From Thermoproteota archaeon (lineage in GTDB: Archaea > Thermoproteota > Methanomethylicia > Methanomethylicales > Methanomethylicaceae), in NCBI GenBank assembly GCA_029887795.1, contig JARXPE010000007.1, forward strand, positions 1 through 51,772: a stretch of DNA of 51,772 nt. The letters run 5' to 3'. Each line of letters begins with the position of its first letter. Positions within the stretch are counted from its first letter, which is position 1. Below are positions 1 through 51,772 of the stretch, in pieces. The notes under the pieces are model-generated. The model saw nothing but the letters and a program-made list of their open reading frames with translations. It made no database searches and was not told where the DNA came from. The translations under genes were made by a program, and so were the position numbers.

Positions 1-210
1 TATCGTCTCTGGGGCGTTTCCGGTGCTGACCATCACCCTGTCTCCCTTATTTACTCCTATCCGCCTTAAGCCCCCTGCGACCCTGTTGACTATATCGAGA
101 AGTTCCTTATAAGATACGGTCTCCCCCTTCTTCGGAAAGATCATCGCCGGCTTGTCTCTGTAGTACAACGCATTTGTGTCAAGAAAAGACGTGAAGTTCA
201 AGTTTACCAT
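1..210 (-). CDS. N-terminus of an AMP-dependent acyl-CoA synthetase/ligase (ANL superfamily), partial, runs off window
   Basis: Reverse strand from ATG at 210 reads MVNLNFTSFLDTNALYYRDKPAMIFPKKGETVSYKELLDIVNRVAGGLRRIGVNKGDRVMVSTGNAPETI, typical ANL N-terminus; open at the window edge so absent from the ORF track. Confidence 0.85.
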   Translation of the reverse strand, partial: MVNLNFTSFLDTNALYYRDKPAMIFPKKGETVSYKELLDIVNRVAGGLRRIGVNKGDRVMVSTGNAPETI

Positions 211-213
211 GGT

Positions 214-1728
214 CTACCTCGCCTCCAGCAACTCCAAGACTTCCCTTGAGGGCTTGGAAGTGAACAGGCTGACCACAAAGAAGAGCGGGAGCGAGACTGC
301 CATCGCGGGGATGACCGGATATATCCACGTGACTTTGTAGAGGAATTTGTACCAAAGCAGCCCAACCACCAGACCCGAGATCATAGACGCCATGGCCCCG
401 TACTTGGTCGCCCCCTTCCAGTAAAGCCCAATGGTGACCGGACCAAGGAAGCACACGAATATTGTGCCAAAAGCTGCCCCGACTATCTCCACGATTATAT
501 CCGTCTGGTAGAGCGTCAGCCCCAGTGAAATCACGGCGAAGAATATCGGAGAGATCTTGGCAAGGAGCAAAAGTTTCCTCTCGCCCCACTTGGGCTTTAT
601 GGGCTGGATAACGTCCCTCACAACAGCCCCGGATAGCACGAGGAACGTGATCGCCAGCGTCGACATAGACGCAGCCACAGGGGCAGCCAGCACAAGCCCA
701 CGTAGGCCCGGTGGCACTAGCATTGTTATCACCTTGGGTATCACCCAGTCTGTGTCTTTCATTAGAGTCGTTATCTCTCCACTTGACAGATATGGGTCGA
801 GTATGATGTGGCAGAAGGCGCCAAGGGAGAAGACCAGTATTGCATACACTGCCACCACCACCGAGCCTATGACCCTCCCCTTTCTTATCACCCTCACGTC
901 CTTGGCTGCATAGAACTGCATCAGGAGCGTTGGTAGGGCTACTTGGGCGAGGCTTATGGAGAACGTAATGCTCATGATCAAGGACGGCACCATTCCCGTA
1001 GCCATCGCAGGCTGCGGACCCATACCATCAAGGCGAAGCCACATTGACCCTGGTATCCTGTCCATTACCATCATCCCCTCCAGAGACCGGAGCCCGTTGA
1101 GAGGACCGCCCACGGCAGACATTATGGCGTAGAATGTTATAGATGCCGCAAATAGCATCAGCGCACCGAGGACTAGGTTATTCAGCGCCGCCGCCTTGAG
1201 CCCGCCAATGCAAACATATACTATCACTGGCAGTGCCAGCAAAATCAGCGCGACCTCAAACTTAATGTTTAGGACAGTAGCGAGTATTACCGCACCACCC
1301 TTGTATACGCTGGTCAGGTAAAGCGTGAAGAGGAGCAAGATCACGGACGCAGAAATGATCTTGGCACTCTTGCTCTGGTACCTGTGCTCTATGAAGTCAG
1401 GCACGCTTATTATGTTTGTCTTTGAGGAGTACCTGAACAGCCTCTCGGCTACGAGGATCCACATGAGTACGACCCCTATTATATGCCATGCCGTTAGCCA
1501 AGCCCCGAAACCTAGGTTGAATAAGTAAGTTGTTCCGCCCGCCAGAAAAGAGGCTGCGCTGAAATAAGTCGCCATTATCGAGAATGCGAGGACCCATGAA
1601 CCGAGAGTCTTCCCGGCTAGAAAATACCCTGATATTGAGCTGCTGACTCTGTACCCTCTGGCACCGATCACTATCACCACGCCTATCATGGCTAGAATTA
1701 TCAATACGTCAAGAGAAGCGAACTCCAA
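214..1728 (-). CDS. Sodium:solute symporter (SSS family)
   Basis: Multi-TM protein with SSS-like segments; TTG start at 1728 preceded by AGGAGGGGG is more likely than the 1776 start in the ORF track. Confidence 0.85.
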   Translation of the reverse strand: MEFASLDVLIILAMIGVVIVIGARGYRVSSSISGYFLAGKTLGSWVLAFSIMATYFSAASFLAGGTTYLFNLGFGAWLTAWHIIGVVLMWILVAERLFRYSSKTNIISVPDFIEHRYQSKSAKIISASVILLLFTLYLTSVYKGGAVILATVLNIKFEVALILLALPVIVYVCIGGLKAAALNNLVLGALMLFAASITFYAIMSAVGGPLNGLRSLEGMMVMDRIPGSMWLRLDGMGPQPAMATGMVPSLIMSITFSISLAQVALPTLLMQFYAAKDVRVIRKGRVIGSVVVAVYAILVFSLGAFCHIILDPYLSSGEITTLMKDTDWVIPKVITMLVPPGLRGLVLAAPVAASMSTLAITFLVLSGAVVRDVIQPIKPKWGERKLLLLAKISPIFFAVISLGLTLYQTDIIVEIVGAAFGTIFVCFLGPVTIGLYWKGATKYGAMASMISGLVVGLLWYKFLYKVTWIYPVIPAMAVSLPLFFVVSLFTSKPSREVLELLEAR

Positions 1729-1729
1729 G

Positions 1730-1831
1730 CTACCCCCTCCTTGCCTTGTATATGCTGTAGAGTAGACCGAATACAAGTGAGATCAGGGCTAGAACATACC
1801 CGCTCAGAATGGCGGGATCGAGATCAATCAT
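1730..1831 (-). CDS. 33-aa single-TM microprotein directly upstream of the symporter
   Basis: ATG at 1831 reads MIDLDPAILSGYVLALISLVFGLLYSIYKARRG stop; stop is 1 nt from the symporter TTG; one hydrophobic segment and a basic C-terminus. Confidence 0.7.
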   Translation of the reverse strand: MIDLDPAILSGYVLALISLVFGLLYSIYKARRG

Positions 1832-1849
1832 AAGGACACACCAGAACAT

Positions 1850-1881
1850 AAATGTTTAAAAATCATATTTATAAAACATTT
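1850..1881 (-). promoter_or_regulatory. Promoter with TATA-like element inside an inverted repeat (AAATGTTT...AAACATTT)
   Basis: Minus-strand TTTTATAAAT about 35 nt upstream of the small ORF; arms at 1850-1857 and 1874-1881. Confidence 0.45.
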
Positions 1882-2019
1882 GTGTACTAAAATGTACATT
1901 AGTGTGGACTATAAAAATAAAGGTTGGAGATCAAACCCTTTTAGAAAATTCGAAGAGTAGCCATCATATGGTACACTTGCAAATTCGTCCTAGCTCTCGC
2001 AAAACTTTTGGCATAACCT

Positions 2020-2487
2020 CTAGATCAGATCTTTCGCACTAAATATTTTGAAGTCTGGATTTTTTGCAGTGGTTATCTCATGGTACTCTTTTCCCGCTCT
2101 TATGTTATGAAGGTCGGCATCTTCTGTCAGTAGGAGGTCGCAGTGATTTATAGCTGATGACAAGATCAGACAATCTATGAAATCGCATAGGCTTTTTCTG
2201 ATTTTGAATGCTGTGTGCAGAATCGAGCTGTCATGCGACTCTACTATATCTATGTTTTCATTGTACACCAGTGCCCTGATCCCCCTCATCACTTTTTCAG
2301 ACGGGATCCTTCCCGAGGCGACGTATTTTGCTCCCTTTGCCGATAGTTCAAATATAGTTATGCTGCTAATCGAAATTTGGTACCCTTTCTTCATGAGTCT
2401 TATCGGTATATCGGTGGGTAGGTTTTTTATTCCAATTCCAATTGCTGGTAAAAAATATGTTGTATCCAATAGTGCTCTCAACTTCAA
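2020..2487 (-). CDS. PIN-domain ribonuclease (VapC-like toxin)
   Basis: N-terminal LLDTTYFLP, internal CDFIDCLILSSA and LLTEDADL acidic motifs; 4-nt overlap with AbrB-like gene. Confidence 0.75.
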   Translation of the reverse strand: MKLRALLDTTYFLPAIGIGIKNLPTDIPIRLMKKGYQISISSITIFELSAKGAKYVASGRIPSEKVMRGIRALVYNENIDIVESHDSSILHTAFKIRKSLCDFIDCLILSSAINHCDLLLTEDADLHNIRAGKEYHEITTAKNPDFKIFSAKDLI

Positions 2488-2717
2488 TACTCAGCCTTCT
2501 GAGACAACTCTTTTCTGAAAACATGAACTTCCTCGAGGCTCACCTCTAAAAGCGGGGGTTCGCTCAATACCTCTTCGAGGCTCGGTATAGGCTCAACTAT
2601 AAGTCTTCCATCTTCGATCTTATAGATCACCTTGGTGTGAGCTTTTAGGCCTAATTTTTCTCTTATATCCTTTGGTGGGAACAACTCCCCTTTCGAGCCT
2701 ACTCGACTTTTTTCCAT
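2484..2717 (-). CDS. AbrB/SpoVT-fold antitoxin (VapB-like)
   Basis: VGSKGELFPPKDIREKLGLKAHTKVIYKIEDGRLIVEP swapped-hairpin signature; paired with PIN gene. Confidence 0.8.
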   Translation of the reverse strand: MEKSRVGSKGELFPPKDIREKLGLKAHTKVIYKIEDGRLIVEPIPSLEEVLSEPPLLEVSLEEVHVFRKELSQKAEY

Positions 2718-2854
2718 TTACTCGAATCACCGAATAAAAGTTTCCATACCGGATAATTAAGCCTTTTCCTCTTTAGTTGTTAAGGCGGTCGTCTCTTCTA
2801 TTAAAACGCTGGGAGTTTAGCCGCAAAGAATTACTTACTTCGTTCTACACAAAT

Positions 2855-3544
2855 CTACATTTTGCGCTCTATCTTTTTCACACCCTTCTCGCTTCCGATG
2901 TAAGCGGCATTAGCCAGGTTCACAAAGAGACCGACCTCCACCACGCCAGGTATCCTCTTTAGCTCGAACTCAAGAGCCCTTGGGTCATTTATCTCATCGA
3001 ACTTTATGTCAAGTATAAAGTTCCCGTTGTCCGTCACCAGCGGTCCGTCCTTTCTATCCCCGCCATCCCTGAGTCTCGGATTTCCACCCAATATCCTTAC
3101 ACTGTTTGCCACCGTCCTCCAAGCCATCGGTATCACCTCTACTGGCACCGGCGTCTTTACTCCTAGCCTCTCGACCAATTTGCCCTCGTCGGCGATTACA
3201 ATGAACCTCTTTGCGGCAGAATCTACAATCTTCTCCCTTGTGAGAGCCGCCCCTCCGCCCTTTATAAGGTTCAGCTTGTTGTCCACTTCGTCCGCCCCAT
3301 CTACTGCCAAGTCAAGGATTGGGTGTTCCTCCAAGGTGGTCAGCCTTAAACCCTTCTCCATTGCGAGATACGCAGACTGGTATGAAGTCGGCACACACAG
3401 CACCTTCAGCCCTTCTTTTTCAATCCTCTCGGCGAGCATCTCTATGAAGATCGCGACCGTTGATCCGGTACCAATGCCCAGAATCTGGCCATCACGCACC
3501 TCGCTCAGCGCTGCCTGAGCAGCCCTTTTTTTACCTTCTATCAA
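2855..3544 (-). CDS. rpiA: Ribose-5-phosphate isomerase A
   Basis: KKRAAQAAL...GIGTGSTV...VDGADEVD...KGGGAALTREKI motifs; TTG start at 3544 preceded by GGTGG. Confidence 0.93.
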   Translation of the reverse strand: MIEGKKRAAQAALSEVRDGQILGIGTGSTVAIFIEMLAERIEKEGLKVLCVPTSYQSAYLAMEKGLRLTTLEEHPILDLAVDGADEVDNKLNLIKGGGAALTREKIVDSAAKRFIVIADEGKLVERLGVKTPVPVEVIPMAWRTVANSVRILGGNPRLRDGGDRKDGPLVTDNGNFILDIKFDEINDPRALEFELKRIPGVVEVGLFVNLANAAYIGSEKGVKKIERKM

Positions 3545-3688
3545 GAAACCACCGGTTATTAGTGATCTCTGTAAAATAATAAACTTTGTTGGATGTACTC
3601 TGTGCTCTGATATATTATAAGCATCGAGCCCAGTCAACTAACAACCCAAAAATTTAACTTCTATACCATATTAATAATATTCAGTCCC

Positions 3689-4231
3689 ATGATACCTACA
3701 AAGATGTTCTTTGTCAAAGGTGTTGGAATACATAAGGAGCGACTCGCCTCCTTCGAGTTAGCCCTACGAGATGCTGGCATAGAAAAGTTCAACTTGGTCC
3801 ATGTATCGAGCATATTTCCTCCTGGTTGCAAGATAATCAGCAAGGAGGAAGGGTTGAGACTCCTCCAGCCAGGTCAGATAGTCTACTGCGTCATGGCAAA
3901 AAATGAGACGAACGAGCCGAACAGGCTCATATCCGCCGCGATAGGTCTTGCTTTACCGCACGAGAAGAACCTATACGGGTACCTCGCCGAGCACCACGCA
4001 TACGGTCAAAAGGGAGAGGTCGCTGGGGAGTACGCGGAGGACTTGGCAGCGACAATGCTCGCGATGACACTAGGAATCCCCTTCGACATAAACCAAGCAT
4101 GGAAGGAGCGCGAGCAGATATACAAAGCCAGCGGGCACATTATAAAAACCACCCACATAGTCCAGTCCGCAGAGGGGCACAAGGACGGACTCTGGACAAC
4201 AGTCATTGCTGCCGCAATCTTTGTACCATAG
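3689..4231 (+). CDS. pdaD: Pyruvoyl-dependent arginine decarboxylase
   Basis: [13 protein letters not shown] cleavage-site region (Ser-Ser) and [11 protein letters not shown] of the PvlArgDC family. Confidence 0.92.
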
Positions 4232-4403
4232 TTTTGTTCCACCAAAATACCGACTTTGCTGATCTTCTAACTGTTTGAATAAACATCTTTCAATGTAGTG
4301 AAGTTTTCTATCCTACGCGTCTCCTTTAATCTCTCGCATTGCGAAACTTTAGGCAAGATCCCTCCCATAAAGCCTATGAGTTAGAAGGTCTTATGCATTG
4401 TCA

Positions 4404-5264
4404 ATGAAGCTCAAAAGTACCCTTCTACTAATTGTGACGGTCTTGCTGTGGGGCTCTTCATTCGTATTTATAAAGCTCGGTCTTGAGGAGATCGCACCCC
4501 TCACGCTCGCCCTACTCCGCTTCCTGATCGCCACACCATTTCTCTTAATTTTGGTCGGGCTCACCTCTGGCTTCAAGGGGTTCGTCAAGGGATGGAAACA
4601 CATGCTAATTTTGGGTCTTACAGGCGTCACAGCATACCACGCATTCCAGAACATCGGCATGAGCATGACCAGTGCCTCCGAGTCCAGCATAATAATCGCT
4701 TCCAACCCCATATTCATAGCACTGTGCAGCAGGCACTTCCTCAAGGAGAGACTTAAGCCCATTGGGATCGCGGGCATAATCCTAGCCTTCTTAGGCGTCT
4801 TCACAATAGTCCTCAGGAATGGTATCTCTTTGGGCAATTCGTCAACGCTAGGAAACCTACTATGCCTAGGGTCCGTCTTCGCCTGGACCGCCTACTCAAT
4901 TTACGGGAAGCAGAAACTTAAGGAGAACAACGCCAACGAGATAACAGCTTACTCTTCGCTTTTTGGCACTATACTCCTGGCGCCCCTAGCGCTGATCTCG
5001 GAGGGTTTGAAACTGCCCACCTCATTCGTGCCTTGGATCTCCCTCCTTGCCTTGGGTCTCCTATGCTCTGCTGTCGCCTACTTATTCTGGTACAAAGCGC
5101 TAGAATTACTTCCAGCCTCTGAGGCAGGGTCCTACCTCTTCCTGATACCCGTAATAGCCTCCACCTTGGCATACTTTATTTTAGGCGAGCGGCTGGATCT
5201 TTTGTTCTTCGTGGGCGCCCTGCTCGTGATCATTGGCGTGATCATGACGACCCGCTCCCACTAA
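4404..5264 (+). CDS. EamA/DMT-family transporter
   Basis: Two EamA repeats, WGSSFVFIKLGL..., ending in LGERL..GALLVIIGV. Confidence 0.88.
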   Translation: MKLKSTLLLIVTVLLWGSSFVFIKLGLEEIAPLTLALLRFLIATPFLLILVGLTSGFKGFVKGWKHMLILGLTGVTAYHAFQNIGMSMTSASESSIIIASNPIFIALCSRHFLKERLKPIGIAGIILAFLGVFTIVLRNGISLGNSSTLGNLLCLGSVFAWTAYSIYGKQKLKENNANEITAYSSLFGTILLAPLALISEGLKLPTSFVPWISLLALGLLCSAVAYLFWYKALELLPASEAGSYLFLIPVIASTLAYFILGERLDLLFFVGALLVIIGVIMTTRSH

Positions 5265-5329
5265 TAAAAAGTTTCCTACGGCCCAAAACTGTAAAAAAGT
5301 AAAAATTGAGATTTAGACTTCGGTTCTCC

Positions 5330-5698
5330 CTACTCTATGCCCATTCTCTTTGTTAGCTTGACTAGCAAGAATATCACGAACATAATTATTATGAATGTTA
5401 TCAAACTCCCCGTGAAGTGTCCGATCCTGAACGGTCCCATGGTGATCTCTTCCCAGACGATTCCCGGGGTGGCGAGCTGGACTATGGGCATTATCAGGTC
5501 GTCAACCAGTGCCTTCACAAGCGCGCCCAAATAAAGACCGACGATGAATGCGACTGCCATTCCCATGACCTTAAAGGTTTTAAGGAACACCTTAAACTCA
5601 TTGAGAAAACCTTTGGGGGGCGGAGGTGGTGGCGGGGCAGGTTTCGGCTCAAGCAGCTTTCGGATCTGCCTCAACTCCTCAAGAATCTCATCCGACAA
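5330..5698 (-). CDS. mscL: Large-conductance mechanosensitive channel (MscL family)
   Basis: GFLNEFKVFLKTFKVMGMAVAFIVGLYLGALVKALVDDLIMPIV matches the MscL TM1 region; unusual Pro-rich N-terminus. Confidence 0.8.
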   Translation of the reverse strand: MSDEILEELRQIRKLLEPKPAPPPPPPPKGFLNEFKVFLKTFKVMGMAVAFIVGLYLGALVKALVDDLIMPIVQLATPGIVWEEITMGPFRIGHFTGSLITFIIIMFVIFLLVKLTKRMGIE

Positions 5699-5949
5699 TA
5701 TTATTCAACTCCTTTAAAATTCTTTTAATTTGTTATACATTTCTTGCATGAACTATATTAATTGTTGTAATTTTTCAAGCCGATGAGGCACCTTAAATAA
5801 ACCTGTTTTTAGGTCGGACACTACAATGACAAATACTTTGAGCGTGATGTGGCGTGCTTTTTTGTTAATGTCTATATAGCAAAAATACGGATTAAATGGG
5901 CATTTGTTTGGAGTTTGGATTGACTTCTGTTTAGCATCTGCCGATCCGA

Positions 5950-6483
5950 TCATGTTGGCGAGGCGGTTGCCGCTGGGACCAATTTAAAGCTCGATGCCTC
6001 CGACCCAGTAACCTTGGGGTTTATGTCTATGACTAGATAGGAGGTCTGACCTGGGTTGACCTGCACGCCGCCCCCTGTTATGGCTATCGTTATCTTGTCA
6101 GGAGGAACTTCGGCTGTGAAGTTAACTCCCCTTATCGTCACGATCGCTTGGATCACCTGAAAGCGGACCAAATTGTATTTGCCCGCCTGTAAGGTCCCCT
6201 GCCCTATGGTTTTGCTTACATTAACGACGCTTGTTAGGTCTATCCATCCGGCATCAACCACTTTAATCATACCAGTCTCATTCCCAGCGTCCGCCCTGTG
6301 TACCGTTATCTCACCGTATTGGATGTATACGTTCGTTGCCTCGTTCCAGTTCTGTGGAGGGTCCGTCATAATTACCGATAGCGTACCATACCCGTATGTA
6401 AAGTAAACTCCCGATCCTGCCGCCAAAGCCAGTATGCCCAACAATATAATGATTAGCCCCGTTCTTGTCTTCATTTCAACCAC
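5950..6483 (-). CDS. Membrane-anchored/secreted protein, DUF4382-like
   Basis: N-terminal TM then GTLSVIMTDPPQNWNEATNVYIQYGEITVHRAD pattern. Confidence 0.55.
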   Translation of the reverse strand: MVEMKTRTGLIIILLGILALAAGSGVYFTYGYGTLSVIMTDPPQNWNEATNVYIQYGEITVHRADAGNETGMIKVVDAGWIDLTSVVNVSKTIGQGTLQAGKYNLVRFQVIQAIVTIRGVNFTAEVPPDKITIAITGGGVQVNPGQTSYLVIDINPKVTGSEASSFKLVPAATASPT

Positions 6484-6673
6484 TATGCATTATTCTACAA
6501 GGAAAAAGATAAGGAAAACTTAATGATCCGTTTCAAACAGTGAAAAGTGGATTGAAATTTTAATAAGACTGAATCAAAAGCCAACAAAAAACTTTCTAAC
6601 ATACCATTTTTACCAAATACCCATAAGTCATGCGAAAATCCAGCAAAAACGTTAAACTATTTTTGTAAGTGGA

Positions 6674-6746
6674 GCCCCAGAGGGGGTTTGAACCCCTGAC
6701 CAGCGGTTTACGAAACCGTCGCTCTGCCGGGCTGAGCTACTGGGGC
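6674..6746 (-). tRNA. tRNA-Thr (CGT)
   Basis: Reverse strand GCCCCAG-TA-GCTC-AGCCCGGCAG-AGC-G-ACGGT-TTCGTAA-ACCGC-TGGTC-AGGGG-TTCAAAC-CCCCT-CTGGGGC folds as cloverleaf; anticodon CGT. Confidence 0.93.
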
Positions 6747-6993
6747 CTACGCTCTGCCTTTGATATCCTTCTCCAAATCGATATTTAAAAATTGACATCC
6801 GCATTAATAGATAAACCCTTCTGCCATTAACCAAAAATCCACTACCAATTCTCAATTTTTCCATAATAATTATTCGATTTATTTTTTCTCAACCACAGGC
6901 ACGGCTCATATTTACCATATAATGCGAACACTTGCCATTGTAGGAGAATCCTTCAAAAACCCCCTTAACTCATAATATTCACAGGTCTCAAAA

Positions 6994-7986
6994 ATGAAAA
7001 TGAGCGTCTCGGATCTAGGAGAGCGGGGCATAATAGATCTCATATGGTCAATCATGGAGAGGGACGGACACTTATCTGGTCAAATCTTGCCCCCTTCGGA
7101 CGATGCCTCTGCCCTCTTATTGAGTGACGGGACATACCTTGTCCTGAAGGCAGATATGTTTGTAAAGATGACCGACGCGCCAAAAGGGATGCCCTCTTAC
7201 CATATGGGGGCAAAGGCGGTCACAATGAACATGAGCGACCTTGCATCCAAGGGTGCCCGCCCCTGGGCTTTTCTCTTCTCCTTGGGGGTTCCCAGGAAGT
7301 ATCCCCAGAAGGATCTAAGGGACCTCATATCTGGCTTGAGTTCTGCCACCAAGGAATACGGAGCACAGGTCCTTGGCGGGGATGTGGGTGAGGCAAGGGA
7401 TCTAATAATATCTGGCTTTGCGGTGGGAATTGCCAAGAATCTGGTCAGGCGCTCCGGGGCATCACCTGGCGACATAATAGCCGTGACAGGTGAATTTGGC
7501 AATACTGCAGCTGCCTACAAGATCCTGCTTGAGGGAATGAAAGCTCCAAATCGCCTCAAGAGCGCTTTGTGCAGGAGTGTCTACGAGCCTAGGGCAAAGG
7601 TCAGTCTTGGAGTAGCGCTGGCAGAATCAGGGACTGTAACGTCCAGTATGGACTCCAGCGACGGTCTCGCATTCACTCTGAATGAACTATCAAAGTCCAG
7701 CAGGGTCTCGTTCCGCATCACGAACTTACCCGTCTCTAAGGAGGCTTGCGAGTTCGCGTCAATTTACAAAATCTCTCCCGAGGACTTGGCTCTTTATGGT
7801 GGCGAGGAATACGAACTCGTCCTCACCATAAAGCAAGATAAATGGGCAGAGGCTTCAAAGGTGGCGGAGAGCGTTGGTGGCAGGCTTATAAGAATAGGAG
7901 AGGTGCTTCCTGGAAGCAAGGTTTTCTTGGCTAAAGGTCATGAAGAGGTAGAGATACCGCCCAAGGGCTGGGAGCACTTAAGGTAG
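6994..7986 (+). CDS. thiL: Thiamine-monophosphate kinase
   Basis: GERGIIDLI, DDASALLL, MNMSDLASKGARP, GGDVGEA motifs. Confidence 0.93.
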   Translation: MKMSVSDLGERGIIDLIWSIMERDGHLSGQILPPSDDASALLLSDGTYLVLKADMFVKMTDAPKGMPSYHMGAKAVTMNMSDLASKGARPWAFLFSLGVPRKYPQKDLRDLISGLSSATKEYGAQVLGGDVGEARDLIISGFAVGIAKNLVRRSGASPGDIIAVTGEFGNTAAAYKILLEGMKAPNRLKSALCRSVYEPRAKVSLGVALAESGTVTSSMDSSDGLAFTLNELSKSSRVSFRITNLPVSKEACEFASIYKISPEDLALYGGEEYELVLTIKQDKWAEASKVAESVGGRLIRIGEVLPGSKVFLAKGHEEVEIPPKGWEHLR

Positions 7987-7999
7987 TGGCGATGAGAGA

Positions 8000-9706
8000 T
8001 TGCGAGTCCTTATAATCGACGGCTACACCGACGAGCCTGCTGGGTTGGGAGTACCTCCATACATCGATGTCTACCCGAGGTACATAGCTGGCTCCATTTG
8101 GACCTTGGATCCATATGCCGAGATTATTTACGTGACCATAGACTCCGTCCGCGGGGACTTAGAACATTTAAGAGAACTCTCTTCATCTTGCGACCTCTCA
8201 ATCCTGATAGCCGGCGTAACAGTGCCCGGAAAATACCTAAGCGGTGCACCTGCCACCGTCAAGGACGCCCTTAGGCTGCCCTCTTTTTTAAACTCCAAGC
8301 ATACAGCAATATGCGGTCCTGCGGTCAGATTCGGCTTTGCCACAGGTGGCGGTAGCGTAGCACGCATTCCTAAGGAGCTGGAATCCCTTTACACCTTCGT
8401 AATAAAAGGCGACCCGGAGACTGTGGTTCACTCACTGTTAATGGAGAACTTCTCAGAAAAGGTCGACACGGACGCCATCAGACCGTCCTCAGACGCAATA
8501 AATGAATACGCCGCCAGGGGCGCCAGGATAATCCAGCAGCACCCATTCTACCCTGAAGGCCTAATATGTGAGATAGAGACCTTTCGGGGGTGCCCTAGGT
8601 CCATAACTGGAGGTTGCTCCTTCTGCACAGAACCGCTCCACGGTCTGCCTGACTTCAGATCCGTGAAGGGAATAGCAAAAGAAGTCTCGTCCCTGCACTC
8701 CTTCGGCGCCAGGAACTTCAGACTAGGAAGGCAGCCGGATCTTTTAATATACGGCTCAAAGGATCAAAACGACTCCCCTGCCCCATCCCCTTCGGCCCTA
8801 AAGCGGCTATTCTCGTCGGTTAGAAAGGTCGCACCAGATCTTAAGGTGCTTCACATAGACAATGTAAACCCTTCGACTATATTCAACCACCCGGAGGCAT
8901 CTGAGGAGGCGCTTAAGGTCATAGTCTCCCACCACACGCCGGGGGACGTCGCCGCACTTGGCATCGAGTCCGTGGATGAGGAAGTCATACGGAGAAACAA
9001 TCTTAAGGTTTGCCCTGAGGGCGCCATGCTCGCCATAGAGATCATAAATGAAGTAGGTAGAGAGAGGGGCGAGAACGGTCTCCCCCATCTTCTCCCTGGG
9101 GTCAATTTCGTATACGGACTACCAGGCGAGACGAAGGAGACCTTCGATATCAACCTCGAGTTCATGAGGGAGGTCCTAGAAAGAGGTCTAATGGTCCGGA
9201 GGATAAACCTAAGACAAGTGATGGTCCTTCCATCAACGAGGATGGAGTCCGTCGGCGATTACCTCGTCAGGAAACACAAGCACCTCTTCGTTGAGCACAA
9301 GAGAAGAATGCGGAACGAGATAGACCTCCCCATGATCAGGAGGGTCGTGCCAAGGTGGACCGTAATGCGAGATGTTAGAACTGAGCTTGTTGAAGGCGGC
9401 ATGACCTGGGCTCGCCAGATAGGCTCATACCCTATACTGGTGGGCATACCCCGGCAGATGCCCCTCGGCAAATTCGTTGACGTGGTGGTACTGACCCATG
9501 GTCCACGTTCTGTGAGTGGTCTAACTGTGCCCGTCCAAATAAACTCATTAACTATGAAGGAGCTGGAGGCGATACCGGGCATCGGCTCAAGGAGGGCGGC
9601 ATCTCTCGTAAGAAAAAGACCATTCAAAAGCCCCTCCGACCTCCTTTCGAGCATAGACGACCCCTCCCTGATTGAGCCCCTTCTCCCCCTGATGGAGTTT
9701 AAATAG
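8000..9706 (+). CDS. Radical SAM protein with C-terminal helix-hairpin-helix
   Basis: CPRSITGGCSFC cluster motif (CX7CX2C), N-terminal B12-binding-like region, C-terminal ELEAIPGIGSRRAASLVRKRPFKS HhH. Confidence 0.85.
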   Translation: MRVLIIDGYTDEPAGLGVPPYIDVYPRYIAGSIWTLDPYAEIIYVTIDSVRGDLEHLRELSSSCDLSILIAGVTVPGKYLSGAPATVKDALRLPSFLNSKHTAICGPAVRFGFATGGGSVARIPKELESLYTFVIKGDPETVVHSLLMENFSEKVDTDAIRPSSDAINEYAARGARIIQQHPFYPEGLICEIETFRGCPRSITGGCSFCTEPLHGLPDFRSVKGIAKEVSSLHSFGARNFRLGRQPDLLIYGSKDQNDSPAPSPSALKRLFSSVRKVAPDLKVLHIDNVNPSTIFNHPEASEEALKVIVSHHTPGDVAALGIESVDEEVIRRNNLKVCPEGAMLAIEIINEVGRERGENGLPHLLPGVNFVYGLPGETKETFDINLEFMREVLERGLMVRRINLRQVMVLPSTRMESVGDYLVRKHKHLFVEHKRRMRNEIDLPMIRRVVPRWTVMRDVRTELVEGGMTWARQIGSYPILVGIPRQMPLGKFVDVVVLTHGPRSVSGLTVPVQINSLTMKELEAIPGIGSRRAASLVRKRPFKSPSDLLSSIDDPSLIEPLLPLMEFK

Positions 9707-9735
9707 AATGATGTCCTAGGTATCAGTAGACCATT

Positions 9736-10170
9736 ATGTTCTCCATCAAAAAGATCCTCGTGCCGGTCGACGGCTCGGAATATATGGACAGGACGATCAG
9801 GATGGCTTGCATGCTGGCAAAGCTGCTTGGAGCGGAGGTCACGATCTTGCATGTCGTGGCGATCCCCCAGCCCACAGGCATGGAAGCACTCCCTGAGGCT
9901 TCAAAGCGTTTGGAGGAAGTTGGTAATAAGATCCTTGAAGAAGCCAAGGTAATGGCAGAAGATCTTGGCATCTCGCCCAAGATGGAGATGGACATCTCGG
10001 TTGGCAACCCTGGAACAAGGATAGTCAAGAGGGCGGAGGAGTTGAAGGCAGACCTTATAGTAATCGGTGCGAAGGGTCGGGGCAGGCTTAGGGAGATCTT
10101 GATGGGCAGCGTTGCCAATGCCGTCGTGAACAACGCCCCTTGCCCTGTACTCGTGGTGCGCCCTCCTTGA
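9736..10170 (+). CDS. Universal stress protein (UspA family)
   Basis: KILVPVDGSEYMDRT and GAKGRGRLREILMGSVANAVVNNAPCPVLVV. Confidence 0.93.
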   Translation: MFSIKKILVPVDGSEYMDRTIRMACMLAKLLGAEVTILHVVAIPQPTGMEALPEASKRLEEVGNKILEEAKVMAEDLGISPKMEMDISVGNPGTRIVKRAEELKADLIVIGAKGRGRLREILMGSVANAVVNNAPCPVLVVRPP

Positions 10171-10206
10171 GAAAAATATGTATAACACCGGCTCTAACTT
10201 TAGAGC

Positions 10207-10965
10207 ATGGATCTCTTTGAAGTAGTAGTCCTTGCGGTGCTGCAGGGACTAACCGAATGGTTGCCCATATCCAGCTCCGGACACTTGGTTCTGGCTGAAA
10301 CTATAATGGGGCTGGACGTACCATTGGGTTTTTACGCCGCCCTACACCTTGGCACACTGCTAGCGGTCATCGTTTACTTCAGGAGTGATCTCATTCACAT
10401 CATGAGCGCTTTTCTCAGAGCGGAGACGTCCAGCGTGGACTTCAAGCTTGGACTTTACGTAATCTCCGGGACAATTCCTACAATCGTCTTGGGGCTCCTC
10501 TTCAGGGACTTTTTCGAGTCGCTTTTCTCAAACCCGCTGGCAGTCGTGGTGGGTCTACTAATAACGGGTTTGCTCCTACTCTCCTCCAAGTTTGGTAGCA
10601 GATCCTTGAATGTAGACATGCCCCGATCTCTTCTTATTGGTCTTTTCCAGGGGTTCGCCATAGCCCCTGGCATATCTAGGAGCGGCGCCACGATCTCCAT
10701 AGCCCTAACTACTGGGGTTAAGTCAAAGGAAGCTTTTCGTTACTCCTTCATCCTTTCAATCCCAGCTATAATTGGCGCCAATGTACTAGAGTTCGGCAGC
10801 GCACTGTCCTTGGGCTACCTATCTGTTCTGGGCTTCATAATCGCCGCGGTAGCTGGCTACGTTGCTATAAAAATCGTCGACCGTGTCATTCTTAGGGAAA
10901 AATTCCATTTCTTCGCGATCTACTGCTTTGGCTTAGCACTGATCTCCCTTATAACCCTGTTATAG
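10207..10965 (+). CDS. uppP: Undecaprenyl-diphosphatase-type polyprenyl phosphatase (UppP/BacA)
   Basis: LQGLTEWLPISSSGHL and PGISRSGATIS motifs. Confidence 0.93.
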   Translation: MDLFEVVVLAVLQGLTEWLPISSSGHLVLAETIMGLDVPLGFYAALHLGTLLAVIVYFRSDLIHIMSAFLRAETSSVDFKLGLYVISGTIPTIVLGLLFRDFFESLFSNPLAVVVGLLITGLLLLSSKFGSRSLNVDMPRSLLIGLFQGFAIAPGISRSGATISIALTTGVKSKEAFRYSFILSIPAIIGANVLEFGSALSLGYLSVLGFIIAAVAGYVAIKIVDRVILREKFHFFAIYCFGLALISLITLL

Positions 10966-11021
10966 ATTCAGGCGCCCCATTTATTAACTACTTACGAGAG
11001 GATCTCTCGGGACTGACCTCT

Positions 11022-11444
11022 ATGGCCAAGGTCAGCGAATTCATGACAAAGAAAGTGGTCACGATCTCTCCTGAGGCATCGGTTTTGGATGCTTCCGTTC
11101 TCATGGCTGAAAAGAACATAGGCAGTGTGGTTGTCGTGGATGGTAAAATACCAGTTGGAATAGTCACAGAGAGGGACATTATTGCAGGTGTCGTTTCAAA
11201 GCACCTCTCCCCCGAGAAGACACTCGTTAAAGATGTCATGTCCAAACCGCTTGTGACATGCACGCCTGACTGCAACATAGACGAGGCTGCCTCCCTTATG
11301 CAGGCCCACAAAATAAAGCACCTCCCAGTCGTCAGGGGTGAAGCGCTCATAGGGATCTTCACTACGTACGATCTGATGGTTGCTAGGGGTCACGAATACG
11401 ATAGAATTCAGGCAACCATCGCCGAGCTGATGAAGGAGAAGTGA
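11022..11444 (+). CDS. CBS-domain protein
   Basis: Two CBS repeats (EFMTKKVVTISPEASVLDA..., DVMSKPLVTCTPDCNIDEA...). Confidence 0.92.
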   Translation: MAKVSEFMTKKVVTISPEASVLDASVLMAEKNIGSVVVVDGKIPVGIVTERDIIAGVVSKHLSPEKTLVKDVMSKPLVTCTPDCNIDEAASLMQAHKIKHLPVVRGEALIGIFTTYDLMVARGHEYDRIQATIAELMKEK

Positions 11445-11614
11445 CCCCCTCTTTTTTTCTAATATTTAAAAATTTCATTTTTTATGAAATCCCTCATAAA
11501 TGATGGGACAATTTTTGAATTGCAGAATCTTTCTGAAGTAATCGCTCTAAAAGTGGTCTTCTGGCACAACCCTTCACTAATCTGACCCTCTACTAAAACT
11601 GTCAAAAATTTGGC

Positions 11615-11706
11615 GGGCCTGAAGGGATTTGAACCCTTGACCAATGGGTTAAGAGCATCGGCCGCCTGATGGCGTCCACCGCTCTACCGTACTGAGCTAC
11701 AGGCCC
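11615..11706 (-). tRNA. tRNA-Lys (CTT) with 19-nt BHB intron
   Basis: Mature GGGCCTGTAGCTCAGTACGGTAGAGCGGTGGGCTCTTAACCCATTGGTCAAGGGTTCAAATCCCTTCAGGCCC folds as tRNA-Lys once the intron is removed. Confidence 0.9.
11657..11675 (-). other. tRNA intron ACGCCATCAGGCGGCCGAT at non-canonical position 30/31
   Basis: BHB: GAG-CGGT-GG^A-CGCC / GGCG-GCCG-AT^G-CTC, central 4-bp helix with two 3-nt bulges. Confidence 0.85.
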
Positions 11707-11761
11707 TAAGTCTTTCCGTAAAAGGAACAAAAATTTAAGAGTTTCTCTCCATTCCAACTCA

Positions 11762-12571
11762 GTGGTCAAAATGGGCTCATTAAGCTTCATCGGTCTCGGT
11801 CTTTCTGACGAGAAGGGTATGAGCCTCTACGGTCTTGAGCTTGCTAGGGCTGCAGACATTGTCCTACTTGAGACCTACACCAACGTCATGCCTTCCCTGA
11901 ACATCCAATCCCTAGAGGCGCTTATCAGCAAGGAGGTCAGAAGAGTTAACAGGCAGTTTATCGAGGACGGGAACTCCCTGCTCAGGGATGCCTCCGAGAG
12001 AGACGTTGCCTTATTAGTCCCCGGGGATCCATTTGTAGCCACCACCCACATTGAACTTAGGGTTAGGGCTGAGCGCATGGGCATACCCGTAAGGGTTGCC
12101 AACGCCCCCTCCATTATATCGGTTGCACCGGGTGTTGTAGGACTCCAGAACTACAAGTTCGGCAGGTCTGCAACCATAACCTTTCCCGACAACTACTCGG
12201 AGGTCCCCTACGACACGCTCAGCCAAAACCGTAAAGCGGGTCTACACACCCTGCTCTTCTTGGATCTTAGGGCGGAGGAGGGGCGCTACATGTCTGTCCC
12301 AGAGGGCATTAGTCTTCTGATGCAAATGGAGTCCCGCAGGCACGAAGGTGTGATCAGTCCAGGCACACTCATGATAGGGATCGCAAGGGCCGGCTCCCCA
12401 GACCAACTCGTGAGGGGTGGCAGGGCTGAAGAGCTCGCCTCCCTGGACTTCGGTCCGCCCCCACATTCCTTAATAGTCCCCGGAAGGCTCCACTTCATGG
12501 AGGCGGAGGCTCTCGAGGTACTGGCAAAAGTCGATAGGTCTCTATTAAGCAAGAACATCGACAGATCTTAA
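11762..12571 (+). CDS. dphB: Diphthine synthase
   Basis: GSLSFIGLGLSDEKGMSLYGLELARAADIVLLETYT, LVPGDPFVATTH. Confidence 0.94.
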   Translation: MVKMGSLSFIGLGLSDEKGMSLYGLELARAADIVLLETYTNVMPSLNIQSLEALISKEVRRVNRQFIEDGNSLLRDASERDVALLVPGDPFVATTHIELRVRAERMGIPVRVANAPSIISVAPGVVGLQNYKFGRSATITFPDNYSEVPYDTLSQNRKAGLHTLLFLDLRAEEGRYMSVPEGISLLMQMESRRHEGVISPGTLMIGIARAGSPDQLVRGGRAEELASLDFGPPPHSLIVPGRLHFMEAEALEVLAKVDRSLLSKNIDRS

Positions 12572-12588
12572 TATTTGTCTTTATCCAC

Positions 12589-12900
12589 ATGATCGATAAG
12601 TGCATGGTGACTATAATGGACGACGAGGTCGCAAGGGCAAAATTGAACCGCTACATCAACTACACCGAGGCGGTATTTAGAGAAATGACTGTTTATCCGC
12701 CCAACAACCCTGATCTCTCCTCAAAGCTTCAGTACAACCTCTCCTTGGCGAGGCAGTACTTCGAAGACTCGAAGTACTACTTTGGAAGGGGAGACTTTAT
12801 TACCGCTCTAATATGTATCGCATACTGTGAGGGGCTGCTGGACGCCTGCAGGAACCTCGGATGGCTGAAGTACGAGTGGGGTTTTGAAGGTAGGGGGTGA
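12589..12900 (+). CDS. DUF357-family small protein
   Basis: YFEDSKYYFGRGDFITALICIAYCEGLLDACRNLGWLK; coupled to downstream ribL. Confidence 0.8.
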   Translation: MIDKCMVTIMDDEVARAKLNRYINYTEAVFREMTVYPPNNPDLSSKLQYNLSLARQYFEDSKYYFGRGDFITALICIAYCEGLLDACRNLGWLKYEWGFEGRG

Positions 12901-13371
12901 TTGAATTTGGGCAAAGGTAAGAGAGTACTCGCCGCGGGCTGCTTCGATCTGCTCCACTATGGGCATCTCAGGTACCTTGAGGAGGCAAAGAAGCTCGGTG
13001 GCGAAGGCGCCGAGCTCATAGTTGTTGTAGCTAGGGACTCCACAATCCTGAACAGAAAGGGCAGACCTCCGGTCATGAAGGAGGAGCATAGAAGGGCTTT
13101 GGTCGAAGCCCTTAAGCCCGTGGATAGAGCAATCTTGGGCGGTACGGATTTTGACACCCTCTCAGTGATTAAAGATGTGAAGCCCGACATAATCGCCCTG
13201 GGCTACGACCAAGACGACCTAGCCGAACTCCTCTCCAAGCAAAACTTGGGCGTAAAGGTGGTAAAGCTTGACAAGTACGGCGAGGTGAGCTCCTCCATGA
13301 TCAGAAAGATCATATATTCTACAAACCCCGTCAAACAAGGACCTTCAACTGGACCAGATCCCCGTCCTTAA
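12901..13371 (+). CDS. ribL: Archaeal FAD synthase (nucleotidyltransferase)
   Basis: AAGCFDLLHYGHLRYLEEAKKLG (HxGH), SSSMIRKI. Confidence 0.88.
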   Translation: MNLGKGKRVLAAGCFDLLHYGHLRYLEEAKKLGGEGAELIVVVARDSTILNRKGRPPVMKEEHRRALVEALKPVDRAILGGTDFDTLSVIKDVKPDIIALGYDQDDLAELLSKQNLGVKVVKLDKYGEVSSSMIRKIIYSTNPVKQGPSTGPDPRP

Positions 13372-13999
13372 GCCCGAGCCTCTTTCTCACACTCTCCCCC
13401 GCTATTACCTCTACGACGTCTTGACCGTAGTGCGTCCTATGAATTAATAGGAGGGCACCATCCATCTTATCGTTTATCTTGGCTTTGAAGCACTTCACGT
13501 CCCCATAAGTCCTTTCCCCGTTCACGAATCCCTTCACAACTATCCCTGGTAGTAGCTCGAGCTCCTTCCTGGCCCTGATATCCTCTATGGACCTGAGTCT
13601 GAGGTTCAGCGTCCCAGGGTATGGCTTGAACCCAAGCTTTTCCTCGAACTGACCACTGTACCCGCTCTTGGTAACGTAGTACGCGCCTTCCCCAAAACCC
13701 GTGAACACTGTCCCGCTCATGAAGAAGACGTTCCTCCCCTCCTCGAAACCTGTCCTCAAAACCTCGTAGACTTCTCTTAGTGCAGACAGTCCCTTCTTAG
13801 TGATGAGGATGCTCTGCCCCTTGGGTAGCATCTCCCTGTCTATGTACCCCTCCCTTACCAATCGCAGCAGTCTCCTCGATGCGGTCTGCTGCGAGACACC
13901 CATTATCTTACCGAGCTCCTCTGTCCCTACCACCACCCTCCTCTTGTGCCCGCCCAGGTTTAACAGATGGTACAGGGTGAACCACTCCTCACTATTCAA
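13331..13999 (-). CDS. ribK: CTP-dependent riboflavin kinase with N-terminal wHTH
   Basis: MarR-like HTH plus SGTVFTGFGEGAYYV...LGFKPYPGTLNLRL RibK motifs. Confidence 0.9.
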   Translation of the reverse strand: MNSEEWFTLYHLLNLGGHKRRVVVGTEELGKIMGVSQQTASRRLLRLVREGYIDREMLPKGQSILITKKGLSALREVYEVLRTGFEEGRNVFFMSGTVFTGFGEGAYYVTKSGYSGQFEEKLGFKPYPGTLNLRLRSIEDIRARKELELLPGIVVKGFVNGERTYGDVKCFKAKINDKMDGALLLIHRTHYGQDVVEVIAGESVRKRLGLKDGDLVQLKVLV

Positions 14000-14612
14000 G
14001 CCTCGCCCTCCTCGCTATCTCTCTTGATATTTTATGCGCGAGAAATAAAGGCTCCGGAACCTTGTGCCCTCTGATACATCCCGATACGATCTTAACACTC
14101 TCCTCCAACGTAACCTTATTCCCCACACTCACGTAGATCCTCCCCAAGACCTTTCCTAAGACTTTTCCGTCCGCAACAATTGTGTCGCCCACAATAACCG
14201 AGCCTTTGATCCTCAATCTTCCCTTGGCTACACCAATACTCGGAACGTTGAAAACCACGCCGAAATGAGCAGCCAAGCCGCACCGCCGAGGGTGGCACAC
14301 CCCATGTCCATCCAGCATAAACACATCAGTCTCATCTCTAATATTTTTCATCAGCCTAAAGATAATTGGCATCTCCCTGAAAGCTAGGAGGGTGGGTATG
14401 TACGGCACATGGACCTCAGCCTCGGCGATCTCGACCTCCATAACCTCGAGCTCAGGATAGGATAGCAAAACGGCAGCACCATATCCCTTACCCTTGGCAT
14501 ACGCCACGTCGATTCCGCAGACGCTCCTTGGCTCCTTTGCGAGCCTTTCCTCTATCACCTTTTCTGACAGCCTTCTTTGAGCCTCGACCGCCCTCCTAAC
14601 ATCAAAAATCAT
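13992..14612 (-). CDS. nfi: Endonuclease V
   Basis: CGIDVAY, PYIPTLLAFREMP, MLDGHGVCHPRRCGLAAHFGV, GVAKGRL. Confidence 0.94.
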   Translation of the reverse strand: MIFDVRRAVEAQRRLSEKVIEERLAKEPRSVCGIDVAYAKGKGYGAAVLLSYPELEVMEVEIAEAEVHVPYIPTLLAFREMPIIFRLMKNIRDETDVFMLDGHGVCHPRRCGLAAHFGVVFNVPSIGVAKGRLRIKGSVIVGDTIVADGKVLGKVLGRIYVSVGNKVTLEESVKIVSGCIRGHKVPEPLFLAHKISREIARRARLE

Positions 14613-14678
14613 AGTTTTCCCTCAATACAATGCAGGGGTCCCAGATATCACTTTAATTTTTGCTTTTTTACCTTGTCC

Positions 14679-16259
14679 TCAGGAGATCAATCTTGAATAG
14701 ACCCCAATAAATACGGGTCCCCTTACGTCGATCTTTCCGCCCTTGCTGGTGATGTACCTCATCCCGACTTCGGTCAGCCTGAGGTTTATGTCGCTGAGGA
14801 GCTTCGCCATCCTGACCCTCAACTCCACCTCTCCCTCCCTCTCTATCTTAGCAGCGGCTGCCTTGGCTATAGCGTCCACGTACCTGATCTTGGTCCTCAC
14901 GCCCTTCTCCCTTGCCTCCTCTATGACCTTCACCTTCTCCATGCCTTTTTCAGGAACACCGAGCACGTTTGCGTTGTAAACCACGATCTCGTTGAAGGCT
15001 GCCGGTCCAACTAGCCTCACATTCGGATCTGGCTCAAAGACCTTCACTGCAACCCTCCTCCCACCAACTAATCCCTCATAAGCCAAGAACTCGCATGGGC
15101 TATTTGCGTCCCTGTTCTCCTCGATCGCCCTGACTATCGCCTTCTCCACAGCCTTTCCCTCCTCAGTTGTGGGCTCATCTATGAACTTGATCTGCCTCGC
15201 CAGCGCCGCATCCGACAAGATCCACTCGCCGTAGAACTGTGGATACGAGAGCTCCCTCACATCATTGTAGCCGTAGAGCAGGGCAGCAACCCTCTCCACT
15301 CCGATCCCTATGTTCAGTACAGGGAACTCTATCCCGTACCTTGCGAGTGCGATGGGGCTGTATAGCCCGAAGTCCACGACCTCGAACCACTCAGATCCAC
15401 CCAGCCTAGCAAAGACCTCGTATTCGGTCCCCGGTGCGTAGTACTTTGCCGTTATCTTCTTTCTCTCGAACCTGACATCCTTAAATCCCAATCTCTTCAG
15501 TATCTCTCCAGCCACAGTCTTCCCGTCCTCCACCGAGACCTCCTCGTCCATTATGACCGAGGATGCTGCATGGTGGAACTTCAGGTGCCTGGCGTCCTCC
15601 TGTTGCTCCCTCCTCGCCCTCAGCCCCACTGAGAAGAGCATGATTGGTCTCTCCAGTTTGTGCTGCACCGCCGCACACGTGAGGAACCACGCGCTAGTCA
15701 TATGTGACCTCAGAAGCTGCCTCGTCGGGATCGGCTCCAGCTTGCTGAACTGCGGAAACGCCTCATTCAAGATCTTCAGTGCAACTGTGTCCTCCACGTT
15801 CAGCGCCTCGGAGATCTTCTCAACAAGGTCATCCCCATCGATCCTGCCCTTCTTGTAGTCGTGGAGCGTCGCTCTTAGCCTCTCGAGGCTGTCTTCATCA
15901 ACGGGAGCGCCAGCCCTCCTTATCGCATCTATCTCCTTTGACCCTATGCCCACGTCTGGTCTGGGCAGGGTGGCTAGGTAGTAGCACCTGTCTAGTATCG
16001 CTGGTGCCTCGCTCCCGTACTGCTTGTATATGTCCGCCTCGTCGACTATCATAGGGTTGACCACCTCGTCGAACCCTAGGTCTAGATAAGCCTCCCGGAG
16101 CCTGTTTATCGTCTCCATGAGCACGTGCGGGCTCCCCTTTCTCCCCGCCATGAAGGCTCCCTTCCCCCCCACGAGGCTCCCCGTCTCCCTCCAGCACCCC
16201 TCAAAGTCCCTTTCCGCCTTCTCCAAGATCTCCCTAATGTTTATTCTCATACCACTCAC
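14679..16259 (-). CDS. sepS: O-phosphoseryl-tRNA(Cys) synthetase (SepRS)
   Basis: EKAERDFEGCWRETGSLV and class II core (LRSHMTSAWFLT, LKFHHAASSVIMDEEVSVEDGK, VLNIGIGVERVAALLYG). Confidence 0.9.
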   Translation of the reverse strand: MSGMRINIREILEKAERDFEGCWRETGSLVGGKGAFMAGRKGSPHVLMETINRLREAYLDLGFDEVVNPMIVDEADIYKQYGSEAPAILDRCYYLATLPRPDVGIGSKEIDAIRRAGAPVDEDSLERLRATLHDYKKGRIDGDDLVEKISEALNVEDTVALKILNEAFPQFSKLEPIPTRQLLRSHMTSAWFLTCAAVQHKLERPIMLFSVGLRARREQQEDARHLKFHHAASSVIMDEEVSVEDGKTVAGEILKRLGFKDVRFERKKITAKYYAPGTEYEVFARLGGSEWFEVVDFGLYSPIALARYGIEFPVLNIGIGVERVAALLYGYNDVRELSYPQFYGEWILSDAALARQIKFIDEPTTEEGKAVEKAIVRAIEENRDANSPCEFLAYEGLVGGRRVAVKVFEPDPNVRLVGPAAFNEIVVYNANVLGVPEKGMEKVKVIEEAREKGVRTKIRYVDAIAKAAAAKIEREGEVELRVRMAKLLSDINLRLTEVGMRYITSKGGKIDVRGPVFIGVYSRLIS

Positions 16260-16885
16260 CCCTTCAACCTGTCCATGGCTCTCTCTATACTTCCCCTTAT
16301 CAGCCTTCCATGATGCGCCAAGGTCACGTCCGCCCTCGTCTCCTCCACCTGCTTTCTTATCATGTCGACCCTCCTCCTCAGGTTCGGAACAACCGCCCTA
16401 GGGTAGTCCAGCCCCTTCAGCGAGACGTAGACCTCCTCCATGGCCTTGAGCATCCTCTCAGCCTCCTCAATGTTGTCCCTCCTGAGCGAGTCCAAGGCGT
16501 ACCTCCTCATCTCCCCCACTGCGTCCGCAAGCCCCGCAATGTAAGCCTCCGCGGGCACCCCGACATCCTCAGGCTTTGGGAGGTCCTCGCCTTTCAATAT
16601 CGCCGTCACTATGGAAGCCTCGGCGAACTCCTGCATCGCCTGTGGCAGGGCTCCTAGGTATAGGTACTCGGGCTGATCCCTGCAAACCTCCAGTGAGCTA
16701 TGGAGGGCCTGGCGGGCCGCCTCTAGGTTCTCCATGGCGCTGACGGAGTCGCCCCTATGTATAGCCAAAATCGTGCTACCTGCCCTCCTTATAACCTCCC
16801 TGGAGTATGAGATCAGCCTCTCCCTTCTCTCGTCCTTCAACTTAAGCGTCTTGTTTATCTCGGATATTATCTCTGCGATCTTCAC
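16256..16885 (-). CDS. Translin-family protein
   Basis: All-helical sequence with EYLYLGALPQAMQEFAEASIVTAILKGEDLP and EEVYVSLKGLDYPRAVVPNLRRRVDMIRKQVEETRADV. Confidence 0.75.
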   Translation of the reverse strand: MKIAEIISEINKTLKLKDERRERLISYSREVIRRAGSTILAIHRGDSVSAMENLEAARQALHSSLEVCRDQPEYLYLGALPQAMQEFAEASIVTAILKGEDLPKPEDVGVPAEAYIAGLADAVGEMRRYALDSLRRDNIEEAERMLKAMEEVYVSLKGLDYPRAVVPNLRRRVDMIRKQVEETRADVTLAHHGRLIRGSIERAMDRLKG

Positions 16886-17822
16886 AAACTTGCCCCCTTT
16901 TGGAAACCCTGCTGAGGAGAGCAACCCTACTCGCGGACACGTCGTCAACTAGGTCGTATCCGGATCTCTTGGCTAACTCGCCAGCGAACTCCACAACCTC
17001 CTCATGGTTGGGCATCGCCTCAGCCCCCAACCTCCATATAGACGACCCTACGTGCATGTAAGCCTTCACCTCGACATACGTGGGGTTGCCCATGTTCAGG
17101 ATCCTTGCATATCCATCTGGGTCCTCCATATTTAACCCCTTCACAAGTGTGATCCTTACCACCGTGGGGCAGGAGAAGCTCCTCAGCATCGACAAAGTCC
17201 TCATCAAAGCCTCCCAACTGCCATTCGTAGTGGGTCTGCAGACCCGCTTGTAAACCTCCTCAGACGGCGCGCTCACCGAGACGTATAGCTGTGTGGGCTC
17301 CCTCAGACCCTCCAGCGCCCTAGGGTTCGTCCCATTGGTAACTAGAAATGTCGTCATGCCCCTCCTGTGGAACTCCTCGATCAGCTCCGACAGCTTGGAA
17401 TACAGCGTCGGCTCTCCGCTGAGGCTTATCGCCACGTGCCTAGGTCGGATAGCCTCTTCATACTTAGCCTCAGGAACCTTTGGGTTCCCCTTGTAGCCGC
17501 TCAGCGCCCTCCTATGAGCTTCAATCGCCCCATCCACTATCTCCTTGGGCTCGTCCTCCGCTGGTATCCTGCCGCCCGCCCATTCAAACCCTCTCTCCCC
17601 TGGCAGCGGTCTCCAGCAGTACACGCACCTGTTGGTGCAGTAAACCAACGCCGGGCTCATCTGGAGGCACCTGTGCGTCTCGATGCCGTAGAACTTCCCC
17701 TTGTAGCAGATTTTTCCCTCGGTCAGCGCCTTCCTTACCCAATGGCAAGTCTTTACCCCTGAGTGCCTGCCAACTATCTGGTAACCCTGTGCCCTAAGCG
17801 TCCTGAAAGGCTCGTCTACCAA
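16842..17822 (-). CDS. taw1: 4-demethylwyosine synthase (radical SAM, Taw1)
   Basis: CYKGKFYGIETHRCLQMSPALVYCTNRCVYCWRP, HVAISLSGEPTLYSKL. Confidence 0.93.
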   Translation of the reverse strand: MVDEPFRTLRAQGYQIVGRHSGVKTCHWVRKALTEGKICYKGKFYGIETHRCLQMSPALVYCTNRCVYCWRPLPGERGFEWAGGRIPAEDEPKEIVDGAIEAHRRALSGYKGNPKVPEAKYEEAIRPRHVAISLSGEPTLYSKLSELIEEFHRRGMTTFLVTNGTNPRALEGLREPTQLYVSVSAPSEEVYKRVCRPTTNGSWEALMRTLSMLRSFSCPTVVRITLVKGLNMEDPDGYARILNMGNPTYVEVKAYMHVGSSIWRLGAEAMPNHEEVVEFAGELAKRSGYDLVDDVSASRVALLSRVSKRGQVCEDRRDNIRDKQDA

Positions 17823-17834
17823 AACTACCAGCCA

Positions 17835-18449
17835 CTACTTGGCGGGAAAGAACTCCTCCTTTGCCCCATCCTTGGAGATGACTGCAACGTCTACACCGTC
17901 CCCGGATGCCACGTCCCTGGAGATTGCAGCCCTCACAGCCTTCACCGCCAGCTCCTTGGCTTCGTCGACGCTCATTCCGTCCTTATATCCCTCCTCGATG
18001 ACACTGATCGCCATTGCCCCGCCTGTGCCCAGCGCCGCGAACTTGTCCTCAATCAGCGAACCAAGCTGATCAAGCACGAATAGCCTGTTTCCCTCCTCGT
18101 CCACCCCTCCGACCATAGTCTCAGTGAATACCGGGTAGTACCTCTGCGAGTAGAGTATGTTCGCCAATAGCTTCGCAGCCGACCTGACACTCATCCTCTT
18201 GTGGTAGTCCAACTCGTAGAGCCTGACCTCTGCCCCCAGTCTCCTGAGGATCGCCTGCGCGTCTGATACCAAGCCTGCAAATGCCACGCCGATCCTGTCG
18301 TTTACTAAAAATACCTTCTTACCCGCCTTGCTCATTATCGAGTAACCGTAAGAGATCCTCTTCTCAGAAGCCAGAACAACCCCGTCCTTACACACTATCC
18401 CTACGGTCGTCGCACCTACCGGTGGATATCCCATTTGCGCCTCAGGCAA
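17835..18449 (-). CDS. psmB: Proteasome beta-type subunit with Ala at the catalytic Thr1 position
   Basis: PPVGATTVGIVCKDGVVLASEKR...KAGKKVFLV; beta fold with T1 aligned to A. Confidence 0.9.
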   Translation of the reverse strand: MPEAQMGYPPVGATTVGIVCKDGVVLASEKRISYGYSIMSKAGKKVFLVNDRIGVAFAGLVSDAQAILRRLGAEVRLYELDYHKRMSVRSAAKLLANILYSQRYYPVFTETMVGGVDEEGNRLFVLDQLGSLIEDKFAALGTGGAMAISVIEEGYKDGMSVDEAKELAVKAVRAAISRDVASGDGVDVAVISKDGAKEEFFPAK

Positions 18450-18521
18450 TATTTAAAATCCCCCTTCAACATTCAAAGGATGAGTAGCGGATTAAATAAG
18501 CTTTTACTTTGTTGATGACAC

Positions 18522-18758
18522 ATGCCTACCATTAGAGAGACGCTGAACAAGATCAGGTGGACCTTCCCGGAAGGGCTTAAGGGCATAGAGGTAGTTATAG
18601 TCCACAGGGGTGTACCTGGCGATAAGAAGGTTATAAGGGGGGAGGAGATCAAGGACGTTGCCCCTAGGGCGATAATCTGTGATGATGTTGTGATCCCCTA
18701 CCACAGGGTCTTATGTATAAGGAAGGGCGAAGAAATACTGTGGAGGAGACCTCAATGA
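18522..18758 (+). CDS. UPF0248/DUF504-family protein
   Basis: IRETLNKIRW...VIVHRGVPGDKKVIRGEEI...IPYHRVLCIRKGEEILWRR. Confidence 0.88.
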   Translation: MPTIRETLNKIRWTFPEGLKGIEVVIVHRGVPGDKKVIRGEEIKDVAPRAIICDDVVIPYHRVLCIRKGEEILWRRPQ

Positions 18759-19780
18759 GGCAGCCTTTCGAGAAAGTACCCACAGTCCTAACCGCAGAGG
18801 AACTAATAAACAAATCCCTCCGTGAGTCCATGGAGGCAGAGGTCTCCATGCCCCAGAAGCTGCCCGCCATAGTCAAGGCGAAGAGGAGGGAGGCTGCCAG
18901 GATCAAAACCGCGGAGAGGATCTCTGCCGGATACCTCGAACGCCTCGTCAAGTCCTTCCCTTCCATAGAGAAGGTTCACCCATTCTACAGAGATGTCTTG
19001 GAGATAACCTTCGGGGTTGCAAACACAAAGTCGCTCCTTGGGCGCATCAGCAGAACCTGTAGGGTTATCAGGGAGATCAGCCGGTCCTCGATCTCCAGCC
19101 TCAAACACGCCTCAACTCCGGGCGAGGCGGCAAGGCTCAGGAGGGTCTTTATGGGGCGCCTATCCTCCCTGATAAGGGAACTCGAGGATGACCTGATCGC
19201 CCTCTCATCCATCAGGGAGAAGATGAAGGACCTGCCAGCCGCAGACCCTGACATGCCTACCGTAATTCTGGCTGGTTATCCCGGGGTTGGGAAGTCCACG
19301 ATCGTGAGGGCAATCTCCTCCGCAAAACCGGAGGTTCGTTCCTACCCATTCACAACCAAGGAAGTGATAATCGGTCACTTCGAAGTTAAAGGCAAGCGAC
19401 TGCAGATTGTTGACACTCCAGGTCTACTCGACAGACCGCTGGAAAAGAGGAGCAAGACCGAAATGCTCGCGATATCCGCCCTAAGTCGCCTTCCTGGGCT
19501 CGTTGCCTTCATAGTCGACGTCTCCGAATCCAACGGCTTTACAATTCAGGACCAGAAATCCCTCTATGATGATCTAAAGAAAACCCTCAGCGCCCATGAA
19601 TTCTTAACTTTCTTCAACAAGACCGACATATCCACGCCCCTGCAGATAGCCACTGCCGAGTCCATATTTGGTTCCTGTACGAAGATGGCAGCAGCCAAAG
19701 GAGAAGGGCTTGAGGAATTCATAAAAGGCGTCTCCGAGGCACTTGAAAAAATCAAGAGCAAAAATTCCAACAGCAATTGA
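18755..19780 (+). CDS. NOG1-family GTPase
   Basis: G1 AGYPGVGKSTIV, IVDTPGLLDRPLEKRS, FNKTD; 4-nt ATGA overlap with DUF504 gene. Confidence 0.92.
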   Translation: MRQPFEKVPTVLTAEELINKSLRESMEAEVSMPQKLPAIVKAKRREAARIKTAERISAGYLERLVKSFPSIEKVHPFYRDVLEITFGVANTKSLLGRISRTCRVIREISRSSISSLKHASTPGEAARLRRVFMGRLSSLIRELEDDLIALSSIREKMKDLPAADPDMPTVILAGYPGVGKSTIVRAISSAKPEVRSYPFTTKEVIIGHFEVKGKRLQIVDTPGLLDRPLEKRSKTEMLAISALSRLPGLVAFIVDVSESNGFTIQDQKSLYDDLKKTLSAHEFLTFFNKTDISTPLQIATAESIFGSCTKMAAAKGEGLEEFIKGVSEALEKIKSKNSNSN

Positions 19781-19976
19781 ATCTCGAAATCGCAATTAAC
19801 CTTGGCCTCCTACTGATTATAAAAAATCATAATTAAAATAGAACCTATTGACCAGCAACTTCGACAAAAATGGATTCTGGATAATGAATGATGGATAATG
19901 GGTAACAGGAATGGAAAATGAAAGGAAAAAGTAAAGTTTGAGATCTCACAATTACGATTATTTTATGATTTTGTGA

Positions 19977-21029
19977 TTAATGTATTCCAGCCCCATCCAC
20001 CCTGAGGGTCGCGGATCCTCCCGGTCCCCTTTCGACCAACCACTTCAGCCCAAGGAACCTTTCAGTGAGCCAGATCATTGTCTCCGCATGCATGGTCAGC
20101 TCGGTCACGCCGATCTCAGACCTTCCCCTCGCCATAGCCATGTAAATGATGAGCATATCCCCGAGGTGCCTGTCTACAGCCATTCCGGTCTTTAGCTCTG
20201 CGAGGAGTTTCTCCGCAGCTTCCCTGCCCACTTCTTCAGCCCTCTTCTCCCTCGCCCCGAGGGCATCCGCTCCTATGTTTGGTCCGCTCTCAACCTCTGC
20301 CCAGAGGGCAACCCCGCTGCCGGGTCCGTCCCCCTCCCCCCTCTCCTCTGCTATCCTAACGTCCTCAAGCCCTGTTTCCCTGATTATGCGGACAGCTGAG
20401 GAAGCCTGTCTGCTCGCCACATGTGCCGGCAGACTTGTGCAGTGTGAAATCCCCCTCACAGCCAGCACCCTTCCCCTCTTCACTGCCACGATTGGTGACA
20501 ATGGCTTGGCGGGTCTGACCGCAAAGACAACCCTCCCTCCCCCTCTTGGATAATGCCCCCTCCTAAGCAACTCCACAGCACAATCCAAGCCCATACTCCT
20601 GAATGCGTCAATTGCCACATACCTGAAATAATCCACGGTCGGGCTCCATGGCACGTCCGTGCCCCCAATTATCGTAACCTCTGAGGTACCTTTGGCAAAG
20701 GAAAGTATTGGCAGGAGCGTCTGCATAACTAGGGTCACGCTGCCGGCGGTCTTTATGTCGAAAAGGTACCTCCCTGCCTTGATCTCCTTGGGCTCAAAAT
20801 ACACTTCTGTGCTTCCTATGGAAAGACCTTGCACAAGAGCGCCAGACACCTCTGCAGCTGCCTTCAACGCAGTCATGTGCTGCGGCTGCAGACCTGGCTT
20901 CGGCCTCTTCCCCCTTACGTTGAATACCCTTATGGGGCTGCCCGTCAGGCACGAGAGCGCCACAGCACTCCTGAGGAGTTGCCCTCCGCCCTCGCCATAA
21001 GAGCCGTCTAACTCCAGCACTGCGGGCAT
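19977..21029 (-). CDS. rtcA: RNA 3'-terminal phosphate cyclase
   Basis: LDGSYGEGGGQLLRSAVALSCLTG, GRYLFDIKTAGSVTLVMQTLLP, DRHLGDML. Confidence 0.94.
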   Translation of the reverse strand: MPAVLELDGSYGEGGGQLLRSAVALSCLTGSPIRVFNVRGKRPKPGLQPQHMTALKAAAEVSGALVQGLSIGSTEVYFEPKEIKAGRYLFDIKTAGSVTLVMQTLLPILSFAKGTSEVTIIGGTDVPWSPTVDYFRYVAIDAFRSMGLDCAVELLRRGHYPRGGGRVVFAVRPAKPLSPIVAVKRGRVLAVRGISHCTSLPAHVASRQASSAVRIIRETGLEDVRIAEERGEGDGPGSGVALWAEVESGPNIGADALGAREKRAEEVGREAAEKLLAELKTGMAVDRHLGDMLIIYMAMARGRSEIGVTELTMHAETMIWLTERFLGLKWLVERGPGGSATLRVDGAGIH

Positions 21030-21046
21030 GGGTTAATCTTTTCTAT

Positions 21047-22199
<1,153 letters not shown>

Positions 22200-22295
22200 C
22201 TATCCACCCTCCGCCCACGCCAGTAAATAGTATACCCTCCATGGCTTTAACACTGTCGCCTTAAATACTTCCTCCGAGACCCGCCTCCTCAAGGA

Positions 22296-23066
22296 TCACA
22301 ATATCGCGAAGCGCCCTCCCACGCTCAATCCTGTCAACTCCTTCGCGCTCCCCTCTCTGATGGAGATCTCGTAGTGCCCACTGCTCCCCTTTATAATGAG
22401 GATCTCTCCTTCCCTCCCCTCCGAGTAAGTCCTCACATACCTCGCCCTGAAACTTTTGCCTCGGATCTTGATCACACACTCATCTTTGGGCTCTAGGTCG
22501 CCCTCCTTGAGACTCGTTACCAGGTTTCCAAAACGGTCCACGAATACAACCTCCCCTTCAGCCCTTCCCTTACCAACGACCCTGAAGAACTCTAAATCTA
22601 TGATTTTTTCGATCCTCCCTCCAACCTCCGCAAACTCGCCTCCCTTCGCCAGGAAGGCGGCGACTGGTGCAAAGACATCCCTGCCGTGGAAGGTTCCAGA
22701 GACTTCTTCCAATAACAACCTCCTATTAGAGATCTCCCTGACCTCCACCACGCCGTCATCCTTTGCGGCTGGCATCAAGACACCATTGTCAGGTCCCACA
22801 AAGTAGTAGTTTCTGCTCCTCACCGCAATTGCCATCCTGTCTGAACCAACCCCAGGGTCGACAACTGCCACGTGCACAGTTCCCGCGGGGAAGTACTTAT
22901 ACGATGAGTAGAGGACGAAGGCGCCGCCCTTAACATCAAAAGGCTGGACATCGGTTCCCAAGTCTATGACCTCGACACTGGGCGCGATCCTCTTTATAAC
23001 CCCTTTCATAATACCCACATAATGCCCACCGAAATCTGTGGTGAGTGTGACTATCATCGTCTTCAC
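22296..23066 (-). CDS. SAM hydrolase/SAM-dependent hydroxide adenosyltransferase family (DUF62)
   Basis: TLTTDFGGHYVGIMKGVI, VHVAVVDPGVGSDR, FVGPDNGVL. Confidence 0.9.
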   Translation of the reverse strand: MKTMIVTLTTDFGGHYVGIMKGVIKRIAPSVEVIDLGTDVQPFDVKGGAFVLYSSYKYFPAGTVHVAVVDPGVGSDRMAIAVRSRNYYFVGPDNGVLMPAAKDDGVVEVREISNRRLLLEEVSGTFHGRDVFAPVAAFLAKGGEFAEVGGRIEKIIDLEFFRVVGKGRAEGEVVFVDRFGNLVTSLKEGDLEPKDECVIKIRGKSFRARYVRTYSEGREGEILIIKGSSGHYEISIREGSAKELTGLSVGGRFAIL

Positions 23067-23108
23067 CGGAGAAATCTATATAATCTCCTTAAGTAATCTC
23101 ATACCGAG

Positions 23109-24269
23109 GTGCCTTATTTGAGTCTACCTCAGCTCATAATGCTCCCTGGTCCAACCAACGTCCCCCCACGGGTCTACTCTGCGATGTGCAGACCAATGAT
23201 AAATCACAGGGGGGCGGAATTCCACGAGATATTTGCACGGTTACTTGAGAATGCCAAGAAGGTATTCCAGACCGAAAACGACCTTTTTGTTCTCACCTCC
23301 TCTGGAACCGGAGGAGTGGAGTGCGCCGCAAGTAACATCTTGCTGCCTGGCGAGGAGGTTCTCGTTCCAGTCTTCGGGACATTCAGCGAGAGGTTGGCAG
23401 ACGCCTTCAAGGTCTACGGGGTAAACGTCGTAGAAATGAAGATAGACTTGGGAAAGACCCCTACCAAAGAAGCCATTGCCTCCGCCATCGACAGCAACCC
23501 CAATATAAAGGCGGTGGCGGTGGTGTACAACGAGACCTCGACCGGGACGACGGTGAGGGACCTGCCCGAGATCGGCAGGATCGTCAAAGACCGTGGTCTC
23601 CTCTTTATAGTGGACGCCATATCAGTTTTAGGTGGGGACGACCTGCCCACAGACAAATGGGGCATCGACGTATGCATCACGGCAACCCAGAAGTGCCTCG
23701 CCACGCCGCCAGGATTGGCGCTCATATCCGTGAGCAAAGAGGCCTGGAGAATGATCGAGAGGGCAAAGCCTAGGACTGAGTACTTCGACCTCATAAAATA
23801 CCGGAAGTTTAGGGACGAGAAGAAGGAGACACCATTCACGCCGGCGGTCAACCTGATCTTCGCCCTGGACGAGGCTCTCCAGATGATCCTCGAATACGGA
23901 CTCGAAAGATGGATAGGTCGGCACAAAAAAGCCTCCAGAGCCTATTACTCTGCTTTCTCCGCCCTGGGTCTATCATTCTTCGCCGAGGAGAGGAGCAGGT
24001 CAAACGTGGTGATCGCCGTGAACACGCCAAAAGGTGTTGCTTCCAAGGATCTTAGGGAAATAATGCGCAAGAAGTACGGTGTCGTCGTGGCCGGCGGATT
24101 CGGCTCACTGAAGGAGTCAATATTCAGGATAGGCAATATGGGAGTGATCACTCCCAAGGAGGTCCTGACCACCATCTCTTCGGTGGAAGCCTCTCTCCAA
24201 GAACTAAACTACCAGATCAATCCTGGGGCTGGTATCAGCGCTGCCCTTCCATTCCTAAAAGAAATTTAG
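23109..24269 (+). CDS. Class V aminotransferase (serine-pyruvate/alanine-glyoxylate type)
   Basis: LPGPTNVPPRV, SSGTGGVECA, DAISVLGGDDLPTDKWGIDVCITATQKCLATPPGLA (PLP Lys). Confidence 0.92.
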   Translation: MPYLSLPQLIMLPGPTNVPPRVYSAMCRPMINHRGAEFHEIFARLLENAKKVFQTENDLFVLTSSGTGGVECAASNILLPGEEVLVPVFGTFSERLADAFKVYGVNVVEMKIDLGKTPTKEAIASAIDSNPNIKAVAVVYNETSTGTTVRDLPEIGRIVKDRGLLFIVDAISVLGGDDLPTDKWGIDVCITATQKCLATPPGLALISVSKEAWRMIERAKPRTEYFDLIKYRKFRDEKKETPFTPAVNLIFALDEALQMILEYGLERWIGRHKKASRAYYSAFSALGLSFFAEERSRSNVVIAVNTPKGVASKDLREIMRKKYGVVVAGGFGSLKESIFRIGNMGVITPKEVLTTISSVEASLQELNYQINPGAGISAALPFLKEI

Positions 24270-24326
24270 CTGAGGCCTTTCCGAAAGGGACTTTTTTATA
24301 CTATTCTGATTTTTATACTATTCTAA

Positions 24327-25421
24327 CTATTTTTCGGCATCCTTTGGCCTGAACCTTCTGTACTTGTAAACAATCGAGCACGTGCCTTCGAGGCTTACCA
24401 TACAGGGTCCGATGGGGCGGTTGGGCGTGCACTCCTTACCGAAGAGCGGGCAGTCCTCTGGCTTCATAACACCCTTGAGAACCTCTCCGCACCCGCATCC
24501 CTCTGGCATGTAGTCCTCTGAGGGCACCTCGAGCCCAAACTTGCTGACCACATCAAAGTCCTTAAAGCGCCCCCTGAGCCTAAGTCCTGAGGACTCTATC
24601 CTACCTATCCCCCTCCACCATGCATCCGCCACCTCGAAGACTTCACTTATCGATTTTAAAGCTATTACGTTACCCTCCTCCCTCACCGCCCTAGTATACT
24701 CGTTCTCCACTCCCCACTTATCATCCCTTATCTGCCTAACAACACTCAATATGCCCAACATCACGTCCAAGGGCTCGAAACCCGCCACCACCATCGGCTT
24801 CCGATATTTCTCAGCGAGCCTCCTGTACGGCCTCACACCGATTATGGTGGACACATGCCCAGGGCAGATGAAACCGTCCAGACTCAAGCCAGATTTTAGA
24901 AGAAACTCCATCGCGGGGGGTATCAATTTATGGGTACTGAAGATACTGAAGTTCTCAGGCGGGCCCTTCAATATCTCAACTGCAGCCATTGGCGCTGTAG
25001 TCTCGAACCCTATGGAGAAGTGGACCACCTCCTTGCCCTTCTCCTGCCTTGCTATCCTCACCGCCTCCTCTATCCCGTAAACTAGCCTCACGTCACCGCC
25101 CCTTGTTTTTGCCTCGGAGAGCGAGGTTCTGGTGCCAGGAACCCTAATCACGTCACCAAACGTCGTGACAATTACCCCATCCCTCTGAGAGAGCTCTGCG
25201 ATGAGATCGATCTCGCTCCCTGGGGTGACACAAACAGGACACCCAGGACCTGCTACAACCTCAATATTCTCAGGGAGTAGATCCCTTATCCCAAAGTGTG
25301 TGATTGTCCACTCATGTGTCCCGCAGACGTGCATTATCCTTACACTAATTCCTCTTGACTCCTCCAAGATCCTCTCGGTCACCTTCCTAACAAGCTCCCT
25401 ATCCCTAAACTTCGAGAGCAA
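24327..25421 (-). CDS. hypD: [NiFe]-hydrogenase maturation factor HypD
   Basis: MHVCGTHEWTI, GPGCPVCVTP, FSIGFETTAP, CGCGEVL...CPLFGKECTP. Confidence 0.96.
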   Translation of the reverse strand: MLSKFRDRELVRKVTERILEESRGISVRIMHVCGTHEWTITHFGIRDLLPENIEVVAGPGCPVCVTPGSEIDLIAELSQRDGVIVTTFGDVIRVPGTRTSLSEAKTRGGDVRLVYGIEEAVRIARQEKGKEVVHFSIGFETTAPMAAVEILKGPPENFSIFSTHKLIPPAMEFLLKSGLSLDGFICPGHVSTIIGVRPYRRLAEKYRKPMVVAGFEPLDVMLGILSVVRQIRDDKWGVENEYTRAVREEGNVIALKSISEVFEVADAWWRGIGRIESSGLRLRGRFKDFDVVSKFGLEVPSEDYMPEGCGCGEVLKGVMKPEDCPLFGKECTPNRPIGPCMVSLEGTCSIVYKYRRFRPKDAEK

Positions 25422-25428
25422 CGCTCAA

Positions 25429-25653
25429 TTACCCCTCTGAGAGAACCTCTTTCCATGCCTTCAGAATTTCTTCTGCCTCGTCCTCCCTGATCTTTGCTAT
25501 TGCATACCCCGTGTGAACGAGGACATAATCCCCCACGCTAACACCCGCGTCTGCAACCAGCGCTAGCGAAGCCTCCCTTCTTACACCGCCCACCTCAATC
25601 TCTGCCCTATCTCCTTCTATCCTCACGACCTTAGCGGGTATCGCTAAGCACAA
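25429..25653 (-). CDS. hypC: [NiFe]-hydrogenase maturation chaperone HypC
   Basis: CLAIPAKVVRIEGDRAEIEVGGVRR...VGDYVLVHTGYAIAKI; TTG start at 25653 places the essential Cys at position 2. Confidence 0.95.
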   Translation of the reverse strand: MCLAIPAKVVRIEGDRAEIEVGGVRREASLALVADAGVSVGDYVLVHTGYAIAKIREDEAEEILKAWKEVLSEG

Positions 25654-25713
25654 AAACAAACACCTTAAAAAGCAAAAACCATTATCTCTAAGTAAAACTT
25701 TGTGGTGGTTGCC

Positions 25714-26388
25714 ATGCCCAAAACCTTCAGCATCCTTGCCCTTTCGGACATTCACGGCAAGGAGTCATCCCTCAGATCCATATTGGATTCTTCTTTAAAC
25801 TCTTACAGCATAGATGCAATCTCAATCTCTGGGGACATAACCCACTTCGGGTCTTACGAAGACCTAAACAGAATACTCCGCATAATAGGCGAGACCGGGA
25901 AGCCCTTCTTCTACGTCCTTGGCAACTGCGACCCTCCGGAGTTTAGAATGGGCATCGAGTCCTTAGGCAAATGCCTGGAAGCAAAGTGCCACAAAATCGG
26001 GGATGTCGCCCTCATTGGCTCTGGAGGATCCACACCCACCCCCTTCGAGACCCCCTTCGAGGTTGATGAGGAAACGCTTGTACAGAATATCATGGGCGCA
26101 TCTTTGGAGTGTAAGGGCGAGATCGCCCTCTTGGTCACCCACAATCCTCCTCTCGGCTCAGTGGTGGACCTCACTAGAGGTGGGACACATGTCGGTAGCA
26201 GGGCGCTCCGCGAGCTTCTCCTCCGCCTTTCCCCAAGGGTTATGCAGTGCGGCCACATACACGAGGCACGGGGCAAGGAGCTGATCGGCAGAACTATCGT
26301 CTTCAACCCAGGTCCCGCCATGAGGGGGAACTATGCCATAGTGACGATAAGCGGTGAGAGTATTGACATCCAACACTGGACCGCATGA
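25714..26388 (+). CDS. Calcineurin-like metallophosphoesterase
   Basis: LALSDIHGKESSL, SISGDITHFG, YVLGNCD, LVTHNPP, MQCGHIHEARG. Confidence 0.93.
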   Translation: MPKTFSILALSDIHGKESSLRSILDSSLNSYSIDAISISGDITHFGSYEDLNRILRIIGETGKPFFYVLGNCDPPEFRMGIESLGKCLEAKCHKIGDVALIGSGGSTPTPFETPFEVDEETLVQNIMGASLECKGEIALLVTHNPPLGSVVDLTRGGTHVGSRALRELLLRLSPRVMQCGHIHEARGKELIGRTIVFNPGPAMRGNYAIVTISGESIDIQHWTA

Positions 26389-26977
26389 TCCATCATACTA
26401 CACCCATGCCATTCACTACATCGAGGTCATGTGCAAGGCTGCTTTCGAGGATATAGGCTCCCACGGGTGGGAGCATGTGGAGAGAGTCCGCACCCTATGT
26501 AAAATTATCGGGAAGAAGGAGGGAGCTGACCTATTGGTGCTGGATCTGGCAGCGCTCTTCCATGATGTAATGCGCACGAGCGAGGACCACGCCCTGCAGA
26601 GCGCAGAGTTTGCACGCTCAGTGCTCTCTACTATGGGTTTTGGAGATGATATCTGCGCAGCTGTTTATGAAGCGATAGCCAGCCACAGCTACTCCAGCGG
26701 GAGGTCGCCCAAATCGCTGGAGGCCAAAGTCCTGTCAGACGCTGACAAACTCGACGCTATGGGCGCCACTGGAATATACAGGACCATACAGTACAACACA
26801 GAGCGGGCGCTGCCACCCGCCAGGATTTTGGAACATATCAAAAAGAAGCTGCTAAACCTGCCGCAGACTCTCCAAACGGATTCGGCTAAAGAGATCGCAA
26901 AAAAGAGAATTCCAATAATGGAGCACTATCTCCGATGTTTGGAGGAGGAGCTCTTGGAGACCAGCATCTCCAAATAG
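26354..26977 (+). CDS. HD-domain phosphohydrolase (start uncertain)
   Basis: GWEHVERVRTL, LAALFHDVMR, SDADKLDAMGATGI. Confidence 0.88.
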   Translation: MRVLTSNTGPHDPSYYTHAIHYIEVMCKAAFEDIGSHGWEHVERVRTLCKIIGKKEGADLLVLDLAALFHDVMRTSEDHALQSAEFARSVLSTMGFGDDICAAVYEAIASHSYSSGRSPKSLEAKVLSDADKLDAMGATGIYRTIQYNTERALPPARILEHIKKKLLNLPQTLQTDSAKEIAKKRIPIMEHYLRCLEEELLETSISK

Positions 26978-27483
26978 GACTCCGTTGTGAGCTTCTCCCT
27001 ATCTATCCCGAGCTTCTGTGATATTTCGAATAACTTATCCTTCAAACTTCCTGCATGCTCCAAAGACTCTCCCTCCATTAAAACCTCTATCTCCACGAAC
27101 CTTCCCAAACCTTCAACATCGTCCATAGAGACCAAGACCCCCTCCATCAGGAACTCCCTCCTCCTCTTCCTTATTACGAAAGCCTTCTCGAAGCCCAGCC
27201 TCTCAAGCAGAGCCACCGCTCCCTCAAGGTCGCTCACCCCGACCTCGATCTCCTCCCTCATCTTTGTCCCCGTCCCAACCCTCCTCCCCTTGAAAGTAAG
27301 AGTGTATTTTTCTCCCTCCCTCCTCAACCTCAGCGCCTCGTCCCTCTCCGCGAGATCCCTGCAAGGATGCCTGAAGTAAAAGTCCTCCTGGAATACCTCT
27401 CTGAGGTACCTCCCGCCCGCCTCTGTGATTTTTTCGCTCAGATCCTCCTCGACCTCCGCCTTCACCTCCACCTCTCTTCCCAA
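26926..27483 (-). CDS. CYTH-domain protein (CyaB/thiamine-triphosphatase-like)
   Basis: EVEVKAEVEE...LRLRREGEKYTLTFKG...MREEIEV...RKRRREF...EIEVL. Confidence 0.9.
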   Translation of the reverse strand: MGREVEVKAEVEEDLSEKITEAGGRYLREVFQEDFYFRHPCRDLAERDEALRLRREGEKYTLTFKGRRVGTGTKMREEIEVGVSDLEGAVALLERLGFEKAFVIRKRRREFLMEGVLVSMDDVEGLGRFVEIEVLMEGESLEHAGSLKDKLFEISQKLGIDREKLTTESYLEMLVSKSSSSKHRR

Positions 27484-27601
27484 AGTTCTGCCCCCAAATC
27501 ATTCCCTCTGTCCTGCAAAATGAACCTTCCTCTTTTTTGCGAAGGAAAAGGTTTTAAAGAGGCGCATGTTGTTAGTCTTCCGACTGGTTGGTGTATCATC
27601 A

Positions 27602-28423
27602 ATGGCAATCAAGAATGGGGACTTCGTGCTCTTAGACTATGTTCTAAAGATCAAGGATACTGAGGAGATTTTTGACACCACCTTGGAGGACGAGGCAAAG
27701 TCTGCCAATGTTTACAACCCCGAAAACATCTACGAACCACGCCTCGTCATAGTCGGCCAGGGATGGATCATCAAGGGAATGGAAGATGGCCTAATAGGTC
27801 TCGAAGAAGGTCAGGAAAAGACCCTCGAGATACCTCCCGAGAAGGCGTTTGGCGAGAGAGACCCTACCAAAGTCAGAATTATCCCCGCTAGGGAGTTAAC
27901 CCGTCAGGGAATAACGCCAAAGCCAGGAGGCAGGATAGAAGTGGGCGGTGCGATTGCGACCGTCAGGAGCGTCGGCAGCGGTAGGGTGACGCTCGATTAC
28001 AACCACCCGCTCTCGGGGAGGACTATCTTGGCAAAGGTGGCGGTCAGGAAGATCTTGTCAGATCCGCTTGAGAAGATGAGGGAGCTGATCCATAGAAGGA
28101 TCCGCGGAATACCAAAAGAGAAGTTCATAATCTCCAAGATCGGAAGCATCGTCACCATAGAGATGCCCGAGGAGTCTTTCACGCTTGAGGACATACAGTT
28201 CGCAAAGAAGGGGATCGCGAGGGATCTCGGAAAACATTTTGACGATATAACCTCAGTCCAGTTCATCGAGACGCACAAGATAAGACCTGCCGAGAAAGCA
28301 AAGCCCGATAAGGCTCCTTCGGAGAAGGTATTATCGGAAAATGAGCCTTCGGAAAAGGCTTCTCAAGCCGAAGCGAAAACTGAGACAATAGCCAAAGCCG
28401 AACCCGCCGAAAAAACACAATAA
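27602..28423 (+). CDS. FKBP-type peptidyl-prolyl isomerase (SlyD-like, long form)
   Basis: IKNGDFVLLDYVLKIKDTEEIFDTT, GMEDGLIGLEEGQEKTLEIPPEKAFGERD, DYNHPLSGRTI. Confidence 0.93.
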   Translation: MAIKNGDFVLLDYVLKIKDTEEIFDTTLEDEAKSANVYNPENIYEPRLVIVGQGWIIKGMEDGLIGLEEGQEKTLEIPPEKAFGERDPTKVRIIPARELTRQGITPKPGGRIEVGGAIATVRSVGSGRVTLDYNHPLSGRTILAKVAVRKILSDPLEKMRELIHRRIRGIPKEKFIISKIGSIVTIEMPEESFTLEDIQFAKKGIARDLGKHFDDITSVQFIETHKIRPAEKAKPDKAPSEKVLSENEPSEKASQAEAKTETIAKAEPAEKTQ

Positions 28424-28461
28424 TCTCCTTTTTACCGTTCTTTCTTAAATCACAAAGACAC

Positions 28462-28938
28462 TCAATCTAGTGCAACCACTAGGACCTTTCTGAGATTCTT
28501 CCCGCATAGTGCAAGCTCGGAAACATCCTCCAATATGCTTATCATTTTGACTTTCGTGCCCTTTGCAATCCCTTCGGGCATGCAATAGCCCCTAAGCGTG
28601 CACCCCCTCTCCCTACACTCATCATACATGAAAGATATGATCGCCCCCTCGACCGCAAACTGCGCCTTTACAAGAACCTCCATCGGCGCCTCGGCCACTT
28701 TGGCAACTCTGACCTTACCTTCATACAGTTCGCAGTAGTGCTGCTTGTCCCTCACCTCCACGACCTCATACACCCTTCCTGGCACGAGCTTTCCCATACA
28801 CACCCCGAAGAGTTTACAACGCCTGCAAACTTCGGGTGGGGTCGAAGCAACAAACTTGAAACCCTTAGACGCCTGTGCCTCCCCAACCATGGTAACTATC
28901 TCCTTCAACCCTCCCGCCCCGCGAAACTCCTTAAACAA
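28462..28938 (-). CDS. UPF0179-family cysteine-rich protein
   Basis: CRRCKLFGVCMGKLVPGRVYEVVEVRDKQHYCELYEGKVRVAKV, CRERGCTLRGYCMPEG. Confidence 0.85.
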   Translation of the reverse strand: MFKEFRGAGGLKEIVTMVGEAQASKGFKFVASTPPEVCRRCKLFGVCMGKLVPGRVYEVVEVRDKQHYCELYEGKVRVAKVAEAPMEVLVKAQFAVEGAIISFMYDECRERGCTLRGYCMPEGIAKGTKVKMISILEDVSELALCGKNLRKVLVVALD

Positions 28939-29116
28939 TTAGCGAAAGTTTCCACCTTTCCTAATTTTCTATTTTCCCTAATTTTCTATTATTCTCTTTA
29001 CCTCTTCATCTAGTCCCTATCTCTCTTTATTTTATTACTTCTGCTCTTATTTCTTGTCTCCCTCTCCTTCTACCACTATCATTCTTCCTACATTATCGGC
29101 ATAGTGTTCCAATCAA

Positions 29117-30169
29117 TTAATCTATAACCCCAGTTATCTTGCCTACCTCGATTGCCGCCTCTTTCGTAATCCCCCTCTCACCAAGAATCGTGTACCTTTC
29201 GGGTCTTATAGTATGCGCCATACTTAGCGCCTCTATTATATCCTCGTCCCTGACCCCCAACTCCTTTGCGGTGGTGGGAGCCCCAACCTTCGAGAGCACG
29301 TCCCTTATGTTCTTCCAGTCTCCGCCATGTAGATACATCATCATTATTGTACCGAGTCCGCACCTCTCTCCGTGGAAGGATCTGTCTCCAGCTATCCTCT
29401 CTAGCGCATGTGCAAAAAGGTGCTCGGACCCGCTGCATGGTCTGCTGCTCCCCGCTATACACATGGCGTACCCGCAGCTTATCAGCGCCTCTATGAGCGT
29501 CCTCAAACCGATCTCCAACCCTCTCGATATTAGATCTACGTTCTCAGCAACGAGCTCTGCCGACATTAGAGCCAACGACGCCGCATACTCTCCATAATAC
29601 TCTCCCTTCAGTCGGTGCGCGAGCCCCCAGTCCCTAACCGCCGTGAACTTTGCAATAATGTCCCCAACCCCGCTCACGATGTGCCTCTTCGGCGACCTCG
29701 CGATCAACTCCATGTCAGCCAATAACGCAATGGGCGGATGTGCCATGACTGATATGGACCCCTTCTCCGTCTTCAAGGATGCCACAGGTGATGATATTCC
29801 GTCATGCGCAGCAGATGTTGGCACGCTTATGAAGGGTATCCCCTTGTTGAATGATGCAAGTTTCGCTACATCAATGGTCTTTCCGCCCCCCACACTCACG
29901 ACCATGCCGACTCTTGTCTCTTCAATCAGAGAGCATATCGCCTCTACCTCTTGCTGAGTAGCCTCCTTAACACTCAATGTGTGCACCATGCGGGTTGGCA
30001 TTTCAATACTGTCCATCACGACCTTCGCGGGTTCCTTAGTGAATGTCTCGCCACACAACAGCAAAACATCCCCTCTGTAGTTTAGACCGTTCAGAACATC
30101 CCTCACCTTGGGGAGTACGTTCGGTCCAACTATCACAAACCTGGGGAGGTTGATAGCATGAATGTGCAA
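29117..30169 (-). CDS. egsA: Glycerol-1-phosphate dehydrogenase
   Basis: VVSVGGGKTIDVAKLA, ISVPTSAAHDGISSP, GERCGLGTIMMMYLHGG. Confidence 0.95.
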   Translation of the reverse strand: MHIHAINLPRFVIVGPNVLPKVRDVLNGLNYRGDVLLLCGETFTKEPAKVVMDSIEMPTRMVHTLSVKEATQQEVEAICSLIEETRVGMVVSVGGGKTIDVAKLASFNKGIPFISVPTSAAHDGISSPVASLKTEKGSISVMAHPPIALLADMELIARSPKRHIVSGVGDIIAKFTAVRDWGLAHRLKGEYYGEYAASLALMSAELVAENVDLISRGLEIGLRTLIEALISCGYAMCIAGSSRPCSGSEHLFAHALERIAGDRSFHGERCGLGTIMMMYLHGGDWKNIRDVLSKVGAPTTAKELGVRDEDIIEALSMAHTIRPERYTILGERGITKEAAIEVGKITGVID

Positions 30170-30280
30170 ATCCCATCACCATTGCGAGAAATTACTTAAC
30201 TCTCTACGTCACCCTTAAATATATGGATATTTGTCATTAAACTTGACTCTCGCTCATTCTCCGTAATCTCGGAGGCTGCC

Positions 30281-30937
30281 ATGTTGTCACCACAGGATAT
30301 TGAAGCCAAATTCGCTCTCTATGAGCGGCTGAAGAAGGGCACAACTACGGTAGGTGTAGTTTGCAGAGATGGGATAGTGTTGGCGACCGACCGGAGGGTC
30401 ACTTCGGGACTTTATGTGGCCCACAAAAGGGGGAGAAAACTCTTCGTACTGGATGACAATAAAGCGGCGACGATCGCAGGGCTTGTTGCGGATGCCCAAA
30501 TGATCATGGACTATCTCCGTTCTCACATCAACATGATGAAGCTAGCAAACAGAGGTCCCATCTCGACAAAGTCTGTGGCAACCCTCGCATCCAACATACT
30601 CTTTAGCTCCCGCTATTTCCCGTACATCGTCCAATTCATTGTGGCTGGAGTGGATGAAAGCGGACCTAAAATATACGTATTGGACTGGTTTGGGACATTG
30701 ACGGAGGAGAAGTTTGTATCCACCGGATCTGGCTCCCCCTACGCGGTTGGAGTCTTGGAGGCAACCCTGAAGAGGAACCCCTCGGTCTCAGAAGCCCTTC
30801 CCGTAATAGCCAAGGCGGTTAAGTCCGCCATAGAGAGGGATCCCGGGAGCGGAGAAGGAATAGATGTAATGGTGCTCACTAAGGATGGGATTAAGGAGCT
30901 CACGGATGAGGAGATCTCCAAGCTTCTACAACAATAA
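30281..30937 (+). CDS. psmB: Proteasome beta subunit with intact Thr1
   Basis: KKG-TTTVGVVCRDGIVLATDRR...GRKLFVL; T1, D17 and K33 present. Confidence 0.93.
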   Translation: MLSPQDIEAKFALYERLKKGTTTVGVVCRDGIVLATDRRVTSGLYVAHKRGRKLFVLDDNKAATIAGLVADAQMIMDYLRSHINMMKLANRGPISTKSVATLASNILFSSRYFPYIVQFIVAGVDESGPKIYVLDWFGTLTEEKFVSTGSGSPYAVGVLEATLKRNPSVSEALPVIAKAVKSAIERDPGSGEGIDVMVLTKDGIKELTDEEISKLLQQ

Positions 30938-31049
30938 TAGTGGTAGTAGGAGAAACGGTAAAAAGTAACCATGATGGTGAAAGCAGTCTTAGTATTGACG
31001 CTAACAACACGTCAAAAATAACCCTTCCGTCAGATAAAAGGTGCCGTAA

Positions 31050-32966
31050 ATGGCAAACCAAGGTAGTTTAGACACATTTGCAGAGATTAAGAAGGTCATA
31101 CTACGTGAGATACCTTCTGACGCAAGGCTGACAAAAGTGGAGTTCGAAGGTCCTAACATCGTAGTCTATGTTCAGAATCCTAACTTACTCATAGAGAACA
31201 GCGAACCTGTGAAGAGGATCGTCCACGAGATAAAGAAGCGAATAATAATCCGGGCGGATCCCAGCGCCCGGAAGACCGAGGATGAAGCTAAGAAGATCAT
31301 TGAAGAGATCATTCCGAAAGAAGCCGAGATAACCGATATGAACTTCGACGAGGGGACGGGCGAGGTCACAATACTTGCAAAGAAGCCCGGTCTAGTCATA
31401 GGCAAGGGCGGATCCACTCTCAGGGACATTGCCTACCACACCGGGTGGCGGGCTACCATAGTCCGATCCCCTCCGCTGAAGTCCCGGATCGTTGAGCAGA
31501 CGCTTTACTACATGAGCAAGGAGAGCGAGTACCGCCTTCAATTCCTGAGGAAAGTAGGCAGGAGGATACACCGCCCCCCATTATACAAGAGCGAGTGGGT
31601 CACAGTCACCGCTTTGGGTGGTTTCAGAGAGGTGGGGCGGCAAGCCATTCTCGTACAGACTCTGGACAGCAAGGTCCTAATAGACTGCGGAGTCAAGCCG
31701 GGTGCACAAAACCCATTGGACGAGTTTCCTCGGCTCGATGAGGTCGACCTGCAGGATCTGGACGCCGTGATCGTAACCCATGCGCATCTTGACCACTGCG
31801 GGCTGGTCCCCCTACTCTTCAAATACGGGTACAACGGTCCTGTGTACTGCACAAAGCCAACCAAGAGTTTAATGATACTCCTCCAGCTCGACTACTTGGA
31901 TGTTGCGGTAAAGGAGGGCAGACCTCCCCCCTACGGACTCAAAGAGGTCAAGAAGGAACTCTTGAACACAATAGCCCTGGACTATGGCGAGGTCACGGAC
32001 ATATCGCCCGACATCCGACTAACCCTCCACAACGCGGGTCACATCCTGGGGTCAGCCATGGTGCACCTGCACATCGGCGAGGGTCTTCACAACATAGTCT
32101 ACACCGGCGACTTCAAGTACGCGAGGACGCGCCTCCTTGAGCCGGCAACGTCATCATTTCCAAGGGCTGAGACCCTAATCATGGAAAGCACTTACGGCGC
32201 CCCAAACGATGTGGTGCCCTCAAGGGAAGAGACCGAGCGCCTATTCTTGGATTACATCCGGTCTACCATTCAGCAGGGCGGCAAGGTTCTGATACCCATC
32301 TTAGCCGTGGGAAGGGCGCAGGAGATCATGCTTGTCTTAGACGAGGCGATAAAGCTCGGGGCGATACCGCAGATCCCCGTATACATTGAGGGGATGCTTC
32401 AAGAGGTGACAGCTATACACACGGCATACCCCGAGGACTTGGCTCGCGACCTTAAGAACAGGATCTTCCACAAGGGCGAGAATCCGTTTCTCTCGGAGCA
32501 CTTCGTGAGCGTGGACGACAAGAGCGCAAGGCCCGACATTGCCGAGGGCAGCCCCTGCATAATAATGGCAACCTCGGGCATGCTGACGGGAGGTCCTGCT
32601 TTGGAGTACTTCCGGCTCTTGGCACCAGATCCTAAAAACACAATGATCTTTGTGAACTACCAGATCGAGGGGACACTCGGGCGCTCGATCCTACGAGGAG
32701 TCAGGGAGGTCCCGCTCACAGACCCCACTGGAAAACTGAACGTCGTGGAAGTCAAGATGAACGTAGTGTCCATGGACGGATTCTCAGGTCACAGCGACAG
32801 GAAGCAACTTTTAAGGTTCGTAAATAACCTCTCCCCAAGGCCCAAGCACGTACTCGTGGTACACGGGGAGGAGTCTAAATGTGTGAGCCTCTCGGAGTCT
32901 GTTAGGCGGTTCTTCAGGGTTGACGCGGCAGCTCCCAGTGTCGGAGAGAGGATAAGGGTAAAATAA
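31050..32966 (+). CDS. aCPSF1: KH-domain/beta-CASP metallo-beta-lactamase ribonuclease
   Basis: N-terminal KH region, THAHLDHCGLVPLL, HNAGHILGSAMVHL, GFSGHSDRKQL, about 638 aa. Confidence 0.95.
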   Translation: MANQGSLDTFAEIKKVILREIPSDARLTKVEFEGPNIVVYVQNPNLLIENSEPVKRIVHEIKKRIIIRADPSARKTEDEAKKIIEEIIPKEAEITDMNFDEGTGEVTILAKKPGLVIGKGGSTLRDIAYHTGWRATIVRSPPLKSRIVEQTLYYMSKESEYRLQFLRKVGRRIHRPPLYKSEWVTVTALGGFREVGRQAILVQTLDSKVLIDCGVKPGAQNPLDEFPRLDEVDLQDLDAVIVTHAHLDHCGLVPLLFKYGYNGPVYCTKPTKSLMILLQLDYLDVAVKEGRPPPYGLKEVKKELLNTIALDYGEVTDISPDIRLTLHNAGHILGSAMVHLHIGEGLHNIVYTGDFKYARTRLLEPATSSFPRAETLIMESTYGAPNDVVPSREETERLFLDYIRSTIQQGGKVLIPILAVGRAQEIMLVLDEAIKLGAIPQIPVYIEGMLQEVTAIHTAYPEDLARDLKNRIFHKGENPFLSEHFVSVDDKSARPDIAEGSPCIIMATSGMLTGGPALEYFRLLAPDPKNTMIFVNYQIEGTLGRSILRGVREVPLTDPTGKLNVVEVKMNVVSMDGFSGHSDRKQLLRFVNNLSPRPKHVLVVHGEESKCVSLSESVRRFFRVDAAAPSVGERIRVK

Positions 32967-33108
32967 AGTTTTACTTAGAGGCAATTATGATATCGATTTT
33001 AACTGGAATCAGCCAGAAAGCCCACGAGCTTTAGAGTTGGAATGAATTGTATGCCCTCAGTTGAAGGAAGTATTGGAATTACACATTAACTAAAGCATTA
33101 ATCATCAT

Positions 33109-33924
33109 CTATGGAGGGTTGCTTTCAGCCACGATAATGGTGCTAAAGAGCCACCAAGGGTCGTTGAAATTATCCAAGCGCAGCATGTTTATCGGGAATG
33201 TGAATATGCCCTCAATCCTCCAACTCTTGGACAATGCCTCAAAATAGTCATTAATTGAGTATAGGGCGTATTCTTGCTTGATTCTCACTACGTATCTTAA
33301 ATTTTCTCCACTACGCCTATAAAACACTTTTTCAGTCCGCACTCTTGAATTTACAGGATCGTAATTCCATGTGTGAAGCGAAAGAATATCTTCACTGAAT
33401 CTAAACCAGTTCTGAATTGATGGTGAAGAAAGCAACGAATTGAGAAATTTTTCTTTTAAAATATCAACTAGTATTAAAATTCCTTTCTTCCTTATTTTTT
33501 TACATAGGCTTGAGAAAAAAACCCTCATATCATCGACCGTTTTCCAAGCAGGTGCTAGAATGCAAATAGCAGCATCAAATTCACTAGGAGTTGTCGGGTC
33601 AAGGCAGAATTCTTTATAATCGCCCACAAAATAATTTGTATTTTTTGAGACTCCTAGTTTCTTCGCATCTCTCTTGGCTTCCTCAATACATTTTTTCGAG
33701 AGATCTATTCCAGTAACCTCGAAGCCGCAGACCGCCAAGCGGTTGGATATCCGCCCGACCCCGCATCCAAGGTCCAGAATGCGTTTTATTCGGCCCTTCT
33801 TCCGCAGTAACACCTCAATTAGGTCTATATCTCGATCTCCTGTCCAATATTGACTTTTTAGCATCTCGTACCAAAGGTTTTCATCATATCCATATATTTT
33901 GTTACCACTATTAGTCTCGGGCAT
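33109..33924 (-). CDS. Class I SAM-dependent methyltransferase, last gene of the ABC operon
   Basis: Motif I RILDLGCGVGRISNRLAVCGFEVTGIDLS; overlaps upstream ATPase gene by 14 nt. Confidence 0.85.
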   Translation of the reverse strand: MPETNSGNKIYGYDENLWYEMLKSQYWTGDRDIDLIEVLLRKKGRIKRILDLGCGVGRISNRLAVCGFEVTGIDLSKKCIEEAKRDAKKLGVSKNTNYFVGDYKEFCLDPTTPSEFDAAICILAPAWKTVDDMRVFFSSLCKKIRKKGILILVDILKEKFLNSLLSSPSIQNWFRFSEDILSLHTWNYDPVNSRVRTEKVFYRRSGENLRYVVRIKQEYALYSINDYFEALSKSWRIEGIFTFPINMLRLDNFNDPWWLFSTIIVAESNPP

Positions 33925-34861
33925 ACAAATGGCACCTCACCATTCCACCATCGATCAAAAAAGGTAAAGGCCTCCGCGACTCGCAAACAGTAGTAGAATG
34001 CTTGCATCTTGGATGGAAACTACATCCAGATGGAGGCGTGACCATGCTGGGACTCTCTCCCGGTATAGGCAAAAGCCCTCTAGACGGCAACGACAAAAGC
34101 AAAGCCTGAGAATATGGATGTCTTGGAGACTCGAAGAACTCTCTCTTATAGCAAACCTCTACTAGGTCTCCGCAGTAAAGTACACAAATTCTATCTGAGA
34201 CTTCTTTCAGGAAATTGAGGTCATGGGATACAATAATCATAGATTCAAAGTTTTTTCTTGAAATTTTTATGAGCTCTATCACCAGTCGCTTCATACGTTC
34301 ATCTAGCCCCTTTGTGGGCTCGTCCACAAATAAAATCTTGGAGGGTGCAGAGGTTCCCATTGCAACCAAGACGCGCTGAAGTGTTCCGCCGCTTATTTGG
34401 TGCCTATATATCTGTGCCACCTTTGATGGATTTTTTACTCCGAGTTTTCCCAGAAGATCTGATGCCATATTATACCCCTCCTCCTTGGACTTTCCAAAAT
34501 GCTCCATGGGGCGCTCTGAAATTTGAACCCAGTTTCTTATACAAGGGTTTAATGACCCGAAACCCTGAGGGATTATTGAAAAACTTCTACCAAGGATTTT
34601 CTTGAATTCTCTCTCCTTTATATTTAGGATGTTTAGACCGTTATAAAAGATCCTCCCTCTCACCTTGGCGTTTTCCGGGAGCAACCTTAGTGTTGCTTGA
34701 AGTAGGACTGTTTTCCCACTTCCGGACTCACCAACTATTCCAAGAACTTCCCCTCTATAGACTTCAAGGTCTATGCCTCTAAGGGCATTTACTTTGAGTC
34801 CGCCCATGTCAAAGGTGACTTCAATCCCATTGTACTCTAAAAGCGCCCTTGAATCATGCAT
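33911..34861 (-). CDS. Nickel/peptide-type ABC transporter ATPase (DppD/NikD-like)
   Basis: GESGSGKTVLL, ISGGTLQRVLVAMG, LFVDEPTKGLD, C-terminal oligopeptide-type CxxHPRCKH motif. Confidence 0.93.
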   Translation of the reverse strand: MHDSRALLEYNGIEVTFDMGGLKVNALRGIDLEVYRGEVLGIVGESGSGKTVLLQATLRLLPENAKVRGRIFYNGLNILNIKEREFKKILGRSFSIIPQGFGSLNPCIRNWVQISERPMEHFGKSKEEGYNMASDLLGKLGVKNPSKVAQIYRHQISGGTLQRVLVAMGTSAPSKILFVDEPTKGLDERMKRLVIELIKISRKNFESMIIVSHDLNFLKEVSDRICVLYCGDLVEVCYKREFFESPRHPYSQALLLSLPSRGLLPIPGESPSMVTPPSGCSFHPRCKHSTTVCESRRPLPFLIDGGMVRCHLYARD

Positions 34862-35804
34862 ACCTCCAACACCTGACCTTTCTACCCCCATAAACCTCGG
34901 ACTCTGGGGGAGGATATTGGCAGCATACCTCAGAAACTATTTCGCACTCGCCATAGAAACCGCACGGAGAATTTTGTTTGAACTCTGTCTTGGGCGGCAC
35001 TCCCATTAATAATGATTTTGTGTACGGATGAAGTGGCGTTTTTAATATATCACGTGTATATCCAGATTCTACGATCCTTCCACCGAGCATTACAAACATT
35101 TTTTCAGAAACTAATTTTGCAAGCTCCAGGTCATGAGTTAAGAATACGATGCCAATATTCGACTCTGATTGTAAATCAAGTATCGTCCTTACAATCTTTG
35201 CCTGAATGGAGGGATCAAGCATAGAGGTAGGCTCATCGGCTATGATGATCTCAGGGCTTAAGATAAATGCTCTTGCGATGACAACTCTCTGGAGCTCCCC
35301 TCCGCTGACGTTCCTGGGTTTTCTCCTAAGCTGATCCATCCCAATGCCCACTCTTTCGCAGACCTCTTTAACTCTCTCAAATTCATCTTGCTTAGAGCAA
35401 ATCTTTTGTATCCTAAGCGGTTCCGCCAAGCTGTCATAAAGATACCATGTGGGATCGAGAGCGAGGTCGGGGCATTGTGGGATGTATTGAACTCGCATTC
35501 TGAAAACCTTTTTCTCACTTTTGTTTAACTCAGAGAGCTTTTTTCCCTCGAATCTAACCTCTCCAGAATTCGGGGTGATCAATCCGCACAAGATCTTTGC
35601 GAGAGTGCTCTTGCCACTGCCCGACTCGCCAATTATGCACACCTTTTCGCCTTTAAAGATGGAGAAGTTTACGTTCTCCAATGCAACTGTCTTTCTCCTC
35701 TTAAAAGATATATACCATTTAGATACGTGCTCTGCACTTAGAATCACATTGGACTCTAAATTATTCGGAGTTCTTATTCCTGAAAGATCCTGAATTAACC
35801 TCAA
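34854..35804 (-). CDS. Nickel/peptide-type ABC transporter ATPase (DppF/NikE-like)
   Basis: GESGSGKSTLAKILCGL, SGGELQRVVIARA, IIADEPTSMLD; TTG start at 35804 preferred over ORF-track start. Confidence 0.92.
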   Translation of the reverse strand: MRLIQDLSGIRTPNNLESNVILSAEHVSKWYISFKRRKTVALENVNFSIFKGEKVCIIGESGSGKSTLAKILCGLITPNSGEVRFEGKKLSELNKSEKKVFRMRVQYIPQCPDLALDPTWYLYDSLAEPLRIQKICSKQDEFERVKEVCERVGIGMDQLRRKPRNVSGGELQRVVIARAFILSPEIIIADEPTSMLDPSIQAKIVRTILDLQSESNIGIVFLTHDLELAKLVSEKMFVMLGGRIVESGYTRDILKTPLHPYTKSLLMGVPPKTEFKQNSPCGFYGECEIVSEVCCQYPPPESEVYGGRKVRCWRYA

Positions 35805-36637
35805 ATTTTTCCCTCCAAAGATTTCGGACCAATTCGGTATCTCTGCTCCAAACCCATCCCTAATAGAATAAATCCAAGGCTCGTCATAGAGATGGCGATG
35901 CCTGGCGGAACAAAAGTCCACCAGGCTCCTTGCAAAAGCGCACCCCGCGTCATTGCAAAATGTAGGATGGTTCCCCAGCTTGGATTTGTAGGATCGCTTA
36001 GCCCGATGAAGCTCAACCCCGCCTCAAGAAGGATCGCATGGGAGATGCTGAGTACAAATCGTGCCAAGACAACTCCCAATACGTTAGGGAGGATGTGCCT
36101 GAACACGATGTAGATTTTACTTGCATCTATTCCGATTAGGCCCTCTACAAATGTGCTGGATCTAAGTTGCCAGGCACGGGCTCTCACCAGTCTGGCGGTG
36201 GTTGGCCACCAGAGTAGACCGATAACCAAGACAACGTTCCAAAAAGATGGCGACAGGTAGGCTGTCAGAACTATCATGAGTGGCAGTGCGGGAATCACTA
36301 TGAAGAGGTCCGTTAACCAACCCAATATATCATCTAAACTACCCCCGCAGAATCCTGATAAAGCTCCAATTACAGTTCCTATTAGAGTGGATACCAGTGA
36401 TCCTATTATCCCTATGGAAAGTGAAACTCTGCTCCCGCGGAATATTAAAGTCAGAACATCATCACCTAAATCGTCAGTCCCTAAAAGGTTAGATTGTGAA
36501 GGAGGTGAGTAGGGAGATTCTGATCTAGGATAAAAGATCACATTACCAACTACAAACGATAAAATTACCATTACTAAAACGAGCGATATTAAGAGCAACC
36601 CTGTGGTCTCCATAAAGGATGGTTTAATTCCGACCAT
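35801..36637 (-). CDS. ABC transporter permease (DppC/NikC-like)
   Basis: LLGTDDLGDDVLTLIFRGSRVSLSIGIIGS and FRHILPNVLGVVLARF EAA-loop region. Confidence 0.92.
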   Translation of the reverse strand: MVGIKPSFMETTGLLLISLVLVMVILSFVVGNVIFYPRSESPYSPPSQSNLLGTDDLGDDVLTLIFRGSRVSLSIGIIGSLVSTLIGTVIGALSGFCGGSLDDILGWLTDLFIVIPALPLMIVLTAYLSPSFWNVVLVIGLLWWPTTARLVRARAWQLRSSTFVEGLIGIDASKIYIVFRHILPNVLGVVLARFVLSISHAILLEAGLSFIGLSDPTNPSWGTILHFAMTRGALLQGAWWTFVPPGIAISMTSLGFILLGMGLEQRYRIGPKSLEGKI

Positions 36638-37640
36638 TTTCCCTCAACCTTATCCTAGGATCAATTGCATATGATGCAAGATCTGCCAATGCATTAGCCA
36701 GCACAACAATCAAAGCAGTCATGGTAAAAGTTGCTTGCAGCAAGGGGTAGTCCCTCTCCACAACTGCTTGCCACATAGTGTAACCCATCCCGGGCCAGCT
36801 GAATGCTATCTCAACTAATAGTGCCCCTGAAAACGTAAACCCCAACTCAATTGCAGCGATGGATAAAAAAGGAGCAAGGGAGGGGATAAAGAGATGCCTA
36901 ATCTTAAATTTAATATAACTCAATCCCTTTGATTTTGCAGTGATTATGAATGGTTCTTCGGCTATCTCTAGTGTGAGCCCCCTCATTATGATTGCAACAT
37001 AAGCGGCATTAAATAGGGCGATCACACTAAAGGGGAGGATCATGTGGCTGACACCCGTGATTATAGACATTCCGGGGGAGGGCGCCCCTCCAATTGGCGT
37101 AAGGTTGAACCAGAGCGAAAATACAAGAATTGCAACTATGGCCATCCAATAAGGGGGCACCGAATACAACACCATTAGTAAGGATGAAATAGCTTTCTTA
37201 TGGGCCCTTTCGGGGTTAAACCCCAAGTGAAGACCCAGCATCGCCCCTGTCACCAAAGATAACAAGGTCGGAGGCAGAGTCATAAGTAAGGTCAAGGGGA
37301 CTCTCTCCGCTATTATCTCTGCTATTGGTCTTCCATAACTGAACGAGTATCCTAGGTCTCCTCTGAACAGGTTGCCCAAGTAGATGATGAACTGATCAAA
37401 TATTGGTTTGTTCAGTCCGTACTTGGCACTTAAGGATTGTATCAGCTCCGGATTCCTTATCGCCGCTCCGTAAACTTCTTCTCCAAACAGAAAGAGAAGA
37501 GGATCTCCGGGCATCAGTCTTGGCATAGCAAAATTTAGAAATATGATGGTAAAAACTAGAGTAAAATACCTAACAAACTTTCGGATAAAAAAAGATGTAT
37601 TGAGTGACGCTCTCATCGCTGGATCGTTAAGACCTTCCAA
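36624..37640 (-). CDS. ABC transporter permease (DppB/NikB-like)
   Basis: FVRYFTLVFTIIFLNFAMPRLMPGDP, GDLGYSFSYGRPIAEIIAERVPLTLLMTLP, FTFSGALLVEIAFSWPGMG. Confidence 0.93.
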   Translation of the reverse strand: MEGLNDPAMRASLNTSFFIRKFVRYFTLVFTIIFLNFAMPRLMPGDPLLFLFGEEVYGAAIRNPELIQSLSAKYGLNKPIFDQFIIYLGNLFRGDLGYSFSYGRPIAEIIAERVPLTLLMTLPPTLLSLVTGAMLGLHLGFNPERAHKKAISSLLMVLYSVPPYWMAIVAILVFSLWFNLTPIGGAPSPGMSIITGVSHMILPFSVIALFNAAYVAIIMRGLTLEIAEEPFIITAKSKGLSYIKFKIRHLFIPSLAPFLSIAAIELGFTFSGALLVEIAFSWPGMGYTMWQAVVERDYPLLQATFTMTALIVVLANALADLASYAIDPRIRLRENGRN

Positions 37641-37657
37641 TTAGGCAATTACCTCCA

Positions 37658-39280
37658 TCACTTAACAACCACTGAAAACCATGTGTCCTTACCAAGAATT
37701 CCGTACATTGTGTCATAGACGAGCCCACTAACGAGATCGGATCTATAGGGCTGTATTATTTTGCCCCAGTACAAGGGTATGGCATACATATTCTCGGCAT
37801 ACAGATCTTGCAGTTTAGCATAGAGTTCCCTTACGCGGGTCTGGTTGGCAGTCTTTATTATCTCATCGACTACTGAATGGTATACTGGATCGCCCACGTT
37901 CGCCCATCCCATGTTTCTGTTATCGAAGTACAGCGTGCCTGCACCCGCGTACATTATCATACCCCAAAATGTTGTTCTGGAGATTGCTGAATCGAAGTCT
38001 TTAGTGTTCTGAGTGATAGTCTGGAATGTGCTGACGTCCGCCGTCACTATCTGCGTCCTTATCCCTATTTTTTCAAGATCCCTCTTCACGAGCTCCGCGA
38101 GCTTGAGCGACTCAGAAATATCCGATCTAGCCAAGATCCTCATGTTAAAGTCAGTCCCGTTGGGGTATTCCCTCCAGCCATCCCCATTTCGGTCGAGGAA
38201 CCCAATAGAAGAGAGGATCTCGCCAGCATAGGATGCATTCTTCATTAGTTTTGGTTTAGGAACATAATAGTCCCAACAGTCTGGTATCCATCCTCTAGTA
38301 GGGGTCTTGGCATATCCTGCTGATATGTAGTTGACATAATCGCTGTATTCAAGTGCGTAGGATATCGCAATCCTGAACTCGGTCATATTATAGGGATATC
38401 GCATGCAGTTAAACCACAAACTGTTGTCCACCCCAAAGTTCGGCAAGATGATCATCGTTACGTTCTTATCTTCTAACAAGGAAGGCACATAGATCGGATC
38501 TATGCCCTTCGCATATGCATATGTGGCCGCAATATCGCCTTTCTTAAGTGCCATTAACATGGCGTCCGTAGTCGTGTACATCTTTAGAATTACTTTATCC
38601 ACATTGGGCGGCCCCCTCCAGTAATCCTTGTTTGAGAGGAATGTCATTGTGCCCGATGCTGCATCGAAGCCGCCGTAAACAAATGGTCCGCATCCGACGT
38701 TCCTATCGTTACCGGTGTATGATGCTGGTTCTGCGACGCTCGACCATATATGTTTGGGCATCAATCTCGTTGCAGCCAACCCAACCACGAACGAGTTCCA
38801 TTCTTTGCTAAGTGTTACCTCGACGGTTCTATTATCCAGTGCCGATGCGGATTGAACAAACTGGAAGTGTGTTGCGTAGTTGGGATCCTTTTGTTTGAGG
38901 TACATTATCGTGAATGCCACATCCTCGGCTGTAACTCTTTGCCCATCGTGCCATTTCGTATCCACAATCAGGGTCAACCTCCAAACCTTTGAATCACTTG
39001 TAGTCCAGTTTACTAAGTATGGAACTATGTTTCCCGAGGCATCCACTCTCGCCAAAGGATCAAGAATAAAGCAGGCTGAGAAGATCCCCATGTAATAGTC
39101 TTTGACGTAGTTGTCCGTCTTAACGACATTTACGGTTCCTATTGTTAGCGTCCTCGTTACATTTTGAGTCTGCTGTGTGGTTTGGTTAGGGTTAAAAAAT
39201 CCTGTGGGCGCCGATACCATCACACCAACTATTGCTACTATGATTATTCCCGCCGAAATTAGCAAATAAGTCTTTTTCAA
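37658..39280 (-). CDS. ABC transporter substrate-binding protein (SBP_bac_5 family; NikA/DppA-like)
   Basis: Signal/TM N-terminus; WRLTLIVDTKWHDGQRVTAEDVAFTI; FRIAISYALEY; TTG start with upstream GGTGAG. Confidence 0.92.
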   Translation of the reverse strand: MKKTYLLISAGIIIVAIVGVMVSAPTGFFNPNQTTQQTQNVTRTLTIGTVNVVKTDNYVKDYYMGIFSACFILDPLARVDASGNIVPYLVNWTTSDSKVWRLTLIVDTKWHDGQRVTAEDVAFTIMYLKQKDPNYATHFQFVQSASALDNRTVEVTLSKEWNSFVVGLAATRLMPKHIWSSVAEPASYTGNDRNVGCGPFVYGGFDAASGTMTFLSNKDYWRGPPNVDKVILKMYTTTDAMLMALKKGDIAATYAYAKGIDPIYVPSLLEDKNVTMIILPNFGVDNSLWFNCMRYPYNMTEFRIAISYALEYSDYVNYISAGYAKTPTRGWIPDCWDYYVPKPKLMKNASYAGEILSSIGFLDRNGDGWREYPNGTDFNMRILARSDISESLKLAELVKRDLEKIGIRTQIVTADVSTFQTITQNTKDFDSAISRTTFWGMIMYAGAGTLYFDNRNMGWANVGDPVYHSVVDEIIKTANQTRVRELYAKLQDLYAENMYAIPLYWGKIIQPYRSDLVSGLVYDTMYGILGKDTWFSVVVK

Positions 39281-39309
39281 TCACTCTCACCTTATGATAT
39301 TACTTTTTT

Positions 39310-39333
39310 AAAAGTTAGTAACACTTAACTTTT
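39310..39333. promoter_or_regulatory. Inverted repeat AAAAGTTA-N8-TAACTTTT over the ABC-operon promoter
   Basis: 8-bp perfect arms; overlaps TTTTAAAA TATA-like element. Confidence 0.45.
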
Positions 39334-39352
39334 TTGTTTCTTATGAAACAAA
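39333..39352. promoter_or_regulatory. Candidate operator palindrome TTTGTTTC-TTAT-GAAACAAA
   Basis: Arms TTTGTTTC/GAAACAAA, matched by the palindrome upstream of hemA. Confidence 0.6.
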
Positions 39353-39430
39353 GAACTCAAGTTTTTGTTCTGACAATTTAAAAATGGTCTCATATCTCAT
39401 GGATGACATACCGTTAAAAAATCAGGTTTA

Positions 39431-39451
39431 ATTAAATTGACTCAATTAAAT
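39431..39451. promoter_or_regulatory. Palindrome ATTAAATTGACTCAATTAAAT just upstream of sirC
   Basis: 10 positions either side of a central C with one mismatched pair; about 28 nt before the TTG start. Confidence 0.4.
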
Positions 39452-39478
39452 AATTAGGTTGGTTATGGGGGTAATGCC

Positions 39479-39940
39479 TTGGTAAAAAAGGGGGTGCTTC
39501 TCTACTTTAAAACAGAGGGAATGAGGGTTTTGGTCGTAGGATCGGGCAATATTGGGCGGAGAAAAATCTTTAAACTAATCAATGGCGGGGCCGATGTGAC
39601 AGTTGTAACGAAAGGAAGACTAGATGGAATCGAATCTTTCGGTGCAAAAATCGAGATCGGCGACGGTCTTGAGTACCTTTCAAAAAATATAGATCAATTC
39701 GATATGGTCGTCGCAGCCACAAACGATCCGGAATTAAATTCTAAGATCTCCAAGTTAGCCATGCACCACAGAAAGCTGGTAAATTCCGTCACTTCTTCTG
39801 AAGAATGCAATATAATGTTTCCTGCTATTCTGGATTACAAAAAGTTTCAGATAGGGGTAACGACAGGCGGCTCAGATCCTAAACTCGCCAAAAGGGTAAA
39901 GGAAAAATTGTCGCAATTGATAAAACCAGAAGAATTCTGA
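39479..39940 (+). CDS. Precorrin-2 dehydrogenase (SirC/CysG N-terminal type)
   Basis: MRVLVVGSGNIGRRKIFKLINGGADVTVV, VVAATNDPELNSKI, NSVTSSEECNIMFPAILDYKKFQIGVTTGGSDPKLAKRVKEKL. Confidence 0.9.
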   Translation: MVKKGVLLYFKTEGMRVLVVGSGNIGRRKIFKLINGGADVTVVTKGRLDGIESFGAKIEIGDGLEYLSKNIDQFDMVVAATNDPELNSKISKLAMHHRKLVNSVTSSEECNIMFPAILDYKKFQIGVTTGGSDPKLAKRVKEKLSQLIKPEEF

Positions 39941-39946
39941 CCAATG

Positions 39947-41314
39947 TCACCTGCGAATATACTCCCTGCAGGTCGAAAGGAACTTGGCTGGCACCTTAGG
40001 GCATGTCATGTAGTGGAGATGAGTATACATTCCCACGGTTCTATGGACCAAGGCTCCGTCCAATCCATCCCTGATCCCATTTCCCCTGAGAACTTTAAAG
40101 ACAAACTCTGATCCAATGTTTTCTACATATGAATGGTGAAATTCGTGTCCCTTTAGAGTAATTCCGACATCTGATATGGGGCTTTCAGCTTTACCCTCCA
40201 GCTCAACGTAACTCAGGGCCTTCGGTTGGTTAGAAAAATAAACATCCCCATCGAATGCGCCAACCATATTGCGTTTTTCTCCGTTGTAGTTTATTGACCT
40301 GCAAAGGTATATTAAGCCACCACATTCCCCGACCACCGGCATCTCATCTAAGATCCTATCTTTTATGGATTTGATGAGGGGCTGGTTTGCTTCTAGTTCT
40401 CTTGCGAACACCTCTGGATATCCACCACCGATCAAAATTCCAGAGATATCGTTTCCAATGGTCCCGTCTGATAAGCTGTTCATTACAGATATTTCGGCTC
40501 CCATCCCCCTCAGCACAGCTAAATTGTCATAGTAATAGAATGAGAAGGGCGCATCCATGAAAATTCCAATTTTTGTCCGTCCGACGCTTTGGGGAATCTC
40601 CATCACATCACCATCGATTTCTGGACAGGAGTTCATTAATTCAAGAAGCCTCTCTAAATCCAGACGAGGCTCAAGCAGGTTGGTTGCATTATTTATCATA
40701 AGATCTGTGTCTGAGAGCTCATTGGGCGTAATAAGGCCAAGATGTCGCTTTTTTATAACCAGTGTTGAAGAACGGTATAGTACACCAAGGATGGGTACTT
40801 TGGTGTAGTGTTGGATTGCCCTCCTCAGTTTTTCCTCATGTAAACTATCCCTAACGTAGTTTAAAATCACGCCAGCAATGTTCACTTTTCTGTCTAAGGC
40901 CTGAAAACCAATTATTTGTGCAGCCGCGCTCCTATTCAGACTCTTGCAGTCTAACACCAAAATTACAGGGGCTGATAAGATTTTTGCAACATGAGCGGTG
41001 CTCCCTAGATCTCCAATTGGGGACTCGCCCTCATAAAGCCCCCTCACCCCTTCTATCACCGCAAAATCGGTGCCTTTGCAGCCCGATAGGAATACGCGCC
41101 TTAAGGTGTTTTCGTCCATCATCCACGAGTCTAGATTCCGACAATGCCTTCCGGACACCTTGCTTAAGTACATCGGGTCGATGAAATCTGGTCCTATCTT
41201 GAATGGCTGTACTTTAAAACCTCTCTTTCTCATTATCTTTATAATCGCAGCTGCAATCAATGTTTTGCCAGAGTCGCTGGATGTTGCCGAAATTATAACT
41301 CTAGGGATTCTCAC
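39947..41314 (-). CDS. cfbB: Ni-sirohydrochlorin a,c-diamide synthase
   Basis: CobB/CbiA family: TSSDSGKTLIAAAI, KIGPDFIDP, GECGGLIYL; placed within a cfb cluster. Confidence 0.92.
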   Translation of the reverse strand: MRIPRVIISATSSDSGKTLIAAAIIKIMRKRGFKVQPFKIGPDFIDPMYLSKVSGRHCRNLDSWMMDENTLRRVFLSGCKGTDFAVIEGVRGLYEGESPIGDLGSTAHVAKILSAPVILVLDCKSLNRSAAAQIIGFQALDRKVNIAGVILNYVRDSLHEEKLRRAIQHYTKVPILGVLYRSSTLVIKKRHLGLITPNELSDTDLMINNATNLLEPRLDLERLLELMNSCPEIDGDVMEIPQSVGRTKIGIFMDAPFSFYYYDNLAVLRGMGAEISVMNSLSDGTIGNDISGILIGGGYPEVFARELEANQPLIKSIKDRILDEMPVVGECGGLIYLCRSINYNGEKRNMVGAFDGDVYFSNQPKALSYVELEGKAESPISDVGITLKGHEFHHSYVENIGSEFVFKVLRGNGIRDGLDGALVHRTVGMYTHLHYMTCPKVPAKFLSTCREYIRR

Positions 41315-42086
41315 CGAAGATCTCCTCCAGCTCCTTTATGGACAACCAGTTAGGAACCTTTGCCTGCTTATTATTAAATATCGATATCGAAATGGACCTG
41401 ATCGCGCGCGAAACTTCTGAGTCATGAAAAATTTCTATGGAAGTTTTTCTTTTTTTATCCGCAAAGATCAGTTCCTCGGAATAAGGCACGCTTCCAATGA
41501 TCGGGATTCCTATCCTCTTTGAGAACTCTTCAATGTACCTCATCCCTTTTGAGGTTGCCTTATTGTAGATGATTCCACAAGCCGCTGCCTTAATAGAAGC
41601 GAGACCTCTGCAGATGTTGTTTGCCGCATATATCGACATGAACTCGTCTGAAGTTACAATGATGACACCCTCGGCATATTTTTCTTTCACAACCACTGCG
41701 AGCCCGCCGCAGACAATATCTGCTGGGACATCAAATATCACAAAATCAAAGCTCTCGATCTTTAATTTCTGCAGTAAATACCCAATCCCTAAGATTAATC
41801 CTCTCCCAGCGCACCCAACTCCTGGCTCAGGACCCCCTATCTCAACACAATGTACTCCGTTGATTCCTTGGAACAAGAAACTCTCGGGTGCTGGGTTCTT
41901 ATCTATCTTCATCAGTTCCAAGAGCGGATCTATCTTTTTACCCAAGATGTTGGTCGCCGAGTCTGATTTCGGGTCGCACCCCACCAGCAATATTTTTAAT
42001 CCCATCTCTCCTAGAGCGGCAGCGATGTTGGATGCAAGAGTGGACTTGCCTATCCCACCCTTTCCGTATATGGCGACAGATTTCAA
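41301..42086 (-). CDS. cfbC: Ni-sirohydrochlorin a,c-diamide reductive cyclase, NifH-like reductase component
   Basis: MKSVAIYGKGGIGKSTLASNIAAAL, GGPEPGVGCAGRG, FDVPADIVCGG. Confidence 0.93.
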   Translation of the reverse strand: MKSVAIYGKGGIGKSTLASNIAAALGEMGLKILLVGCDPKSDSATNILGKKIDPLLELMKIDKNPAPESFLFQGINGVHCVEIGGPEPGVGCAGRGLILGIGYLLQKLKIESFDFVIFDVPADIVCGGLAVVVKEKYAEGVIIVTSDEFMSIYAANNICRGLASIKAAACGIIYNKATSKGMRYIEEFSKRIGIPIIGSVPYSEELIFADKKRKTSIEIFHDSEVSRAIRSISISIFNNKQAKVPNWLSIKELEEIFGENP

Positions 42087-43171
42087 CCCTTATCCTCCCT
42101 CGATACCATCCTTATACTCTCCCCCAGTATGGACTTGCAGATCCTTCTATTGCCCAAAGATGCCCTGTGGGCATGGCGCTCATTTATAACGTAATCATAT
42201 CCTAGGGACTTTAGGTTGTAAGTTGCTCTTGTACCGGAGCTCACAGCAACCGTTCTTATTTTACCTTCCACCGCCACTGCATGCGGTATTCCCAATATTA
42301 TTGCTAGATCAGGTTTAACTTCCATTATGTACTCCGTTGCCCTCTCACCAGAGACGGGATACTCGTCCAAACCCCCCGTGATCCTCTCAATGAAAATACC
42401 TTTGCAACTCAACTCCCTAAGTATCTCTTTCGAATATGATCTTATCCTGGGGAGTCCCACATTTGGGTCTAGATTGGCTATAAAACGGAGATTTCCACTT
42501 TTTCCCTTCTTGGCATCGCTCAACGCAAGGAGTGTATCGGCGTATATAAATGCAGTCTCCTTTTTGGCATTAAGAATGCATGCGACATCGCCGCCATCCC
42601 TCAGAGTTCGAAGTATCTGGCGTGCGACCATGTTCGGATCGTCTCCTTGGCAATTGCCGATGTACTCAGATCTGGCGGTCCCCCTCCTGCGTTCTACCAA
42701 GGCTGCCATTTCCAGCATGTACTTTTGCCTCTCGTACTCGTCCTGAGTTATGAGACCCGCATTAGTGGCCTCTTTCAGTACCTCTATTGCTCCTACGGTG
42801 TTGTCTCCTGATCCGCTATGGACACTGCAACATAAGCATTTTTCAATAACACCTGCTTCTATTGCCGCCTTTTTTAGATTCTCGCCGATTATCATACTGG
42901 CACATGTTCCAACCACGCCGATCAAATGCGGATTGAACAACTCATCAACCCTCTTAAGAACCTTTGATAATCTCCCCTCCCCTCCAAAGACCAATTCATT
43001 ATCTGACAGGGCCGTCGTCACTATCTTTACCCCCTCCTTCTCAAGTAGCCTAGCCGGACCGAAACAGCAACCCGATGGTCCATGCAAAACGATCACATCG
43101 GCGTCAAGATCCCTGAGCATATACATGGCAGCCGCAATTGGGCTTGGTCTGGGGTGGATTATTATGGACAT
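42083..43171 (-). CDS. cfbD: Ni-sirohydrochlorin a,c-diamide reductive cyclase, NifD-like catalytic component
   Basis: NifD/oxidoreductase type 1 fold: IIHPRPSPIAAAMYMLRDLDADVIVLHGPSGCCFGPARLLE, VVGTCASMIIGENL; internal start at 43171 avoids extension over cfbE. Confidence 0.92.
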   Translation of the reverse strand: MSIIIHPRPSPIAAAMYMLRDLDADVIVLHGPSGCCFGPARLLEKEGVKIVTTALSDNELVFGGEGRLSKVLKRVDELFNPHLIGVVGTCASMIIGENLKKAAIEAGVIEKCLCCSVHSGSGDNTVGAIEVLKEATNAGLITQDEYERQKYMLEMAALVERRRGTARSEYIGNCQGDDPNMVARQILRTLRDGGDVACILNAKKETAFIYADTLLALSDAKKGKSGNLRFIANLDPNVGLPRIRSYSKEILRELSCKGIFIERITGGLDEYPVSGERATEYIMEVKPDLAIILGIPHAVAVEGKIRTVAVSSGTRATYNLKSLGYDYVINERHAHRASLGNRRICKSILGESIRMVSREDKG

Positions 43172-43172
43172 T

Positions 43173-44468
43173 TTATCCCCTCTCGAGACGGAGGGTCGGC
43201 ACTTTTGCTTTTTCAAAATAGACCTCGTTTTCTGACCTCTTTGTCATTAACGGTTTCAGGGCTTCGCCAAGCTCACCAAAAAGGTGTATCTCTTCGAAAT
43301 TACTTGAGTTGAGGATTTCCGCCAATGCCTTAGGCTGCACAGATCCGCATGTTGTCTTCAGCCTTCCCCCTAATTCTAACCTTGCTGGCGGCAAAACCTC
43401 AATGTAATCTCTAATAGATGTTGCCACAACCTTTTCGTTTATTGCTGGACTCCTGTTAAGGACTAGTGGGCCCGACGGATCCTCTAAAACCATCTTTTTG
43501 CCGAACACCTCCGGAGGAAATTCCACATGATCTTCAAGTTCTCCAAAAAATCTTGCGATCGAAACTCCAACAAGCATATTTTCTAAATGCTGTCTGCCAA
43601 CAGGCCTTTCGTGGGCCTCAACTGAAATTCTTGAGTATGCGGGCCCTCCCATTGTCATGAATCCCTCGAATATTGCCACAAACTCGATGTTGCCAACACC
43701 AATCCGGATCCTATCTGCGGAAACTTCAGATGAATAATGCTGTGTCGAGAAGTATTGGGTTCCCGAAATCCCTCTCAACAAAGGGTCGTCCGCGTTTATT
43801 AGGACTGTAGATTTTGACTTTTTGTTCTTCACCATTGAAATCTTTGCCATCAGCGCCGAAGAAGAACCCTTCGCTATCGAGTAATTGTCATACACATTCT
43901 TTATTATTCCTAGGTCAGCCATCCCAGTCCCGCCTAGCGAAACCTCAAAGATGGCGAGATCTGGCTCCTTCGGGCAAAGCTTTAAAGCCCTTATTATATT
44001 TGCAGGAGTCGAGCTGACATCTTTTAATAGGATCTTCTCATGACCTTCTTCCGTTAAGTATATTCCGTCGCTTGTAAGACTCAGTATGGAATAGTTGTCC
44101 CTCAATATTGAGATTGCACATTTTACAGCAGTCGTCTTACCGAAGCTTCCAGTGATCTCCACAATGGGAAACTTAATTTTGTCATAGATTAGCATTTTAA
44201 CGGCTTCATGGTGCGTCACCATCTTCCCATTACTGCAAGTGAACATTGAAGAGGGAAAATGGACTGGCCTCACTATTAGATCGTATTTGGACAAATCAAA
44301 AGAATTTGGCAACTCTGACTCGATCTTAAACTCTCCCGAGTATTTGTCATAGTCCTCTTTCTCTAAAGTTCTATAGACATCTATGCATGTGACGTTATCT
44401 CCCCTTTCACTGAATGCCTCGGATATTGTCAATCCGCCATGTGTAGCGTCTATCACGAGCACCTTCAA
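43173..44468 (-). CDS. cfbE: Coenzyme F430 synthetase (Mur-ligase family)
   Basis: Mur-ligase-like VEITGSFGKTTAVKCAISIL, VLINADDPLLRGI; within cfb cluster. Confidence 0.9.
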   Translation of the reverse strand: MKVLVIDATHGGLTISEAFSERGDNVTCIDVYRTLEKEDYDKYSGEFKIESELPNSFDLSKYDLIVRPVHFPSSMFTCSNGKMVTHHEAVKMLIYDKIKFPIVEITGSFGKTTAVKCAISILRDNYSILSLTSDGIYLTEEGHEKILLKDVSSTPANIIRALKLCPKEPDLAIFEVSLGGTGMADLGIIKNVYDNYSIAKGSSSALMAKISMVKNKKSKSTVLINADDPLLRGISGTQYFSTQHYSSEVSADRIRIGVGNIEFVAIFEGFMTMGGPAYSRISVEAHERPVGRQHLENMLVGVSIARFFGELEDHVEFPPEVFGKKMVLEDPSGPLVLNRSPAINEKVVATSIRDYIEVLPPARLELGGRLKTTCGSVQPKALAEILNSSNFEEIHLFGELGEALKPLMTKRSENEVYFEKAKVPTLRLERG

Positions 44469-44857
44469 TCCCTTAAAGCCTCCGCAATTCTGTCAGATAG
44501 TATGTCTGCTATACGGTCGTCTTCGCCTATTGGTTCGCTGAGTACTACAGCTATTCTCTTTTTTCCAAAAATGAGAGTTCCTGTCTTTGAACCTTTGGGC
44601 AGCCCCAAAATTTTTGGTATATCCTGATCTACATGAACCCCCCTCGTGAGAAAGACCGGCTGAACTATAACTCTATCAACGCCCGACTCCGCCATTTCTT
44701 CTAATACCGTTTGTAGAGGCGGCTCATTGATCTGTACGAATGAGTACCTCACAAGGGGGTATTTTTTCCTAATTTTTTTGGCAAAATATTCTATCGCACT
44801 TTTATTGTAGGGCTCTTTGCTCCCATGTCCCACCAAAACGACTCCAAACTTATTCAT
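44465..44857 (-). CDS. cfbA: Sirohydrochlorin nickelochelatase (small CbiX type)
   Basis: VVLVGHGSKEPYNKSAIEYFAKKI, VQPVFLTRGVHVDQDIP; 130 aa. Confidence 0.93.
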   Translation of the reverse strand: MNKFGVVLVGHGSKEPYNKSAIEYFAKKIRKKYPLVRYSFVQINEPPLQTVLEEMAESGVDRVIVQPVFLTRGVHVDQDIPKILGLPKGSKTGTLIFGKKRIAVVLSEPIGEDDRIADILSDRIAEALRD

Positions 44858-44858
44858 A

Positions 44859-45605
44859 TTACATCACCTTAATGAAAGAGGAAACTCCCGCAATAGAATG
44901 ATCTGGGGCAACCAGAGGGTCTATGCCGAATGATTTCAGCGCTTTAGCAGTTTCAGGTCCGATTGCCACCACACGCGTCCTAGTCAGAAGTTCTTCCAAT
45001 TCCCTGCAACCTGTGTAGGGTAAAAATTTCCACATTAGCTCAAATGATGCGCGCGAAGTAAAGACTACAAAATCCGCACCAGCCCTTAACTCCTTGAGAA
45101 GCTCTTCGACCCCTTCCAAATTCAATTTGGGCGAATAAATGCGATATTCATCCACAGGAATGCCCTTACTGAAAAGCTCATCGAACATCGAATTATCGGC
45201 AAAACTGCTTCTTATCAAGGCCAAAGATGAGAATGACGATTTCATATTTCCACTAGTAATATATGCGCTAAGTGCTTTACTCGTGTACTCATCTGGCATC
45301 TCGACGTTTCTGAGCCCAAACTTAGCAAGAGACTTTTTTGTTGAAGGTCCGACCGCGAACAGCCTCATCTCTGATAGTATTCTTATGATCTCTTTATTCG
45401 GATTAACAATCTCTATAGCTCTAGGGCTCATGAATGCCGCCGAGTCGTGGCGCCTTTCCAGTAATCTCTCCTTCAATATCCGGATCTCTCTAATGTTTGG
45501 TAGTAGCCTTATTGTGCTTATCCTCACAGGGTCATAACCTGATTCCAGAAAAGGTATGGGATCAAAAGGCGAAACTGCGGTCAATATAACTCTTCGGTGC
45601 CTCAT
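44859..45605 (-). CDS. hemD: Uroporphyrinogen-III synthase
   Basis: AFMSPRAIEIV, AVGPSTKKSLAKFG, DFVVFTSRASFELMWKFL, AIGPETAKALKSFGI. Confidence 0.88.
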   Translation of the reverse strand: MRHRRVILTAVSPFDPIPFLESGYDPVRISTIRLLPNIREIRILKERLLERRHDSAAFMSPRAIEIVNPNKEIIRILSEMRLFAVGPSTKKSLAKFGLRNVEMPDEYTSKALSAYITSGNMKSSFSSLALIRSSFADNSMFDELFSKGIPVDEYRIYSPKLNLEGVEELLKELRAGADFVVFTSRASFELMWKFLPYTGCRELEELLTRTRVVAIGPETAKALKSFGIDPLVAPDHSIAGVSSFIKVM

Positions 45606-46321
45606 TTAGCGAACAGCCCCACGACTCTACCTACTACTACGACCCCAGGATCTTTACCATTGTAGCACTTCTCTGCGAGGTCCCTAAGGCGCGTAATTTC
45701 CCTCTCGACCGAACCATTCCTCGAAGTTATGATCGCCGCGTAATTGTCAGGATCCGCGCCCCCTTCAATGAGCTTCTTAGCCACAAGATCAAGCTTCTTC
45801 ATCGTCATAAGTATCACTAACGTTCCAGGAAATTTGGCATGGGTCTTCAGATATTCGTCTTCGTCTTTTTCATTTGCTAGGCTTCCACTCAGAATGACTA
45901 TTGAAGAAGAGACCCCCCGCATAGTTAAAGGAATCTCTGCCAGCGTTGGCATTGCAACAGCGGATGTTAGACCGGGTACGACCTCAACATCTATTCCTGC
46001 TTTTCTGAGCGCCTGCAGTTCTTCGCCACCCCTCCCGAACACAAAAGGGTCGCCGCTCTTCAAGCGAACCACACAAAGCCCTTCATTGGCAAGCCTTATC
46101 ATCAAATTCGTAATGTCTTCCTGTCTTTCGGGACCGTCTCTTGGTTGCTTTCCGACGTAGATTTTCATGATCGCATTTTTTGCAATATTGAGCAGCCCCT
46201 CGTCAACAAGGCGATCATAAAGTATTACATCGGCCTCGGAAATGATTTTATAAGCCCTTAAAGTGAGATTATCCATTCCCAAAACACCTGCACCTACCAG
46301 ATAGACCTTACCCTTCACCAT
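45602..46321 (-). CDS. cobA: Uroporphyrinogen-III C-methyltransferase
   Basis: MVKGKVYLVGAGVLGMDNLTLRAYKIISEADVILYDRLV, VRLKSGDPFVFGRGGEE, VVPGLTSA. Confidence 0.95.
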   Translation of the reverse strand: MVKGKVYLVGAGVLGMDNLTLRAYKIISEADVILYDRLVDEGLLNIAKNAIMKIYVGKQPRDGPERQEDITNLMIRLANEGLCVVRLKSGDPFVFGRGGEELQALRKAGIDVEVVPGLTSAVAMPTLAEIPLTMRGVSSSIVILSGSLANEKDEDEYLKTHAKFPGTLVILMTMKKLDLVAKKLIEGGADPDNYAAIITSRNGSVEREITRLRDLAEKCYNGKDPGVVVVGRVVGLFAK

Positions 46322-47240
46322 ATTCCCTCCAGAACCAGCGAATCTCATTATCATTCATAACAACTTCAGCAGCTTTCCTTCCAGCACCTTCAGGATCGCC
46401 CCTCGGAAAGCTGAATGTAAATACCTTAGATTTTGACCCGTCCAAGGCATAAAGACCGCATATAGCCCTCAAAAAATTACCATCAGCCCTAGCCGTAAAC
46501 CCGACGGGTGCGGAGCAGCCCGATCCGATAATTTTTAGAAATTCCCTCTCAGCCAAAACCTCTTCCATATCATCTGGCGAGTTTATCCTCGATGCCAATG
46601 ATCTTATATCAAAGTCTTGGCTCCTTGCAGTTACGGCTAGCGCGCCCTGACCCGGACTTGTTGGAAAAAGTTCGATTGTCATCTGCTCCCATTTTCCTCC
46701 GAACCCCAGCCTGATCAATGCAGCCTCTGCAATAACTATCCCATCATATTTCTCTTCCATCAGGCACCGAATTCTGGTGTCTACATTGCCCCTCAAAGGG
46801 ACTATGTTAAGATCTCTTCTTAAACACTTGATCTGAGCGGCCCTCCTTAAGCTACTGGTACCTATGGTAGCTCCTTTGGGCATGGAGCTTAGCGATGGGT
46901 ATCTGTTGGAGACGAAGGCATCGCATGGGGAAAGCCTCTCCGGAACAGCCACAATGGAAACTCCCACTGGAAGTGATGTCGGCACGTCTTTCATGCTGTG
47001 GACTGCGAGATCAATTTCGCCTTTAAGGAGTGCTTCGTCTATCTCTCTCTCGAAGATCCCTTTTCCAATTTCTTTTATTGTTGATTCCTCTATTTTATCT
47101 CCGGTCGTCTTTATCTTCACCACAGTAAATTTAAAATTGCAATCATTTAACTCCTGTAACCTCTTAATCACACACTCTGTCTGTATGAGTGCCAAACGGC
47201 TGCCTCTAGTCCCGACTCTGACCTCCCTCAATCCTACCAC
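46308..47240 (-). CDS. hemC: Hydroxymethylbilane synthase
   Basis: VRVGTRGSRLALIQTECVI, DLAVHSMKDVPTSLP, GTSSLRRAAQI, GSGCSAPVG. Confidence 0.96.
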   Translation of the reverse strand: MVGLREVRVGTRGSRLALIQTECVIKRLQELNDCNFKFTVVKIKTTGDKIEESTIKEIGKGIFEREIDEALLKGEIDLAVHSMKDVPTSLPVGVSIVAVPERLSPCDAFVSNRYPSLSSMPKGATIGTSSLRRAAQIKCLRRDLNIVPLRGNVDTRIRCLMEEKYDGIVIAEAALIRLGFGGKWEQMTIELFPTSPGQGALAVTARSQDFDIRSLASRINSPDDMEEVLAEREFLKIIGSGCSAPVGFTARADGNFLRAICGLYALDGSKSKVFTFSFPRGDPEGAGRKAAEVVMNDNEIRWFWREYGEG

Positions 47241-48487
47241 CCGTCGACATTAACAGCTGATAGGGTCGCCTGTAAAGTCTCTTCTATGTCCTTGTCAACA
47301 TGTGCGGTAGATAGAAAGCAACATTCGAACTGAGACGGAGGGAGGAAAACGCCCCTCTCCAACATTAAACTGTGAAATTTCTGGAATCTGTCCACACGAG
47401 ACCTCCTAGCACTCTCGGCGTCCTTAACCGCATTTTGCGTAAAGAATATGGTGAACATGGAACCTATCCTGTTTATCTGGATCGGAATGTCCGCATCCCC
47501 AAATATTTCCTCGATGCCCTTACACAGAAATTCTGTTTTGAATTCCAAGTCTGAATATATGTGGTCTTCGAGCTTCCTCAAGACGGCCAGACCTGCAGAC
47601 ATGGTCACCGGATTTCCATTAAAAGTTCCTGCATTGTATACCCTGCCCGCTGGAGCAACCATCTCCATTAACTCCCTCTTCCCTCCAAAAACCCCAACTG
47701 GAAATCCGCCGCCAATCACCTTTCCCAGTAGGGTTATATCGGGTTTTATATTGAATACTCTCTGAGCCCCTCCCCTCGAAAGGCGGAAGCCCGTAATCAC
47801 CTCATCGAAAATCAAAATCGCTCCCGCCTCGTCACATGCTCTTCTAACCTCTTGCAGGAATCCCTTCTCTGGAGGTATTACCCCCATGTTACCCATCACC
47901 GGCTCCACGATTACGCAAGCAACATCTTCGTTAATTCCGTCCAATTCAGAAAAGTCGTTGAATGGAATCACTTTTGTTTTGTCGAGTAAAGTAGTGGGTA
48001 TGCCATCGCTGGCAGGATATTTTTTAATGCCGACTCCGTTAACCAACAGCGAATCAACAGCTCCGTGGTAGCATCCGTCGAATTTTACTACAACATCTCT
48101 CTTTGTGAACGCTCTGGAGAGTCTGATTGCACTCATTGCTGCTTCCCCTCCCGAGTTCACAAATCTGACCATCTCCATGGAGGGTACTGCCCTAATGATC
48201 TCCTCTGCGAGCTCCAGCTCCGCCAAATGAGGAGTCCCAAAGACTGTGCCCTTAAAAATCTGATCTTTAACGAACTCCAACAAAAAGCTGGGCGTATGGC
48301 CAAATATCAGAGGTCCATATGCCATGCAGTAGTCGATCAGCTCTCTTCCATCTTCTGTAAATAGGCGGGAGCCATGCGCGGAAGATGTAAAAAACGGGTA
48401 GGGTCTAAAAGATCTAACGGGGCTACTCACGCCACCAGGGAGGACCTTTCTGCTTCTTGAGAAAAGATCATTAGACCTCATCTGCAT
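47234..48487 (-). CDS. hemL: Glutamate-1-semialdehyde 2,1-aminomutase
   Basis: PGGVSSPVRSFR, VRFVNSGGEAAMSAIRLSRAFT, FDEVITGFRLSRGGAQ, LLGKVIGGGFPVG. Confidence 0.96.
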   Translation of the reverse strand: MQMRSNDLFSRSRKVLPGGVSSPVRSFRPYPFFTSSAHGSRLFTEDGRELIDYCMAYGPLIFGHTPSFLLEFVKDQIFKGTVFGTPHLAELELAEEIIRAVPSMEMVRFVNSGGEAAMSAIRLSRAFTKRDVVVKFDGCYHGAVDSLLVNGVGIKKYPASDGIPTTLLDKTKVIPFNDFSELDGINEDVACVIVEPVMGNMGVIPPEKGFLQEVRRACDEAGAILIFDEVITGFRLSRGGAQRVFNIKPDITLLGKVIGGGFPVGVFGGKRELMEMVAPAGRVYNAGTFNGNPVTMSAGLAVLRKLEDHIYSDLEFKTEFLCKGIEEIFGDADIPIQINRIGSMFTIFFTQNAVKDAESARRSRVDRFQKFHSLMLERGVFLPPSQFECCFLSTAHVDKDIEETLQATLSAVNVDGW

Positions 48488-49449
48488 CCTTCCCTCAAAA
48501 TACCTATTGCCTCAGGGGAAAAGTATGAAATTATAATGTCCGCCCCTGCCCTTTTTATTGCCATTAGAGTTTCCATCAGAACTTCTCTCTCGGGCGTGCC
48601 AGTACTCTTGCAGTATTCTCTAATCATGACATATTCGCCGCTCACTTGGTATGCCGCCAACGGACACCTTAAAATCCTGCGCAGATCACTTATAATGTCA
48701 AGATATGGCATTGCTGGCTTGACCATTACTATGTCTGCCCCCTCCTTTATATCTTGGACAGCCTCAATTACCGCCTCTCTCCTATTTCTGAAGTCCATCT
48801 GGTATGAGGAGCGATCGCCGAATGTGGGAGCGGATGAAGCGACATCTCGGAAAGGCGAGTACAAATAGGACCTATACTTTGTTGAATAGGACATTATTCC
48901 TAAATCATAAAAACCAGCCTCGTCCAGCGCCTCCCTTATCGCCAAGACCTGCCCATCCATCATGGCAGAGGGAGCAACAATATCCGCCCCGGCCTCAGCA
49001 TGACTCACTGCTATTCTAGAAAGTATCGAAAGCGTCTTACTCCTGTTAATCTTGCCACCTTCTACTATGCCACAATGACCGTGATCCGTATATTGACAGA
49101 GACAAACGTCTGTTAATATATTGATCGCAGAGAAGGACTCTTTTATCATCCTTATCGCCCGCTGAGTTACCCCATCCTTGCTGTAAGCAGCCGTGCCCAA
49201 AGGATCTTTCGATGAGGGTATGCCAAATATCAGGAAAGATCTTATGCCAGACTCTACGTAATTGGAAATTTTTTCCAATAAACCGGACAATGGTATTTTT
49301 TCCATACCTCCCCAGCGTGAAGCCTCAACCTCCCCATGTTCCTTTACAAATATTGGAAAAACGAATTTATCGGGCATCAGGCTAGTTTCAGATACCAGAT
49401 CTCTAATTGCTTTATTTCTCCTAAGTCTGGATGTAATCGTTCTCATCAT
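48478..49449 (-). CDS. hemB: Delta-aminolevulinic acid dehydratase (zinc-type)
   Basis: TDVCLCQYTDHGHCG Zn-binding motif, VAPSAMMDGQV, MVKPAMPYLDII. Confidence 0.96.
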   Translation of the reverse strand: MMRTITSRLRRNKAIRDLVSETSLMPDKFVFPIFVKEHGEVEASRWGGMEKIPLSGLLEKISNYVESGIRSFLIFGIPSSKDPLGTAAYSKDGVTQRAIRMIKESFSAINILTDVCLCQYTDHGHCGIVEGGKINRSKTLSILSRIAVSHAEAGADIVAPSAMMDGQVLAIREALDEAGFYDLGIMSYSTKYRSYLYSPFRDVASSAPTFGDRSSYQMDFRNRREAVIEAVQDIKEGADIVMVKPAMPYLDIISDLRRILRCPLAAYQVSGEYVMIREYCKSTGTPEREVLMETLMAIKRAGADIIISYFSPEAIGILREGCR

Positions 49450-50635
49450 TAAAGACTCCCTCCGCCTTTATTCCAGAATTTGCTAATGGCAAAATAATAT
49501 CCCGCATAAAAGCATAAGTGAGCTCATCTAAGGCCTTCCTTTGATCATCCGTAAAGTCGAACCTTTTGAACGCTAGTTGAAGAGCGCGCCTTCTCTTAAC
49601 CTCAGCCCACCTCATGAGCCTCTCTAAAGTTATATCTGTTCTATCTAATTGGAATCTATCCTTTAGCGCTTTTAAAGATCGTTCTATAATTTCTTTAGCC
49701 TCATGTATCGAATTCTCTCTGACTTCGAGATTTCTCCTTGCGATGCTATTTATATGATCTAGGTCCACAAGATCTATGCCTGGAATTTCCTTTATCCTTT
49801 CATCCACTCCCCTGGGGTTCGATACGTCCACGATCAAAAGTCTTTTTCTAACATCAAAAGTTTCGAAGTCCTCCTTTGTTAAGACTAGGTGGGGGGACGA
49901 AGTTGCGCATACAATTGCGTCGGCGTCAATAATAACCTCCCTTAACCTACCGAAATTGACAGCGATCCCGCCCACCTCATTAGCCAGTCGCTCTGCTCGA
50001 GAGTAAGTCCTATTGGCAACAAAGACAGTCACGGTCCCTCTCCGAGGTATGGATTTTGCTATCATGCATCCTATCTTCCCGGCGCCTATTATGACCAATT
50101 TCTTCTTTTCGAGAGACCCAATTTCATTCGATATGGTCTTTATAACGAGGTTTCCTAGAGAAACAGAGCCTTTACAAATGGATGTTTTTCGTCTTACCAT
50201 CCTACCGCAATTTATTGCCGCAACAAATATGGACTCCATTATAGTTTTAGCAGTTCCATAAGCCTTTGCGAGTTTTAAGCTATCTTCAATTTGGTGTAAG
50301 ATTTCTGTCTCTCCAACTATGACCGATTCTAACCCTGCGGCCACATAAAAAAGATGCCTGAGCGCCTCTTCTCCCTCAAAAAGTTCTCCATAAGAATCGA
50401 TTTGATATTTGCTCCTACTGACCTTCATTAAAAATTCCTTAAGTAAGCCTCCGTTTATATTCGGTCCCACTGCATAGAATTCCACTCTGTGACATGTTTG
50501 AACTATAACGCATTCCTCAGCCCCTTCCTCCTTGAGTCCATTTAAAGCTGAGCCAATATCCTTCAGAGTGAAACTTTCCAGTATCCTTACCGGGGATTTT
50601 TTGTGGCTTATTGATAAGCAATGTATTGATAGCAT
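49421..50635 (-). CDS. hemA: Glutamyl-tRNA reductase
   Basis: CVIVQTCHRVEFYAVG, HLFYVAAGLESVIVGETEIL, VIGAGKIGCMIA. Confidence 0.96.
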   Translation of the reverse strand: MLSIHCLSISHKKSPVRILESFTLKDIGSALNGLKEEGAEECVIVQTCHRVEFYAVGPNINGGLLKEFLMKVSRSKYQIDSYGELFEGEEALRHLFYVAAGLESVIVGETEILHQIEDSLKLAKAYGTAKTIMESIFVAAINCGRMVRRKTSICKGSVSLGNLVIKTISNEIGSLEKKKLVIIGAGKIGCMIAKSIPRRGTVTVFVANRTYSRAERLANEVGGIAVNFGRLREVIIDADAIVCATSSPHLVLTKEDFETFDVRKRLLIVDVSNPRGVDERIKEIPGIDLVDLDHINSIARRNLEVRENSIHEAKEIIERSLKALKDRFQLDRTDITLERLMRWAEVKRRRALQLAFKRFDFTDDQRKALDELTYAFMRDIILPLANSGIKAEGVFNDENDYIQT

Positions 50636-50655
50636 CGACTCTTAGTATAGGGTCC

Positions 50656-50692
50656 TAAATTTTATTTTTTTTGTTTCATATGAAACAAAAAA
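50656..50692 (-). promoter_or_regulatory. hemA promoter: TATA-like AATAAAATTTA abutting 26-bp perfect palindrome TTTTTTGTTTCATATGAAACAAAAAA (50667-50692)
   Basis: Palindrome verified base by base; sits immediately upstream of hemA ATG at 50635. Confidence 0.6.
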
Positions 50693-50726
50693 CAGCATAG
50701 AAACCATTTCTGAAAAATCATTATTA

Positions 50727-51230
50727 TTATCTATGGTTTTGTAAAGCCTTTTGGAAAAATATACCGTTGTTACAATAAGGAATGAAAGTGGCGCTCCTGC
50801 CGGCGGAGTAGAAGTCCGCGGCCGATAGGGTGAGGCAGGCTATCACCTTACCCGACTCGTCGGCGACCCATATCCCCACCCCCAGGTTATCTCCTCCAAT
50901 TGAGAGCGTCTTGCTCATGTAGATCTTGAGGGCGGCGAAGCTCACGTTGGTCGGCAGCGGAGTGAACAGACCTCCGGGCTTATAGTCTTACCACCCCAGG
51001 TCCACGGCCGGGTACCTGGTAGCCAAGAGCTGTATCGTGCCGGCCCACGACTTGTACTCCCCCACGACCTTAGTGACGGGACCAGCGGCGGTTGGGGGCG
51101 GCGGTGCCTGAGCCGCGTCGGGGCAGGCGGGCGCGGACGCGACGGGCGGGCTCATTGATGAGGTCAGCATTAGTGCGGCTGCGAGGAGGATCGGGATGAA
51201 GGCCTTACAACCGCAACTGCGCGTGGGCAA
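50727..51230 (-). pseudogene. Signal-peptide protein gene interrupted by in-frame TAA at 50988-50990
   Basis: MPTRSCGCKAFIPILLAAALMLTSS...PAVDLGW-TAA-DYKPGGLFTPLPTNVSFAALKIYMSKTLSIGGDNLGVGIWVADES...; both parts in the same frame; upstream TTTATAAAAT and GGAAGGTGAT. Confidence 0.6.
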
Positions 51231-51443
51231 TCCGGAATCACCTTCCGAAATTAATCTCCGCTGATTTTATAAAGAGGTTTGGGGCGGCTCATGCTTCGGG
51301 GCGGGCGTTTCTATCCACATTCGAGCCAATATCCTTTTTCTTCTTTTAGATCGAGCCTGCCACAACATCCAAGCGTTCCTCCAGCCGACTCGACCTCCAT
51401 GAATTTTTTCCTTTTTAAATTTCGATGAGCTTCTATTTTTTGG

Positions 51444-51620
51444 GTGAGTCTTGTGGCAGATGATGGGGAAAGAGGGGCGGGCGCGGGTTCAGGTACTGGT
51501 GCGGACTTTAGCGCCGCTGCCGAAAAGGGAGCTGAGTCTAACGCTGGTGTTGGCGTTGTGGGGGAGGAGAGGGCGATCGCGCGAGGGGTAGTTAGTGCCT
51601 GGGAGGAGAGGGGAAGTTAG
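51444..51620 (+). CDS. Possible 58-aa Gly/Ala/Glu-rich small ORF of unknown function
   Basis: GTG at 51444 or 51453 reads ...VADDGERGAGAGSGTGADFSAAAEKGAESNAGVGVVGEERAIARGVVSAWEERGS stop; T-rich TATA-like TTTTTAAATTTC upstream. Confidence 0.35.
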   Translation: MSLVADDGERGAGAGSGTGADFSAAAEKGAESNAGVGVVGEERAIARGVVSAWEERGS

Positions 51621-51655
51621 TGTTTAAAAGCAATTGGCATTAGTATAGCGAATAC

Positions 51656-51772
51656 ATTCAATCCTTGTTTTAATGGACTTTACACTTAAACATGCAAAAG
51701 TTCCACCTCACCTGTACTATAAAATGAACTTCAATCCTTGTTTTAATGGACTTTGCACTTAAACGTCAGCGC
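51656..51772 (-). CRISPR. Edge of a CRISPR array: two repeats of ~35-36 nt with a 37-38 nt spacer, continuing beyond the window
   Basis: TTCAATCCTTGTTTTAATGGACTTT(A/G)CACTTAAAC at 51657-51691 and 51730-51764; reverse complement GTTTAAGTGCAAAGTCCATTAAAACAAGGATTGAA is a classic type I/III-like repeat. Confidence 0.85.

Follow-up and report, generated by a model that had tools for sequence, protein, structure and literature searches.

A methyltransferase gene beside the F430 genes of Methanomethyliaceae, candidate sixth component of an ABC importer of the SBP5 family

Two described ABC importers stand closest to the locus considered here. NikABCDE, the nickel importer of Escherichia coli, belongs to the same ABC family and has the same gene set – an SBP_bac_5 substrate-binding protein (SBP), two permeases and two ATPases – in an operon that runs nikA–E and then nikR, without a methyltransferase; we take Arg137 and His416 to be the ligand residues of its NikA. 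CntABCDF, which imports staphylopine–metal complexes, is a member of the same transporter family. On the enzyme side, the methyltransferases UbiG, BchM and CpaM are the closest sequence-profile matches to the one discussed here (MTase), though only over the SAM domain, while the fold type of 1Y8C, 3D2L, 1WZN, PsmD and glycine N-methyltransferase matches it across nearly the whole chain. A literature search, which covered few subscription papers, found no paper on this importer–MTase module or on F430 in Methanosuratincola.

The window – the whole 51,772-nucleotide stretch of DNA that was analysed – comes from a host genome (G000) of 1.25 Mb that is 92% complete and carries its McrA gene, accompanied (as judged by eye) by mcrB and mcrG, on another contig. 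It contains an importer operon and, to the right of this, a hemA-to-cfbB operon with the complete cfb set:

33109–33924, minus strand: class I SAM-dependent methyltransferase (MTase), final gene of the importer operon (ORF, NCBIfam, Pfam, AlphaFold2 model, fold match, tree)
33911–34891, minus strand: ABC ATPase, OppD/NikD-like, with an oligo_HPY domain, overlapping the MTase start (ORF, NCBIfam, Pfam)
34854–35921, minus strand: ABC ATPase, OppF/NikE-like; coordinates of the longest ORF, the true start being probably downstream (ORF, NCBIfam, Pfam)
35801–36637, minus strand: ABC permease of the NikC/OppC type, BPD_transp_1 (ORF, NCBIfam, Pfam)
36624–37640, minus strand: ABC permease of the NikB/OppB type, BPD_transp_1 (ORF, NCBIfam, Pfam)
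37658–39280, minus strand: SBP_bac_5 substrate-binding protein resembling Opp4A, CntA and NikA, under all equivalog cut-offs (NCBIfam, Pfam, PDB matches, NikA alignment)
39479–39940, plus strand: divergent precorrin-2 dehydrogenase, CysG N-terminal domain (ORF, NCBIfam)
39947–44857, minus strand: F430 genes in the transcription order cfbA, cfbE, cfbD, cfbC, cfbB (family scan; sequence and conserved order)
44859–50635, minus strand: uroporphyrinogen III and precorrin-2 genes in the transcription order hemA, hemB, hemL, hemC, cobA, hemD (named from sequence)
33109–50635, no single strand: 18-gene block of distinct composition (GC3, congener comparison)

Among the F430 proteins, CfbB and CfbC alone were family-scanned, with F430_CfbB and F430_CfbC as their top matches, both under the strict cut-offs of those models; the names of CfbD, CfbE and CfbA rest on sequence and on conserved order.

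The MTase reading frame starts with ATG, encodes 271 residues and includes the SAM motif ILDLGCGVGRISNRLA; its first 14 nt are also the last 14 nt of the upstream ATPase gene. Matches above cut-off to Pfam Methyltransf_31/25/11, a Rossmann domain and a glycine-rich motif I identify the product as a class I SAM-dependent methyltransferase, and intact relatives in other genomes, at ~32–62% identity, mark it as a real gene. An earlier note on this DNA, which had described a gene with a clear class I SAM motif at the end of an ABC operon, overlapping an ATPase gene by 14 nt, is thereby confirmed. The same note set the protein apart from the known enzymes of F430 and sirohydrochlorin, which holds, as it falls below every NCBIfam equivalog cut-off among the matches listed. 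It scores 56.8 bits against a cut-off of 102.95 for UbiG (TIGR01983), 49.5 against 158.9 for BchM (TIGR02021; Mg-protoporphyrin O-methyltransferase, a tetrapyrrole methylase) and 48 against 180 for CpaM, its C-terminal domain remaining unmatched. Searches of PHROGs and plasmids returned generic methyltransferases only. The AlphaFold2 model (pLDDT 84, pTM 0.83), a check that the earlier note had proposed, resembles small-molecule methyltransferases: its nearest folds, N/C-methylating or uncharacterised, are 1Y8C, 3D2L, 1WZN, PsmD, CcbJ and glycine N-methyltransferase. Against the fold type introduced above TM-scores are ~0.6–0.67, yet identity is only 11–20%, and the conserved motifs YGYDEELW and NDPWW belong to the MTase's own clade. 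Other methyltransferase genes, on host contig C2, look by eye like those of HemK-, KsgA- and similar housekeeping enzymes, unrelated to it.

Along the minus strand the operon reads SBP, permease B, permease C, ATPase, ATPase, MTase, all tightly packed, and this packing, together with the overlaps, suggests that the MTase is co-transcribed with the transporter. With SBP_bac_5, two BPD_transp_1 and two ABC_tran proteins in one operon, the transporter is an SBP5 (peptide/opine/nickel) ABC importer. Among the matches listed, its proteins stay below all NCBIfam equivalog cut-offs; those for NikA, B, C, D and E, which set NikABCDE apart from the window proteins, are missed as well (NikA, for example, 84.4 against 393 bits). 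The SBP has Opp4A as its closest NCBIfam match and CntA, likewise below cut-off, as its second; among its PDB matches, proteins that bind peptides or sugars outrank NikA, and its predicted fold has a pLDDT of 45. Aligned with E. coli NikA, it conserves the Arg137 position, whereas His416 falls in a gap, in an alignment that is uncertain near Trp398; such a pattern, weakly aligned as it is there, would be in line with the binding of an entire chelate and not of bare metal. As the SBP has neither an aligned His416 nor a nickel equivalog score, it is context only that points to nickel. In contrast to the Cnt system, no metallophore-biosynthesis genes were seen alongside, a methyltransferase standing in their place, and no chelator-biosynthesis gene lies adjacent to the operon.

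The 18-gene block differs in composition from its surroundings: GC3 is 0.41 in the MTase gene and 0.41–0.53 from there through hemA, against 0.57–0.72 in the flanking genes measured (0.59–0.67 just left of the junction). Two congeners, G001 and G002, are collinear with the window, at 95–96% protein identity, up to CPSF-KH and then diverge; the 6.4 kb that follow CPSF-KH in G001 contain nothing of the block, and the whole block was not found in three congeners. The drop in GC3 and the divergence after CPSF-KH thus make the MTase the edge gene of the block, which looks horizontally acquired – a candidate cofactor island – or lost in the congeners.

Orthologues were sought in 61 relatives and then in 40 genomes of the class Methanomethylicia, nearly all of them draft assemblies in which absences can reflect gaps; a contig search with a family alignment recovered the MTase carriers, a single-protein query none. 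The MTase has orthologues in nine family genomes, the host included – among the named carriers are Methanomethyliaceae SKYB85, Methanosuratincola subterraneus Ch88, M. petrocarbonis V4 and Methanomethylicus mesodigestus V1 – and in one genome outside the family (G023). By these named relatives the host is placed in Methanomethyliaceae, class Methanomethylicia. Wherever ATPase and MTase genes adjoin, their reading frames overlap in all resolved cases. The resolved family orthologues lie beside F430 genes, in three arrangements, so that the cfb-neighbourhood conservation which the earlier note had asked about does hold within the family. G016 and the near-identical G014 and G004 match the window order (cfbB, CysG_N, SBP–permB–permC–ATPase–ATPase–MTase), and G010 has window-type parts divided over contigs; G013 has its six-gene operon facing cfbA–cfbE; and in G015, whose contig matches M. 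mesodigestus V1, the MTase adjoins CysG_N and cfbB without transporter genes. No SBP orthologue was found in the G015 genome, so the enzyme can exist apart from the transporter. G019 and G020 hold fragments of the locus; compared with a 99%-identical locus, G020 (L047:10160-10190) lacks 4.65 kb reaching from inside the SBP to inside the MTase, possibly through a genuine deletion and possibly through misassembly, and 8 bp of sequence are shared at the join.

Matches to MCR alpha occur throughout the 22 family genomes, those found in G011 and G018 being divergent only; cfbD was found in 11, hemB in 10 and the MTase in nine. The MTase tracks hemB, present in 9/9 genomes with the MTase and absent from 12/13 without it (both genes 9, MTase only 0, hemB only 1, neither 12; Fisher p 2e-5, relatedness and incompleteness ignored), and likewise the SBP (7, 2, 0 and 13 in the same order; p 2e-4, with the same two factors ignored). 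Several genomes of this set stand out in their own right. Six of family f1 (G001, G002, G003, G005, G006 and G007), up to 98% complete, have mcrA, while cfbD and hemB were not found in them, and may be auxotrophic for F430; in some related MAGs, HemBCD or precorrin-2 genes were reported as missing by a survey of 2021 (PMC8351635). Three others, G009, G012 and G008 (L084, L085 and L086), retain cfbA–E intact with no hemB found in the genome, and possibly import a tetrapyrrole precursor. Finally, G011, G013, G018 and G021 (L079, L083, L080 and L082) encode, alone or beside a canonical copy, a divergent McrA ~41% identical to that of the host, possibly alkyl-CoM reductase-like.

Beyond Methanomethyliaceae, searches of 398 genomes of the phylum and 257 of the class to which G070 belongs added G070 and G524, bringing the coupled set outside the family to three genomes. 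G023, of the same class but another family and 95% complete, has the complete six-gene operon (SBP–permB–permC–ATPase–ATPase–MTase), and no mcrA, cfbD or hemB was found in this draft genome. Contamination is an unlikely source of its module, as the tetranucleotide distance of the contig from the genome mean, 0.137, lies inside the range of the genome's own chunks, although bins are themselves partly built by composition. In G070, a 97% complete draft genome of another class in which no mcrA was found, the order is ATPase–ATPase–MTase–SBP–permB–permC, with an SBP reading frame split near its 3' end; an aldehyde ferredoxin oxidoreductase family gene adjoins this module (L157:6329-8200), and a similar-looking one, by eye, lies at 13693-15000. 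G524 preserves the module in part, as MTase–SBP–permB–permC–ATPase up to the contig end. The orders of G000 and G070 are circular permutations of one order, as is probably that of G524.

In a maximum-likelihood tree, nine MTases – that of G015 and eight coupled to the transporter – group as a single clade with 100/100 support, and 20 homologues that were found without such an operon fall outside it; the coupling is therefore old. The G023 enzyme groups with those of G000 and G013, so its gene has probably moved between lineages. By comparison, then, the MTase is shown to be a member of the operon, coupled to the transporter within a single clade, with the module also in genomes that yielded no mcrA; and between lineages the module seems to travel unaccompanied by F430 genes (cfbD and hemB having been searched for in G023, and mcrA in G023 and G070).

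What the enzyme methylates is a matter of weighing several readings. One of the two roles proposed in the earlier note is F430 tailoring, in which the MTase would methylate F430 or a nickel-tetrapyrrole intermediate to give a methylated F430 in these methanogens. The position of the gene beside cfb in the resolved Methanomethyliaceae carriers (in all three arrangements, including that of G015 without a transporter), its tracking of hemB and the sub-threshold match of its SAM domain to BchM, among others, are in keeping with this, as is the description of the enzymes that install F430 modifications as otherwise unknown (PMC9081873). Yet the gene does not appear restricted to MCR/F430 organisms, as orthologues in the same operon type occur in the draft genomes G023 and G070, neither of which yielded mcrA. 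Nor does MCR register its presence: McrA of G000 and G001 are 99.6% identical though G001 lacks the MTase, and no McrA alignment column splits carriers from non-carriers, differences in N-terminal start site aside. The note's parallel with 17(2)-methylthio-F430 of ANME-1 likewise finds no support, since the host McrA segment GGSQRAAV, aligned with Gln400 of the Methanothermobacter enzyme, retains at this alpha-400 position the Gln that Val replaces in ANME-1, accommodating the modified cofactor (PMC9118554), and the dimethyl-F430 of an ethane oxidiser is ascribed to a CobM2-family enzyme (PMC9118554; PMC11411713), of another family than the MTase. The McrA comparison may be compatible with a small methyl group on F430; still, with the module in genomes where no mcrA was found and MCR alike with or without the MTase, the case for tailoring is weak, and we regard it as very unlikely.

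Alternatively, the MTase could make a secreted or cytosolic metal chelator from a common metabolite, the importer retrieving the chelator once loaded. Its tight coupling with an Opp/Nik/Cnt-like importer and a predicted fold like that of small-molecule N/C-methyltransferases agree with such a role, which we nevertheless consider unlikely: a chelator is rarely made by a single methylation, and none of the loci seen pairs the module with an exporter or a further biosynthetic gene. An unrelated or general substrate (a lipid, quinone or peptide, or a compound to be detoxified), or import of something other than a metal, such as a peptide that the MTase modifies, would fit the rank of Opp4A and of peptide and sugar binders ahead of NikA among the SBP matches, and the gene of the aldehyde ferredoxin oxidoreductase family that adjoins the G070 module; against it speak the place beside the F430 genes, conserved across Methanomethyliaceae, and the transporters of metal types that relatives have near cfb, making it quite unlikely. 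These last transporters are ZnuA/ABC-3 in G012, CbiM/CbiQ in G030 and FecCD in G015, and they make a metal role at this position likely. The FecCD/Peripla_BP_2 importer operon of G015, near the cfb cluster (L045:11831-17079), itself includes a class I methyltransferase gene (12904-13710) between SBP and permease genes, a second importer–methyltransferase pairing.

The reading that we prefer, and to which we give about an even chance, is that the MTase is a sixth component of an SBP5-family importer of metal chelates (or peptide-like ligands), its substrate being the ligand or carrier taken up, with the module feeding nickel to F430 synthesis in Methanomethyliaceae. The importer would bring in a metal–chelate or peptide-like ligand or carrier; the MTase, as a cytosolic small-molecule enzyme, would methylate it, for example at a chelating N, O or S; and methylation would release the metal or leave the carrier unable to exit or to rebind. 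In Methanomethyliaceae, the module would have been recruited to the F430 cluster, most likely supplying nickel to the chelatase CfbA. That the cargo is nickel, that the ligand becomes methylated and that the metal is released are steps that we infer from this genomic setting. More tentative is the stronger version, in which a dedicated cytosolic methyltransferase is a fixed sixth component of the importer in several archaeal lineages and alkylates the imported chelator so as to free its metal, for F430 nickel in Methanomethyliaceae. Of the two proposals in the earlier note, modification of a small-molecule nickel carrier taken up by the transporter thus fits better, with nickel as its presumed cargo; what it said of the operon, of novelty relative to known enzymes and of the cfb neighbourhood stands, and F430 tailoring is disfavoured.

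If the preferred reading is true, an importer family that is very common would gain an enzyme that processes its cargo, and the way in which little-studied methanogens obtain nickel for their central cofactor would come into view. It would also halt the spread of a plausible, probably wrong annotation as an F430-tailoring enzyme, and define a six-gene unit for testing.
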